64,000 bases of DNA, taken from Agarophyton chilense. Taxonomy: Eukaryota; Rhodophyta; Florideophyceae; Gracilariales; Gracilariaceae. The stretch is from NCBI GenBank assembly GCA_030374765.1, contig JARGXX010000116.1, positions 62,001 to 126,000 of the forward strand. Reading direction: 5' to 3'. The position numbers were made by a program, and so were the translations under genes. Positions 1-64,000 of the stretch are shown piece by piece (the stretch's first letter is position 1; each line of letters opens with the position of its first letter). A model generated the notes under the pieces. The model made no database searches. It was given only the letters and a program-made list of their open reading frames with translations, and was not told where the DNA came from.

Positions 1-79
1 GTCCTTGCTTCAAAAGCTTCCCACGTACTGGTTTCAACTTTAAAACGAAGAGCAGAGAATACGGCATGGGCAGATTTGA

Positions 80-1100
80 CGGAAGGCGCTACGTATTGCC
101 AATTCCTCTTCTTTTGAGTATCTATACCGCTCAGTATGCAATCCATCACTCATAACGTTGACAGGTCTCCATCACTACGCCTTTTGGGCAATTTTGAGCA
201 TCTTAGGGCCGCTGTACAATACTTTTACTCCCAACAGTATGGACGGTCTGATTCATATCAAACCCTTTTCCGACCGCGTATGGCCTCGGTCTTTTACCGT
301 ATGTAAGGCCCTCAGTCTATTGCTAGCACACACGTGGACGAAAGAGTCGATAATGACTTCATCTTTTGTCTTTGGAACTAATGCAGTTGTTATATCGCTT
401 TTCATTTGTATTGTGCGAAGTCTCGTGGTGAAGATCTTATCCAGCCATCAACTCGCTAAGGTATGTATGCCATCCTCACAAGAGTTCGAATCGTTCTGTA
501 AACAGATCGAATCATTTTATCCGGCTCTGAAGCGTGTGTATTGTTTTGCGGATGGACTGAAGCTCAAACTTCAATGCAGCGGCGACGATATTGTTCAGAG
601 CAGATTTTATAATGGTTGGACGCACGGTCATTACGTGGGAAATGTTTTAAAGTTTGCTCCAAATGGCACTGTTATAGCATGCGGACTTAATGCTCCAGGA
701 TTTATGCACGATTCTACAATAGCAGAACTCACAGGCGTATACGCTTAACTGGAGAAGACTTAAAACGAACACAAATAACGGTGCGTCATCGACTCTGCGT
801 TTTCTAGAGTCAGACACCCATTTTTAGTCAAGAGCGGGGAAACAGTAGCATTGGATGACGAACATGACGAGCAGATGATTTTTTCTGAACAAGCCACTTC
901 ATTGCGACAAAGCGCTGAATGGGGAATGCGAGCTTTTCGTTCTTCTTTCCCACGGCTTGGTGATAGGATCAATTGGGAGCACAGAGGGGAACGGAAATGT
1001 TTGAAAAATTCATGCGTACTTTTGTTCAACTATCGTACGCGCAGTCTTGGAATCAATCAAATCAGGTCAATGATCACCCAGGCGTTCGAGAAAGACGTCT
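80..1100 (+). pseudogene. Broken DDE (Harbinger/DDE_Tnp_4-like) transposase
   Basis: One reading frame carries all three parts of a DDE endonuclease core. The first Asp lies in YCFADGLKL (about 550), followed by FYNGWTHGHYV. The second Asp is in APGFMHDSTIAE (about 695-727). A segment VIDSAFSRVRHPFLVKSGE lies near 795-845, and the catalytic Glu is in RQSAEWGMRAF (about 900). The frame is broken by in-frame stops at 746-748, 761-763 and 776-778, and there is no convincing start; an upstream stop lies at 77-79. The product would cut and join transposon DNA in the nucleus, but this copy is dead. It converges on a broken DUF6818-like gene on the other strand, so the two may be halves of one two-gene transposon. 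The family assignment rests on motif recognition only. Confidence 0.7.
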
Positions 1101-1264
1101 GTGATTTATTTCATCAGTGGCTTCGCCAACATAGATTACGTAAGAAACTATTAAACGTCGCTTTCTGTCTATTTCTCAACTGTTTGGTGAGCCTTTTGTG
1201 TTCCCACCATCATCGTCATCATCATCATTTCGATAAACTGCTGATGAAGTCTGGAATCTCGCTC

Positions 1265-2347
1265 CTAACGTATCGTTTCTCGCTCTTCTCGTCGCAATTC
1301 CACCTCACGCTGCGCTTTACAATGGTGTTGTTCCTGCAATACGTTTACTTTCATTATTTCCATCAAGTCCATGTTACCACGACGACCGCGCGTTCTAACC
1401 AATTGCTTTCCACTAAAAACATTAGCTGTTGCTTCTGTTATCCCCCCTATTGGAGCTGCGGTGGTTAAAGAATCGTTCGCCATCTTTGCCGTCTCAGCTT
1501 CCCCCATTTCAAGTTCTGTCTCAATGTCCCCATTTTCAATTGTTTTCGGCCCCTCCAGATCCGGTTCTTCTGTGCAATCACCCACATCAGCCTTTTATTT
1601 TATTATCTCGTTTATTCTTTTCGCTTCTTTAACATCATCGGGGCAGATCGGTGAGCCCGTAGGCATCTTTGTGCGATGCAGAGCTGCAAACTTCCTACGT
1701 AGAGAATTCGCGCTTTGTGTGCAGTCAGTGAAACTTTCAAAGTGCTCCCGGGCAACTGCATCCCATTCAAAGAGCCCATTTGGAAAAATGGTACTCAAAG
1801 TCGATAGGAAGTAGAGTGAAATCACCATAGTGAATCCAAACCCGCGTTTGTTCTTCGCATGTTTCTGCTTTTTCTGCGGAACGGGTTTCACCGGCAATAA
1901 AAGCGTCGCTTTCGACCGGCTAGTTCCAATCCCATGATCTTTTGCGATTGCAATCCCTGAAAGTACGCCTTACGCTCTTTCTTGCCTTCGTGGTGGACCG
2001 GCACCTGATTGCGAAGAATGCATTTCGCGGTTGCGCTGTACAGAACCTGATCTATCTCCCGGTGTTCGTTGCGAGCTGAAACGTAGTAGTAAACATTTTA
2101 CCGTCCTAGGGCGATGAAAAGAGTTTGAAAGAGGAAGATCTGTTTGTTGGCGATTGTGTTTTCGAGCGTTTTTGCCATTTTTTTGAACGGACTGGCTGTG
2201 CGGAGGAATCTGCAACGGCCGGAATGCATTCGGTTGTGTGCTAGACTGTTGTGTTTTTACTTTCACAGCAGTTTGAGTCTGCTTTACTTGAGGTTTATTG
2301 TCGGTATAAAACTCGCTGTAGGTTCCGAAACCGTCGTCGAATTTCAT
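1265..2347 (-). pseudogene. Broken DUF6818-like gene
   Basis: A single minus-strand frame of 361 codons runs from an ATG at 2347 to 1265 but is cut by two TAA codons, at 1970-1972 and 1595-1597. The middle part holds the recognisable signature: a basic KNKRGFGF stretch, FEWDAVAREHF, NSLRRKFAALHRTKMPTG and CPDDVKEAKRINEII. This matches the conserved core of DUF6818, a presumed Myb-like DNA-binding family that I associate mainly with oomycetes and some fungi. The N-terminal 125 codons are Gln/Ser-rich and without known homology, so they may not be coding. The C-terminal part is acidic and charged. The gene lies tail-to-tail with the transposase relic at 80-1100. Either the stops are real decay or small introns were missed; I favour decay. 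Confidence 0.5.
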
Positions 2348-2907
2348 TTGATTCAGTCTCGATGCAGAGGGGACGAAGATAGAAATGGTTAGTGAAACTC
2401 TTAGAGAGAAATCAAGAGGGTTTGACGGAAGAAAGACGTATAACGCACGAGGTTGGCTTCATGACAGTGATGATTGGTTGCAAGTGCAACAGTTGTAGGC
2501 GATCATCCTGAAGAGAAACGTTCAGGGAACGAAAACACCAAGAGAGCCGCCCGAAACGAAATCTGTTTGCAATTGCAGAGGGTGCGGAACTGCAGAGTGG
2601 GGTTTTGCGAGCGTTTCACAGCTGCTTCGATCGGGCACCCTCTTCGAGCATATTCGCTGCGCAACATCACGCCCGACACAGAAATCGTAACTATTTGTGT
2701 GATGGAAATTGTTGTTTTATGTTTTCAGGTTGCATCCATTACGGGACTTGTGTCCCGGTGGACTGCAATTCCTTGTTTGTTGCGTTTCGTTTTTCGGGGA
2801 CTGTATTTATTAGTGTTTCGCGAACTTTGCATCGCAGCCAATTGCGGGGAATCCCCCACCCACACTGTCACCAAAAGCTTGATCCATCTCGCCACACTTC
2901 GAACAGC

Positions 2908-3579
2908 ATGCCCAACTTATCACGCGGAACTGCCATCCTCCTGATTGCGATTGTGCTTAATTACACAGCCAGACAAATCCACGCTCTTTGCATACAAGGC
3001 ACCGTAGCCAATCCGTCTGATGATGATTTTGGCTCACTCCAGGTGGCTGCCTATGCTCGCGACGGAAAACTCGAAACCTCAGCATCTGTAACAGCAAATG
3101 CCACATTCAATCTTTTCCTGAAACCCGGCGGCGCCACTCCGTACATTCTCCATCTACTAGGATCCATTCAGAATCAGTACCATCCGATTATTCTTTACGT
3201 CGATCCACTGCGTGTTCTCTTCTCCAAAGTACGATACAGTCCACTGCAAAGACTAAACCTCACCACGGTAGGCGCCGAAGACATGAACACCGCTGTTCAC
3301 TTTGAACCTAGTGCGCCAACGCTACATGCTTTGAAACGCAAGCAAAGACGATTCAGTGTGAGAACTCTCTGGGCTTACCGTTTGCAGGCCTTGATGTTGG
3401 CTGGTGCTGTTTTTATTATCTGGTTTCCGAAGTTTATTCGCGACCTGCCAAAGGAAGTGCGAGAGGAGCTTTTGGGAGAAAAAGAAGACGAGATGGGCGA
3501 TCCAAATGCTTTGTTCAAGTCTCTTTTCGGAATTCAAGACGATAGCAACCAACAGGCTACCAAATCAAAAGCTGCGTGA
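2908..3579 (+). CDS. EMC7: ER membrane protein complex subunit 7 (EMC7)
   Basis: A 223-residue protein with the EMC7 layout. A cleavable signal peptide covers roughly residues 1-26 (hydrophobic core TAILLIAIVL, probable cleavage after QIHA). A lumenal beta-sandwich domain follows (CIQGTV, FNLFLKPGG, YHPIILYVDP, FSKVRYSP). One C-terminal transmembrane helix lies near residues 153-173 (LMLAGAVFIIWFPKF), with a charged cytosolic tail. EMC7 is a lumenal/membrane subunit of the ER membrane complex that inserts tail-anchored and multi-pass proteins. I chose the ATG at 2908 because it puts the signal peptide at the N-terminus. The same frame stays open upstream to about 2605 but reads as unrelated sequence, probably 5' UTR. 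No intron is needed. It converges on the PNKP gene, with only 131 bp between the two stop codons. Confidence 0.85.
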   Translation: MPNLSRGTAILLIAIVLNYTARQIHALCIQGTVANPSDDDFGSLQVAAYARDGKLETSASVTANATFNLFLKPGGATPYILHLLGSIQNQYHPIILYVDPLRVLFSKVRYSPLQRLNLTTVGAEDMNTAVHFEPSAPTLHALKRKQRRFSVRTLWAYRLQALMLAGAVFIIWFPKFIRDLPKEVREELLGEKEDEMGDPNALFKSLFGIQDDSNQQATKSKAA

Positions 3580-3710
3580 CCCCATCCGATGCAGACGTGC
3601 TTCAACGACTCTTTATTTGCAACCATCATATCTCGCTTCGCAAGTCCACTCACACATGAACATAATTGCAAACCAAGAAAGACCCGGTTTCATGTAATAG
3701 ACCGTAGTCG

Positions 3711-5249
3711 TCATGAGAGTCTGGTAAAAATGTACTTCTCACGTTCGGACAAAAACGATGGGATGAACTTCACTTCTCCGACAGCATCAATCCCTTCGTC
3801 GAGCTGAGGGACTTTCCGGCGCTTTTGAAAGGCATGATAGGCAACCTTAGGAATGTGTGGATACCCACCCTTTGATTCTCGCTCTCTCACAACATTGAGG
3901 TGTTCTGACAAATGCTTAGGAGTTGTCATGTTCAATGCTATAATTTTCAAGTTTGCATCTTGCTCTTTCGCTACTTCAATATATTTTCTTCGAGCCTGTC
4001 TGTCCGGATTTGTATTATCAATAACCACGCTCTTTCCCGCCGCTAACTCATTTCTTGTGGCTCGAATACACCGCGTAAATGTATGCAAACTATCTTGATT
4101 GATCCACGCATACCCTCTGGGATCAAGATATCTCTTCACAAACGTAGTTTTTCCCGAAGCAGGAAAGCCGTGCATGAGGATCATCGTCTGCACAGGTGGA
4201 ACTTCAGCACCTTGGGCTGAGCCCATAATGATGTCATCTACCACAGCAGTAGGCGTGACTAAATTTCTGAGCAGGAGGTCCATATCAGTTCCTTCCTCGA
4301 TGAATACAGGCCCGATTTCCTCCACAGTTTTTCTCGGATCAAAGCCTTGCAACGAGTCCGGGGATACTGCTTCCGCAGTCTTTCCCATAAAATACTGCTC
4401 TGGTGTGCGAAATGAAAGTCCTATGTTGATACTAAAGCGTAGATCGCTGTCTGAGAAATCAGCCGCATGACCCGGACGTGCTTTTCTTCCTGCTGCGTCG
4501 CCGACGTAGAAAGAGTTTTGGGCTTGTATGCGAGAGACATTGCCAATGAGTTGCACTAACTCTTCCCACATGCCTGTCGCAGGTTTGCGATAATTGTCTT
4601 TTGAAGTAGCAACAAACACGCCGATGTCCACCTTGAGAGCTGCTAGGATGCCGTCAATTCGTGACTTGACAAATGATTCCCCAATACGTCCATTACTAAC
4701 TCCAGCTTGGTTAGTGAAGATTACGAGCAGATAGCCGTCGTCCGCCAGGGCGGTAATCAACGGCTGCACTTGAGCATTCAATAATCTCCAGTCGTTTGGA
4801 CTTTTAGGGAACTTGGCGCGCGACTTTGTCGTGATGATGGTGCTGTCGAGATCAAAAGCGGCGACTTTCAAAGGGTCCCCTTTGTGAAGCAGGCTGTTTT
4901 CATGGCTCCATGATCTGGGCTCGTATCTCATTAAACCCTTTCCACAATCTAACCAATCGCCTTCTCGTACAGGTTCGGAACGGCGGGAGCGCTTGGCATC
5001 GGAGCCTTCTGCAATGCCTGCAAGCGCATTTAGAGTAGACTGTCGGAGACGCTTGTTTGCTTGAAGAGGTTGTTGGGTGGGCATTGTTGCGTGGCGGCGT
5101 TGGACTACAAAGGACCGTTTATGGATGCCTGGTATAAATGGCAATGTACTGCTCGATATATAGTGGAGCATTGTGCGAGACGGCATTGGTTGCCGCCAAC
5201 AGAGAAGTGAGGCAAACCAAGAACAGGCGCAACCTTTATTTTGATCCAT
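3711..5249 (-). CDS. PNKP: Bifunctional polynucleotide phosphatase/kinase (PNKP-type)
   Basis: A 512-residue protein that repairs DNA strand-break ends by removing 3'-phosphates and phosphorylating 5'-hydroxyls. The phosphatase half is a HAD domain with the nucleophile motif AFDLDST (Asp133, Asp135) and motif II IFTNQAG near 178. The kinase half has a P-loop HGFPASGKTT near residues 360-369, then NQDSLHT and the conserved VVIDNTNPD. There is no N-terminal FHA domain, unlike animal PNKP, so XRCC-type recruitment by FHA is not expected. Two starts are plausible: the ATG at 5249, whose extra 55 residues look like an organelle presequence (aromatic, Ser/Arg-rich, few acids), and the ATG at 5084 (MPTQQ), which gives a nuclear-type protein. 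Dual targeting from alternative starts is possible. A basic KRSRR patch near 86-90 could be a nuclear signal. No intron is needed. Confidence 0.88.
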   Translation of the reverse strand: MDQNKGCACSWFASLLCWRQPMPSRTMLHYISSSTLPFIPGIHKRSFVVQRRHATMPTQQPLQANKRLRQSTLNALAGIAEGSDAKRSRRSEPVREGDWLDCGKGLMRYEPRSWSHENSLLHKGDPLKVAAFDLDSTIITTKSRAKFPKSPNDWRLLNAQVQPLITALADDGYLLVIFTNQAGVSNGRIGESFVKSRIDGILAALKVDIGVFVATSKDNYRKPATGMWEELVQLIGNVSRIQAQNSFYVGDAAGRKARPGHAADFSDSDLRFSINIGLSFRTPEQYFMGKTAEAVSPDSLQGFDPRKTVEEIGPVFIEEGTDMDLLLRNLVTPTAVVDDIIMGSAQGAEVPPVQTMILMHGFPASGKTTFVKRYLDPRGYAWINQDSLHTFTRCIRATRNELAAGKSVVIDNTNPDRQARRKYIEVAKEQDANLKIIALNMTTPKHLSEHLNVVRERESKGGYPHIPKVAYHAFQKRRKVPQLDEGIDAVGEVKFIPSFLSEREKYIFTRLS

Positions 5250-5347
5250 GGTAATCTTTTAGGAGCAAGCTGTACACGTCTGCCACACTCCCACGCGTAC
5301 AATCCTCGCAGGTGACTAGCGCATGATCAAGGCTGGTGCAGCATACT

Positions 5348-6478
5348 TTACATACGGCCATGACTGTACGCGTAGTCACACCGCGGCCATGCACCGCTCC
5401 TCAAAGCAAATTTTCCGTCCTTCACATCAAACTCTGCACGACACTTTCTTACGTATTCCGCCATCTCTTGCATTTTCTTTTCTGGTACCTGCCCTGCGAC
5501 CACGTCTCTGCATTTATCATTGGTAACAAAGGGAATTTTGTTTCGAATTCCGTATGCAATAATATAGTTATCGTCGTACGTGAAATTTGGTACAAAGAAC
5601 ACCTTGCCTTTTCGATGCAGCTCAAGAATCTCGACCCGATCTTCTGGATCTGCTTGAAAATTCGGTTTGCCAACTTTTTTTTGTTCCACTATTCCGCGCG
5701 GTAGAATAACAGCAGGCTTTTTCCCATTTTCTTCGCAAAACCTTATTGCGTCAAGAATATATTCTGATCTGAGGGGAGGCAATTTTGAACGAGAATCCCA
5801 TTGCCCGTAGCGTCCAATATTCTGCCCATCGAGAATGACTTTCGGAGCTGATTCGCTAAAAGAAGATCCACTGCGTCTTGAAACATCCTCACCTACTAGA
5901 CCGCTACGCATCGTATTTCTCCGCGAGGCCCGTTGTCTGCTCTGCATTGTCGCATGTCCCGCTTCCAATCTGGACATGTCGGTCGTTTGAGTCGTCGTGC
6001 TAAGTGATGGTTCCGCGTGAACAGAATTACCTTTCATTTGTTTCTGTCTAGAGGCCGCCTCAAGTGCGTTCCGCGAGGACTTCAAGTGGCCACATCGATG
6101 TTTTTCCACATTTGAAACTTTCCCTGTTTTCTGCGCCTCTGTCGTTCCTTTTTCGCGTTTGTCTTTTTTTCGGCAAGGCTTCGCTTTTACAGAAAATGCA
6201 TCTGAACTCTCCTCTCCACAACATTGTCGCGTTTTTTCGGGAATATTGGGGCAAGGGCAAGGGCAAGGGCAACAACTTTTTCTTCGATTGCAATACGGTA
6301 GTATCGTAACATCAACAACTTCATATTTCCTGTGCGTACAGCCTGGTGTATACCCAGGAATGCTTTTTAGTGGCCCTAAATAAATAGTTTCATCTCTTGG
6401 TCTCGATTTGGCTTGAATTGACGTAGTTTGCCTTTTCGGAAACCCGTTTTGCTTTAACTCACGAGCGCAATTGAACAT
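5348..6478 (-). CDS. Zc3h12a-type NYN-domain ribonuclease
   Basis: A 376-residue protein with a long basic, disordered N-terminal half and a C-terminal NYN (PIN-like) ribonuclease domain of the Zc3h12a/Regnase family, about residues 213-350. The acidic metal-binding residues are visible: Asp217 in VILDGQNIGRYG, Asp302-Asp303 in YDDNYIIAYG, and Asp321 in FVTNDKCRD. Such enzymes cut RNA in a Mg-dependent way, often to control mRNA stability. No CCCH zinc finger is present. The N-terminal half contains a Cys-Pro run (about residues 69-77), encoded by a GGGCAA-type hexanucleotide repeat at 6248-6272, plus several Cys pairs. A second NYN gene lies head-to-head at 7099-7671, about 620 bp away. The reading frame has no intron. 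A start downstream of 6478 cannot be excluded. Confidence 0.75.
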   Translation of the reverse strand: MFNCARELKQNGFPKRQTTSIQAKSRPRDETIYLGPLKSIPGYTPGCTHRKYEVVDVTILPYCNRRKSCCPCPCPCPNIPEKTRQCCGEESSDAFSVKAKPCRKKDKREKGTTEAQKTGKVSNVEKHRCGHLKSSRNALEAASRQKQMKGNSVHAEPSLSTTTQTTDMSRLEAGHATMQSRQRASRRNTMRSGLVGEDVSRRSGSSFSESAPKVILDGQNIGRYGQWDSRSKLPPLRSEYILDAIRFCEENGKKPAVILPRGIVEQKKVGKPNFQADPEDRVEILELHRKGKVFFVPNFTYDDNYIIAYGIRNKIPFVTNDKCRDVVAGQVPEKKMQEMAEYVRKCRAEFDVKDGKFALRSGAWPRCDYAYSHGRM

Positions 6479-7098
6479 CTTTGGAGGTCAGCAAGAGCTT
6501 CAGAGTAAACATTCGATAACGTGTTCGGCAGACTTGAAATGGAGAAGCTCCGTCGTGAGAAAGAAAGCTTTGCTTTTCTTTAAGAGGCAGCCAACGTTTT
6601 TGCTCAACTGATATAAACGAATTGTTTTCTGGGTGGTACGTGAGAGTGAAGGGATGAATGGAAACGGTATCAACTCCTTTTCTCATTGTGTTCGCGGATA
6701 TTCTCGGTGACAAGTCGCGAGAGGTCACGAAGGCCATAGTTGCCACCAACTTTGAGGGCAGAACTTTTTTTTAGATTTTGTGCCCACTCTCGGGACAACG
6801 GAAACAGGACAGACGGTGGTCCAATACATGGACCGATTTAAATCCGATACGCTTACATCATGCAGAAGCTTTTCACACAAGTTGCATGGTGCCGTGGTTC
6901 CAAAGGTATTTCCGCCGCTGGCTACAAATACGAAGGTACAGTAGTACAGTACAGATGCTGTAAAACCGGATTAATTTACCGACTCATGCCCCGATATCAG
7001 CACTCGGTTGTGGATATAATCACAGCCTGACCAGAAGCCCTTAGCTCTCTGTTCCCGTCAAAAAAGAGTCAAACCAAACGCGAAAGTTTCGGTCTTCA
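6479..7098. promoter_or_regulatory. Shared intergenic region between divergent NYN genes
   Basis: About 620 bp separate the 5' ends of two divergently arranged NYN-domain genes, so this stretch should hold both promoters. I see no convincing TATA box or conserved operator. A 96-codon minus-strand frame at 6459-6749 overlaps the start of the NYN gene in another frame and looks fortuitous. Confidence 0.35.
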
Positions 7099-7671
7099 AT
7101 GAGTTGTACTTCTGGTACACATGGCCCCTTGATCTCACAAGAACGGCACCTCAAGAGGCGAATCAATAAGACATCAAATGTCTATGATGTTGTGATAGAT
7201 GGTGTCGATGTTGCTCAGGAATACAGCGTCAACGGGCGTCTTCGAGTCAAGGGTATGGAACGGGCTTTGAATTATTTCACGAAGCAAGGTCATATGCCGG
7301 TTGCAATATTTCCTGAACACCTGGACAGTGATGATCCTGAGCAGCTGCGATCTTTGGAAGAGCAGAAAAAGATTGTAAGAATGAACGTGTGTGGGAGGTT
7401 ATGACATGAAAGGAATGTGTTAGACTTTTGGAGGCACAACAAAGGAAAACTTGTTTCGAATGAGATAAAGAAATATGAGAAGCTGATCGCGGAACGTGGT
7501 CCTGTCATGGGTATATGTCAAGATGAGCTAAACAAACATATGATTCCATATGCGTTTATAAAGCGCCGATTTTTGCCTAATCCTAAGGCTTCATGTCTTG
7601 ATGACGAGGCCTTCTTCTATACGCGCCATGAAAGTTTCAGAGATTTAAGTGAAAAAAAACAACGAAGGTAA
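7099..7671 (+). pseudogene. NYN-domain gene with internal stop and lost catalytic residues
   Basis: One frame of 191 codons from ATG 7099, interrupted by a single TGA at 7402-7404. The first half begins the NYN fold with VYDVVIDGVDVAQEY, corresponding to VILDGQN in the neighbour, and MPVAIFPEHLD. The second half has LVSNEIKKYE, corresponding to the FVTNDKCRD region, and a typical family ending, IPYAFIKRRFLPNP. Around the stop, where the functional paralogue has the metal-binding DD pair, this copy reads HERNVLDFWRHN. SNE replaces the motif-III Asp. So both the open frame and part of the active site appear lost. It is either a decayed duplicate of the divergent neighbour at 5348-6478 or a noncatalytic RNA-binding version with an unrecognised intron. 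No standard-phase GT-AG intron that removes the TGA was found. Confidence 0.6.
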
Positions 7672-8226
7672 TATCCAAAGCAACTATGGTCCCAAATGGT
7701 AAAGAAGATTTATGTTGTACGTGTTCAACCGTTCCTCGGGTTTCCCTTGTTCATTTTTCACACGCGTTGTGGACCGATAAGCACATGAGGAGTTACGAGG
7801 AGATACACAGAACAGTCAGTAAAACACCCAAGGATTCGAGTTATGCTGATAATCCTGTTGGATATGCATGTGACCTGGACGGTTTCCCGGATTCCATCGA
7901 ACCAGCGAGGCTATCAGATTAGAAAACGTTATTCATCCAAATTTTGTGCGTAATCGCGCTTCTGGACCAGGGTCTAAGCCATTAACAATGCTGGTGGAAC
8001 GAAATTATTCTTCTGGTGCTACTAAAAGAGGACCTCCACACTCATTGCGGGCCCAAGGTGTATATCTTCCCCTAATAAGATGAGATTTATTTTAACCTGT
8101 ACTCTGGAGAATACTGATATCTACAACAAAGAATTATTGTGGGGAAAAGAAGTTCGTACAGTTGAGAAAAGAAGATAGAAAAACACAAACATTGCTCGAA
8201 AACCGCATGAGATTATAAGTATGAGT
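7672..8226. other. No recognised gene
   Basis: A 78-codon frame at 7686-7922 follows the broken NYN gene. It shows no family signature and is not called. The rest is AT-rich with no structure that I can name. Confidence 0.4.
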
Positions 8227-8348
8227 TATATCGAAAACCGAGTGCAGACAACGGGGCACGAGGCAGCACCAAATCGGTCCCTCGCCAACGGCTCGGGACC
8301 GATTTTGCTCTCGAGTGACCCGTTATCGCACAAGGTTTTGGATATGTT
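8227..8348. repeat. Imperfect inverted repeat (foldback or MITE-like)
   Basis: Two arms of about 55 bp (8227-8283 and 8291-8348) are imperfect inverted copies around a very short spacer. The inner part is perfect over 11 bp: AAATCGGTCCC at 8271-8281 pairs with GGGACCGATTT at 8294-8304. Further out ATATCGAAAACC pairs with GGTTTTGGATAT. It would extrude as a long hairpin. It is probably a small foldback element or the fused ends of a deleted DNA transposon. Confidence 0.6.
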
Positions 8349-8968
8349 GTTCTAATAGTACGAAAAAAGGTCCAATTTGATACCACAAACGTCCCGATTT
8401 GATATCACACTCAAACGAATGTGATAACCAAGGACCGCTCAGATATCAGCACTGTTACAGTGCAGAGGCTCGCTTCCGGTCGCATTACTGCAGCTACACG
8501 GGTTTCTTTAATTTTCTTACTACCCATATCCACACCGAGGAACTGCTGGGGAACAGACCGTTCGAGTGACTTGTTTTTGTTCTCTACAAAGCTGCGTTTC
8601 TCATCGTTGAACTTGTCTTCGACTTTTATTGTCCCTATACACATTGCCAATCGGACAAAGCGGCATTTCTACAGTCAGACCGAATCTATACTCCGAGCTA
8701 TATTGGAGAACAGATTGACTTTGTTTGTTGCTGGCCTCTGCCGCATATTAAGGATTTCTTTTTTTTGTACATCTACCTAGCAAGAGGTTGTCGCTCCTAC
8801 ATTTTCTTTGAGTGCTCTCGATACTGTTGACTAAAGGTAGCTAGCTTTCTTCTCTAGCTAAAGTATGTGTTAATATCCCGGCTCCTTGACAGTAATACAT
8901 TTCATAGGCCCTCTTTTACACACCGGCATAGAGAAAACAAGGATACAGAGAAGTGGAGAGTAAACAAA
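8349..8968. other. Intergenic, two short similar motifs
   Basis: Two related motifs lie in tandem at about 8370-8412 (GTCCAATTTGATACCAC, then GTCCCGATTTGATATCAC). Otherwise this is the 3' flank of the thiolase gene. A 79-codon minus-strand frame at 8411-8650 has no recognisable content. Confidence 0.35.
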
Positions 8969-10250
8969 TCATTGGCTATTAAGCGTTCTCTCTATCACTA
9001 TTGCCGAAGATCCACCACCACCGTTGCATATACCGGCTACTCCAACCTTCGAATTCCTATGTTTCATGACATTGAGCAATGTGACAACAATTCGCGCCCC
9101 ACTACACCCGAGCGGATGTCCTAAACTCACTGCTCCCCCGAAAATGTTCACTTTTTCTTCCGAGAGTCCTAGAATATTCGTGTTAGCCAAAGCCACAACC
9201 GAAAAAGCCTCGTTCAGCTCGAAAACGTCTACATCGTCCATAGTTATTTCTGAAACTTTCAAGGCTTTTGGAATAGATATCGACGGGGCAGTGGTAAACC
9301 GATTTGGTTCCACTTCCGCATCCGCAAAACCCCGTATGGTAGCCAGTACAGACAAACCGAGTTCATCGGCTTTTGATCTGCTCATGAGAACAACGGCTGC
9401 CGCACCGTCGTTCAATCCGGATGCATTGCCGCTCGTGACTGTACCACTTCCATCGTCGATGAAAGATGTTCGCATCGAAGAAATGCTCGAGATGTCTATG
9501 CGAAAGCACTCCTCGTCACTGTGCACATTTATCTCTTTACCCCGCTCAATTGTAATGACTGGAACGACTTCTGAGTTAAACTTCCCTTCTTCCCAAGCAG
9601 CCTGCGATCGACGGTAGCTTTCTTTTGCGTGCTTATCTTGCATTTCGCGCGATAGTCCATAGAGTGTTGAACAGCTTTCTGCATAAAGACCCATATGCTT
9701 CTGACTAAAAGGATCAATTAACCCGTCGTGGAGCAGGCCATCTACTAACGACCCATTGCCAATTCGATATCCGAAACGGGCTTGAAGGATATAGAATGGA
9801 ATGTTTGACATGCTTTCCATCCCCCCAGCAACTATGACATCTGCATGACCTAGCATTACGTCTTGAGCCGCCATGCATATCGCCTTAAGACCGGACGAAC
9901 ATACTTTGTTCACAGTAGTACACACGCAGGAAACAGGTAGGCCCGCACCAATCGCTGCCTGTCGGGCTGGGGCTTGTCCAAGACCAGCACTACAAACGTT
10001 CCCCATATAACATGCATCCACCACCCATGCTTGGACACCAGCCTTCTTCAAAGCACCTGCAATGGAACAGTGTTAGCATTAATCCACAACCAAGATTTGT
10101 GCGTAATGTTACTCACTGACCTTCAATGGCGATTGATCCTAGTTTTGTTGCCGCAACTTTTGAAAGGGAACCACCATAAGAGCCAATTGGAGTGCGTGCT
10201 GCTCCAACCAGGACGACTTCATTACATCTTTTCGTGATTTCTGTGCTCAT
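8969..10250 (-). CDS. ACAT: Acetyl-CoA acetyltransferase (biosynthetic thiolase), two exons
   Basis: Exon 1 runs 10250-10121 and exon 2 runs 10056-8969, giving 405 residues. The 64-nt intron (10057-10120) has a GTCAGT donor, a GCTAAC branch-point-like motif and a TTGCAG acceptor. Splicing restores the thiolase sequence [12 protein letters not shown] across the junction. The acyl-accepting Cys is about residue 96 ([10 protein letters not shown]). The general-base pair is His357 ([12 protein letters not shown]) and Cys387 (ICNGGGG). NEAFSVVA is also present. The enzyme condenses two acetyl-CoA to acetoacetyl-CoA, feeding sterol/isoprenoid synthesis or ketogenic breakdown. The short N-terminus starts almost at the fold, so no transit peptide is seen, and the C-terminus (TLNSQ) is not a PTS1. 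A cytosolic form is most likely. Its length is normal for the family. Confidence 0.9.
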
Positions 10251-11339
10251 ATCTCCGCTCTCAACTGCTCCTCGATTTCGGTTGTTTTACAATGATCCTA
10301 TCACAGCTCAGTCGCAACTACCAAGAAAAGTGTATCCGCGGTTATATTTATATTTATTCGTGCATTTTTCCTGGCCCCGAGTGTTGTCACACGTAGCCAG
10401 CAGCAGCCACCACCGCCGCCGCCTGATCGTGTCTATAGGACCACCGGCCTCATATGAGGTCAACTGGCCTCATACAGTCGCCGAAATTTGAAACACAACA
10501 CGCAATGTGTAGACGCCGAAGCTGCAACGATTCCTCCAATCCCAGAATAAAGCGGATGACGTCAAAGCATTTCATTCACATGCCACATAGATGCATTTCT
10601 ACCTTGCGTGATTTCTACCTTGCGTGCTCTGGAATCCCCTTGTCCACGTGCGTTTTATCGAATATGGCGCGAACAAAAGCGCAAAATACAACGCGCACAA
10701 ACACTCCCTCTAAATATTCCCGCCAAAAAATGGTTAATTGCCTTTATAGGTTGCAACAGTACTCTACAATTGTAATTCTATCACAAGATAAAATCCATCC
10801 ATTCCAAAAAATACAGTCATGCCACCCACTAACCTTACAAACTACGAAAAGGCTAATTTAAAGCACTGCGCAGCGAACAAAAACCGATTTGTCACATAGC
10901 GGATCACATTTTCAGGTACCATTTCACTACATATTGCTTTTTAAAGCGCTATACCGAAAATAATCCTGCCAAAAAGCCTAAAAATTCTCTAAAAATATAT
11001 AGAAAGAGCAAGAAAACCGCTATCCACCCTTGCGTTTACAGAAACTATAGCGCTTATAAACTAATACCGAGAATCAGCTCGTACATTTTTGTTCGATGCA
11101 TAAAAACAAATATTGCGTCAGAATTCTCAACTTTAATACTGAAACTTTTTTAAGGGCCTAAAAAGCAAAAAAATCCACACATAGAAGCATCGTCAATAGA
11201 CACGTCGGTACATATCCCAAATATACTTGTTTTGATTAAAATTGGTTTTTTGAGGAGAATTTAAACTTATGTGGTTGGGACGATTCTTTTTACTATTGAA
11301 ATGATTGGAAAAATGAACAAAGTTAATTTTTTATGCAAA
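10251..11339. other. Thiolase upstream region and AT-rich spacer
   Basis: The first 200-400 bp should hold the thiolase promoter; a TATATTTATATTT stretch lies near 10345-10360. Beyond 10860 the sequence is AT-rich with no supported gene. Confidence 0.4.
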
Positions 11340-11715
11340 TAAATGGTGGTGCATCGGTAATGGTTTGGAGGGATATTTGGTTTGTGGTGTTGCCGAGCTC
11401 ATAATTGGAAGTGGTAGGCAGATTGAGATGAAATATTGATTTATTTTATAGACAGGTTTGCTGCGCTTTGTAGTGGAGATATTTGGAGAATCGTCTACGC
11501 ATATTTTTCAACAAGAAAATGCTTCGATTCAAACCGCAACATACACGCGCAACTGACTACTACAGCATCGTGGGCCGATTATACCTTTGCCTGCGTCGTC
11601 TCCTGATCTCAATATAATTGAGAATTTTTGGGGTGAAATGGAAAGAAAAGTTTATTTAGCGCAACGCACTGGGCGATATTTCGGTGTCGGATACTCATAA
11701 GCTAATTTTTGATAC
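11340..11715 (+). pseudogene. Tc1/mariner transposase fragment
   Basis: Three family motifs survive. Near 11345 the sequence reads GGASVMVW, the Tc1 stretch before the second catalytic Asp region. At about 11506 it reads FQQENASIQTA, equivalent to the family's FQQDNAPxHTA with the catalytic Asp changed to Glu. At about 11599 it reads SPDLNIIENFWGEMERKVY, equivalent to SPDLNPIENLWG with the third catalytic acid in IEN. There is an in-frame TGA near 11551 and at least one frame change before 11500. It is a dead fragment of a cut-and-paste transposase. Confidence 0.75.
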
Positions 11716-11839
11716 TTCCTTTTAAGATGCTCTACTTATGAGAAGCGAATTGTACGATTTTTGTGCTATGGTATTGTGGTATTTTTAGAAGGCAAGGGTA
11801 CCCGCTATAATGGGTCCCTACATGAGAAGAACATTAATT

Positions 11840-12430
11840 AGAAATGTAGTAATATAATAAGTGGCACTTGATTAGTTTATTAATTGAATTAAGTAGTCTA
11901 GTGGCCACAGTAGAACAGTACTTGGGCTCCGGCGATCTCGCCGTCGCCATCACCAAGTAAATGGGTACCATGTGTTCAGCTCTAATTAGGACTGCATTTG
12001 CAGGATAACTACTCCCTTCGGAGGGTATCCGCACTGCCATCGGCTCATTTATCCCACCGGAAGCTCTTAAGGAGTGATCCTTACTACATTTTGTGTGTTT
12101 TCTTGTTTCTTTTATTCCAATATTTTACTGTGTGTTATAGGTTTCTTCTCCGTTCGAGTATTGGGTTGTTTCTTGGATTTTTGTGATTTCTATTACTCTG
12201 TTGGAGTTTTCTTCTTTATTTATGCCTTTATTTCTCCTGTTCCAAGGGTCATCGGCATAAAAATCGTATACTAAATACTCTTTTCCATCCCCAATTTTGT
12301 GGTATATCCTGAAGTCTCCGTGGAGTTACACCCACAGCTAGGAGATACGGAAGGCTCTACGCGGAGTTCCCCTAAGAAGAGAGCAAGGCTTTGAACAACT
12401 TGAGTGTCTTTTCCACTCGCGGAGTATTGC
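11840..12430 (+). mobile_element. Old LTR fragment related to the gypsy E1 LTR
   Basis: From about 12300 to 12430 the sequence follows the last 120 bp of the E1 LTR in order. Shared pieces include CTCCGTGG..AGTTACACCC, an AAGGCTxT segment and GAGCAAGGCTTxGAACA-CTTGAG. Identity is perhaps 65% by eye. The T-rich stretch before it (12080-12280) resembles the T-rich middle of the E1 LTR. The left limit is not resolved. It is probably a decayed solo LTR of a sister family. Confidence 0.5.
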
Positions 12431-13131
12431 ACTAGAGTTTATGCTGGCTACAAGAAATTAAAAAATGTAGAAGAGTTGAAGGAAATAAATGTAGAGGTGT
12501 CGGAAGGAATTTCACTAGCCTACATCTGTGTTCTCGGAATGCTAGTTTGGGCGTCAAAAAAAGAAGAACTAAAATATACAGAAACCCCATGAATTTATTC
12601 ATTTTTGCAGTTCCATATTTTGTCAAAATAACTTCACTCATTCAAAGTTGCTAGTTTTTAGGGAAACTGGACTAGCAAAGAACTGCATAATCCGAAGTTC
12701 TTGGAACCCCCAATCAAATGTGCCTAGTAGAACATTGTGCATGTATTTCAAAATTTCGCTACCCTCCCTCATGTTCGCGTAATAGACAATGAAGCCTGGC
12801 AATAGCAATAAACATCAACAAAGAAATAGAAATCTTGCCCTTTGGCGGCACGTAGACAAATTCCCAAATTACCACAACGCACGTGTCAGTTCCCGCAGTC
12901 CGTCTCGACAGCTCCCCACAGCCCTGCATCACGTGAACTGCATGCCCCACAACTCTCCCCATATAATTATCACCGCACCCCATGCACCATAGAATCCACG
13001 CCCCCTGCTTCTTTTCCCTTCTTCCGCATCAACGCGCCCCCGCATTCTACACCATGCCTCGCTGCTGCTTCTCTCGTTTCTCCTTCTTTGCCCGCACTAC
13101 CTCTGCCCTACAGTGCCACCAAAGAAGGTGA
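12431..13131. other. No recognised gene
   Basis: Only short, unsupported frames occur here. From about 12900 the base composition becomes C-rich on the plus strand, matching the following transposase, so the left end of that transposon probably lies in this interval. No terminal repeat could be matched. Confidence 0.35.
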
Positions 13132-15612
13132 CCTCACCGGATCTCCCCTACAAAATGCACGCGCCCACCAACCATAACCCACTTCCCCCCACGCACAAAG
13201 CGTCACAAGTCCACTCCTCAACTGCACGCCCCTCAAACGCGCCTGTCCGATAACGTCCTCCTCGCAGATGAGGACTCCTACCACCACCAGCAACATGTTC
13301 TCTCCCTCCACACCGCAGACGCACATCACATCGCAAACAGTCCTCTCTGCTCCGTCCCATCCTCAACCCCACTCCCCAAGCCCCCATTCACCCCCATCTT
13401 CGAGCACCCACAGGTAGAGCAGCTCGTCCTCTACATCTCCTTCATTTCTGCCAGCGTCGGCCACCGAAAAGCGGACGAGCTCATCGCCATCCTCAAAGAT
13501 CCAAGCTTCTCCAAGTCAACCTTCCAGCGAACCATCTTTTCCGCCCGTCAATGCATCGAGCTCCAAGAAAACCTCTTGAAGCACCGCATCGGTTCCTTCG
13601 GCTTCGTCCCACACTCCATCCCCGACGCTCTCCACCGCTTCTCCGCAACGGTCTACCTCAAAAACCCAATCGACGTCCTCAAACATCAGCTCTCCCTCGC
13701 ACACCACCACAACATTTTCTTCCACCCCATCCCCCAAAAGTCAAAATCCGGTTCCCACGCATTTGATCACCCAATGGCCGCCTCTCTCGGGCACAACGTT
13801 TTCCCCGCACTCAAATCGGCCATCATACAGTCCAAGACCGACAAGATCATATGGCACTACCCCCACACACCCGGAATGGACTCCTTCATCGGGTTCATCC
13901 AGCTCTACTCGGACAAGTCCTCCACCTTTTTCAAAGCCTCCTCCATCACCTCCTACCCCCTTCACACCACCCTCCCCAACTTCTCGGACTCCTTCAGACG
14001 AAAATGCATCTCTCAAAACCTCACCCTCATCGGTTACCTCCCACCCTCCTTCGAACCCACCGCATCTTCCCCCGAAGCAGACGCTATCCTCCGCTCGTCT
14101 GCATCTATCTATCGCGAAACAAGAATGGAACTCACACAAGGCGCGATCAAAACTATCCTCCAGCCCCTTCCCTCTTCCGGTCTTGTCGGCTTCCCCTTCC
14201 ACGACGCTCACAAAGTCCTCCGTCAATCTCACCCGGCCCTCGCAAGTTACTGCGCAGATATCCCCGAAGTAAAGGACATCCTCGCCATCTCCCACGGAAC
14301 ACGCCCAGAGAGACACAGCCACCGATGTCTCCTCACTCGCTCCCTCCTCAACGAACCCTCTCATAACGCTCCCTCCCGCACTCCCCATCACACCTCCAAC
14401 ACTCGAAAGCTGCACGCCTCTCTCCTCCATGACTCTGAACAGGCGCACCTTTCCCGAAAACCAAGAGTCGCCCGCACCAAGAAAGAGGAAGCACTTACAG
14501 CCCTCCAAGCAGTATCCCTCGCAAAACACAGCTCCACCCTCAAATCCTACCCCCTCCATACCATCTCCCAAGAGCTCACTCCCTACAGCATCTTCGCATT
14601 TGAACCCCTCCACAACTTTCATCTCGGAATCTCCAAGCTCATCAAACTCACAGCCATCGAAAAGCTCAAGTCTGAATCTCTCTTCACCACCATCGGCCTT
14701 TCCAACACCTCCCGCTCCTTCATGTCCGTCCGCACCTCCATAATCAACCACTCAAACTCCATTGCCGCCGCGATCGAAGCTCATTCCCCCGCTCAAGGCC
14801 TCCGCATCAACTTCTCCACCTCCGACAGCGCTCGTAACCTCAACGGATTTTTCACTCCAGAAGGCATACCCGGCATGCCCGAAGCCAAAGTCTACCGTGC
14901 TCTCGATATGGTCTTCCCCTTCATCGGTGCTTTCTTCCACAGATGCTGCAACGAAGTACAAACCGTCCCGATCACCACCATCTTCACCAAATACACCGAC
15001 CTCCTCCTCATGTCCATGCGCTACAAAACCGTTCTAGAATGGACAGAAGATACACTATCAACACTAGAGGACCACATTAGCTCCTTCAAACTCGCAGCAG
15101 TCGCCACTCTCGGCCCTCACCACATCTCCAACCTCGTCACCCTCAAGTTCCACCTCCTCGATCACATCGTCGAAAACATTCGAAGATACGGCGACCTCCA
15201 CTTCATCGATGCTGGTATCTACGAACACGCTCACACCCTCTTCAAAGCTCATTACCGCCACACCTCCAAGGGACGATCCACCGCTTACACCGAAACCATC
15301 CGCGGCACCGACCGGTCGCACGCACTCGAGCACTGGAATCCTATCCCCTCTCACCACTCCCTCTCCTCCTCCTCCTCCTCCTCCCGAACTCCCCCCACAC
15401 CCCGTCAGCCCGTCTTTGTCCGGGACCGTAGAACCATACCACTCTCAGACCTCATCACCGCACATAGGCTCCTCCGCCTCAACCCCCTCTCCAACTCATC
15501 CTCGCTAAAAGATTTCTTCTCGCCAGATATAATTTCCACCCTCTCACAAATAGGAACCACTGCACTCCACTCCTTCATCACCCTCTCTCTCGAAACACTT
15601 TCCCTCCACTAG
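13132..15612 (+). CDS. tnp2/Plavaka-like (CACTA-type) transposase
   Basis: The frame is open from 13132, just after a stop, to the TAG at 15610. It lacks an early in-frame ATG; the first clear coding sense (FEHPQVEQLVLYISFI, then KADELIAIL) appears by about 13400. Recognisable family features are the AFEPLHNFHLGISKLIK motif (about 14600), equivalent to the DPxHN-LG region of tnp2/Plavaka transposases, and LKFHLLDHIVENIRRYG (about 15145) near the C-terminus. A Ser-rich linker follows at about 15360. The product would be a very large CACTA-superfamily DDE transposase. The 678 codons from 13576 are undamaged, but the missing start suggests a decayed or frameshifted 5' end. Codon use is extremely C-rich at third positions, unlike host genes nearby. 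It converges on an unknown gene at 15696-16646. Confidence 0.55.
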   Translation, partial: PHRISPTKCTRPPTITHFPPRTKRHKSTPQLHAPQTRLSDNVLLADEDSYHHQQHVLSLHTADAHHIANSPLCSVPSSTPLPKPPFTPIFEHPQVEQLVLYISFISASVGHRKADELIAILKDPSFSKSTFQRTIFSARQCIELQENLLKHRIGSFGFVPHSIPDALHRFSATVYLKNPIDVLKHQLSLAHHHNIFFHPIPQKSKSGSHAFDHPMAASLGHNVFPALKSAIIQSKTDKIIWHYPHTPGMDSFIGFIQLYSDKSSTFFKASSITSYPLHTTLPNFSDSFRRKCISQNLTLIGYLPPSFEPTASSPEADAILRSSASIYRETRMELTQGAIKTILQPLPSSGLVGFPFHDAHKVLRQSHPALASYCADIPEVKDILAISHGTRPERHSHRCLLTRSLLNEPSHNAPSRTPHHTSNTRKLHASLLHDSEQAHLSRKPRVARTKKEEALTALQAVSLAKHSSTLKSYPLHTISQELTPYSIFAFEPLHNFHLGISKLIKLTAIEKLKSESLFTTIGLSNTSRSFMSVRTSIINHSNSIAAAIEAHSPAQGLRINFSTSDSARNLNGFFTPEGIPGMPEAKVYRALDMVFPFIGAFFHRCCNEVQTVPITTIFTKYTDLLLMSMRYKTVLEWTEDTLSTLEDHISSFKLAAVATLGPHHISNLVTLKFHLLDHIVENIRRYGDLHFIDAGIYEHAHTLFKAHYRHTSKGRSTAYTETIRGTDRSHALEHWNPIPSHHSLSSSSSSSRTPPTPRQPVFVRDRRTIPLSDLITAHRLLRLNPLSNSSSLKDFFSPDIISTLSQIGTTALHSFITLSLETLSLH

Positions 15613-15695
15613 CACCATCCCGACATCCGTCCCTTCTATGTCACAGCACTCACGTCCGCGTACATCGTCGGTGGGTAAATCCCTACATTGCAGGA

Positions 15696-16646
15696 TTACC
15701 GCCCGGCACAAAACGAAATCACACTCACGGATCCCCCATCCCAGTCATTCAATGCATCTTCGCCGCTCCCTTTTGCGGATTCTTCTCCCATTGGCTTCTT
15801 CCCTTCCCTCCCACTCATTCTCTGCAAACGAGTAAAATACAACTCTTCCGGTTTGCAGGCTCCAATGTGGCAATCCAGTACAGCACCAAGACGTTTCGTC
15901 AAGTTGTTCACAAATAATTGCTCTTGCACTGCAAGGTAGATCTCTCCAGACGAAGGCATCCAAATTCCCAACGTCCCAACCCTCTCTACATTTCTTTCCA
16001 CCCTCCTCCCTTCCCCCGCAAGAAACCCATAGTGCTCAAACTCCACACCATTCCTCTCCCTCACTACGTCCGAAGCCACCCCCAATATCCCCTCCACTGC
16101 AAGCGGTAAGTACTTACCGTATAAATAAGAAAACAATAATTGCCTTTGGTCCTCGCGTCCAACATTCCTGTCCATCGCCGCAAGAACGAAAGTAATCCAC
16201 GCATCCAGCCTTGCGAGATGCATCACCGTCCCATCCACGTACTGATTCTCCCCGTCATTTTCCATTCTAACATCGTACCCCATAAACTCCTCCACCACTT
16301 CCACCGAAACTCCATTCCTAAAGTACAAATCTCCACCATCAAATCTTCTGAACTTCGGAAGAGGCCTCGACTTCGAATAAATCAGATCTTCAACCAGACG
16401 CATGCCCCATGCCTATAGCCTCCTTGTGACATCCTCATCCTCCACCCAAAACTTCTTCCGCGCCTCTTCTCTCTGCTTCTTGAACTCCATTTTGAGCTCC
16501 GTGTCCTCCTGCAACTTCACACGCCCCGCAATCAAGTCATACCCGAGCAGCCCAAAGAATCGGTCACGTGCACCCCGCTTCCGTACCCCTACCACATCAC
16601 TCAGCGTCTGTCTCATCCGGCGTCTTAAACACATATCCTCACTCAC
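15696..16646 (-). pseudogene. Unknown transposon-associated protein, one internal stop
   Basis: One minus-strand frame of about 316 codons from ATG 16646 to 15696, interrupted by a TAG at 16413-16415. The first 77 residues are strongly charged and coiled-coil-like (MEFKKQREEARKKFW). The rest reads as a globular protein (VMHLARLDAWITFVLAAMD, LFSYLYGKYLPLAVEGIL) with an acidic, Gly-rich tail. I do not recognise the family. Its tail-to-tail position 84 bp from the tnp2-like transposase, and a mirror-image third-position bias (G-rich on the coding strand), suggest that it belongs to the same transposon as an accessory gene. Such convergent accessory genes are known for CACTA elements. A start after the TAG (ATG 16403) would still give 235 residues, so the shorter form may be the true protein. 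Confidence 0.4.
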
Positions 16647-17149
16647 CTCGTCAACGCACTCCTCCTTCCTACTGGACGGCCACGTAGTAGGAAAGTCTAC
16701 CCTTCGCAGACGAAAGCTCGTTAGAGCCGATTACGCTAGAGCTAACTACCCTATACTGTAGAGGGGCTAAATCGCTCAAGAAGTTTTATATCTAGATATT
16801 AATTTGTGGCCCTTATCTCTTTGCACAGTACACATGGTACCGATTTGAGTGCCAACTCCAACATAAACGAGAAAACAAGGGGTTCACAACTAACTTGTTC
16901 CTTGTTAAGGATTCCTTAACCAGAGCTCCGGACAAGATACAACAAGTAGTTGTCCGTTCAACAACGACCGTAGTCTATCAACTACCCTCCTTGTCGAGTG
17001 GGGATTTACGAACCTCATCTTATAGCTCGCTAGTGCTGTAGCTCGATCACTCCCTTTCCCCTTTGCCGCAAGTATTCCCAACGGCAGTCGGAATGCTATC
17101 GCAGTTGTCTGCTATCTCCATTAAAGCGGATACAGCACCAGTTCTACGA
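16647..17149. other. Right flank of the tnp2-like transposon
   Basis: At 16715-16760 the sequence has repeated TTAGAGC/GCTAGAG units followed by a TATACTGTAGAGGGG end, which could be a transposon terminus, but no partner was found on the left. The rest shows nothing that I can name. Confidence 0.3.
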
Positions 17150-19850
17150 TTTTCTTAAACGCATGGAGTTCCTGGACGTAGACGAAAAGACGCGCAAGAC
17201 TCCGTAGGACAACACGAAGCGCTGCAAGCCGTGTCAGCAATTTGCGGAAGCCCCTAGCTGCTTCATGTTAACCCTCCGAGACTAGAAGAACTTGAAGAGC
17301 TCAGTGTTGGTCGACATATTCTACATCAAGGCAAAATCCATCCTGCACGTGGTTGATCAGTCGACGAGGTATCCGGTTGCACGCTGGCTACCTTCTGTCT
17401 CGGCCGAAGCGGGATAAACGGCAATGCGCCCATGCTGGATTGATGTTTATCTCTGACCCCCAGACCTGGAGACCTGCGATGTGGGTAAGCAGTTCATGGC
17501 GAAAATCTTCCTGGCGAACGCCACAATGATGAACATCGAGACGAAGGCTGTCCCCATCGAGGCCTCCAACTCCATGTCATTTGAAAAGCGCCATCACACG
17601 TGAGTCCACCCAGCGTTCAAGATAATCATGTCTGAGACACCGGACAACTCTGATGTCGACACACTTCAAACGGCAGTGAAGGCTGTCAACGACTCGAAAG
17701 GATCGGATGGGCTCGTCCCTACACTACTTGTGTACGAATACATTCCTCGACACGGTGTACATCAAGAGGAGCCAGCTGTTACAACGTACAAGCGTTCCGT
17801 AGCCCTGCGCATGTTCACAGCTGAGATAGTGAGACACTTCGCGCGTCTCCAAGTCTCCGACGCAGTACGCACTTGTAATGGCCCGGACACATCTGATGTA
17901 CGCAACGCACCGATCGACTCTCACGCCATAATCTACCACCCAGAGAAAGAAAGGTAGAAAGGTCCATTCAGCATCCTGAATGATTAAGGCGAACACTGCA
18001 CGCTTCTGCTGCCCCCTCCCTTGGAATGTTCGAAGTTCAGAACATCTGTAGTCAAGCGATATCTGCCCGAGGAAGAAACAGCAGATTCATCAGATGTAGA
18101 TATGGTAACCGTCCCTCCACAAGACCCAGCTATAAGCAATGGTTATGCGTCAGAGGTTGATCTAAGAAACGCAAAGACACCATACGCCCATCTGATGGAA
18201 AAAAGTCAGCCAGAGCCTGCCATGACCGAAGCAGCGCCGTGCAAGAAAATCGAAGCGTCACGTTTGAAGGAGATCAACGCCATATTGGAACGTGACATGT
18301 TTGAGGTTGCAGATGAGCCTGAAGCTGACGGTCTTCGTATCTTAGAATCTCGCTTTTTGGACCACCTAAAGCACAAGCGAACACCTGCCGTTTTCGACAA
18401 ATCACGCTTCGTTGTGAAAGGTTTTTTAAACAAACCCAGTATATTGACACTCGCCCCAACGGTACAGCGTGCATTACAACGGCTTCTATTCGTGCTGAAT
18501 GCAAGCGATCCCCACTTCATCATCGTGATGGTCGATGTCACGCAAGCCTACACACAGTCTGAGGATCTTCTTCTTCGCCCGATCTTCATACGGCCACCGT
18601 CATGCCTAGGATACCCTCCTGATGTATTGTTCAACGTTAAAAGAACTGTTTATGGTATACTAAAACCTGGTATCTATTGGTTCAAGACATATCATATGTA
18701 TCACATGGACGACTTGAATCTCAAGCCATCAATTTATGACTCGTGTTTCATTCTTGCGGAGCGATGTATGGCGATTAAAGCTTTCAATTGGGATACAACG
18801 AGGAGTATGTGCTGTCTGCTGACCGGACGAAACATCCTACGTATGCAAAAAAGCATTCTTGGAAAGGCAGCAGAGTGTCAAGCACAAGTTTGAATCCAAA
18901 TCCGCCGTTCTTCTCGACAACGGGAAACATTTGGATATCAATAGAGCCATACTTCAGAATGGTGGAAAAATGCTCATCATATTGCAGTCTGACCACATCA
19001 ACAATATGTAGAAGCTCCACCCCAAGTTCTTCGAGAAGAAGAACTTCTTCGCGAAGCGCGCACGAGGAGCCTAAATTGCTCCTGTTTGCAGGCCGGATGT
19101 TAAATACTGGCTTTCCCGTCTCGCACAGTACCCAAATCCGACAGAGAAAGAGTGAAATGAATTGAAAAAACTGGTTACCACGTTCCAGAACTCCGCGAAG
19201 GTCGGACTCGCCTTTGTTCTCCTTGAAGCCAAGAACATATCGATCGGCCTCTTCATCGACGCTGGATTTGCAACAAACAAGGACATGACTTCCCAGCTTG
19301 GTTACTTTATGGTGCTCATGGATGACAAGAGCAACGCCAACATCGTACATTACGACAGCACAAAATCAAAGCGCATAACGAGAAGTTTGCTGGCAGCGGA
19401 GCTTTTTGAAATGGTCCAATAATTCGGCGCTTGCTCAACGATAAGGCTCGGGGTAAACGACTTGTTCGGGAGGAGCGATCCGTTCAAAATGTATAGGAAC
19501 TCACGCAGCCTGTTAGACTGCTTCATCAACATCCATGGCACGACCGAGAAGCGTCTGCTGATCGACTTGTGCATGCTGTGAAAAAGCTACGAGCGCCACG
19601 AGATATAAGAGGTGTTCGGAATCCCGACTCATCATAACCAGGCGGATGCTTACAGGAAGCCCTACACGTGCCACACCTTGAAAGAACTGATGGAGTCCAA
19701 CAAGTTATGCATCACGCCCAACGTATGGGGTGAACGTCCTAAGCCCGTCTCAGTCCAGCGCATTCTCGCGAATTTCCAAGTTCGCCGACTGTCGGTTCAC
19801 ATGTATGCTCGAATGCGTTGCTGTGAAGTTGGAATTGGCTGACACTGAGT
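17150..19850 (+). mobile_element. Degenerate Ty1/copia retrotransposon
   Basis: Fragments of a copia polyprotein occur in the expected order. Integrase is at about 17160-17640 (KRCKPCQQF, VDQSTRYPVARWLPS, CDVGKQFMAKIF), with several stops. RVT_2-type reverse transcriptase is at 18021-18890 (SRFVVKGF, APTVQRALQRLLF, MVDVTQAYTQS), with the catalytic YxDD replaced by a damaged HMDD-like region. Copia RNase H is at 19162-19422 (GLFIDAGFATNKDMTSQLGY, RSLLAAELFEM), and a C-terminal remnant follows to about 19842. Reading frames change several times. LTRs were not identified. The element is dead. Confidence 0.75.
18021..18893 (+). pseudogene. Copia reverse transcriptase segment
   Basis: This is the longest open piece of the copia relic at 17150-19850, 290 codons. 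It carries the N-terminal RVT_2 landmarks: a RLKEINAIL spacer, ESRFLDHLKHKR, SRFVVKGF, then APTVQRALQRLLF and VDVTQAYTQS, where the first catalytic Asp sits. The sequence becomes irregular after YGILKPG, and the frame ends before the conserved catalytic YVDD-like motif is complete. It would have copied the element's RNA into DNA. It cannot be functional alone. Confidence 0.7.
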
Positions 19851-20736
19851 AAGGCCATAGGCCACATGAAAGCCTGACTGACTTTGCATGATCATAAGCT
19901 AGTATGACCAATAACGTTCGCCCATATCATGTTATGGTATACGCATGACACTCACCTATGAATACATAGGCTTGAAGCGTATCTACCGCCTGACAGTCAA
20001 CTTAATGCTATCTCTATCCGCTTGAGAATCAATTTCTACGATCTGGAATCCATCGTAGTAGTATAAGTACAGAGGTAGCTGAGTAGTCTACGGAGTTGGA
20101 GGTAAGAAAGAAGTAAACGACAAACACCCGACTGCGCGACTCTGCGGAGGAACCTTCGGACGGCGCCGTTAGGCAATTGTTCGGTTCATTTGCACCACTG
20201 TGCGCACTGAAAACTTCACTTCCTCAAAAACTACTGTATTCGGATATAATATAAACCAATAAAACATCCGTGTTGCCGGTGGAACCTGAGTTTCATTTGA
20301 AAAGCCACCAATTGCTGTTACAATTCTTTTTTACATATAACAGCTTTTCATCGTACGAAGGGGGCTTTCTTGCGCTGTATCAGAGATTCTGGTTTTCACT
20401 AAAGTTATAAAAGCATTGTTGGGCATCATAGAATTGAGTTTATTGGCTTTCAAATGGTTTGAAGGCAGAAGTCCTATTTGACTGCTTTACTAAAGTTTCT
20501 GCGGATTTTTTTTTAATATGGATCATCAAACTTTTCCCTTTTGTTGTATATGGTTTAGAGAATAAATCAAAAATCTTGGCATCTTACAGTAGATGCATAT
20601 GTCTTTTTCTCTTATAACTTGATTTTTAAATATTTTTTGTCAACATTGAAGATTGGTCAACATTTCTGGAAAAGTAGTACACTTTCCAATCCCGGAAAAA
20701 GTATGATTTTCTTATGCAAATATTTCTTAAAATGTT
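19851..20736. other. AT-rich spacer, possible decayed LTR
   Basis: Downstream of the copia relic one would expect its 3' LTR. The stretch 19860-20280 has mixed composition that could be one, but no second copy exists upstream to prove it. From 20280 to 20736 it is AT-rich with no gene. Confidence 0.3.
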
Positions 20737-21560
20737 TCAAAAGAAAAAAAGAGTATTAGCATGAAAGAGCAGAAAAAGAAACCCAAATTGTGTCGACAGG
20801 TCATCATTTTGTGCAAGTGATGAATTTACATAAACTTTTAAGTACTGCTCGTTCCTTCTGAATGTCTTGTACATGATCGAACTTCTTATGGTGCTTTTCG
20901 TAATCTGAAGGTCTGTCATGGGGACAAGGAGGGACCGAAAGGCGTCTTAAGGCACCTCCGATGACTTTAGCTACGTGTCTAAAATGGTAAGGATTTCAGC
21001 TACCAGGAAAGACATTTGAAAAGCCCTCTCAATTTCATTTTAGGTGATTTCTTGGAAATTTTGAGCACACATCGTCAACATTTCTCTGACGGCTACCAGA
21101 CTCTTCTCAGTGGGGGCTAATTGATTGTTCAGATATTCAACTGTTTCTTTTGCCGTCTTGGAGAGGGTCAACGCGATTAGAGCCATTTCGCCCCACACCC
21201 CGATCGCGTTCGTATATTCCCATTCTTTGGCCGATCGTTGGTACTTAATTTTCAGTAAGTTGAATAAGACATCCGTCGGAGGCTTGAAGTAGGGAATATA
21301 CGTAGCAAGCACATGAGACCCCTGACTGAGCACGATTTCGTCACGCACCATTGACAGCGTTTTGAACTCTTACATCCGCGAAGATATTCTGATTCGGCGC
21401 AGACATCAGCCAGGTTGTACGAACCTGCATGGCGTGGTCGAAGTTCTTGCTAGCGGGGTCAGCGGCGGCAAGGGGCGGGAATTGGTTGGTGTGCATCTTA
21501 CTGGATGAAGCGGGTCATGGTTGGTATAAGTTGTCACCGCTTTGCCAAGGCGAGATTTCA
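20737..21560 (-). mobile_element. Internally deleted copia relic on the minus strand
   Basis: Read on the minus strand, a gag-like part comes first (21560-21040). A frame starting MHTNQFPPLAAADP passes through VRTTWLMSAPNQNIFADVRVQNAVNGA, then shifts frame into HVLATYIPYFKPPTDVLFNLL and WEYTNAIGVWGEMALIAL. Only about 120 bp further on comes a copia RNase H piece (20919-20737) with YVNSSLAQNDDLSTQFGF. Integrase and reverse transcriptase are missing between them. This looks like a deletion derivative of a copia element in the opposite orientation to the relic at 17150-19850. The RNase H assignment is firm; the gag assignment is weaker. Confidence 0.55.
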
Positions 21561-22548
21561 CTGATAGCATAGAAACAGACATGTCGAGAGTTCGTACTGC
21601 CGGCGGCTGTAGGTTTACTGTTATAGGTTCTCATCGCCGCCGTGGCGGCTGGCCGACTGACGGCAGACTTAAAGCTAAGTCATACTCCCCAGTAGTCTTT
21701 ACACATATACACCACTGTCCAAAAAAAAGGTGATTGTTTCTAACAGCTTGGCTCATTTTAGGTTTTAGCGAAAGCTACTCTGCTGTACAGTTCTTTAATT
21801 AGTAACAGTCCAGATGAGCACCTAAAACTCAGCGTAGTTAGTCAGACGACAAAAAAATTGTCGCATAGCACTAAGGGAGACTAAGAACATTTCTGCCGCA
21901 GTGAATGTATCTGGAATTTTAATGCCGCAGGTTTAAAATGCAACTCGACCGCGGGAAATAAAACCTATCCTTTTCATCTCCCTTTTCTTTAGGGGTCAGG
22001 TTTCCTCTATTGAACCCCTTAATAGAGGCTGAAGTGTATCTAATAGAAGAAATAGAAACGCCAGCATGGCTGTCGTTGTTAGGAGCGATGATATCGGTTG
22101 AGCCCTTTAAGCCGCCGGGCCCTGAGATATCATACACGCGACACATGGACGGGTCCACCTCAGGTGGATTCATGTAGATTATTAATTTATTTTAATTAGT
22201 GTAATGGTTTAGCGTTTTTGTGCCAGGGAGATCCCAGCCCCTCGCCAGTACTACTTTCTTGGCTCGAGTGACGCTTCTCCTTTAGAGTAAGGTAGGCACC
22301 GTAAGGATACTAAATAATTCCCTTTCGTCTATTAGTTCCACTCTTTGGTCTTCAAGCCATTGTTTGCGTAGCTCCGACCTGTAGGACTACGCAGTAAACG
22401 CCGGCCCATTGCACCAAGTACTATGGGAGCGCCACCGTCAAGGATTCGAACCTTAGGACCCACTCTACTACGCTACTACCGGTCGAGAGCCGTACGCTAA
22501 CCCACCTGTCATTGCGTTTCACTCGTGATTGGATAGTCAAATAAATTT
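21561..22548. other. TE-derived spacer without clear gene
   Basis: An 84-codon minus-strand frame (21919-22173) has no recognisable content. On the minus strand at about 22440-22500 there is a Pol III A-box-like and B-box-like pair, but no tRNA fold (see rejected items). The rest is unassigned. Confidence 0.35.
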
Positions 22549-23707
22549 TTGGCGCCAACTGCCCATTCCCCAACACAAAAAAACCTTGCACCTTCTTCTT
22601 CCCCAACAAAAACACCATTGCAACTTTCTATCTTACTGACCACCTCCGCCCCTTCCCCGCTCAGCCACATTCTCAACCTCATGGGTCGCGGGAAGAGCTG
22701 GGATGTGCTAGAGAACGAAACGCTCGCAAAGGCGTGGGTTGGGGCATCAGGAGACCCCATCGCTAGAGTTGATAAAACGAGAAAGGTTTTAATAGAGAGA
22801 ATCAAACGACAATTCATAGAGCTAGGTCTGGAACCCTCCCGGGTGTCTGAAGGAAAGTACGGATCTCGATCAACCAAAAGGTATTGCGCAAAACTTCTCG
22901 GATAAGTCGGCAGATGTTCAAAAGTTTCGGGTACAAATGTGCAGAGAGCAGGAATCAACCCAGACCAAAGTATCATATATAAATGTCGCTTCAATGGCAG
23001 TTTCCATCCATCTGGGCAATACAAACATTATTTTTTTTCGATTTAAGGACTTCGACGCCAAAAACTGGCTGTACTTTGACGCCTGGAAAGTGCTTCATCA
23101 GCACACCAAGTGGTGCGCGCCGCGATTGATTAAGTCATCTCACAGCCGTGAGGATTTCCACGATAACGGCGATAAATTTTCCGAGACTCTTGACCGTACT
23201 ACGCCCTGAGAGAGGCTCAAATGTAAAGAAGAGGAACGGTTGACCACGAGCAACCGTAGTGCGAAGGGGATCAAGCAGGAAGAGTTACGAGCGCAAGCTA
23301 TCCGATCTTCGGCGTCATCTGCAAAGCGAAAGTCAGAAATACCAGAAGAGAAAAAAGCGTTAGCCATCTTCTCCATCCCCGAAACCCAGGGCTACCCGGA
23401 CACGGCAGAATTCTTTCACGTGGTACGCAAAACCTATCTTGCAAACACCCAAAAACGAGCTCAGATTGCCCAAAGCAAGGTCATCAGCGCAGCGCAAGCC
23501 TCTATTGCAGATAAAGTGGCCGGAACGGCGGCTACAAGCGCTGTAGAGGAGTCAATTTCTTACTTAAGGACCCTTCCGAGGCACAGTGAGTACCTTCAAG
23601 AGTGCAGAACGGCCCTGTTGTATACAGAATTTCTTTTGGGGGCTCTGGGGGAGAGTCCGGTCCCCCCCCTCGTTTATGGCGCTTTGTCTTGTTGTGTGCA
23701 TGAGTAA
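22549..23707 (+). pseudogene. SANT/NAM-associated protein of a PIF/Harbinger element
   Basis: The 5' part (22549-22905) carries GRGKSWDVLENETLAKAWVGAS and DKTRKVLIERIKRQF, matching the Myb/SANT-like start of NAM-associated proteins encoded by PIF/Harbinger-type transposons. After a frame break, 22937-23209 has FDAKNWLYFDAWKVLHQHTKW, the family's DAWKxLHxHxKW signature. The basic/Ala-rich tail continues at 23240-23707 with KGIKQEELRAQ and a Lys/Ala helix. In PIF elements this partner binds the transposon ends and brings the transposase to the nucleus. Here the single ancestral gene is split by at least two frame breaks. It converges on the transposase relic at 23930-25083. Confidence 0.6.
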
Positions 23708-23929
23708 AGGCTTCTTTACTGTAGAAATGGCGACGAGAGTACTTGGTCTTCCATTACAATGTCATTTTCTCCCTGCCAACGCGAAAAATATGGTGAGTGA
23801 GGTCGGGCTTTAAGGGAAAGTGGTCAACTGTACTGAAGATTCTCTAACAACGTGACGTTGCCATCAACGAACATTTCTGATAAGCGAAGCTGTCGCCTAA
23901 AAATATATGAGTAACCTGGTAGGACTCCC

Positions 23930-25083
23930 ATTTGCGGTTCTGGCCCTTATTCAACATCGCTACGGCCTCTTGCATGTGCATCAGACCGTTCATTCCACTC
24001 TCGTACGAGTCCCTTTAGTCCTTAACGACCATTTTGTGTAGTATAATGCACGCCTCCATAACAAATGCCATGTCTGTGCGGTTTCACTTTCTGCACGGCT
24101 TCTGCAGAATGATAAAGAGGGCTATCAGGACACCATAAGCACGCTTTATATTCTTTCTGAAAGCCTCTTGGGCATCCGAGTACGAACATTGCTTTGGTGT
24201 GATTGCGTATTTGATTGTTCTGGCAAAGATGGTCAAATTCGGGTAGATGCCGTCTGCCAGAGAGTAAACCATAGTGCGTGGGGTTCCGTTTACCGTGTAG
24301 GCTAAAGAGGATGGAAATCTCCCTCATGGATCTTCTGCATAATTTACAATGTTTCCAACACGTTCAGGTCTTTATAAGAGCCATGATTACCATAATGCGC
24401 GTGCCAGGTCTTTATTTCGGCATCACAAATCGCCTGTAGAACGACTGTGGGTTTCTTCTCTTTGCCCTTGTACTGTCCAGCCCACGCCACGGGACAGTTT
24501 TTCCAGACGTAGTTCTGGCAGTCTATGCTGATAATGTACCTGAGAAACCTCGTGCTGCATCGATCTTCATGATGCGTCTCAAATTCTGTTACGAAGGTTT
24601 GCGTATGAACTCCGCGCCAAACTCTTCGAAAACCAAACGGCAGAACGCCTTTGCAGAAAGTTGTACCGAGTCCTACAACATTCGGTGGTACTCGCTTAAA
24701 GCATCTGCATCGACTTCATACGCAGGCATCTGCACTCCAGCTACGATGCGCTGCAACAGATTAATAACTCTTTAACCCAGCCCATCCACTCTTCGAACGA
24801 ATATTCCCTTTCGATCAAGTTTCTGGAACAGGCACTTAAAAACGTTTTGTGGTATTTTGAACCGCTGGGGAAATATGTACTCTTCATATATGGGTTCAAA
24901 GCGTAAATAGTCGGTCATGAGGCAATATATCGCAGAATTGAGGTTGCGGGCGACGTTTGCGCGCTTTCGAAGTAGAGACCCAACTCGACACAGCAGATGT
25001 AAGTTCTCGAGTTTTGGAAGGATCCCAGTAGCAGCAAGGTAGGACAGAGTGTCATTCTTGCTCGACTTGTCGGAGACCGTCAT
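23930..25083 (-). pseudogene. PIF/Harbinger (plant transposon protein family) transposase relic
   Basis: Read on the minus strand from 25083, the N-terminal region has YEEYIFPQRFKIPQNVF. The catalytic core begins near 24530 with SIDCQNYVWKNCPVAW, the family's SLDCxHWxWKNCP motif with the first Asp. GKEKKPTVVLQAICDAEIKTWH and NHGSYKDLNVLE follow near 24400, then YSLADGIYPNLTIF (second Asp) near 24260, and FRKNIKRAYGVLIALF with the Glu-equivalent region near 24140. FVMEACIILHKMVV marks the C-terminus near 24050. Several frame changes and stops separate these pieces. It is a dead cut-and-paste transposase, tail-to-tail with its SANT partner about 220 bp away. Confidence 0.75.
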
Positions 25084-25257
25084 AGCGCGCTCGAACCGTT
25101 TATATCACGGTACGCGGTAGGGCAGAAATTATTGGCATGCTTAAGAGCGATTTCCATGTTACTCTATTGGTCTATTGGATGGAGCGCCCGATGAAGAGGC
25201 TCCAAAAAGGCGATTAGATTCTACGTTAAGATGCGCACTAGAGATGCTCCAAGGTAT

Positions 25258-25465
25258 CTGTGAGGCGTGTAAAACGCATGAGTGAAACGCGTGCCGCTTT
25301 GTGTATATGAACGTAAGCGGCGCGCATCTGTCTTACAGTTTCAATCAACTAATATAGTACTTAAGCTATTATTTGAACGTAACTGTGTCGAAAGATTATT
25401 ATTGAGAGCCACAAATTCAGTACGAAACGAAAATGCGTTCTGCGTCGAGCAAGGCACGCAATTAG
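25258..25465 (+). repeat. Dispersed repeat, copy 1
   Basis: About 208 bp that recurs in the same orientation at 46797-47005. Shared blocks include AAAACGCATGAG, GCCGCTT, CTCAACTAATATAGTA or its variant, and AATGCGTTCTGCGTCGAG near the right end. Identity is about 70% by eye. There is no coding content. It may be a SINE, a MITE or a piece of an LTR. Confidence 0.6.
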
Positions 25466-25978
25466 AACAGACTGGCCGGTACCGGACCGGAAGCCGCACG
25501 AATTCTTGCGCCGGCCTTCCTTCAAATTGTCTGTATAAGACCAATTTCGGTCGGCTCCAACCAACTCTGGTCAATTCAGCTCGACGAAAGCGGATCACCC
25601 CCCCTTCGTTTGACACCCAAACTATCTCTCAAGACAGTCTGTGCCTCTCTTTTCATCAACTATCTTCCTTTTCTTTCCTTACTTGGGGATCGGGTTCGCT
25701 TTCTATCGACTGCACCGATCTTTTATGCGAACCCATCACTCACAAGGGACTGTTTAGCAGCTCCTGTTGCTCACAGAATCGCGTTAAAGGGCGTACGACT
25801 CACACTGTACGGCTATTTGGCATTCGTTCAAGAGTATGTGACTTTCACTGCTTTTTTGGCATTGTGTGCAAGTACTGACTTTTGTCATATAGTATAAACT
25901 TCTGCAATTGTTTCTAGAGAATATTCAGCTGTGCAGGGTTCCGATCCAAAAGTATAAGCCGTCAATGTCACCAAGGAA
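25466..25978. other. No recognised gene
   Basis: An open frame spans 25282-25878 but has no domain signature and overlaps the dispersed repeat. I do not call it. Confidence 0.35.
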
Positions 25979-26102
25979 GCCACATCCTTCACTGATTTTT
26001 CACCCTCTACCGAACTCCTTAGCAACTTGCGCGGCTGCCACATCCTTCACCGACTTTTCACCCTCTACCGAACTACTTAGCAACTTGCGCGGCTGCCACA
26101 TC
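25979..26102. repeat. Tandem duplication, 58-bp unit
   Basis: Two 58-bp units (25979-26036 and 26037-26094) plus the first 8 bp of a third. Each starts GCCACATCCTTCAC and ends CAACTTGCGCGGCT, with about four differences between units. It is a simple recent tandem duplication. Confidence 0.85.
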
Positions 26103-26380
26103 CTATATGTCATTACTCAACGTGAGAAGCGTCGCCACCGTCTCTTATCTCGTAAATTATCTCTAGAGCGCTTTGCAGTTTGCAGCATCAACGTGCAGAA
26201 CCAGCAAAAATTGGAGTTACACCAAGGCGTAAGCACCAAAACGCACTAAAACGGGCTAATTACAAATACAGCGTTTTCTGGTATCGTTAATGCGAGATCA
26301 AGTTCTCCGAAGCCCATGATCTCCAAGTCCATTATAAAAGTCGTCGTTTTCGTTTTGGCATCAGAAAAAAGAACAATACT

Positions 26381-27295
26381 TGTAGAGCAACGCCCAGTCA
26401 GGGGATACTTAAAGATGCAACTCATAGAATGAGGATTGAACCCTCCGAGGGTTATGATTATGATCCCCTCTAAGGTGTGCTGAGGTGGCACTGTTTTCCG
26501 GTTATATTTCGCCTATAAGAGAAAATTCGGATGGCCCATGGTTGGATTGGCCCCGTGATACACGTGGCTTAATTTTGGCACCAATTTTCGGATATTTGTT
26601 AGAACGTTGGACTTTTGGGCCCTGGCAGTGGGATCTCCACGTGTATGGCCCTGAGCAGGTGTGCACTACTGTAGAGTTTAGTTAGTGGGCCCTACTTAAA
26701 GAGATGAGATCTGACAGTCCGAAGCTCAGAGTAAATGGTAACCAAGGTTGGTCTTCGATACCTTTAGAGGTTCTTCGTCGCCAGCGTTTCGGCCTTACAA
26801 CCCGGAACGGGCTCTGGCTAGCAACGCCTGCGTAGGGACACGACTCCACTTGGAGAGTGCCCACGTTTGGGTTCCGTGCAACCACCCCCTTGGGACCGCT
26901 CAGACGACCTGCATGCACGATACCCCGTGGGGGTTCTGCTTACTTGTTGCGTGCTTTTTGTGTTTCCTTTCGAGGACAGGTTTTCGCCCCTGTATTGGGT
27001 TTCTTTTGTTGTTTCGCCCCTTTTCTGGTTCTCGGGTCCGGTGCCTGTTAGTGCCCGACCCTCGCCCCGTTTTTTCTCTTCGCCGGATTTTCCCCCATTC
27101 TGTGGGATACCCATACCCATTCCCGATCCAACGGTTTCTACCCCTCACCTCCGTCGGTACTGCCGGAATCCTCCGTGGGAGTTACACCCCACACTACGGG
27201 TGGAACGGAGGGCTTTGTCTCTGAGTCTGCCTCCCCCAGGGAGCAAGGCTTCGAACACCTTGAGAGCACTTCCCGTCGCCGGGTTTTGCTCCACA
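26381..27295 (+). repeat. E1 5' LTR
   Basis: 915 bp beginning TGTAGAGCAACG and ending GCTCCACA. A TATA-like CCTATAAG at 26511-26518 could drive the genomic transcript. About 97% identical to the 3' LTR by eye. Confidence 0.93.
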
Positions 27296-27297
27296 AG

Positions 27298-27315
27298 TGG
27301 TCTCCCGACTTAGAA
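27298..27315 (+). other. E1 primer-binding site, fits tRNA-Tyr
   Basis: Two bases after the LTR the sequence starts TGGTCTCCCGACTTAGAA. Its first ten bases are the complement of CGGGAGACCA, the 3' end of yeast tRNA-Tyr. The C1-G72 pair that this implies is a hallmark of eukaryotic tRNA-Tyr. E2 has the same site with one change. Confidence 0.65.
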
Positions 27316-27522
27316 GCCGTTCTCGGACTTTTGGGTTGGTCATCCACGTGTTGGAATATCTCTTGGAAGAGGAAGCACCGTCGTGAAGATTTGTTGTAGT
27401 GGTTCCCTTTGGAAAGGGTGGAATTGGTTTTTATTTTTGTTTTGTGTTACGTCATCCGTTCTCCGGGAATCTCGTGATCGAATTTCATCGTTACCCCGAA
27501 TCGTCGGTGTCGTGTCTGCAGC

Positions 27523-29553
27523 ATGTCGCCGCCTACCCGTGGTTCTAGGACTGGATCGAACCGTCAAGCGGATTCAGTGCCTCCGGCCCCGCCTAGGTCG
27601 AGGAGCTCAATTCCCGAAGGTCGGAACGATTCCGGTATCGATCCGGACACTCGGAGAGCATTCTCAGTGGTTTCAGGTCCTCGAGAGGTCGTGGCTGTGA
27701 GCCCAGCTCCAGTGGTGGAGACCCCCTCAGCAGCACCCCGAAGTCGGGCCGACCCTGAATTACAGCGCCTGGAGACTCAAATTGATATCGCCAACGCGGC
27801 TCACATCGAGCTCCTTCAGGAGGTTACTACCCTCCGCCTCAAGGTGGAGGACGCCCAGGTGCGGGGAGTCGCCGATGACCTTCGTACCCTGAGGAGGGAT
27901 GTGAACTCCCTTTTGGAAAGCTTTGGTACCCCTGGGGTCTTTATCCAGGAGTACCGGAGCCTCGTGGAGGAACACCGCGTGCAAGCGGAACGCTTCCGAG
28001 CTCGGCTGGACACCCTCGAGGCCATTATTTGTATGGGCGGAGACGCAGAAGCCTCGAAGGATAAACCCGACGTTTCGGAAGACGAAGAACACCGCTCCGC
28101 TAAACGGGACCGCCGCAAGTCCAAGAAGAGGGTTCACCTCCAAGAGGATTTATCGGATTCCGATCCCAATCGCTCGTCATCGAGTTCGTCCTCCGAATCT
28201 TCGGAAAGTGAAGATGAACGCCGGTCATCCCGGGCGACTCGGTCGAAGGCTACTTACACCTCTCAAGGGGCAATCCGTACCCGGAAGAAGGGTAGGAAAC
28301 ACCTTGGATTAAGGGAGCTGAAGCCGACGAATCCTCTCTATCGGAAGCTGCTATCGTACCGCTATTACCGGTTGGATAACCCTTCGGGAGATCGAACATC
28401 CCGCGGAACGGGTAAGGTCAAGGACTACATCAAAAGGCTGAGCATCACCCTACAGAAGAAGGAGTTCACAGGAACAGACCCAATTCTGGTGCTCGATTTC
28501 CTTGCGAGGTTCGTCCAGGAAGCTGACATCCTCGGTATGAGTGAAGCGCAAGCGTATCTTGCATTACCCTATTTCTTAAAGGGGATGGCTGAAGACCAGT
28601 TCAACTCCGTCCGTGGATCATCCCGAGCCTCGGAAGGGGGAGTCACGTGCTGGCCCGAAGCGGTGCAGTACCTCTTGAGGTCATACGCTACTGGAAATGC
28701 GGTTCAGGAAGCAATCCTTGCATTAAGGGATACGCGGCAGAAGCCGATGGAAACCGAAACGGTGTATTCAACTCGCTTGAATAAAGCGTTTCCCCGATGC
28801 GGGAATGTATTCCCCGCCTACGAGAGATGCTCCATGTTTGTGGATGGTTTGGAACCCTCTATAAGGGCATTGGTTGCCCGACATCGGGAAGAGAAGCGCA
28901 AGCTGACCTACTTGGAACTGGTTCAGTACGCCCAAGCTGAGGGGGATACTCTCCGTGCCCGGCAGAACCGAAAGAGTCGGCCGACACGTGCACTCCTCGC
29001 CGATGGAGGTAACTCGTCTTTGTCACTCGCAGGAGGCTCTGCCCCTGTGGGGGTCAATGATAACATTCACTTCATGGGAAGTAACCCCGAATCTATGGGT
29101 ACGTCTGAGTGGCCGTCGACATCCACTCCGACTACGGATGAAGACCCTGCGCTCTATACCCAAGGACGGAGGGTGCCAGCCGCATCGCTACCTTTTGCGA
29201 ATACCGCTGCTCGGTTCTCTCGCCCCGGATGGAGAGATACAGCACCACATCGCGTGGATTCACGTCCACAACCGAACCCGGCAGAGCTGATTTGCTATTT
29301 GTGTTACTTCCATGGTCACAAAGCACCAGACTGCACATTTCCCCTGCGGGAGGGTTCACGAATTATCGCTCAATACGAGGCTCTGACCCCTGAGGAGAAA
29401 GCTCGAGTCCCGAGTAGGTCCTACGAGGAACAAAGGATACTCCGAGCTCACCTTGCTGACAGGGATACAGAACTTGTACCCGCGAAAGGGGAACAACCGG
29501 TCCCCTTCGAGGCAGCTGCACCGAATTCGGTGGGGTACGCTTCGAAAAACTAA
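27523..29553 (+). CDS. gag: E1 Gag polyprotein
   Basis: 676 residues from ATG 27523. An N-terminal Pro/Ser/Arg-rich region is followed by a helical segment (LEVTTLRLKVEDAQ type), then an acidic-basic Ser/Glu/Asp/Arg linker. The conserved capsid-like region begins at GRKHLGLRELKPTNPLYRKL and includes DPILVLDFLARFVQEAD and WPEAVQYLLRSYA. One CCHC zinc knuckle, CYLCYFHGHKAPDC (about residue 587), binds RNA. The protein forms the virus-like particle that packages element RNA. The reading frame ends at TAA 29551 directly after a slippery-looking GAAAAAC. Pol continues in the -1 frame. Confidence 0.92.
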   Translation: MSPPTRGSRTGSNRQADSVPPAPPRSRSSIPEGRNDSGIDPDTRRAFSVVSGPREVVAVSPAPVVETPSAAPRSRADPELQRLETQIDIANAAHIELLQEVTTLRLKVEDAQVRGVADDLRTLRRDVNSLLESFGTPGVFIQEYRSLVEEHRVQAERFRARLDTLEAIICMGGDAEASKDKPDVSEDEEHRSAKRDRRKSKKRVHLQEDLSDSDPNRSSSSSSSESSESEDERRSSRATRSKATYTSQGAIRTRKKGRKHLGLRELKPTNPLYRKLLSYRYYRLDNPSGDRTSRGTGKVKDYIKRLSITLQKKEFTGTDPILVLDFLARFVQEADILGMSEAQAYLALPYFLKGMAEDQFNSVRGSSRASEGGVTCWPEAVQYLLRSYATGNAVQEAILALRDTRQKPMETETVYSTRLNKAFPRCGNVFPAYERCSMFVDGLEPSIRALVARHREEKRKLTYLELVQYAQAEGDTLRARQNRKSRPTRALLADGGNSSLSLAGGSAPVGVNDNIHFMGSNPESMGTSEWPSTSTPTTDEDPALYTQGRRVPAASLPFANTAARFSRPGWRDTAPHRVDSRPQPNPAELICYLCYFHGHKAPDCTFPLREGSRIIAQYEALTPEEKARVPSRSYEEQRILRAHLADRDTELVPAKGEQPVPFEAAAPNSVGYASKN

Positions 29554-29577
29554 ACTTGAGAGTCTCCCCTGCGGGAG
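29544..29577 (+). promoter_or_regulatory. Probable -1 ribosomal frameshift signal of E1
   Basis: The heptamer G AAA AAC (29544-29550, spaced in the gag frame) sits immediately before the gag stop. It is followed after 13 nt by a hairpin with stem CTCCC/GGGAG (29564-29577). Pol is open in the -1 frame across this point and has no early ATG. Confidence 0.6.
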
Positions 29578-32500
29578 GGGCGTCTTCTAAGCCGGAGTTG
29601 AAGACGCCCGAGGCGCTCCAGCTTCGCTCCCCAGCTGTGACTATCCTTTCAAGGAAAACGGCTGACACCGACGTTAACTCGGGATACTTTAGTGTCCTCC
29701 GTCGCCCGTGGATACGGTCCCGTAATCTCCGTATTCCGGATCGAGTTATGGTAATGGCCAAGCGGAATTATAAGGTATTCGCCGACTTCGGCCTGTCCAA
29801 CCAGTTTATGGTTCGTCAAATATCTGTCCTGGATACAGGAGCCGCTCCTAACTTAATTCATGTGGAATTGTTACCCCCGCTGCTCCGGGTCCAAGTTCGT
29901 ACCGGTCCACGTTTGGATATCGCCGATGCGAACAACAACCCGCTACGGACACTGGGTACAATTTCCCTCATGGTGAGGTTAGGCTCCTATTTCGTCCAAC
30001 TGGAGTTTATTGTATGCAAGTCACTTTCAGCACCAGTCATACTGGGTGGTGACTTTTGCGACCGCTTCGTGGAAGCCATCCGTCCTCGGAGTAGAACTGT
30101 TGAACTCGAAGACGGGTCTACGATCCAAATCGTTCGTAAACCCTTACAGGGAGCAGCGCGAACACGCGTTCCTCTCCCTGTCGCGCAAGAATCTGTGAAG
30201 AAGGACACGGTGTCTACACGGGTAAAGGTTGCGAAGTCAGTGGCTATCCCGCCAGAAACCCAGGTTTGGGTCCCAGTTGTTACCAAGCAAATTGGTGTGC
30301 ATGTGGTACAACCGAACCCGTCTCTGTATACGCGGCGTCAACTCGCCCTTGCGAATGGGGTTGTCTCCGTGGAACCGGATAAAACTTTCAAGGTTTTGGT
30401 AGCCAACTTTGGAAAGACAACGCAGCATTTGGTCAAACACCAGATCCTGGGTTCTGTTCTTCCACACCCACATGCTGTCGTACCTACAAAGATCTCTATC
30501 GCAGAGGTCCTTGGTGTGGCGGACCCTAAGGAGGGGGAGGACACTGCCGAAATCGCGGAAGACGGTGACCATACGACTGCAGCTCCACACGCTGAACGCA
30601 TTAAACCTCAGAAGGTTACGGCCCCTATCACAGGAGCAGACCAGACGGATCCTGTTCAGGAATTGGGAAAATGGGATCTCAACCATGTACCCGCATCTCA
30701 TCGGGAGAAGCTGAGGCACATACTTTGTGAATTTACCCCCATGTGGGATGGTTCCCTTGGAACTATTGGGATTACAGAACACCGCATCGACTTATTACCG
30801 AACACTCGGCCTATTGCCCAACACCCTTACAGGGCTGGACCGAAAGCTCTGGAAGAGGAGAAATCTCAGGTGGAGAAGATGCTTAAAGCGGGCGTAAATG
30901 AACCTGCCCAGTCCGCTTGGGCCTCACCAGTGGTGTTAGTTCCGAAACCGGATGGATCGTGGCGTTTCTGCATCGATTACAGACGCCTGAACGAGGTAAC
31001 CATTAAGGATGTGTACCCGATCCCTCGGATGGACGAATACATCGACTCCCTTGGGAGCGCTACTGTTTTCTCTACACTCGACGCCAATTCGGGCTACTGG
31101 CAAGTCCCTATTAGGGAGGAAGATCGAGACAAAATGGCTTTCGTGTGTCATCAAGGACTTTTCCGATTCCGGAGGATGCCTTTTGGGTTGACAAATGCCC
31201 CCGCAACGTTTCAACGGGCGATAGACATTCTGTTGGCTCCCTTCAAGTGGAGGACGTGTCTAGTGTATTTAGACGACATTATCGTCTTCTCCAACAACCT
31301 GGATGACCACCTCGAACACGTCAGGGACGTAATGAAGATACTCTGCGACGCGGGAATCACCTTGAAACTCAAGAAGTGCGAGTTTTTCACCGATTCGGTT
31401 AAGTATCTGGGTCATCTTATCCGTCCGGGACAGCTTTCAATCGATGAAGTACGAGTGAAATCCTTGAAGGAAGCAAAACACCCGAAAACTCAAACGGAGT
31501 TGCGATCCTTCTTAGGTCTGTGTAACGTGTATCGCCGATTCGTCCCGAACTTTGCGGATATTGCCACCCCCCTCAACAGGCTCCTGACGAAGGGACAACC
31601 AGTTGAACTGGAACCTTTTGGAGAGGCGGAAGCGTCTGCCTTCACGGCACTGGTGAATGCCGTAACATCACCGCCAATCTTGGCTCTACCCAATCCTGGG
31701 CTCCCTTACGAAGTGGACACCGATGCTAGTGCAAACCAAGTAGGGTGTGCACTGTTCCAATCCTCTGAGGATGGTGAACGTCACCCTATTGGGTACTGGT
31801 CACGTTCCCTGAATGTCCATGAAAGGAACTACTCGGTCTCCGAGAAAGAATGTTTAGCCGTCGTGTGGGCCTTAGCTACACTTCGCCCCTATCTGATGGG
31901 TACTCGTTTCAAAGTCCATACGGACCACGCATGCTTGCGTTGGCTCCTGGAGATCTCCGAACCCTCGGGCCGCCTTATGCGCTGGCGTCTCCGACTGTCG
32001 GAATTCGACTTTGAGATCCTGTACAAGAAAGGGAAGCTGAACACTCAGGCTGATGCACTATCCCGCTTGGGAACAACAGCGGAAACGGAACCCTACGAGG
32101 ACGATGACATCCCATGCTTTATGGTATCGAACCTCGAGAGAGGAGCTCAACCGCTGACAGATGATGTTTGTGACGATATACTCGTCAACGAGAGTCTGGA
32201 TTCGCCGACCGGCTCTTTTATACCTATCTCTCCAGAGGAGATGATACGCGAGCAACAGCTCGACCCATTCTGTACACGGATTCGGGCTCGCCTCAACGGA
32301 GGATTTCAGTTACCTTTCGAGGACGACGATCAGGGTTACCTAATCAGGACCGTTGGACCTCGCCCGAGGATAGTGGTGCCGCACACCCTACAACAGAGGG
32401 TATTACACCTCACTCACTATGTGAAGGTTGGCGCCCACCCCGGGGGAAGAAAACTGTACCTCACGTTGAGAAGGGACTTTTACTGGCCGGCAATGGCATT

Positions 32501-34088
32501 CGATTGTTACGCCGTCAGACGGGCCTGCGCCAATTGCGCCAAGAATGACGTCCAACTTCGGAAGCACTCTAAGAAGTTGACGCTGTTCCCGGCACGGGCT
32601 CTACTCGAATTCGTGGCCATAGACATCCTAGGGGAGTTTATCAGGACGCCCCGAGGTCATCGGTATCTGCTTGTCATTTCTGACAGATTCTCTAAGATAA
32701 CGAGAACTGTACCGCTGAAGCGGATCACCGCCGCTACCGTCGCGCAAGCATTCGTGACCCATTGGGTGTTCGTATATGGACCGCCGATTCTGTTGTTATC
32801 CGACAACGGAGGGCAATTCGCATCAAAGTTCTTTCAGGATGTATGTCGAATCCTTGATGTAAGGAATTTATTTGTTACTACGTATCACCCTCAGGGGAAT
32901 GGTCAGGTGGAGAGGTTTAACCGCACGATACTCAACGCTTTGAGATCGTATGTTGCGGATCACCCCAAAAATTGGGACTTGTACACAGACGCTATCACGT
33001 ATGCATACAACACCCAGGTACATCGGGTTACATCGTTATCCCCATTCGAACTGGTACTGTCGAGGACACCGCCGCCGGTCGCCATCGAGGCTCAACCGAC
33101 GCTGTCGACGTACCCGTCACCGGGATTGTACCGAGAAGCCTGGAAGGAGTGGCTTACGAAGATGGTACCGATAGCCCGGAAAGCAATGGACAAAGCTCAA
33201 CGCGCCTACAAGAAGGACTTTGACAATCGGGTTCGCAAACCTCTACCTCAGGTGGAGCCCGACGACTTCGTCTTCCTTCGAAAGGAATACTGCAATCCTG
33301 CAAAAGAACGTAAGCACAAGCTTTCGCCAATTGTGGACGGACCCTATCGTGTGGTTTCTGTAGACCCGGACACGGTGGTATTGGATATCGCTAACCGCCA
33401 CGAACGGATCTCCAGGGACCGCATCACACGAGCGCCCAACCCAAATGTGGAAGTGGTGTCGGCACCAACGCCCTCCACAGGGGATGATTCAACGGAAGTT
33501 AACCCGTCAGGCGGAGATTCGAACACCCGCCCCGTTATACTTCCGCACCCGGAACGTGGTTTAACCGACCTACCGGAAACTTCGGATACTCCCGAACCTG
33601 GGCCCGCTCCCTCAAGGGCCCAGTCAACGAACTCTTACAGAGTTACTCCCACACCGGAGGTAATCAAGCCTCCTGGCTCTCCGCCTAAGGAGGGGGAGGA
33701 AAACTTAGTTCCTTCGCAGGACGATGTTTCGGCGTCAGCCAGTCGCCCTAACAGGGAATCTAGTTCTCACAGTGAGACGGCGAGCCCGACCGAGCCGGCG
33801 ACAGAGAAGTCACAACCCCAGCGTATGGGTAGCGACATCACCGCCGACCCAGCCGAGCACGACGTCAGAAAAGATGACGAAAACCCGCCTAAGGAGAGTC
33901 GTGTGGAGAACTCCGCACCCGGAACGCCTACAGAGCCGACGATCACCCGCCGCCGCGGAAGAGACACTGAGGTGTCGCACACTCAAACCCCGCTTTCTCG
34001 GGAACGAGCTGTGTCAGCGGACTCGCACGGGGAAGATCTCGACGACGAGATTGACCAAATTTGGCTCTCCGTTATGGAATGGGAATAG
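29556..34088 (+). CDS. pol: E1 Pol polyprotein (PR-RT-RH-IN)
   Basis: 1510 open codons in the -1 frame relative to gag. The nominal start at 29556 is a TTG; translation most likely enters by frameshift from gag. Domains in order: aspartic protease with DTGAAPN (residue 93); reverse transcriptase with FCIDYRRLN, LDANSGYWQ, RMPFGLTNAPATFQ and the catalytic YLDD near residue 571; RNase H with VDTDAS near 720 and the HTDHACLRW segment; integrase with the HHCC zinc site (LTHYVKVGAHPG...CANCAKN, about 945-995) and the DDE triad in VAIDILGEF, LLSDNGGQF and GQVERFNR; then a GPY/F-type region (GPYRVVSVD). A 240-residue Pro/Ser/Glu-rich tail follows. No stop or frameshift damages any domain, so the enzyme set looks complete. 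Confidence 0.95.
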   Translation: MRVSPAGGASSKPELKTPEALQLRSPAVTILSRKTADTDVNSGYFSVLRRPWIRSRNLRIPDRVMVMAKRNYKVFADFGLSNQFMVRQISVLDTGAAPNLIHVELLPPLLRVQVRTGPRLDIADANNNPLRTLGTISLMVRLGSYFVQLEFIVCKSLSAPVILGGDFCDRFVEAIRPRSRTVELEDGSTIQIVRKPLQGAARTRVPLPVAQESVKKDTVSTRVKVAKSVAIPPETQVWVPVVTKQIGVHVVQPNPSLYTRRQLALANGVVSVEPDKTFKVLVANFGKTTQHLVKHQILGSVLPHPHAVVPTKISIAEVLGVADPKEGEDTAEIAEDGDHTTAAPHAERIKPQKVTAPITGADQTDPVQELGKWDLNHVPASHREKLRHILCEFTPMWDGSLGTIGITEHRIDLLPNTRPIAQHPYRAGPKALEEEKSQVEKMLKAGVNEPAQSAWASPVVLVPKPDGSWRFCIDYRRLNEVTIKDVYPIPRMDEYIDSLGSATVFSTLDANSGYWQVPIREEDRDKMAFVCHQGLFRFRRMPFGLTNAPATFQRAIDILLAPFKWRTCLVYLDDIIVFSNNLDDHLEHVRDVMKILCDAGITLKLKKCEFFTDSVKYLGHLIRPGQLSIDEVRVKSLKEAKHPKTQTELRSFLGLCNVYRRFVPNFADIATPLNRLLTKGQPVELEPFGEAEASAFTALVNAVTSPPILALPNPGLPYEVDTDASANQVGCALFQSSEDGERHPIGYWSRSLNVHERNYSVSEKECLAVVWALATLRPYLMGTRFKVHTDHACLRWLLEISEPSGRLMRWRLRLSEFDFEILYKKGKLNTQADALSRLGTTAETEPYEDDDIPCFMVSNLERGAQPLTDDVCDDILVNESLDSPTGSFIPISPEEMIREQQLDPFCTRIRARLNGGFQLPFEDDDQGYLIRTVGPRPRIVVPHTLQQRVLHLTHYVKVGAHPGGRKLYLTLRRDFYWPAMAFDCYAVRRACANCAKNDVQLRKHSKKLTLFPARALLEFVAIDILGEFIRTPRGHRYLLVISDRFSKITRTVPLKRITAATVAQAFVTHWVFVYGPPILLLSDNGGQFASKFFQDVCRILDVRNLFVTTYHPQGNGQVERFNRTILNALRSYVADHPKNWDLYTDAITYAYNTQVHRVTSLSPFELVLSRTPPPVAIEAQPTLSTYPSPGLYREAWKEWLTKMVPIARKAMDKAQRAYKKDFDNRVRKPLPQVEPDDFVFLRKEYCNPAKERKHKLSPIVDGPYRVVSVDPDTVVLDIANRHERISRDRITRAPNPNVEVVSAPTPSTGDDSTEVNPSGGDSNTRPVILPHPERGLTDLPETSDTPEPGPAPSRAQSTNSYRVTPTPEVIKPPGSPPKEGEENLVPSQDDVSASASRPNRESSSHSETASPTEPATEKSQPQRMGSDITADPAEHDVRKDDENPPKESRVENSAPGTPTEPTITRRRGRDTEVSHTQTPLSRERAVSADSHGEDLDDEIDQIWLSVMEWE

Positions 34089-34602
34089 GAACTCCTATGG
34101 AGACACTGGAACCCTCAGGAATGGGAAGGAAATGAGTGAGACCCGTCGGGGACAGCTCAGGAGAGTGCTAGCGCGCGCCGAAAGCGCCACCTCACATCCG
34201 CTTGCGGAGTGGCAACCGGCGCCCGCGCATTTATGTGGCCCACGTCGAATGGCACCGAGCCAATCAAAAGGCTCTGACGACCAACCGTCGCGCAAACCGC
34301 CTCCGTCGCACGGCGCGTTGCACAAGAGCAACCTTCGTCCCCGTAGCTCGGGTTGACGTTGAAGTCTTACCCCCCTGAGATTGGAGACGCTACTGCGTCG
34401 CGGTTTCTCAACCGTCACGGAATCTAAGAACACCGTTGTTATCGGGAAGATCTTAGCTTTAAGAAGAACCCAAAAGTGGGCCGTTTTGATTCGGTAGACG
34501 GAAGTTACAATGTAGCCCACAGGCCACTCGGCGCCGTTTGGACGAACCGGGGTGTGTCTAGACCCTACGTTGACACCCTCAAGGGAACTAGAGCGTTCCA
34601 AG

Positions 34603-34842
34603 ATGGAAGAGAAGCCCGAACAGGGAAAATTGTACCCGCAGGAATTCGTTATCGATCGCATCGTGCGTCACATCTACACCCCCGAGGGAGAAGTCCGCTA
34701 CCAAGTCCGATGGTACGGATTCTCGCCTGATGAGGACACAGTGGAACCTATTGAGCACCTTCCGAGGTCTAAGGTTTTATCCTATCACCGACGCGCTCGG
34801 GTAACCTTGCCTCCAAGTCTGGATCGTGCCCAAGTCGAGTAA
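34603..34842 (+). CDS. E1 chromodomain reading frame
   Basis: 79 residues from ATG 34603; the frame is open further back to a GTG at 34552. It is a chromodomain: EFVIDRIVRHIYTPEGEVRYQVRWYGF, then TVEPIEHLPRSKVLSYHRR. Chromodomains steer chromovirus integrases to particular chromatin. Two of the three aromatic cage positions for methyl-lysine are altered: Phe for the first Tyr, and Val where most have Trp in TWEP. The central Trp (VRW) is kept. Unlike classical chromoviruses it is not fused to pol: 514 bp and a frame change separate them, and E3 is the same. In E2 the chromodomain is in the pol frame. Splicing, reinitiation or a lost fusion could explain this. Confidence 0.8.
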   Translation: MEEKPEQGKLYPQEFVIDRIVRHIYTPEGEVRYQVRWYGFSPDEDTVEPIEHLPRSKVLSYHRRARVTLPPSLDRAQVE

Positions 34843-35223
34843 GTCACCACGGGAACTGTTGTGGATGCGACCTAGAAGTGAGGAAGATGTTGGACCTCTG
34901 AAGAGGAATTGAGGAGAGTATCCCGAAGAACACGTATTGAGAGGGAATGTCTACTGGCCCTCGGCCTAGCGCCGTTAACCGGGGAACACAACACCGGTTA
35001 TCGGGACAGTTTATAATGAAAAAGGAAAAGAAGACCCACGAAGTGGAGAAGAAGATTAAGAAGAAGATTGGACCCTAGGAAGGGCAGAAGATGAAGAAGA
35101 TCCTAAGAAGGAATGAAGAAGATGAAGAAGATCCTAGGAAGGAAGAAGAAAAGAAGTTATGCAAATATCAGAAGTTTACTATTGTCGCCAAGCTATGGAC
35201 TCTACAATTGCCCGAAGGCGGAA

Positions 35224-35901
35224 CTACGGAAAGCCCGAGGAGGGACCCGCCCCACCGCTGGGATTCTGACCCTGATGGTACGCCGAGGCGAAAGCCAACA
35301 TCTGGCTCACATCCGTCATACCCGGGGGAATCGGAATGCCTGCGTTCACGAGGCCTTGTCGCACACTATCCGCTTGCGGAGTGGCAACCGGCGCCTGCAC
35401 AAGGGTGTTCACACCCCACCCGGGGGGAGCAGATGGACCGCCACCGGATGCATTCGCCGCCGCAGCTGAGATCGTTCCCACTGGTTGGAAGGGTGCAGAT
35501 GGCTCCACAGGGAGTACTCCACTAGGAGCTGGCACTTCGTTATCCAACGCTGGATCGTCCAGGTCTACTGGAGGCTCGTACTCGTAATCATCGGTATAAA
35601 TGAACCCCGTCGGATGTCCCACCGGCATCGGTCGAGGCGAGTCAATCAGCGCCCGTGCTTGCGCCGCGCTGATGCGAACCCCTTCGAAGGGATTGTAATA
35701 GACCCAGTTACCGGAGCCCGGATCGTACCGGCCAGGAGACTTGTCTCGCGCGGATCCTTCCCCTGCCGGCTGATTTGCCACTGGAACTCGATCCCATTGG
35801 GTGTTGTCGATCACGTCCAAGATTGGATACAGGTCCTGCACGTTGCTGGCCGAACCCAACGCTGGGACAAGGTCGATCTGACGCATGATGGTCCGTAGCA
35901 T
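35224..35901 (-). CDS. E1 antisense gene (conserved, function unknown)
   Basis: About 225 residues from ATG 35901, on the strand opposite to gag-pol, between the chromodomain and 3' LTR. It is similar to part of the antisense frame in E2: both have a VID/HID..W..VP segment, then KSPGR or LSPGR, VYYNPFEG or VYFDPWEG, ISA..A, PRPMPVGHPTGF or PRHIPEGHPIGF, and DDP..DNE. Codon comparison favours this strand: SPGR is TCT CCT GGC CGG here and TCA CCA GGA AGG in E2. The C-terminal half is Pro/Ala/Gly-rich. No known domain is recognised. Compared with E2, the region matching the first 405 E2 codons is missing. Plant Tat-lineage gypsy elements are known to carry antisense frames at this position, but I do not claim homology. 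Confidence 0.65.
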   Translation of the reverse strand: MLRTIMRQIDLVPALGSASNVQDLYPILDVIDNTQWDRVPVANQPAGEGSARDKSPGRYDPGSGNWVYYNPFEGVRISAAQARALIDSPRPMPVGHPTGFIYTDDYEYEPPVDLDDPALDNEVPAPSGVLPVEPSAPFQPVGTISAAAANASGGGPSAPPGWGVNTLVQAPVATPQADSVRQGLVNAGIPIPPGMTDVSQMLAFASAYHQGQNPSGGAGPSSGFP

Positions 35902-36188
35902 CGGAGAAATCTCCACCCTGCTGGGGAGCTTCGTTGTCCGCCGGCGCGCAGGCCGATGGCCCCGAGAGTGGGTTGATGACGTATGGGTTCATTCCCTTGA
36001 GAGGGCTAGTCGAGACCGCTGTTGCGAGAAGTGGCTTATCGCCGAAAGTCGGAGGAGTAGAAGAAAGTTGTACCGATGTGCCGGTTTTGTGGCGATCCTC
36101 AGAAGTGGTGAAGGACCCCATTGGGAGAGAAGTATGTATAGTGATCGGAAAGCTAGACACCCGCGGCTCGGAATGTTCTTCCTCGTCT

Positions 36189-36202
36189 TAAGGAGGGGGA
36201 GA
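36189..36202 (+). other. E1 3' polypurine tract
   Basis: TAAGGAGGGGGAGA lies directly before the 3' LTR and would prime plus-strand synthesis. The first 13 bases also occur inside pol at 30527-30539 and 33686-33698. Confidence 0.85.
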
Positions 36203-37116
36203 TGTAGAGCAACGCCCAGTCAGGGGATTCTTGAAGATGCAACTCATAGAATGAGGATTGAACCCTCCGAGGGTTATGATTATGATCCCCTCTAAGGTGT
36301 GCTGAGGTGGCACTGTTTTCCGGTTATATTTCGCCTATAAGGGAAAATTCGGATGGCCCATGGTTGGATTGGCCCCGTGATACACGTGGCTTAATTTGGC
36401 ACCGATTTTCGGATATTTGTTAGAACGTTGGACTTTTGGGCCCTGACAGTTGGATCTCCACGTGTATGGCCCTGAGCAGGTGTGAACTACTGTAGAGTTT
36501 AGTTAGTGAACCCTACTTAGGGAGATGAGATCTGACAGTCCGAAGCTCAGAGTAAATGGTAACCAAGGTTGGTCTTCGATACCTTTAGAGGTTCTTCGTC
36601 GCCATCGTTTCGGCCTTACAACCCGGAACGGGCTCTGGTTAGCAACGCCTGCGTAGGGACACGACTCCACTTGGAGAGTGCCCACGTTTGGGTTCCGTGC
36701 AACCACCCCCTTGGGACCGCTCAGACGACCTGCATGCACGATACCCCGTGGGGGTTCTGCTTACTTGTTGCGTGCTTTTTGTGTTTCCTTTCGAGGACAG
36801 ATTTTCGCCCCTGTATTGGGTTTCTTTTGTTGTTTCGCCCCTTTTCTGGTTCTCGGGCCCGGTGCCTGTTAGTGCCCGACCTTCGCCCCATTTTTCCTCT
36901 TCGCCGGATTTTCCCCCATTCTTTGGGATACCCATACCCATTCCCGATCCAACGGCTTCTACCCCTCACCTCCGTCGGTACTGCCGGAATCCGCCGTGGG
37001 AGTTACACCCCACACTACGGGTGGAACGGAGGGCTCTGTCTCTGAGTCTGCCTCCCCCAGGGAGCAAGGCTTCGAACACCTTGAGAGCACTTCCCGTCGC
37101 CGGGTTTTGCTCCACA
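36203..37116 (+). repeat. E1 3' LTR
   Basis: 914 bp, TGTAGAGCAACG...GCTCCACA, matching 26381-27295 with about two dozen differences, including one single-base indel. Confidence 0.93.
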
Positions 37117-37121
37117 ATACT

Positions 37122-37866
37122 ATATTATAAAACGTTTGAGATATATACATGCAGTTTTTACATTGTGGTATAGGCCTTCACACATTTCATTTGTTTCATC
37201 AAATCTTTATACCTTTGCCTCTGAATGCCACATATATCTTGTTCAGTTTATCATTCGAACTCTCTACCCATTAGAATCCTTTTTTCTGCCGTCTCTCTTT
37301 GACTTCTTTTCTTTGCCCTGTCCTGGGCTGGTACTCTCAACAGCATAAATTCTGTTTCAAAAATATATCCCTTGCACAAATCTTTCGGAAATTGCCTTTT
37401 CGACTACAATATACTCAATAAAAACAACACATGAAAAATATCAAGTCAAAATACTGTTTCAAAAATATCCTTTGGTCAGTCATATTCTCTACCGCGCGCT
37501 TTCAGAAGTGTTTTTCGCCTCTTTAACCCTACTGGCATTTATAGAGTGTGTTATCATTTACTCAATAAACAATTAATTAAATTAAAGGTAAGTTTTTCAC
37601 AGTAATTTATGATACAAGTTTTCGAATAAGAAACTGTACTGAACTGTCTAATTTGCCCATGAATCATCTAATCTAGCAGTTCATAGGTGTTTCCAATAAA
37701 ATGTACATTGGAAATTCGTCATGAAATATCCGAATGTCATATTTAAACCATTCATGTACTGCTTCTAAACATTTTACTTTCTTACAAGCGCAGTATCCTG
37801 CTAAAAATCATAATTTATTTTGTATTTAAATTAGATATAAAGTAGCACATAACTTTCTAACACATT
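37122..37866. other. AT-rich intergenic sequence
   Basis: No supported gene. This is very AT-rich DNA between the E1 target site and a solo LTR. Confidence 0.5.
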
Positions 37867-38605
37867 ATCATTGTAGTGCAACGCCAAGGGCGGCGGAAAC
37901 ACACGAAGATGTCCGAGTCTTCCTCCAAGGAGGGTAGCACGGCGACGGAGCCTATCCGGAGTGAACACGACTAAGTCGGGGTGTAAGGCCGAGGTTCACC
38001 GGCACGCCAAGCGGGGAGAGTGCGGGATGCTAGAAGGGAGCAGACCAGGTATGAGCTGTATTCCACGGGAGTGGGCAAGTGATAAAAGGGGGGACCACCC
38101 AGTGGGGGCGATCGGGGGCATGGCCCACGAGAGCCAAAAGAAATATGTAGCAAACCCAATACTGGGGCGAGAACACGGAAGTGGTATGAAAGATATACAC
38201 GCTAACAGCGGTGAGTCTCCTGTTGACGCAGGGTGGATAAGTCTACCGTTAGTAACGCGGCTTCACCTCCGTAGAGTGTGGAAGACTCGCGAAAGCGGAA
38301 AAAGACTTAGAGCCAAGAACCCTGGTTGGGGAAGTTTACTGAGTGTCAGGGCGAGATCGCCCTGGCACTATATAGTGTAGAGTACAGTAGAAAACTCCCT
38401 AACCTAGTGTAATAAATCTAAATAAATAGAGAACACATCCAGCAATGCTCTGCCAGCCTCTCCTTGGCCAACCACGTTACACGTGTGTTAGTTGCACCCA
38501 AGTCGGGGCCACGGCGCGCTGCAGCTACGCCATGCGCATCCGAATGTTTCGGGAAAACTACAACGTCCTTCAGAACCCCTCACAGAGGGCGTGTACCACA
38601 ATCAT
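37867..38605 (-). mobile_element. Solo LTR of the E2 family with target-site duplication
   Basis: A reverse-oriented single LTR (37872-38600), flanked by the 5-bp direct repeat ATCAT at 37867-37871 and 38601-38605. From 37877 to about 38440 it is nearly identical to the E2 LTRs (R-U5 side). From about 38440 to 38600 (the U3 side) it is strongly diverged, though still alignable around CGGGGCCACGGCGCGC and the TTTCGGGAAAAC segment. A solo LTR forms by recombination between the two LTRs of a full element. Confidence 0.85.
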
Positions 38606-39879
38606 AACGTTTCTTAGTCATTGAAGCTTTTAAAAACGATATTTTTGTTAGTGTTACTTTAAATATGCCATCCAAAACCATCTCAGATGTTTACCAAAAA
38701 ACTATTCTTCCAAAACTCAAATTTGTTTTGTAATTATCATGTTATTAAAATTTTTAGAAACCTGGTCCGTCCATATTCATAGTTGTCGTCCAAAATATTA
38801 TCATCTTCTCAAACTCTTTTTCAATGAGGCCTTTATGAGAAACACGACGCAAATTTGAGTTTATGGTGCGTTTTTAAAAGAACTTTTTTTTTGAATAGTT
38901 TAACCATTTTTGACTTTTTAATTTGCGTCATATTTAAGAACATTTTACACCCAAACACTGTTTTGTTTCAATTTTTTCTGCACGATGAAGTATCAAAGAA
39001 CAGATAAAGCTTACTTCTACGCGTTTTTGTGGTAGAAAGAATGCGTTTTGGCTCAAACATCGCGTGAATTCATACCGAACAGAGTTTTCTGTAATAATTG
39101 TTTGTTTTGGGGCTTTTTATTTGGTTTTGCGCTATAAAAGTTGGGATTTTGCCTTTGTGGTCCAATCTAATAGTTTTCATATGTTTTTGGCGAGATAAAA
39201 GCGGTACACGAGTCATAATGGAGCTCTATATCTTATAAAGGATATGTTTAAGAAGCAAGGTTTTTGACTTGAAAAGGTTTTATTCGGTGAGAAATCTCTA
39301 CAGTACAGAAAACGCCATTTTTGGCCCGGTTTTAGGAAGGGATATGTTTTTGAAACGCACTGTATCTACTACTTGTGTCCCCTTGGGTTGTAGCCACCCG
39401 CGTTGTGTCCCCTAACTAGATTTGAACGGATATGTTTACAGTATCCCAAACGTGCTGCGAACGGGGGCAAACAGCCACATTCGAAGAAGCTCAGAATTGT
39501 TCGTCAGGACCCTTTGCCAACTATTTCTAAATAATTTCGATGATCATGGTCTGAATTGAGAGCAGTTTAACAGATGTGACGGATTTGGGCCGAACATTTA
39601 ATTGTCACGCTTACTCCACCTCCTTCCCGCAACAGGCGACAATTTTGCCTTTGTGGCAACTAAGCTTCAAACTCTACCAGAATATATCTATACTTACCAA
39701 AAGCGATGATGCAGGTTTTCGAAATACGTTCCCTGGGAAGGCAACTAGTGTAGCTCTGCTTGCGAAAATGTCTATTTGAAGTATCCATTCTTCGACCCCC
39801 GAGACGTGTGCACAGCAAACCGTGTGAGTGTATGTGCTCTGCCAAGATCGTTTTTAGTACAACGCTTGATTCAACTACC
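38606..39879. other. AT-rich region upstream of DPH2
   Basis: No supported gene. The 3' part should contain the DPH2 promoter; no clear TATA box was assigned. Confidence 0.5.
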
Positions 39880-41403
39880 ATGTCTGGGCTCTCCAAGGAT
39901 TCTTTTCGGTCAGTGGACTGTTGGCTTCCTATGTTTCCAGATGGGCGTGCTAATTTAAAGGCATCTGCAGATGTGATCGATGACTATCACATCATTACGT
40001 CTGCGGATGTTATCAAAAAGTATGCGAAGGGAAATACCTTTCATGTGGCACTACAATTCCCAGATGATATGCTGCATTTTGGACCATACATTTGTGAGTC
40101 TCTTCGTTTGTTATCGGAGGCTTACGAAAGAGACCGAGCGGACCAGCCGACGATCAGTTACTTCTTACTTGGAGACACATCCTATGGAGAGTGTTGCGTG
40201 GACGAGGTTGCAGCTCAACATCTGGCGTGCGATCTCGTTGTGCACTACGGAAGCGCTTGTTTATCTCCAACTCGAACTCTACCCGTACTTTATGTCTTTC
40301 CCAAGATTGCTCTGGAGAATCCAGAGCTCGCTTGCGCTGAATTTAGGAAAAGCATTCAAGATCTTTCCTACAATACAAAAGCCAGGAGAATCGCAATCCT
40401 GTATGATCTCGATCTCGAAAGCTGTTTTACGAGCGATGGCTTTCAAGCTGGACATCATCAGACCACGTTGGCCAGCCTTGATGTTGTATCGGAAATCCAC
40501 ATTGCTGCGCTCCGAATACCAAATGCTCATGCTGTGAGGGAACCAGGATACACAGACACGAGTGAGAGGGATAGTGAAATTATGGTCGGCCCTCATGTAG
40601 TCAATCTAGGAGATGTACCAGCTAATGAAACAGTTTTTATTTGGTATACGAGATGCGATGAGGAAGAAGTCTATTCTCCATTACTCCGAAATGCGGTAAT
40701 CCAGTTGTGCTCGGGAGCGTCCAACAGTTCGCGCATGTTCTTCGCGGTGTCGTTCTCTAGGAAAAATAGCGGTTCGGTTCAACTGATTGAACCATCAAAA
40801 ATCTTGCGAAAGCGTTTTGCTGCTGTGGGTAAAATACTAGAAGCGGAAAGAATTGGAATTATTCCGGGGACACTTGGCGTTTCTGGTAATACCGATATTA
40901 TAGAAAGATGCAAACAGCTTGTCAGCTTTGCAGGAAAGCGCCCTTACGTTATCCTTGTAGGGAAACCGAATCCTGTGAAGTTAGCCAACTACCCTGAAAT
41001 CGACGTTTTCGTGCTTGTTGCGTGTCCGCTAAATGGCTTGATTGACGACAAAGAATACTTACGACCTATCGTGACCCCGTTTGAATTAGAAGCAGCTGTC
41101 CTCAGGGAAGGGGACATATTCAGCGCCCCGTATACAATGGATTTTCAACAACTACTGAAGGAAAAGATACGTAGTTCCGACCTTTCAGAGAATGAGATGC
41201 AAGTCATCAATAGAAGTGATGAGTGGTCGCTGACAGGGAGTAATGGCAGTGGTGGTGCAGACTACCTGAAGAAAAGGCATTGGCAAGGTCTGAAATACGG
41301 AGAAGGTGGATCTGATGATAATACCATCATCGAACAACTTCCCACGCATATTGAAGTCGGTGATTCCGGAATCGCTAGTGGTTATCGTAGGGAGCAGGCA
41401 TGA
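39880..41403 (+). CDS. DPH2: Diphthamide biosynthesis protein 2
   Basis: 507 residues from ATG 39880. The DPH1/DPH2 family signatures are clear: VALQFPDDML near the N-terminus, YFLLGDTSYGECCVDEVAAQHL with VHYGSACLSPTRTLPV in domain 1, and YPEIDVFVLVACPLN in domain 3. DPH2 pairs with DPH1 in an Fe-S radical-SAM enzyme that transfers a 3-amino-3-carboxypropyl group to a histidine of translation elongation factor 2, the first step of diphthamide synthesis. The C-terminal RHWQGLKYGEG matches the family's end. An upstream in-frame ATG at 39832 would add 16 Cys-containing residues; I prefer 39880 because the family pattern begins shortly after it. No intron is needed. The next gene downstream is convergent. 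Confidence 0.88.
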   Translation: MSGLSKDSFRSVDCWLPMFPDGRANLKASADVIDDYHIITSADVIKKYAKGNTFHVALQFPDDMLHFGPYICESLRLLSEAYERDRADQPTISYFLLGDTSYGECCVDEVAAQHLACDLVVHYGSACLSPTRTLPVLYVFPKIALENPELACAEFRKSIQDLSYNTKARRIAILYDLDLESCFTSDGFQAGHHQTTLASLDVVSEIHIAALRIPNAHAVREPGYTDTSERDSEIMVGPHVVNLGDVPANETVFIWYTRCDEEEVYSPLLRNAVIQLCSGASNSSRMFFAVSFSRKNSGSVQLIEPSKILRKRFAAVGKILEAERIGIIPGTLGVSGNTDIIERCKQLVSFAGKRPYVILVGKPNPVKLANYPEIDVFVLVACPLNGLIDDKEYLRPIVTPFELEAAVLREGDIFSAPYTMDFQQLLKEKIRSSDLSENEMQVINRSDEWSLTGSNGSGGADYLKKRHWQGLKYGEGGSDDNTIIEQLPTHIEVGDSGIASGYRREQA

Positions 41404-41769
41404 ATCCTGAACGCTGTTGTTTTTAAACCCCACCCGTGTGCCCAAGCACTGAGAGGTGCTGTGCACAAGATGTACCGTGAGTTCTTTGTCAGTGAGTAAA
41501 CAAAATGTGTACTTTTACCCTTCCTGCTTTGTAACAAGGAACGCTGGGCGATTATGTTTACAATCAGTAACCGTTTTGGACAAAATAAGCAAGTTCTTGC
41601 AGGCCAGAAAAGGGGATGCCAAGGCCTATTTATGATTCTATTTACATGGCTACGAACAAAACTAGGCAAAGTGCCAAGCTTTCCTCTGAAACCCCAGTGC
41701 AGGTGCGCGTTTCTGTCGCCAAAAAGTAGAGCTCTGAAACAGAGCAAATAGAGCTTATCTTTCAACATA

Positions 41770-42873
41770 TCAAGTGCTATTCTGAAACTCGGACGCGATG
41801 TCTGGCCACATAGCCGGGAAAACAGTTTCTAGTTCACCACCAAGAAACCTGGGAATGGATTTCGGAGAGATGTACTTTCTTAGAGTAGCACTGGGGTCAT
41901 CCTCTGAAGCCCATACAATTTTCTCCTTCGCTCCAGGATCTATGATTGGGCTTACAACAGTGTACGCTGCTCTAATGGTGACTGGATAGTTGACGAGGAA
42001 AACGTAACCGAGTCGGTCTGGGTAGAAGTCTTGTAATGTCTGAATACCGTCTTTCACGAGACGGTATGGAGCATTCCTGCGTATGGACCATTCGCGAAAG
42101 TCTAGGATGATGATTATATCATCCAAGACATATGTGTGGGCGAAAAATATGGACTCCAAAAACGAAAGTAAAGCATTCTGAAACAGAACGCGATCAGCTT
42201 TTCTCTTGTCGAGGAGGCGCGGGAGGCCGTAAGCGACAGGCTGTTTGCATGTTTCGGGATCTGATATTACGTGTATCGGGAAGCAAGCGCTGGGTTGGAG
42301 CATATTGTATGTGCTTTGGGAAAGGTACAATTGCATATTCGTTCCCTGGCGCCATTTGCAAGTATTGAGTATCATATCGAAAGCTTCATGGGGGTTTCCT
42401 TGCCGCGCACGCAGAAACTGTACAAGGAGACGGCGACGACTTTGTTGGCTTTTCTTGAGCTCAATGAGAAGGCAATCGCTCATCAATGAGGTGCACTTTG
42501 GGTCAGGATTGCCAACTGGTCCGAAAGCCTGTTCAATCTTGGTGCTAAGCTCACTCAGGGGCGTTGATGCAGGTTCGCAATGAGATCCATTCGATGAAGA
42601 GTTATGGAAAAGCTTGCGAACGGATGGAAGTACAGGCACGCTGACGTGTGGGACCGAAACGTGAGGCACATGAGGAAGTGATACGTGTGGTAGATGGGGT
42701 CGTGGTGATGGAGAATGAGGCCGGGTCGCACCAGCGGTTGCCTCCTGGGAGGATTCAACGTGAAGCTCAGGATGAGAGTTGTTTTGATAGCGTGGGTTAG
42801 AGGACAGCGAGGGAGAACGCACAATCTCAGAAGAAGAGCTTGGGGCCCCAGAGAAGGGTATAAAGCGACGCAT
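41770..42873 (-). CDS. CRAL-TRIO (Sec14-like) lipid-binding protein
   Basis: 367 residues from ATG 42873. The first 130 residues are Ser/Pro/His-rich and likely disordered, with a repeated PHVS motif (HVSLPHVPHVSVPHVSV). An N-terminal helical CRAL-TRIO-N region follows (RRLLVQFLRARQGNPHEAFDMI). The lipid-binding domain holds DIIIILDFREWSI, TLQDFYPDRLGYVFLVNYP, SPIIDPGAKEKIVW and IPRFLGGELE. Sec14-type proteins pick up phosphatidylinositol or other lipids and link lipid exchange to membrane traffic. Which lipid cannot be told from sequence. The frame is open up to an ATG at 43080, but the extra 69 residues lack similarity and probably are 5' UTR. The gene is divergent from the RRM/RGG gene, sharing about 530 bp. 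Confidence 0.85.
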   Translation of the reverse strand: MRRFIPFSGAPSSSSEIVRSPSLSSNPRYQNNSHPELHVESSQEATAGATRPHSPSPRPHLPHVSLPHVPHVSVPHVSVPVLPSVRKLFHNSSSNGSHCEPASTPLSELSTKIEQAFGPVGNPDPKCTSLMSDCLLIELKKSQQSRRRLLVQFLRARQGNPHEAFDMILNTCKWRQGTNMQLYLSQSTYNMLQPSACFPIHVISDPETCKQPVAYGLPRLLDKRKADRVLFQNALLSFLESIFFAHTYVLDDIIIILDFREWSIRRNAPYRLVKDGIQTLQDFYPDRLGYVFLVNYPVTIRAAYTVVSPIIDPGAKEKIVWASEDDPSATLRKYISPKSIPRFLGGELETVFPAMWPDIASEFQNST

Positions 42874-43407
42874 TTTCAAAACGGTTAGTAGAAGGCAGTA
42901 TGACAGAGAGCCAAAGGAAGGGCGTCTGAGAAAAGCTGCGCAAGACGCGACGGAGGCGGGAGAAAGGTAGATATAATTCGACGCGATGCACGGTATGCGG
43001 TGGGTGTGCGCAGCGCATCGGTTCAAGAACGGACAGAGCGAAACAGCTGGCCGTTGGGGCCGCTTGCTCGTAAACCCCATCTCGATGGGTGGGGCTATAG
43101 GACGGTCAGCAGCTGCGCGCTCTCGTCACGCGGAGTGCTCGGGCTCACGTGTACACGCTGTGTGCACCATCCCCGCCGCTCAGAATCGTGACGATTCTGC
43201 CAGTGTCACTCTGTAAGCATCGTAACGTGGTCACAGGGCGGCGGCGGTGATTTGGTTGACGGCGGCGGCGCTTTGAGCGCACTCCGCGCTGGGGCTGTTG
43301 ATCCGTTGTCGCCGTGCAACCGTGGGCGGAGTACATAGTACTTTTCTTTATTGCCAGCTTCAGCCAGCACTCCTTTCGGGTCACCACAGAATTCCACAAG
43401 CAGCGCA

Positions 43408-45138
43408 ATGACTCGTACCAAGAAGGCCGCCAAGAAAAGCAAGAGGAGAGATGTCTCAGCTGCTGACCATCATGATACCAAGCTGGCGACTCCGGCAGCA
43501 GTGAAATCTTCGAAGAGCGGCAAGCGTAAAGCTAAATTACCTTCTGCCGTCGTGTCGAACGCGACAGCCGTTCAGCTATCCCCATCCCGCTCTAAGGAGA
43601 GCTCCAAGAAAGACAAGAAGAACAAGAAGAGTAAAGGTAAGAAGAAGCCACCTACCCCGCCTCCAGAGTCCGAAGACGAATCCAGTGAAGATGAAAACGA
43701 TGCATCTGCATCTGAGAGTAATAGTGAGGAAGACGAACTGCAGACCAAAGACAACAGAGACCGCTCTGGAAAGAAGAACCAAACCAAGTCCAAGAAACCT
43801 AAAAACAAGGAAGAGTCGAGTGACGAAGACTCCAGCAGCGATGATGAGAGCGATTCTCCGCCTCCAAATCTAAAAACCGCAAAACAAAAGAAGGCTCAGG
43901 ACAGTAAGAAGGCCGGGGACGACGAAAGCTCCAGTGACGACGATGACTCACCATCAGAAGAAGGGGATGAGACAAAGAAACAGCATGAAGTTGTAGTCAA
44001 CGGACATAAATCAGCAGCGACTGATGAGGGAAGTAGTGCAAGTGAGAGTTCTGGTTCTGAGAGCAGCAATGATGAACCAAACGTCAAACAGAACGGCAGC
44101 GGTAAACCTTCTTTGAAAACCAAGATGAGTGGCGGTGATTCCGAGAGTGATGAAGATTCTGAATATGAGGAAATTGTGCCGAAGAAGCAGTCTAGGAAAA
44201 AAGTGAAGAAAGCAAAGGACAGTGAAAGCTCCGACTCTTCCGATGACGGAAGTGATGATTCTGAAGAAGAGCCCACAACTAAGAAAGGAGAGCCGAACGC
44301 CAGCGTGAAGGATGCCTCTGTCTCATCCCCTCACAGTGATTCAAGTTCGAGTGAGTCTGTGGACGAATCTCCGGATGACAGCTCGGGGGAAGGTGACGAG
44401 AAAGTGCCTATGGAAACTGTAAAGAAGCACAGCTCGGAGAGAAAAAACGATGCTCAACTTGGACATGGAAAGAGGAAGCTTGACTCGTTCGAACAAGTTG
44501 AACGGTCCAATAAGAAGCACCAACCAGTCGCCTCTTCTGAGGAAGAACTTCGTGTTTTCGTTGGAGGAGTTCCCTTTGCTTGCACAGAAGACGAATTGGG
44601 AAGTTTTCTCTCGGAATGTGGGGAAATAACTGATTTATACCTCCCACGAGACAGGGAAACCGACCGTATTCGAGGCTACGCATTTGTGAGCTTCAAGGAT
44701 GTCGATGGCGCGAAGGCAGCCATAAAGCTGGATGGTACCATTCTCAAAGGCAGGCATCTGAGGATCAATCCTGCTGGGTCCAAACCGGGTTCAGAACGAA
44801 ATGGTCGTGGTGCCCGTGGCGGGGGATATGGACGTGGTACACGCGGGGGACGTGGCGGTCGTGGTGGATACATGGGAGGGTTTGGTGATGCCGGAGGTCG
44901 TGACTGGGGTCGAGGTGGTGGCCAGCGAGGAGGCCGTGGCAGAGGGTTCGGCAATCGTGGAGGATTTGGAGATCGTGGAGGATTTGGAGGTCGTGGAGGA
45001 TTTGACAATCGTGGGGGTTTCGGAAATCGTAGAGGTTTTGGCAATCGTGGAGGTTTTGGTGGCCAAGGAGGTCCCGGAACCTTTGCCAACGGGGGCGCTA
45101 AAGGCACAAAGACCACTTTCGAAGATGATAGCGACTGA
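43408..45138 (+). CDS. Nucleolin-like RRM/RGG protein
   Basis: 576 residues from ATG 43408. Residues 1-370 are low-complexity, with alternating Lys-rich blocks and long Ser/Asp/Glu runs of the casein-kinase-2 type (SSDEDSSSDDESDS). A single RRM lies at about 380-457, with RNP2 VFVGGVPF and RNP1 RGYAFVSF. An RGG tail runs from about 465 to 560, built of GGFGxRGG repeats, and ends EDDSD. This order is that of nucleolin/Nsr1-type proteins, which work in rRNA processing in the nucleolus. Nsr1 and plant nucleolins have two RRMs while this has one, so a related RNA-binding protein is also possible. A basic KKAAKKSKRRD stretch at the start could be the nuclear signal. No intron is needed. Confidence 0.85.
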   Translation: MTRTKKAAKKSKRRDVSAADHHDTKLATPAAVKSSKSGKRKAKLPSAVVSNATAVQLSPSRSKESSKKDKKNKKSKGKKKPPTPPPESEDESSEDENDASASESNSEEDELQTKDNRDRSGKKNQTKSKKPKNKEESSDEDSSSDDESDSPPPNLKTAKQKKAQDSKKAGDDESSSDDDDSPSEEGDETKKQHEVVVNGHKSAATDEGSSASESSGSESSNDEPNVKQNGSGKPSLKTKMSGGDSESDEDSEYEEIVPKKQSRKKVKKAKDSESSDSSDDGSDDSEEEPTTKKGEPNASVKDASVSSPHSDSSSSESVDESPDDSSGEGDEKVPMETVKKHSSERKNDAQLGHGKRKLDSFEQVERSNKKHQPVASSEEELRVFVGGVPFACTEDELGSFLSECGEITDLYLPRDRETDRIRGYAFVSFKDVDGAKAAIKLDGTILKGRHLRINPAGSKPGSERNGRGARGGGYGRGTRGGRGGRGGYMGGFGDAGGRDWGRGGGQRGGRGRGFGNRGGFGDRGGFGGRGGFDNRGGFGNRRGFGNRGGFGGQGGPGTFANGGAKGTKTTFEDDSD

Positions 45139-45387
45139 ATTGAAAGCCTGATGTTTACGAGAGGGCTCTCAGAAGTTTCGGAACTGAAATCTTAAATATG
45201 TGTGTTATGTAATGAGAGATTATTAGCCCATGGGCGATTTTCAATTATTTTTGAGGGGGGTCACTCTGCAGATAATTTGTGCATTTTCACCGATGGCGTT
45301 CGACAGTGTTTGAGTTCAAACCGCGGTGTTTTGGTGTTTTGTTTACTTGTCTCACTCTTTCAATGTGTTTACCTACTCTCTACACAT

Positions 45388-46561
45388 TCATCGTACTGCG
45401 GCTACTGAATCGGCGAACCAGCAGTGAGAGTCGTAATAAGTGCCCTCAATTTCGAAGCCCACGGACTCTAATTTCTCGTGTATGGAAGTCACTGTGTATT
45501 TTCGCGATGTTTCTGTGTGGATAGCTTCGTAAGCCTCGAATTGAAATTCAAAATTTTGGTGTCCACCTTTCCCACCACTTGCGTTGTCCAGTTTCATTGA
45601 TACTGTTTGTGCTTCGGTTGAGATCAAAAAACTTAGGGCAGCCTCCTTCGTAGGATCGTAACTGGCGTAGTGAATAAACTTTGAACGATCGAAATCCATG
45701 TTTAGCTCTCGGTTCATTCTTGTCAGAAGATTGAGATTGAATTCCCGAGTCACCCCGAGTGAATCGGAGTAAGCTTGAAGCGTCACGCGAGGGTCTTTCC
45801 TGAGGTCCGTCCCAAGCATGAATAGATCTCCAGGATTAAGACTATTCTTAATTGTACTCAGAAATTCAACCTCACCCGCTTCTGAAAAGTTCCCTAGCGA
45901 GGATCCTAGAAAGAGGACAATAGTTTTCCGATTTGATAAAGATACTACGTGTCGTACACTCTCTACGTACTCACCGACCACTCCATGGATATCAATAGGG
46001 GTTTCCGTAAAGTGATGACTAAATGACTTAAAAAGAAGCTCCATAGAACGTTGAGATATGTCGATAGGAATGTACTGGAAGTTCAAGTTTGCTTGGACAA
46101 GGGCTTGTAGCAAGACTTTCGTTTTTCCTCCATCCCCAGCTCCAAGATCGACGACATTAATAGTTTGAGACAACTTTCCGAGATCTTTTAGGTGGTTGTC
46201 GATAATGTCCTTAGCCTGGGTTTTAAAGATTTCCATTTCACAACCAGTTAAGTAGTACTCTTCCAATTCGGTAATTTTTGCGTATAAGTCTTCAAAAAGA
46301 AAGCAATGCATGTTAGATAAGTAACCTCAGACGTCAACTGCCAAGCAGCAGTTCAAGTAGCAAAACACAGGGTTGCAACGAAACCGGAGAATGGATCCCA
46401 ACATTGTACATACCACTTCCGACAGTGTCATAGAAGTACGTTGACGAAAGTGCCTTCTCTTTGCGACAGAGGCCTTCGATAACATCCGAACGAAAGCATT
46501 TAACAGCCTTTTCTTCATCTTCTAGCCGCAAGAAAGATAACTCACAAGCTTTAAAAGACAT
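45388..46561 (-). CDS. EgtD-type histidine N-methyltransferase, two exons
   Basis: Exon 1 runs 46561-46414 and exon 2 runs 46289-45388, giving 349 residues. The 124-nt intron (46290-46413) has a GTATGT donor, a TCTAAC branch-point-like motif and a pyrimidine-rich TTTCTTTTTGAAG acceptor. Splicing joins YFYDTVGS to DLYAKITELEEYYLT, the unbroken family motif. The SAM-binding motif is VVDLGAGDGGKTKVLL; FLGSSLGNF and LMLGTDLRKDP follow. This is the Methyltransf_33 family, which trimethylates histidine to hercynine in ergothioneine synthesis. No EgtB-like sulfoxide synthase domain is fused to it and none lies nearby, so the exact substrate is inferred from family only. The exon 1 start at ATG 46561 is the first in frame before EGLCRKEKALSSTYFYD. 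Confidence 0.82.
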
Positions 46562-46796
46562 TGCCTCAAATAAATTTGAGCAGTCCAAAAGCACTTTTCA
46601 CCAATCAAAAACCTTCGCAAGAAATAGGCAGGAATAAATGCACACGGATGTGGGTGCGCAGGGTTGCAGGGCAAAAGGTGTTGATGGAAAATTTGGAGGG
46701 AGTCCGATCCCCTTAAGTTTACTGAGGGGCTCTGGTCGCTTACTGAGAGCAGTGAGATAAATGTACTTGAAAAGGTTTCAAGAACATATCCCTCGC
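46562..46796. promoter_or_regulatory. Upstream region of the EgtD-like gene
   Basis: 235 bp before the dispersed repeat. It presumably contains the promoter for the minus-strand methyltransferase gene. No specific site is assigned. Confidence 0.3.
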
Positions 46797-47005
46797 TGTT
46801 AGGCGTGGAAAACGCATGAGCGAAAAGCGCGCCGCTTCGCGTATATTAATGCAAGCGACGCATATCGGCCCTACAGTTGTACTCAACTAATATAGTAATT
46901 AAACTATTATTTGGACGCAGCTCTGAATAAAGAAAAATTATTCAAAACCACCAACTGAGCACAAACCGCAAATGCGTTCTGCGTCGAGTAAGGCTCGAAT
47001 TAAGA
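46797..47005 (+). repeat. Dispersed repeat, copy 2
   Basis: Same-orientation partner of 25258-25465, about 70% identical by eye. AAAACGCATGAGCG, CAACTAATATAGTAATTAA and AATGCGTTCTGCGTCGAG are the best-kept blocks. Confidence 0.6.
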
Positions 47006-48038
47006 GAAAGATTGTATGGTAGGCAGTCGTACACAGAGCGGGAGGGCTGTTGGTCTAAGGTCTAGTGCTTATACGACCGATGGCCTCATGTGATGTGAAT
47101 CGACTTCATATGAGACCATTTTTTTATTTCTTTGTAATTATACAATAAATTAAATCCACAAGCTCTACATAACTGCAACATATCGCCAAAAACTCTCCTT
47201 CGATGGCCTCAAAATTTGACGTATGCATTACTAAATAAATCCAAGAGATTATTCCTTTCGACATATTTTTTTTGAATATTTTGAAACCAAAATTTTTTGA
47301 ATGTTGTTATTTTGCGACTACTTAAAATTGCTACACCAAAAGTATACCGTTTTAAAGTAAAATAATAAATCTCTGGTTTAATAGACTTCCAAGTCTTTTT
47401 CTCAACGATGAAGTGGTTTTGTTTTATTTTTGTTTTCTTTTGATCTGCTCTACATTTAAAAAGTCATGTCTTGAATGAATTTCAGCTACCTTTTGAGAGA
47501 CTTTTTGGTTTTATACGAGGAACATCTGGCCTTAAGTGGGGAAAATACTCTTGGCTTCCAAATTATGCACTTGCAACGCGCGCGGTATAAACAAAGGAGA
47601 TTCAGCAGGCACGAGGTGCCTACCATTTACCCTCCGTCTTCAGTGTCTCGACGCAAAGCAAGGGTGAAGTTTTGCATGTAGCGCCGGCAGAATTGTGCCA
47701 AATAAAAATTGTATACAGCACACCTCCTATCTCGGAGCGATTAAATAAAAAAAGATTTTTTTTAGTGCGGCCAAACGATCAACAAATCGCTTTTCGACCC
47801 TAAGCCCGATATTTTTCGCGTATTTTCCTCGAAGGTCAGTTCTATGAATAAATTTTCTTTGCGTGCTTTCAGCATTTTATGGTCACCTCGTATTTTCTTC
47901 CAAGCACCTCGTACGCGTCAAGCCGCCAAATATGCGACGTCCTTGCTTTCATCGATAAACGTCAAACCTTGATGCCAATCTTGACTTTTTATCTCTTCCC
48001 GAAGATTGTGGGCGACTTTCGCTCAGGACAACTCATCG
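47006..48038. other. AT-rich spacer
   Basis: A 68-codon frame at 47475-47681 has no known signature. No gene is supported. The last 150 bp lead into the H3-like fragment and might be its old promoter. Confidence 0.4.
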
Positions 48039-48230
48039 ATGGCTCGCACTAAGCAAGTGGCTCGCGAATCTGACGGCCAAAAAGCTCCATTACGACAGAT
48101 TGCGAGCAAAGTGGCGAGAATTACAAGCCACACATTTCTTGACCATTATCTTGACAAACATATTGTCAAATGGTTTTGTTTCAAACTGCAGCGCGGTGTG
48201 AGAATTATTAACGCAGTTATATTCGAATGA
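48039..48230 (+). pseudogene. Fragment starting like histone H3
   Basis: The frame opens at ATG 48039 with MARTKQVARESDGQKAPLRQ, followed by IASKVAR. This aligns without gaps to the first 26 residues of histone H3 (ARTKQ, then AR, KAP, RQ-A-K-AR), with about 16 of 26 identical. After Arg26 the similarity stops abruptly and the remaining 36 residues are unrelated. The H3 Lys4 and Lys14 positions are kept; Lys9 is Glu and Lys27 is Ile. No histone-fold sequence is present in any frame downstream that I could see. It is probably a truncated, decayed H3 gene or an H3 tail captured by rearrangement. A spliced variant H3 with a distant exon cannot be excluded. Confidence 0.55.
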
Positions 48231-48504
48231 AGAAACAAATACGTTCGATTCAGCAACAGCGAATCCACTATTTTGCTTCGTAGCAGGATATCGCATTTCT
48301 TCTGATAGATTCGTTTTACGCACTTTTGGAGTATTGATTCTATTCTAATTGGGTCCTACGGAGGCCTTTGACGACGACAAAGATCACAATTTCTCAATTT
48401 AGTACAACGGCTGGATGATCGAGAATGTAGGGTTATCGACATAAGTTCGTGGTTAGATTAAAAACGAATTTTATGCTCTGGAGCATGTCAATAACGTATT
48501 GTGC

Positions 48505-49299
48505 TGAAGTGCAACCCTCGTGAGGGCCATTTTCCAGGACTTGGTTGTTTTTCCGCCACGGGCGATACTTGTGAGATCTATGAGTAATACCGCTACTAGC
48601 GGGCTGGCGTAGCCAAGTATATACGCATTGTACGCGAAGTGCACCGGCGGCCGTGCGCCATGGCCCCGATTCGGGTGTGACTTACCCACGTGTACCACGG
48701 GTGGCCCAGGACAGGTTGGCACAGCATAGCTGGATATTTCTCTATTTATTTAGCTTTATTACACTAGGTTAGGGAGCTCTCTACAGTATTCTACACTATA
48801 TAGTGCCAGGGCGATCTCGCCCTGACACTCAGTAAACCTCCCCAACCAGGGTTCTTGGCTCTAAGTCTTTTTCCGCTTTCGCTAGTCTTCCACACTCTAC
48901 GGAGGTGAAGCCGCGTTACTAACGGTAGACTTATCCACCCTGCGTCAACAGGAGACTCACCGCTGTTAGCGTGTATATCTTTCATACCACTGCCGTGTTC
49001 TCGCCCGAGTATTAGGTTTGCTACATATTTCTTTTGGCTCTCGTGGCCCATGCCCCCGATCGCCCCCACTGGGTGGTCCCCCCTTTTATCACTTGCCCAC
49101 TCCCGTGGAATACAGCTCATACCTGGTCTGCTCCCTTCTAGCATCCCGCACTCTCCCCGCTTGGCGTGCCGGTGAACCTCGGCCTTACACCCCGACTTAG
49201 TCGTGTTCACTCCGGATAGGCTCCGTCGCCGTGCTACCCTCCTTGGAGGAAGACTCGGACATCTTCGTGTGTTTCCGCCGCCCTTGGCGTTGCACATCA
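48505..49299 (+). repeat. E2 5' LTR
   Basis: 795 bp from TGAAGTGCAACC to GCACATCA. The left edge could be five bases further out (TGTGCTGAAG at 48500), as the solo LTR starts TGTGGTAC. Confidence 0.85.
48796..48829 (+). promoter_or_regulatory. E2 LTR TATA box and adjoining hairpin
   Basis: A CTATATAG TATA-like box is followed immediately by a near-perfect palindrome, AGTGCCAGGGCGA paired with TCGCCCTGACACT (48802-48829). The same arrangement is kept in the 3' LTR (about 58548-58581) and in the solo LTR. Confidence 0.5.
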
Positions 49300-49302
49300 A
49301 AC

Positions 49303-49320
49303 TGGTCTCCTGACTTAGAA
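49303..49320 (+). other. E2 primer-binding site
   Basis: TGGTCTCCTGACTTAGAA, three bases after the LTR. It is one base different from the E1 site and fits the 3' end of tRNA-Tyr except for that base. Confidence 0.6.
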
Positions 49321-49459
49321 GGCTAAGCGGACCTGTTTTGGTTGTTTTTCACATTGCTGTGCTGTCTTCTCTCGTCGAGATCTGCTTTCCAATTTCTTGG
49401 TTTGGACCCACTTGGTGGACGCTTTTGTTGTCCTATTCTTAGTGGTCAACGCTACAACC

Positions 49460-51589
49460 ATGTCACGACTACCGACGGAAGCGCAACCCGCGATCACGCG
49501 GAGCCGTTCCGTCAATGACGTGGCGCCTGCGGACCCTGGAAGGGTTCCCCCGCCGTTACCTCAAGCCGCTCCGAAAGGCAAGAGTAAGGGGTCGAACTCC
49601 TCCAAGAACAACAAGCTACCGCCTAAGGCGTCGAAGAACGGACCCAATTCTGGTGCTGGACCGGCCCCTGCCGTGGATGACCCGGCTCCTGCCGACGAAA
49701 AGGCCCAGAAAAACGAGTTCCAAATCGGCACCAACTCAAGTGTGAGGCAGCAGATCCGGGTAATGCGGGAAGCGCACAATGCCTTCGTGGAAGAGTTCGA
49801 AGCCCTGCGTTCCAGGTGTGATGGCTCTTCTATGAAGGAAGTGGTTGACGACCTCCACGTGTTGCGGGCGGACGTCAACACCCTGTTGGAATGTTTTGGT
49901 GGTCCCGCCGCTTACGTGGAAGGTGTCGACACCCGATTTAATCGTGTTAGCGCCCGTCTCCAGACGTTAGAGCAAACCATCTTGATGGAAGACGTCTCGG
50001 AGAAGCCGGTTGCTGTGTCGCACCAAGCGAAACACGAGAGGAAAAGGGACGATATCCGCCGTCGGCGTGGAAAGCGTGACAGCGATGACTCGGACTCGTC
50101 GAACTCCTCACGGTCGTCGCGTGGCTCTCACCATTCAAATGGGTCGGACTCATCAGATTCGTCTTCTGACGATGGCCATCGCAGGCGTTCATCCCGTTCT
50201 AAACGGTCGTCTGCCACCCAAGGTGTGATCCGCGCCCGCGAGAAGGGAAGGAAACACTCCGGGTTGAAGGAGCTGAAATGCACCAATCCCCTGTACAAGA
50301 AGTTGGTTTCTTACCGATACTATCGGCTAGAGAACTCCTCATTGGATTGCACGCCCCGTGGCACGGGTAGAGTGAGGGATTGCATAAATCGTATGCAACT
50401 GTCCCTCAGGAACCAGAACTTTTCTGGAGAAGACCCCATTTTGGTGTTGGATTTCCTTGCGAGGTTCGTCGCCGAAGCGGATATTCTCGGTATGATCGAA
50501 GGACAGGCGTTTATTGCACTCCCGTACTTTATGAAAGGCCTCGCCAAGGATCAATACAACTCTATAAAAGGTTGGTCTAGAGCCTCCGAAGGAGGGGTAA
50601 CCTGCTGGCCAGAAGCAGTACAATACCTCTTGAGGTCCTACGCCACTAACCACGCGATTCAGTCGGCCATTCTCGCTCTTCGCGATACGCGTCAGAAGTC
50701 TGGAGAAACGGAAACCGAATTCTCGGTGGGCCTGAACAAGGCTTTCCACCGTAGTGGGAATGTACACTCCGCCGGAGAGCGCTGCACCATGTTCATCGAT
50801 GGACTGAACCCCGCTATCCGAACACTCGTGGCCCGTTACCGGGAAGACCGAAGGAAGACCACGTATCTGGAGTTGGTCCAACACGCGCAAGCGGAAGGTG
50901 ACGCTTTAAGAGCTCGTGCCCCCGGACACAGGTCGCGAACCGTCAAGGCGTTGGTGATGGAAACGAAGTCGCCATCCCTATCGCTGATTGCGAGTGAGCG
51001 CCCCCAACAGGAGTACGACAACGTACACTTCGCCCGAAGCGATATCCATTTGGTCCCGACAACCGAACTACCGTCTACGACGGACGACTCATATGACACG
51101 GCCCAGGATGGACCCCTGCTGTACGCAGACTCTCCCCGTGTTCACGGACCTCGCATCCCGTATTCAAACGGTGCGCTCCGACAGAGTCGCCCTGGATGGA
51201 AGGATACCCGCCAAGCGGTGAAGTTCACAGATGCTCGCTCCGGTTTGCAGCCCTCACGCCAGGGACTCATATGCCACATATGCTACGAACACGGTCACAT
51301 TTCACCGGACTGTATCCTCACCATGAGGGAAGTAGCCCGAGTAATCGGTAATTATGAGGCATTGACCCCAGTGGAAAAGCGGATTGTTCCGATGACGTCG
51401 TATCTTCGAGCGAAGATCGATTTTCCACGGAGTATTCCGGATGCGAAACCGCGCAATGCGTTGCTTTACCCTGCCGAGCAGGCTCCCGACCACCGCCCCG
51501 TTCCTTCAAACCCCGCCGCTGGCGCCCCATTGCTAGTGGTTCAGGATTCTGAGGCCCCGCCCCAGGCGGATGGGACTCAGGAAAACTGA
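49460..51589 (+). CDS. gag: E2 Gag polyprotein
   Basis: 709 residues from ATG 49460. It has the same plan as E1 Gag: a Pro/Lys-rich start, helical segment, an Arg/Asp/Ser linker, then the conserved capsid-like region (GRKHSGLKELKCTNPLYKKL, DPILVLDFLARFVAEAD, WPEAVQYLLRSYA) and one CCHC knuckle, CHICYEHGHISPDC. The N-terminal 150 residues differ most from E1. The frame is undamaged. It ends with GGAAAAC then TGA, and pol continues in the -1 frame. Confidence 0.9.
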   Translation: MSRLPTEAQPAITRSRSVNDVAPADPGRVPPPLPQAAPKGKSKGSNSSKNNKLPPKASKNGPNSGAGPAPAVDDPAPADEKAQKNEFQIGTNSSVRQQIRVMREAHNAFVEEFEALRSRCDGSSMKEVVDDLHVLRADVNTLLECFGGPAAYVEGVDTRFNRVSARLQTLEQTILMEDVSEKPVAVSHQAKHERKRDDIRRRRGKRDSDDSDSSNSSRSSRGSHHSNGSDSSDSSSDDGHRRRSSRSKRSSATQGVIRAREKGRKHSGLKELKCTNPLYKKLVSYRYYRLENSSLDCTPRGTGRVRDCINRMQLSLRNQNFSGEDPILVLDFLARFVAEADILGMIEGQAFIALPYFMKGLAKDQYNSIKGWSRASEGGVTCWPEAVQYLLRSYATNHAIQSAILALRDTRQKSGETETEFSVGLNKAFHRSGNVHSAGERCTMFIDGLNPAIRTLVARYREDRRKTTYLELVQHAQAEGDALRARAPGHRSRTVKALVMETKSPSLSLIASERPQQEYDNVHFARSDIHLVPTTELPSTTDDSYDTAQDGPLLYADSPRVHGPRIPYSNGALRQSRPGWKDTRQAVKFTDARSGLQPSRQGLICHICYEHGHISPDCILTMREVARVIGNYEALTPVEKRIVPMTSYLRAKIDFPRSIPDAKPRNALLYPAEQAPDHRPVPSNPAAGAPLLVVQDSEAPPQADGTQEN

Positions 51590-51614
51590 TTTCGGGAGTC
51601 TCCCCTTCGGGAGA
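51580..51614 (+). promoter_or_regulatory. Probable -1 frameshift signal of E2
   Basis: G GAA AAC (51580-51586) lies right before the gag stop. Twelve nt later comes a hairpin with stem TCTCCC/GGGAGA (51599-51614). Position and shape match the E1 signal although the surrounding sequence has diverged. Confidence 0.55.
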
Positions 51615-51627
51615 GGCGTCCCCAACA

Positions 51628-54600
51628 GTGAGGTTGACGACGCCCGAGGCGTCTCCGCCTCGCTCCCCGGTCACAATCCTCACGAGGAAACAGGCCGTCT
51701 CAGACGTGGACTCTGAACACTTTGGTGTTCTACGTCGACCGTGGAAACGTGTTCGTAACCACCGGTTCCCGGATAGAGTCTTAGTAATGGCCAAGCGCAA
51801 TTACAAGGTGTATGCCGACCTTGGCCTTTCTACCCAGTTTATGGTTCGAGTCCTTACTGTTTTGGATACAGGTGCTGGTCCGAATTTCATCGTGGAGTCG
51901 CTGCTGCCCCCGCCCTTGCGGTCTCAGATCCGCCTAGGCGTGGCGCCCGACGTCGCGGACGCGAATAACAACCCGTTGTCAACGGTTGGAACCGTCGCTC
52001 TCGTCGTTCGCTTGGGCTCCTTCGTGGTGAAACTCGACTTTATTGTATGCCGGAAATTGGCTGCCCCCATCATCTTGGGATGTGACTTCTGTGACAGATT
52101 CGTTGACGCCATAAGGCCCCGCTTAAAGCGTGTTGAGATGGAAGACGGCTCGTCGGTCCCGATTGTCTGTCGTCCGCTGCGGCGTGCCTCCAAGAAGCAC
52201 GTACCGCTCCCTGCCGCGCAGGAACCTCCACCCGCTTCTCGGGAGTCTACCAAGCTCCGCGTGGCTGCGTCTGTCCGAATCCCGCCAGAGTCCCAAGTAT
52301 GGGTGCGTGTCACTTCCCGTCAACACGGTTTACGAGTCATTCAGCCTCTCTCATCTCTGTACGATGGATATCAACTCGCCGTGGCGAATGGAGTCGCGCA
52401 GATTGTCCCAGACAAGCCGTTCACCGTGCTCGTTGCCAATCTGGGCTCCACCTCCCAGTCACTGGTGAAAAACCAAGTTATTGGATCGGTAATGCCTCAC
52501 CCCACCGCGATGGTCCCCACTAGGCTGACCGCTGCCGAAGTCCTCGGTCTCGTTCACTCTAAGGAGGGGGAGGAATCTGCCGTCCAATCACCGAATGATT
52601 CGGAATCACAACCTGCCGAAACAGAAAAGAAGCCCGTTCCGACGAGTTACGACCGGGTAGATCCCGTGAAAGAACTCGAGGAACTCGACCGCGGTCATAT
52701 ACCGGAGTCCCACCGTGAAAGTCTGCATGAGATGTTACGGGAGTTTACCACAATGTGGGATGGCTCTCTTGGTGAGATAAATACAACGGAACACCGGATA
52801 GATTTATTGCCGAACACCCGACCGGTGGCTCAACACCCTTACAGGGCAGGCCCCAAGGCTCGAGAAGAGGAACAGTTCCAGGTGGACAACATGCTCCGAG
52901 CTGGAGTGATCGAACCGGCTCAGTCGCCGTGGGCATCTGCAGTGGTACTGGCCCCGAAACCCGATGGGTCCTGGCGCTTTTGCATCGACTACCGTCGCTT
53001 GAATGAAGTTACCGTCAAGGACGTGTATCCGATCCCACGAATGGATGAGTACATCGACTCTCTCTGCACTGCTACCGTGTTTACGGCTTTGGACGCCAAT
53101 TGGGGATATTGGCAGCTTCCCGTTACGGAGGAAGACCAAAATAAGACTGCGTTTGTCTGTCACTCGGGACTCTACCGTTTTAAACGGATGCCCTTTGGTC
53201 TAACCAATGCTCCCGCTACCTTTCAGCGTGCTATCGACATTTTGTTGGCCCGCTTTGAGTGGCGTACTTGCCTCGTCTATTTGGACGATATCATTGTATT
53301 CTCAGATAATCTGGATGACCATCTCACCCATGTCAGGGACATAATGACCACGCTACGGGATGTTGGAATAACCCTCAAACTGAGGAAATGTGAGTTCTTT
53401 ACCGATACTGTGAAGTATTTCGGGCACATTATCCGTCCTGGACGTGTAATGATCGAGGAAGCTCGAATGAGGTCCCTTCGCAAGGAGAAAGAACCCGCTA
53501 CCCAGACGGAACTGCGCTCCTTTCTAGTATTGGTCAACGTCTACCGACGGTTTATCCCTAACTTCGCTGACATCGCGGCCCCCTTGAACGCGCTTCTGCG
53601 GAAAGGTCAACCACCTAAACTGGACCCCTTTACGTCCGCCCAGACGGATGCTTTTAACTCTCTTAGGAAGGCTGTCACATCAGCACCGATTCTATCGTTA
53701 CCGAAACCCGGACTACCGTTTTCCGTGGACACAGACTCTAGCGACTACCAGGTAGGCTGTGCGCTCTTTCAAACTACTCCCGAAGGAGAACACAAACCCA
53801 TTGGGTACTGGTCACGCTCGCTCAATGTCCACGAGCGGAACTACTCCGTGTCGGAGAAGGAGTGCCTCGCAGTTGTGTGGGACCTCTCTACACTCCGCCC
53901 CTACCTCATGGGTGTGCACTTTACCGTTTACACGAATCACTCGTCCCTACGATGGCTCATGACCATCTCGGAGCCGTCAGGTTGCTTAATGCGTTGGAGA
54001 CTGCGCCTCGCGGAAGATGACTTTGAAGTGATCTACAAGAAGGGCACTCAGAACGCGCAAGCGGACGCGCTCTCGCGTTTACCCACGAATGGGGAAGCTC
54101 TAGCCGTCGATGACGAGGATATACCTTGCTTCGTCGTAGACGATGGAACACCGGAGGACCCGGATTGGTCACACGATAAATGGAACGAAAGCCCGGAATC
54201 GGATGATGATATTGACGCATTGCTCGTCTCAGACGATTCAGAGAAACCCTTGCCACCGACGTTGGAAGTAACCGAAATGGGTCAACAATCCCTCTCTGAG
54301 GATGATGGTGCTCGGCACACAACAGTGGCTCAGCCCACTGCCGTGGTTTCCAGACCTTCTGCGTTACCACACCCTACCCGGGGAATCTCTGACTTGCCGA
54401 TCTTATCGGACCAAGGCCAGAATGGCCTCTCTTCTCTCACGCCACGGCGCGGTGTCTACCCCCGCCCGTTGGGCGTTCCAACCACTCCCCATGCCGCTCC
54501 GTCTCAGGAGGGGGAGGAGGCTCATAACTCTCGTCGAGAGACGGAAACCGCTTCGTCGCGTCATGAAAACCATGGTGCACGGACTCCTGGACACACCAGC

Positions 54601-56103
54601 AAGAACAACGGTGATCCGGACGTCCCGTCTACCGACGTTCCATCTCCGCATTTGCGCGCTACAGCCGTTGCTGAACCCTCTATGGGAAGCGCCACCGCAT
54701 CTGCGTCTGATCGCACTCCCCACGGGGACTCTACTCGACAGGACGCACCACGTAGTGGAAACCCTCTCGCCGAAGCGAAACCGAAATCGTCGCAGGATGC
54801 TGTTCGCCCTCGCGATACTGGACCGTCTATGCCGTCGAGCGTTGACCCGCGGCCCGTGGGACATGGTTCGTCGACACCTGCTACGCTGGAAAACTTAAAG
54901 CACGCCCTCGCAGGCCCCTCTAGGCCGAATCGATCGGAAGTGGTCCCTCGTACTGTACGGCAGGACACACCGGCTAAGCCGGGCAAGAACACCGTAGCAG
55001 ACGGGAGACTCACACCCAGCACGCTTGATGCTGGTTCATAACCCGCGCGCAGTGGCGGACGCACTCCGAGTGTCTCGGTTGACCCCGACAGCGTTGTCGA
55101 AGGCGCACCTGTCACTCCGGAGAATGTGCCCGTCGAGGACGGAAGCACCTCGTCGCCGAGTGAAGTTGAACCCTCGGAAGGGATAGTTGAGGACGAACTC
55201 GCTCCCCGCAGGGGTTCCTCGCCGCGCACTTTGCCACCCGTTGGTGAGGAAGGCACGGTTGACCCGGAGTTGCACGTCCGTCGCGGTACTTTGTCGCCCA
55301 AGCGAGCAGACATACCGGCAGCGCCGTTGCACACGCCCTCACGTGAGGAGGCGGAACGCAGCACGGCGCGGAGTACTCCCGGCCATCAGCCGGACATGTC
55401 ACGTGACCAGACGACACCCGGCTCGGGAGATACGCCAATCAACGCCCAAGGCGGCTCACCCGGCAAGGCACGACGCCCCGTGATGAAACCGCCTCCCGCG
55501 TCAAGTCCAGCACCGTCGCGACGGATTTCACCCAGACGACTCGCGGAACGCGACCGCGAAACCCAGCCTTGGGATGAGTCCGCGTTCCCCCGAAGGGTTG
55601 CCTCTGCACGAGAACTCTCGGAAAGCATTCCGACCCAAAAACTGGGAGAATTGCCCCACGGGAAGGCCTCTGGCCGAAGCCGTCGAACTGACGCTCTTCG
55701 TCATGACGCCTTGGCGGAAGCAACCCGCCAAGTGGCCAAGGCAACCCGGAACCCGGATCGTTCTCCTACCCAGGGCATGGAAAGGTAACGCCAACCCATC
55801 GACCCCTCGGGGGAAGGGCACAGTAGCCCACACGCACCTGCGGACGTACACCGGTTTGGTCCGGTGACGCGTACACTGCGAGGGCGGGAAGTCTACGAGA
55901 AGGAGTTCGTGGTCGACCACATAGTGGAGCACTCATACCATCTGGATGGTTATATTCAATACCTCGTCCGTTGGTACGGTTTAGGGCTCGAATGGGATTC
56001 GGATGAGCCGATGGAACATCTCCCACGTTCGAAGGTGGTGTCATATCACCGCAGAACGCGGACGGGAATCCCGGCATCGGTTGTTAAAGCCCAGGTGGGA
56101 TAA
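51628..56103 (+). pseudogene. pol: E2 Pol without integrase, ending in a chromodomain
   Basis: One frame runs from the gag overlap to 56103, interrupted by TAA at 55039-55041 and 55786-55788; the first uninterrupted part is 1137 codons. It has protease (DTGAGPN), reverse transcriptase (FCIDYRRLN, RMPFGLTNAPATFQ, YLDDIIVFS near 53278) and RNase H (VDTDSSDYQVGCALFQ near 53727). After the RNase H end (DALSRL) and the DEDIPCF segment it jumps to the C-terminal tail (LPHPTRGISDLP). HHCC zinc site, DDE core and GPY/F region are all absent, corresponding to about 1.2 kb of E1 (roughly 32255-33480). The frame is kept across the deletion. The tail is long and Pro/Ser/Arg-rich. The chromodomain at 55864-56103 (KEFVVDHIVEHSYHL, LVRWYGL, DEPMEHLPRSKVVSYHRR) is in the pol frame, unlike E1. 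Confidence 0.85.
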
Positions 56104-56244
56104 CACCCACCTCGGTGGAAGAGAAAAGAGAAATAGGTTTGCTTGAGAACAGGCTAGTGAAGGAAGGTTTTGGGTTACACAAGTCACTTGGTTTTTATTC
56201 GAAGCTATCGATGGAATACCGAGCACTCGGGATACTACTCTAAG

Positions 56245-58221
56245 TCACAAGGGAAAACTTCCCATCGGGATCGCGTGCCCCGTCACGGGTTCGGCTCCCC
56301 GCCCCCGGGTTGGGTTACCTCCCTGGAGGCGGGTGATCAAGGCCTCGCGCATCGCGGCAACATCGCCACTCGCTGCGTTGGTCCCCAGCCCCACCTGTCG
56401 CAGGAACTGGGAGATCACGGCCTCCTGACCCGCCGGAGCGGAGCTCGCATCGCCTGGGGCGGACGCCCCACCACTTGGGAGATTGACCAGTGGAACCGGA
56501 GGTGGTCCAGCTACCGCGTACTCCGACCCAGCCCCCGCGGGGTTATCCAAATCCACGTAAGGCGTGGCTGGCGTCCCCGCGTTATAGGGACCTTCCGCTT
56601 CGGATCCCTCGACCTCCGCCTCGGCGTACGCTTCCCCATCGTCGGGTTCGTTGTCCACCATTGGATCGTCGCCGTCGTAGACGTGGTAGTATTCATCCGC
56701 GACCACGAAACCGATCGGATGCCCCTCGGGGATATGGCGCGGTGCAAACCGGAGTTCGTTCGCTTCCTCCGCGGAGATTTCATGCCCTTCCCAAGGGTCA
56801 AAGTATACGAAATCACCTCCCAAGGGAGTACGCCTTCCTGGTGACAGGTCTTGACCCCGGCTACCCACGGTGCGCCCGCTTTGTTCAATCGGAACGGTGG
56901 TCCAGTCCAACTGGTCGATGTGATTGAGAAGACCCGCCACTTCTTCGGCGTTGGTTACTACACCAAGTGGGATGCTCAGGTCCAGGCTGCGAATCGCGGA
57001 CCTCTACAGGAACGGGAGGAACCACAGTCTGTACTGGTCATACACCTCCCAGAGGATGAACACCGCCGCGCGGACTGCCCATTCGGTAATCACCACGGAC
57101 CACAGTCCGGACTCGGGATCCTCGATGAGGTACGAACCGTAATACGTGATGACTGGTGGCAGCTCGATGTAACAGCCCCGGCAGGCCTCGAGATTCGACC
57201 ACCACGGTGGAATGAGGACATAGCGACCCCGTCGGTCGGCCACGCGAAGGCGTTCGATCTCCACGTTCTGATACGGGACCAAATACCCGAATCGGGATCG
57301 TACTCGACGCTCGAAGCGGATCAGGGCGAGGAAGTTGGCCCGATCAAGTCGACGCATGTAGCGGAATTCTGCCCGGATAATCGGTCGCGTCCAGCACATG
57401 GCCTCTTGCCGTGCTATCGGGATGCCCCTCCACGAGAGTGTTTCCAAACCCGCCAGGCGGTCGACGTAACCAATCTCACCTTGAGTGCGGTAAAGCCGAA
57501 TGTCGGTGCCGAGACCATCGGGGATGGGATACTCGAAAGGAGCCCGGCGAAGCCGTTGACGGCCAAGAAGGACGAAGGCCGCATGAGCGGAAGCCGAGGT
57601 TTCACTACCCCGGCGCGCCACAGCGTGGACCGGAACCGCTACGCAGCGTCGCCAATCCAACGAAGTTGTCGCCACGGCCGGAATATCGCCCGGAAGCATC
57701 CCGTTTCCATCGGTGTACATCGCTATGAGCGCTTCTTTTAACACCGCAATCGGGTGGAACCACGGCGCAAGCCGGAGAACGGACGCATGATGCCCAGGAC
57801 GGCGCCCGACAAGCATTTCGTATGGCAGCCACCCTCTCGGGGGGAACATTCCGCACGGAGCAGCAGCCGCGTTCGCGATAGGAATCTGCAGCGCAGCCAA
57901 TGACGCGCTTTGCAGAAGCGGAACAGACCGGAAGCCGGAGAAGTACCCCGCAGGGAGACGGTTGGGTTGATTGTTTTGGTTGCTCATCGGTGAGCGAAGA
58001 GGCCGGATGACCGGAAGAGGAGACCGGCGAAGCGAAAGACGATGCCGAGGAATCGGAGGACTGGCACGCAAGGATGCGGATTCGGTTGAGAGGGAACGTT
58101 GAGAACGGTTGTTGCCAGGAGACTGGAGTTTTGCCGCACTGCGTTTGTTGGCATCGGATGAAGTGGATCCCAGCGAGCGGGTTGCACTTTTATGCATTCG
58201 TCTCGGCGCGTCACCCACCAT
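56245..58221 (-). CDS. E2 antisense gene (conserved part plus 405-codon extension)
   Basis: A minus-strand frame of 658 codons from ATG 58221, only 36 bp inside the 3' LTR boundary, broken by one TAG at 57004-57006. The first 404 residues start with a basic Arg/Ser/Lys segment and continue as a Trp/Arg/Tyr-rich, globular-looking protein (GMFPPRGWLPYEMLVG, YVLIPPWWSNLEACRGCY, YDQYRLWFLPFL) with no recognised domain. After the TAG the frame continues as the segment shared with E1 (LDLSIPLG, LLNHIDQLDWTTVP, LSPGR, VYFDPWEG, GHPIGF, DDPMVDNE) and a Pro/Ala/Gly-rich tail. The conserved part is well supported as antisense-coding. The first part has a rival sense frame at 56851-57741 (296 codons), so its coding strand is less certain. 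The TAG may be decay, or the two parts may be separate proteins. Confidence 0.6.
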
Positions 58222-58243
58222 CGCGGATGTCGTACTCGCGCCT

Positions 58244-58256
58244 CAGGAGGGGGATA
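58244..58256 (+). other. E2 3' polypurine tract
   Basis: CAGGAGGGGGATA directly precedes the 3' LTR. CAGGAGGGGGA also occurs in the pol tail at 54505-54515. Confidence 0.8.
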
Positions 58257-59051
58257 TGAAGTGCAACCCTCGTGAGGGCCGTTTTCCAGGACTTGGTTGT
58301 TTTTCCGCTTCGGGCGATACTTGTGAGATCTATGAGTAATACCGCTACTAGCTGGCTGGCGTAGCCAGGTATATACGCGTTGTACGCGAAGTGCACCGGC
58401 GGCCGTGCGCCGTGGCCCCAATTCGGGTGTGACTTACCCACGTGTACCACGGGTGGCCCAGGACAGGTTGGCACAGCATAGCTGGATATTTCTCTATTTA
58501 TTTAGCTTTATTACACTAGGTTAGGGAGCTCTCTACAGTATTCTACACTATATAGTGCCAGGGCGATCTCGCCCTGACACTCAGTAAACCTCCCCAACCA
58601 GGGTTCTTGGCTCTAAGTCTTTTTCCGTTTTCGCGAGTCTTCCACACTCTACGGAGGTGAAGCCGCGTTACTAACGGTAGACTTATCCACCTTGCGTCAA
58701 CAGAAGACTCACCGCTGTTAGCGTGTATATCTTTCATACCACTGCCGTGTTCTCGCCCCAGTATTGGGTTTGCTACATATTTCTTTTGGCTCTCGTGGCC
58801 CATGCCCCCGATCGCCCCCACTGGGTGGTTCCCCCTTTTATCACTTGCCCACTCCCGTGGAATACAGCTCATACCTGGTCTGCTCCCTTCTAGCATCCCG
58901 CACTCTCCCCGCTTGGCGTGCCGGTGAACCTCGGCCTTACACCCCGACTTAGTCGTGTTCACTCCGGAGAGGCTCCGTCGCCGTGCTACCCTCCTTGGAG
59001 GAAGACTCGGACATCTTCGTGTGTTTCCGCCGCCCTTGGCGTTGCACTACA
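58257..59051 (+). repeat. E2 3' LTR
   Basis: 795 bp matching 48505-49299 with roughly 17 differences. It ends GCACTACA, where the 5' copy has GCACATCA; the solo LTR also has CACTACA. Confidence 0.88.
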
Positions 59052-59359
59052 CCTTCCTAGGCTCTTAACTTCTACTTCATCTTCTTCATTCCTTCTTAGG
59101 ATCTTCTTTATCTTCTTCCCTTCCTAGGGTCCCATCTTCTTCTTAATCTTCTTCTCCACTTCGTGGGCCTTCTTTTCCTTTTTCATCATAAACTGTCCCG
59201 ATAACCGGTGTTGTGTTCCCCGGTTCACGGCGCTAGGCCGAGGGCCAGTAGACATTCCCTCTCAATACGTGTTCTTCGGGATACTCTCCTCAATTCCTTT
59301 TCAGAGGTCCAACATCTTCCTCACTTCGAGGTCGCATCCATACCAGTTCCCGTGGTGGC

Positions 59360-59599
59360 TTACCCGACTTGGGCACGATCCAGATTTGGAGGCAAGGATA
59401 CCCGAGCGCTTCGGTGATAGGATAAAACCTTAGACCTCGGAAGGTGCTCAATGGGTTCCACTGTATCCTCATCAGGCGAGAATCCGTACCATTGGACTTG
59501 GTAGCGAACTTCTCCCTCGGGGGTGTAGATGTGACGCACGATGCGATCGATAACGAATTCCTGCGGGTACACTTTTCCCTGTTCGGGCTTCTCTTCCAT
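59360..59599 (-). CDS. E3 chromodomain reading frame
   Basis: 79 residues from ATG 59599, nearly identical to the E1 chromodomain (EFVIDRIVRHIYTPEGEV, TVEPIEHLPRSKVLSYHR). As in E1 it is separate from pol and in another frame, so this arrangement is a property of the family and not an accident of one copy. Confidence 0.78.
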   Translation of the reverse strand: MEEKPEQGKVYPQEFVIDRIVRHIYTPEGEVRYQVQWYGFSPDEDTVEPIEHLPRSKVLSYHRSARVSLPPNLDRAQVG

Positions 59600-59933
59600 C
59601 TTGGAACGCTCTAGTTCCCTTGAGGGTGTCAACGTAGGGTCTAGACACACCCCGGCTGGTTCTTTTCCGTGTTGCGAGCGGGTCTCAGCACTTCGTCCAA
59701 ACGGCGCCGAGTGGCCTGTGGGCTACGTTGTAACTTCGGTCTACGGAGTCAAAACGGTCCAGTTTTGGGTTGTTCTTAAAGCGGAGATGTTCCCGATAAC
59801 AACAATGTTCTTAGATTCCGTGACGGTTGAGAAACCGCGACGCAGTAGCGTCTCCAATCTCAGGGGGGTAAGACTTCAACATCAACCCGAGCTACGGGGA
59901 CGAAGGTTGCTCTTGTGCAACGCGGCGTGCGAA

Positions 59934-60133
59934 GGAGGCGGTTTGCGCGACGGTTGGTCGTCAGAGCCTTTTGATTGGCTCGGGGAGGCGGTTTGCTCGA
60001 CAGTTGGTCGTCAGAGCCTTTTGCTTGGCTCGGGGAGGCGGTTTGCGCGTCGGTTGGTCGTCAGAGCCTTTTGATTGGCTCGGGGAGGCGGTTTGCGCGA
60101 CGGTTGGTCGTCAGAGCCTTTTGATTGGCTCGG
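59934..60133. repeat. Four 50-bp tandem repeats in E3
   Basis: Units start at 59934, 59984, 60034 and 60084, each beginning GGAGGCGGTTTGC and containing GGTTGGTCGTCAGAGCC. Units differ at one to three positions. E1 has a single unit at the matching place (about 34256-34308). It lies in the untranslated gap between pol and the chromodomain frame. Confidence 0.92.
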
Positions 60134-60299
60134 TGCCATTCGACCTGGGCCACATAAATGCGCGGGCGCCGGTTGCCACTCCACAAGCGGATGTGAGGTG
60201 GCGCTTTCGACACGCGCTAGCACTCTCCTGAGCTGTCCCCGACGGGTCTCACTCATTTCTTTCCCATTCCTGAGGGTACCAGTGTCTTCATAGGAGTTC

Positions 60300-63200
60300 C
60301 TATTCCAATTCCATAACGGAGAGCCAAATTTGGTCAACCTCGTCGTCGAGATCTTCCCCGTGCGGGTCCGCTGACACAGCTCGTTCCCGAGAAAGCGGGG
60401 TTTGAGTGTGCGACACCTCAGTGTCTTGTCCGCGGCGGCGGGTGATCGTCGGCTCTGTAGGCGTTCCGGGTGCGGAGTTCTCCACACGACTCTCCCTAGG
60501 CGGGGTTTCGTCATCTTTTCTGACGTCGTGCTCGGCTGGGTCGGCGGTGATGTCGCTACCCATACGCTGGGGTTGTGACTTCTCTGTCGCCGGCTCGGTC
60601 GGGCTCGCCGTCTCACTGCGAGAACTAGATTCCCTGTTAGGGCGACTGGCTGACGCCGAAGCATCGTCCTGCGAAGGAACTAAGTTCTCCTCCCCCTCCT
60701 TAGGAGGAGAGCCAGGAGGCTTGATTACCTCCGGTGGGGGAGTAACTCTGTAAGAGTTCGTTGACTGGGCCCTTGAGGGAGCGGGCCCAGGTTCGGGAGT
60801 ATCCGAAGTTTCCGGTAGGTCCGTTAAACCACGTTCCGGGTGCGGAAGTATAACGGGGCGGGTGTTCGAATCTCCGCCTGACGGGTTAACTTCCGTTGAA
60901 TCATCCCCTGTGGAGGGCGTTGGTGCCGACACCACTTCCACATTTGGGTTGGGCGCTCGTGTGATGCGGTCCCTGGAGATCCGTTCGTGGCGGTTAGCGA
61001 TATCCAATACCACCGTGTCCGGGTCTACAGAAACCACACGATAGGGTCCGTCCACAATTGGCGAAAGCTTGTGCTTACGTTCTTTTGCAGGATTGCAGTA
61101 TTCCTTTCGAAGGAAGACGAAGTCGTCGGGCTCCACCTGAGGTAGAGGTTTGCGAACCCGATTGTCAAAGTCCTTCTTGTAGGCGCGTTGAGCTTTGTCC
61201 ATTGCTTTCCGGGCTATCGGCACAATCTTCGTAAGCCACTCCTTCCAGGCTTCTCGGTACAATCCCGGTGACGGGTACGTCGACAGCGTCGGTTGAGCCT
61301 CGATGGCGACCGGCGGCGGTGTCCTCGACAGTACCAGTTCGAATGGGGATAACGATGTAACCCGATGTACCTGGGTGTTGTATGCATACGTGATAGCGTC
61401 TGTGTACAAGTCCCAATTTTTGGGGTGATCCGCAACATACGATCTCAAAGCGTTGAGTATCGTGCGGTTAAACCTCTCCACCTGGCCATTCCCCTGAGGG
61501 TGATACGTAGTAACAAATAAATTCCTTACATCAAGGATTCGACATACATCCTGAAAGAACTTTGATGCGAATTGCCCTCCGTTGTCGGATAACAACAGAA
61601 CCGGCGGTCCATATACGAACACCCACTGGGTCACGAACGCTTGCGCGACGGTAGCGGCGGTGATCCGCTTCAGCGGTACAGTTCTCGTTATCTTAGAGAA
61701 TCTGTCAGAAATGACAAGCAGATACCGATGACCTCGGGGCGTCCTGATAAACTCCCCTAGGATGTCTATGGCCACGAATTCGAGTGGAGCCCGTGCCGGG
61801 AACAGCGTCAACTTCTTAGAGTGCTTCCGAAGTTTGACGTCATTCTTGGCGCAATTGGCGCAGGCCCGTCTGACGGCGTAACAATCGAATGCCATTGCCG
61901 GCCAGTAAAATTCCCTTCTCAAAGTGAGGTACAGTTTTCTTCCCCCGGGGTGGGCGCCAACCTTCACACGGTGAGTGAGGTGTAATACCCTCTGTTGTAG
62001 GGTGTGCGGCACCACTATCCTCGGGCGAGGTCCAACGGTCCTGATTAGGTAACCCTGATCGTCGTCCTCGAAAGGTAACTGAAATCCTCCGTTGAGGCGA
62101 GCCCGAATCCGTGTACAGAATGGGTTGAGCTGTTGCTCGCGTATCATCTCCTCTGGAGAGATAGGTATAAAAGAGCCGGTCGGCGAATCCAGACTCTCGT
62201 TGACGAGTATATCGTCACAAACATCATCCGTCAGCGGTTGAGCTCCTCCCTCGAGGTCCGATACCATAAAACATGGGATATCATCGTCCTCGTAGGGTTC
62301 CGTTTCCGCTGTGGTTCCCAAGCGGGATAGTGCATCAGCCTGAGTGTTCAGCTTCCCTTTCTTGTACAGGATCTCAAAGTCGAATTCCGACAGTCAAAGA
62401 CGCCAGCGCATAAGGCGGCCCGAGGGTTCGGAGATCTCCGGGAGCCAAGGCAAGCATGCGTGGTCCGTATGGACTTTGAAACGAGTACCCATCAGATAGG
62501 GGCGAAGTATAGCTAAGGCCCACACAACGGCTAAACATTCTTTCTCGGAGACCGAGTAGTTCCTTTCATGGACATGCAGGGAACGTGACCAGTACCCAAT
62601 AGGGTGACTTTCACCATCCTCAGAGGATTGGAACAGTGCACACCCTACTCGGTTTGCACTAGAATCAGTGTCCACTTCGTAAGGGAGCCCAGGATTGGGT
62701 AGAGCCAAGATTGGCGGTGATGTTACGGCATTCACCAGTGCCGTGAAGGCAGACGCTTCCGCGTCGCCAAAAGGTTCCAGTTCAACTGGTTCTCCTTTCG
62801 GCAGGAGCCTGTTGAGGGGGGTGGCAATATCGGCAAAGTTCGGGACGAATCGGCGATACACGTTACACAGACCTAAGAAGGATCGCAACTCCGTTTGAGT
62901 TTTCGGGTGTTTTGCTTCCTTCAAGGATTTCACTCGTACTTCATCGATTGAAAGCTGTCCCGGACGGATAAGATGACCCAGATACTTAACCGAATCGGTG
63001 AAAAACTCGCACTTCTTGAGTTTCAAGGTGATTCCCGCGTCGCGGAGTATCTTCATTACGTCCCTGACGTGTTCGAGGTGGTCATCCAGGTTGTTGGAAA
63101 AGACAATAATGTCGTCTAAATACACTAGACACGTCCTCCACTTGAAGGGAGCCAACAGAATGTCTATCGCCCGTTGAAACGTTGCGGGGGCATTTGTCAA

Positions 63201-63998
63201 CCCAAAAGGCATCTTCCGGAATCGGAAAAGTCCTTGATGACACACGAAAGCCGTTTTGTCTCGAGCTTCCTCCCTAATAGGGACTTGCCAGTAGCCCGAA
63301 TTGGCGTCGAGGGTAGAGAAAACAGTAGCGCTCCCAAGGGAGTCGATGTATTCGTCCATCCGAGGGATCGGGTACACATCCTTAATGGTTACCTCGTTCA
63401 GGCGTCTGTAATCGATGCAGAAACGCCACGATCCATCCAGTTTCGGAACTAACACCACTGGTGAGGCCGAAGTGGACTGGGCTGGTTCAATTACGCCCGC
63501 TTTAAGCATCTTCTCCACCTGAGATTTCTCCTCTTCCCGAGCTTTTGGGCCAGCCCTGTAAGGGTGTTGGGCAATAGGCCGAGTGTTCGGTAACAAGTCG
63601 ATGCGGTGTTCTGTAATCCCAATAGTTCCAAGGGAACCATCCCACATGGGGGTAAATTCACAAAGCATGTGCCTCAGCTTCTCCCGATGAGATGCGGGTA
63701 CATGGTTGAGATCCCATTTCTCCAATTCCTGAACAGGATCCGTCTGGTCTGCTCCTGTGATAGGGGCCGTAACCTTCTGAGGTTTAAAGTGTTCAGCGTG
63801 TGCGTGTGGAGCTGCAGTCGTATGCTCACCGTCTTCTGCGATTTCGGCAGTGTTCTCCCCCTCCTTAGGGTCCACCACACCAAGGAACTCTGCGATAGAG
63901 ATCTTTGTAGGTACGACCGCATGCGGGTGTGGAAGAACAGAACCCAGGATCTGGTGTTTGACCAAATGCTGCGTTGTCTTTCCAAAGTTGGCTACCAA
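60300..63998 (-). pseudogene. pol: E3 Pol, partial, one nonsense codon
   Basis: The pol frame enters from the window edge within the region after the protease and runs to the stop at 60300, with a single TGA at 62394-62396. At that place E1 reads CTC CGA CTG; E3 reads CTT TGA CTG, so a C-to-T change made the stop, between RNase H and integrase. Reverse transcriptase (YLDDIIVFS near 63115), RNase H, integrase zinc site (CANCAKN), DDE core (LLSDNGGQF, GQVERFNR) and the Pro/Ser-rich tail are all present. RNase H has further substitutions (CLPWLPEISE for CLRWLLEISE in E1). The protein would be cut before integrase, so this copy is probably inactive. Confidence 0.9.
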
Positions 63999-64000
63999 AA

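Follow-up and report, generated by a model that had tools for sequence, protein, structure and literature searches.

Do chromodomain retrotransposons of red algae carry a gene on the strand opposite gag and pol, or are the long minus-strand frames found there without coding meaning? A 64,000-nucleotide stretch of Agarophyton chilense DNA (contig JARGXX010000116.1, positions 62,001 to 126,000), here called the window, holds two divergent gypsy elements, E1 and E2. A preliminary description of the window had reported related minus-strand frames in both, between the chromodomain and the 3' LTR, and had read them as an antisense gene under selection. Both frames lie where that description placed them, and its matching blocks (W..VP, SPGR, VYYNPFEG in one element and VYFDPWEG in the other, ISA, PR..P.GHP.GF and DDP..DNE) align in the order it gave. 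This study found that purifying selection acts on an antisense protein gene at a fixed place in these elements; it is a real, long-conserved gene. We put at roughly three in four the probability that the chromodomain Ty3/gypsy elements of this Gracilariaceae genome carry a third gene, opposite gag-pol, for an antisense accessory protein that acts as proposed below.

The antisense gene in the window

The features of the two elements are collected in Table 1. E1 has the domain order of a Ty3/gypsy chromovirus (RVT_1, RT_RNaseH, Integrase_H2C2 and rve, then Chromo), and is flanked by a 5-bp target duplication, ATACT. Its LTRs are 97.5% identical. The LTR pairs of the two elements (97.5-98.0%), their polypurine tracts and the E1 target duplication are as expected of Ty3/gypsy chromoviruses. 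The E2 chromodomain match falls just below the curated cut-off of PF00385 (25.1), and no integrase domain was matched by Pfam in the window copy of E2 pol (51553-55041), where the RNase H end is joined to the tail that comes after the integrase in E1. This absence was rejected as a rule of the E2 family: only 4 of the 151 matches listed, the window copy and three others, run unbroken over that point, and in most of the relatives listed the match to the pol stretch is split by about 1.2 kb of further sequence, and frames reach 1930 codons. Unlike E1, E2 (48505-59047) shows no evident target-site duplication, and may therefore be a recombinant element.

Table 1. Positions of the E1 and E2 features within the window
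Feature	Position	Strand	Basis or remark
E1 5' LTR	26381..27296	plus	LTR comparison
E1 pol (reverse transcriptase, RNase H, integrase zinc-binding and core domains)	29460..34088	plus	Pfam
E1 chromodomain	34645..34791	plus	PF00385, 34.3 bits, above cut-off
E1 antisense remnant	35224..35988	minus	C-terminal 225 codons from ATG 35901, preceded by an out-of-frame leader
E1 antisense deletion junction (internal loss of about 960 bp)	35904..35910		comparison with complete copies
N-terminal remnant of the E1 antisense gene	35911..36121	minus	frame 35708-36187 starts like the full-length copies
E1 3' LTR	36203..37117	plus	LTR comparison
E2 5' LTR	48505..49295	plus	98.0% identical to the 3' LTR over 791 bp
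E2 gag-like frame	49319..51589	plus	position; weak, sub-threshold match to Retrotrans_gag
E2 pol frame (reverse transcriptase and RNase H)	51553..55041	plus	Pfam
E2 chromodomain	55906..56049	plus	Pfam PF00385, 22.8 bits, E 8.9e-5; tail-to-tail with the antisense gene
E2 antisense gene	56245..58221	minus	659 codons including the final stop at 56245-56247; ATG at 58221
In-frame stop breaking the E2 antisense frame of the window copy	57004..57006	minus	single internal stop in the translation
E2 polypurine tract	58245..58256	plus	sequence
E2 3' LTR	58257..59047	plus	presumably gives rise to the antisense transcript; edge 36 nt upstream of the gene's ATG
Palindromic CTATATAG in the E2 LTR	58548..58555	either	speculatively, a core promoter that may work in both directions; not present in the E1 LTR

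Both antisense frames of the window are damaged copies, E1 by a deletion and E2 by a stop codon. The E2 frame first reported, 56245-57003, is only the C-terminal 252 codons of the gene; because the same frame goes on upstream of the internal stop to the ATG, the wider interval under which the preliminary description filed it is the whole gene. In E1 the frame corresponds to the last third of the gene. Its deletion junction is common to all three other copies with a 254-codon frame that were examined, and a frame of exactly that length occurs in 28 of the 150 E1-type matches listed. Though more than half of the antisense gene is gone from this subfamily, it has multiplied.

Other repeats surround the two elements. 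A further E1-like copy, 94.9-97.7% identical in pieces, lies on the minus strand at 59071-64000, abutting the 3' LTR of E2, and contains a 50-bp tandem repeat around 59934-60133. At 37872-38380 there is an inverted match to the end of the E2 LTR, 99-100% identical in the 125-129 bp compared; it may be a solo LTR or part of one.

The antisense gene across the genome

Copies were sought in the 79.8-Mb assembly, which consists of 135 contigs. The searches listed 151 matches to the C-terminal part of the E2 gene, 150 to the E1 part and 122 to the N-terminal part of the E2 gene; since the best 122-150 of 1268-1732 first-pass candidates were scored, these copy counts are lower bounds. Antisense frames of at least 600 codons were found in 59 of the 150 E1-type matches listed and in 40 of 76 E2-type matches, these being the first 76 of the 151 (window included), after which the matches are partial or divergent. 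The lengths in this tally are those given by the search program, which for E2 exceed our own count by up to 16 codons. Twenty E1 and 20 E2 copies, chosen for long frames, were then fetched together with seven copies of more divergent clades. All 40 chosen copies were confirmed as open (E1, 640-689 codons; E2, 651-681 codons), and six of the seven divergent copies were open for 624-673 codons, the seventh (L055) being broken. The same assembly includes a plastid-like contig (C39) with 14 of its 15 phycobilisome-domain matches; two phycobilisome-domain segments are present there twice, with the same scores and about 186 kb apart, perhaps as the end-overlap of a circular plastid. The allophycocyanin beta encoded on C39 matches PDB 5tjf, an entry from Gracilaria chilensis, without a difference over 151 residues. 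A fungal host was considered and rejected, since the phycobiliprotein genes and the names of the database relatives mark the host as a red alga.

The copies fall into five element clades (E1, E2, C, D and E), between which the antisense proteins are 36-57% identical. In an alignment of nine copies from the five clades, 103 of 516 ungapped columns were invariant, and clades were 36-56% identical to one another. The clade alignments do not include the broken copy L055, nor does the nine-sequence codon tree include L050.

The place of the gene is fixed. The full-length frame extends from near the 3' LTR to just before the chromodomain. Of 46 loci, 40 of them chosen for long frames, 45 have a chromodomain on the other strand, 135-421 bp beyond the stop of the antisense gene; at the 46th (L049), just 32 nt past the stop were available. 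The start of an E1 or E2 LTR was found by the gene start at 40 of the 46 loci, the other six belonging to clades whose own LTRs were not used as queries. At 37 of these 40 loci the LTR start is upstream of the frame's first ATG, at a distance of 35-81 nt. At L013 and L020, where the usual ATG is lost, the distance is 210 nt, and at L028 the LTR itself contains the first ATG. All five clades have a pyrimidine tract, complementary to a polypurine tract, upstream of the antisense start, at a distance of 23-79 nt; in the clades of the six loci without an LTR match it is 23-45 nt away and is weakest in clade D.

In all five clades the antisense gene lies opposite reverse transcriptase; for C, D and E this was observed in a single copy per clade. 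Near the clade C copy L049, a reverse-transcriptase fragment (in L056) lies on the gene's own strand about 4.5 kb away; it was provisionally taken for a different neighbouring element and excluded from the analysis. In the reverse-transcriptase tree, L066 stands in for L058, which held 48 codons of the domain, and yields 178 usable columns. The trees of the gene and of the reverse transcriptase agree on the grouping of D with E (bootstrap 99 and 100), and place E2 and C differently with weak support (75 and 51).

Selection on the antisense protein

The preliminary description had based its claim of selection on shared residues, whose codons differ mostly at the third antisense position. This argument is partly circular because codon differences at identical residues must be synonymous. 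When all aligned codons of the window pair are counted, 112, 107 and 150 of 221 differ at antisense positions 1, 2 and 3. The excess of third-position change across copies, which had been set beforehand as a test, was also found; tree lengths by antisense codon position 1, 2 and 3 over the five clades were 1.77, 1.27 and 4.69, so that third positions evolved fastest and second positions slowest. Under a codon model (516 codons, nine copies, five clades), dN/dS between clades was 0.199, and fixing the ratio at 1 cost 317 log-likelihood units (lnL -9719, against -9402 with the ratio free). Together with the fixed place by the 3' LTR and the homologues in other species described below, these values bear out selection on the antisense protein.

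Within families the signal is modest; between clades it is very strong. The dN/dS of the gene frame within families is only moderately below 1 (E1, 0.50; E2, 0.70), and is the lowest of the six frames. The runner-up is a sense frame (0.535 in E1 and 0.746 in E2) with about 20 stops per copy, and it comes near the gene frame presumably because their third positions coincide. Synonymous changes made up 52 of 122 shared variants and 229 of 705 singletons (pooled p 0.038; neutral expectation 0.29), with p 0.26 for E1 and p 0.06 for E2 taken singly; nonsense changes are under-counted in these sets because the copies were picked for open frames. The pattern is that of a gene under selection while the element moves and freed after insertion.

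Could such a frame be a chance product, or an artefact of strand symmetry that mirrors the codon bias of a sense gene? Mechanical antisense frames do exist. One in the window is probably 54564-55385 on the minus strand, a 274-codon frame opposite the tail of E2 pol that is also poor in lysine (4 lysines and 23 arginines). The region of the antisense gene has no overlying sense gene to mirror, as its sense frames hold 6.5-21 stops per copy, and the protein is conserved into other species; we regard this explanation as having practically no chance of being right. Coding on the sense strand was rejected on the stops in all three sense frames, and a chance open frame was rejected on conservation.

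A conserved antisense RNA would be another way to explain the region. Such an RNA would pair with the genomic RNA, tuning copy number or feeding small-RNA silencing, and passages of a review describe antisense promoters and non-coding antisense RNAs in other retrotransposons (PMC7264820); transcription could also serve both roles. RNA pairing as the conserved function is nevertheless very unlikely, because selection tracks codons, as the tree lengths and the between-clade dN/dS of 0.20 show, and the sense frames are full of stops.

The antisense protein has about 600-650 residues. Its N-terminal tail is variable, the core that follows (about 350 residues) is conserved, and after an acidic linker comes a short C-terminal segment that is conserved as well. 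A search of 5.8 billion database proteins revealed 12 relatives (P0001-P0012); remote kin may be missed because scoring took in, for each query, the top 8000 candidates by shared words. Seven of the 12 are named, and all seven belong to Gracilariaceae: three from Gracilariopsis chorda, one from Gracilaria domingensis and three from A. chilense, the last being 87-96% identical to an E1 copy over 36-42% of that copy. Public gene sets of red algae thus already hold the protein, as unnamed or hypothetical proteins; no fungal protein was among the database matches. With Pfam at E values up to 1, no family was matched in any of eight antisense proteins or in the three antisense pieces of the window, and TRP28 (PF04195) was not matched in the antisense proteins. 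A PDB profile search gave a single match, to a type III effector (E 0.13), which was taken as chance. Among viral contigs, 32 stretches fitted a pattern and none held up.

The gene sits where retroviruses have env, and it could be supposed to encode an env-like protein, antisense by chance, that lets particles leave the cell. Six of the proteins were examined for hydropathy, and none has a strongly hydrophobic segment: the highest 19-residue means were 0.93-1.57, below what a transmembrane segment calls for. An env-like protein was rejected on this ground and is highly improbable.

Lysine avoidance and the proposed role

The antisense protein is very poor in lysine. In 17 tabulated sequences lysine made up 0.2-1.8% and arginine 7.6-13.1% of residues, against 4.2-4.8% and 8.0-9.5% in E1 pol, E2 pol and E2 gag. 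Over the five clades the antisense protein has 13 lysines and 294 arginines, and the reverse transcriptase 89 and 162 (p 2e-22, a value that treats related sequences as independent). Aligned arginine-lysine pairs numbered 5 against 346 arginine-arginine pairs in the antisense protein; the reverse transcriptase has 34 against 215. Among the 22 window frames of at least 250 codons, the three antisense pieces are the lowest in lysine/(lysine + arginine), with 0.00, 0.07 and 0.12; the others range from 0.15 to 0.65. The longest lysine-free runs are 154-186 residues in the 20 E1 copies, 253-614 in the 20 E2 copies and 122 in the remote relative P0007, and P0001 has one lysine and 610 consecutive residues free of it. 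The protein thus has what defines a lysine desert, a long lysine-free region conserved in evolution.

From the composition by codon position, 10-12 lysines per gene are expected and 2-4 were observed. A general avoidance of purine codons was considered as the cause. Asparagine and glutamate lie above expectation in all five genes, which argues against it; AGA and AGG arginine codons lie below expectation in four of the five clades, which partly favors it. AAA and AAG are fewest in the gene frame, out of six, in four of the five clades, the exception being E1, with 4 in the gene frame and 4 and 3 in two other frames. A share of the effect may therefore lie at the codon level, since AGA/AGG are low in four clades and other E1 frames are as poor in AAA/AAG. 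Avoidance at the level of the protein is the likeliest reading, with some contribution of codon choice possible. Within families, lysine showed no depletion in shared replacements (3 of 78) relative to singletons (22 of 510); selection against lysine is visible between clades only, and the avoidance is thus a property of long-term lineages.

The antisense product is most likely a trans-acting accessory protein made from an antisense transcript of the 3' LTR. The mRNA would start in the 3' LTR, because the ATG mostly lies 23-81 nt from the LTR edge or the polypurine tract and the element leaves hardly any other space upstream. A promoter-like TATA is present in the E2 LTRs and absent from the E1 LTRs. 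After the stop of the gene, AATAAA or ATTAAA was found in 17 of 20 E2 copies and in both E copies; within 400 nt of the stop it was found in none of 24 copies of E1 (20), C (3) and D (1), with only 32 nt available for L049. The protein would act in trans, which is likely because the subfamily that lacks most of the gene has still spread. Its help to the element could lie, for instance, in countering host silencing or in steps that take place in the nucleus.

The preliminary description had suggested a regulatory or structural accessory role, which the lysine avoidance narrows somewhat. From the very low lysine content it may be suggested that the protein works beside the protein-disposal system or hides from it; the avoidance would then reflect work next to, or escape from, the ubiquitin-proteasome system, and it provides a concrete, testable hypothesis of mechanism. 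This contact with the ubiquitin system is proposed from composition, by likeness to VHL and SOCS1, which in the passages cited also have long lysine-free regions with arginine replacing lysine (PMC10665810). These are host ligase receptors; the antisense protein differs in being encoded by a retrotransposon and in lacking a recognised domain. In a tentative idea that we hold to be rather improbable, a lysine-desert protein made from the antisense strand acts within the ubiquitin system of the host, where it would be a substrate receptor for the removal of a silencing factor or a trans-activator proof against degradation, and decaying copies share it in trans. Somewhat more doubtful still is the narrower explanation, in which a ubiquitin ligase of the host uses the protein as its substrate receptor to remove a host factor of silencing or restriction, and the lysine desert keeps the protein itself from being destroyed. 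The lysine poverty of cullin-RING receptors such as VHL and SOCS1 is discussed in this sense in part of the same source (PMC10665810), and the lysine-free runs of over 600 residues in P0001 and an E2 copy (610 and 614) would suit it; a known receptor domain was not found with Pfam, and the runs are shorter in E1 and in P0007.

An arrangement like that of the accessory gene proposed here is known from retroviruses, where HBZ of HTLV-1 and ASP of HIV-1 are antisense genes. In HTLV, the antisense promoter lies in the 3' LTR, according to the review cited above (PMC7264820). The likeness, a 3' LTR antisense message for an accessory protein, is one of arrangement only, as retroviruses are remote in host and in element lineage.

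Closer in kind are the Retand/Tat elements of plants. The preliminary description had pointed to antisense frames at a like place in Tat-lineage elements, and passages of two articles agree with it (PMC7264820, PMC11963269). As these passages have it, antisense frames of Retand/Tat elements are kept in most recently active Retand clusters, across species, and their function is unknown; in Grande (gene23), RIRE2 and Retand, the frame is antisense to gag-pol and lies between pol and the 3' LTR, as in the red-algal elements. Retand elements are described there as non-chromoviruses of flowering plants, with TRP28 encoded by 97% of clusters (PMC11963269). The red-algal elements differ in their host and in their chromodomain, by which they fall outside the non-chromoviruses, and their antisense proteins gave no TRP28 match.

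The earlier statement that no antisense gene had been described for chromodomain elements of this kind is not supported as worded. The fungal element Boty of Botrytis cinerea carries an antisense gene (PMC7264820), called brtn and assigned to a Gypsy subfamily in the passage cited (PMC8365987), where chromodomain status is not given. Like the red-algal gene, brtn is an antisense gene in a Gypsy element outside plants; it differs in its fungal host, and the comparison is one of descriptions, not sequences. According to a 2020 review, it is not known what antisense genes do in LTR elements (PMC7264820). In open-licence PubMed Central, no article on antisense in Gracilaria retrotransposons was found, and titles and abstract openings named no such gene in red algae or chromoviruses. 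Thus, the kind of gene is known, and the protein family, the red-algal chromodomain elements that host it and its lysine desert appear to be unreported in that literature.

In sum, hundreds of listed matches in an 80-Mb genome, in five clades and with relatives in several species, provide strong statistical evidence of selection on the antisense protein, and red algae join plants and fungi as hosts of retrotransposon antisense genes. If the proposed work in the ubiquitin system is true, a non-viral retrotransposon would have a counter-defence gene on its wrong strand, carried over the split between Gracilaria and Gracilariopsis.
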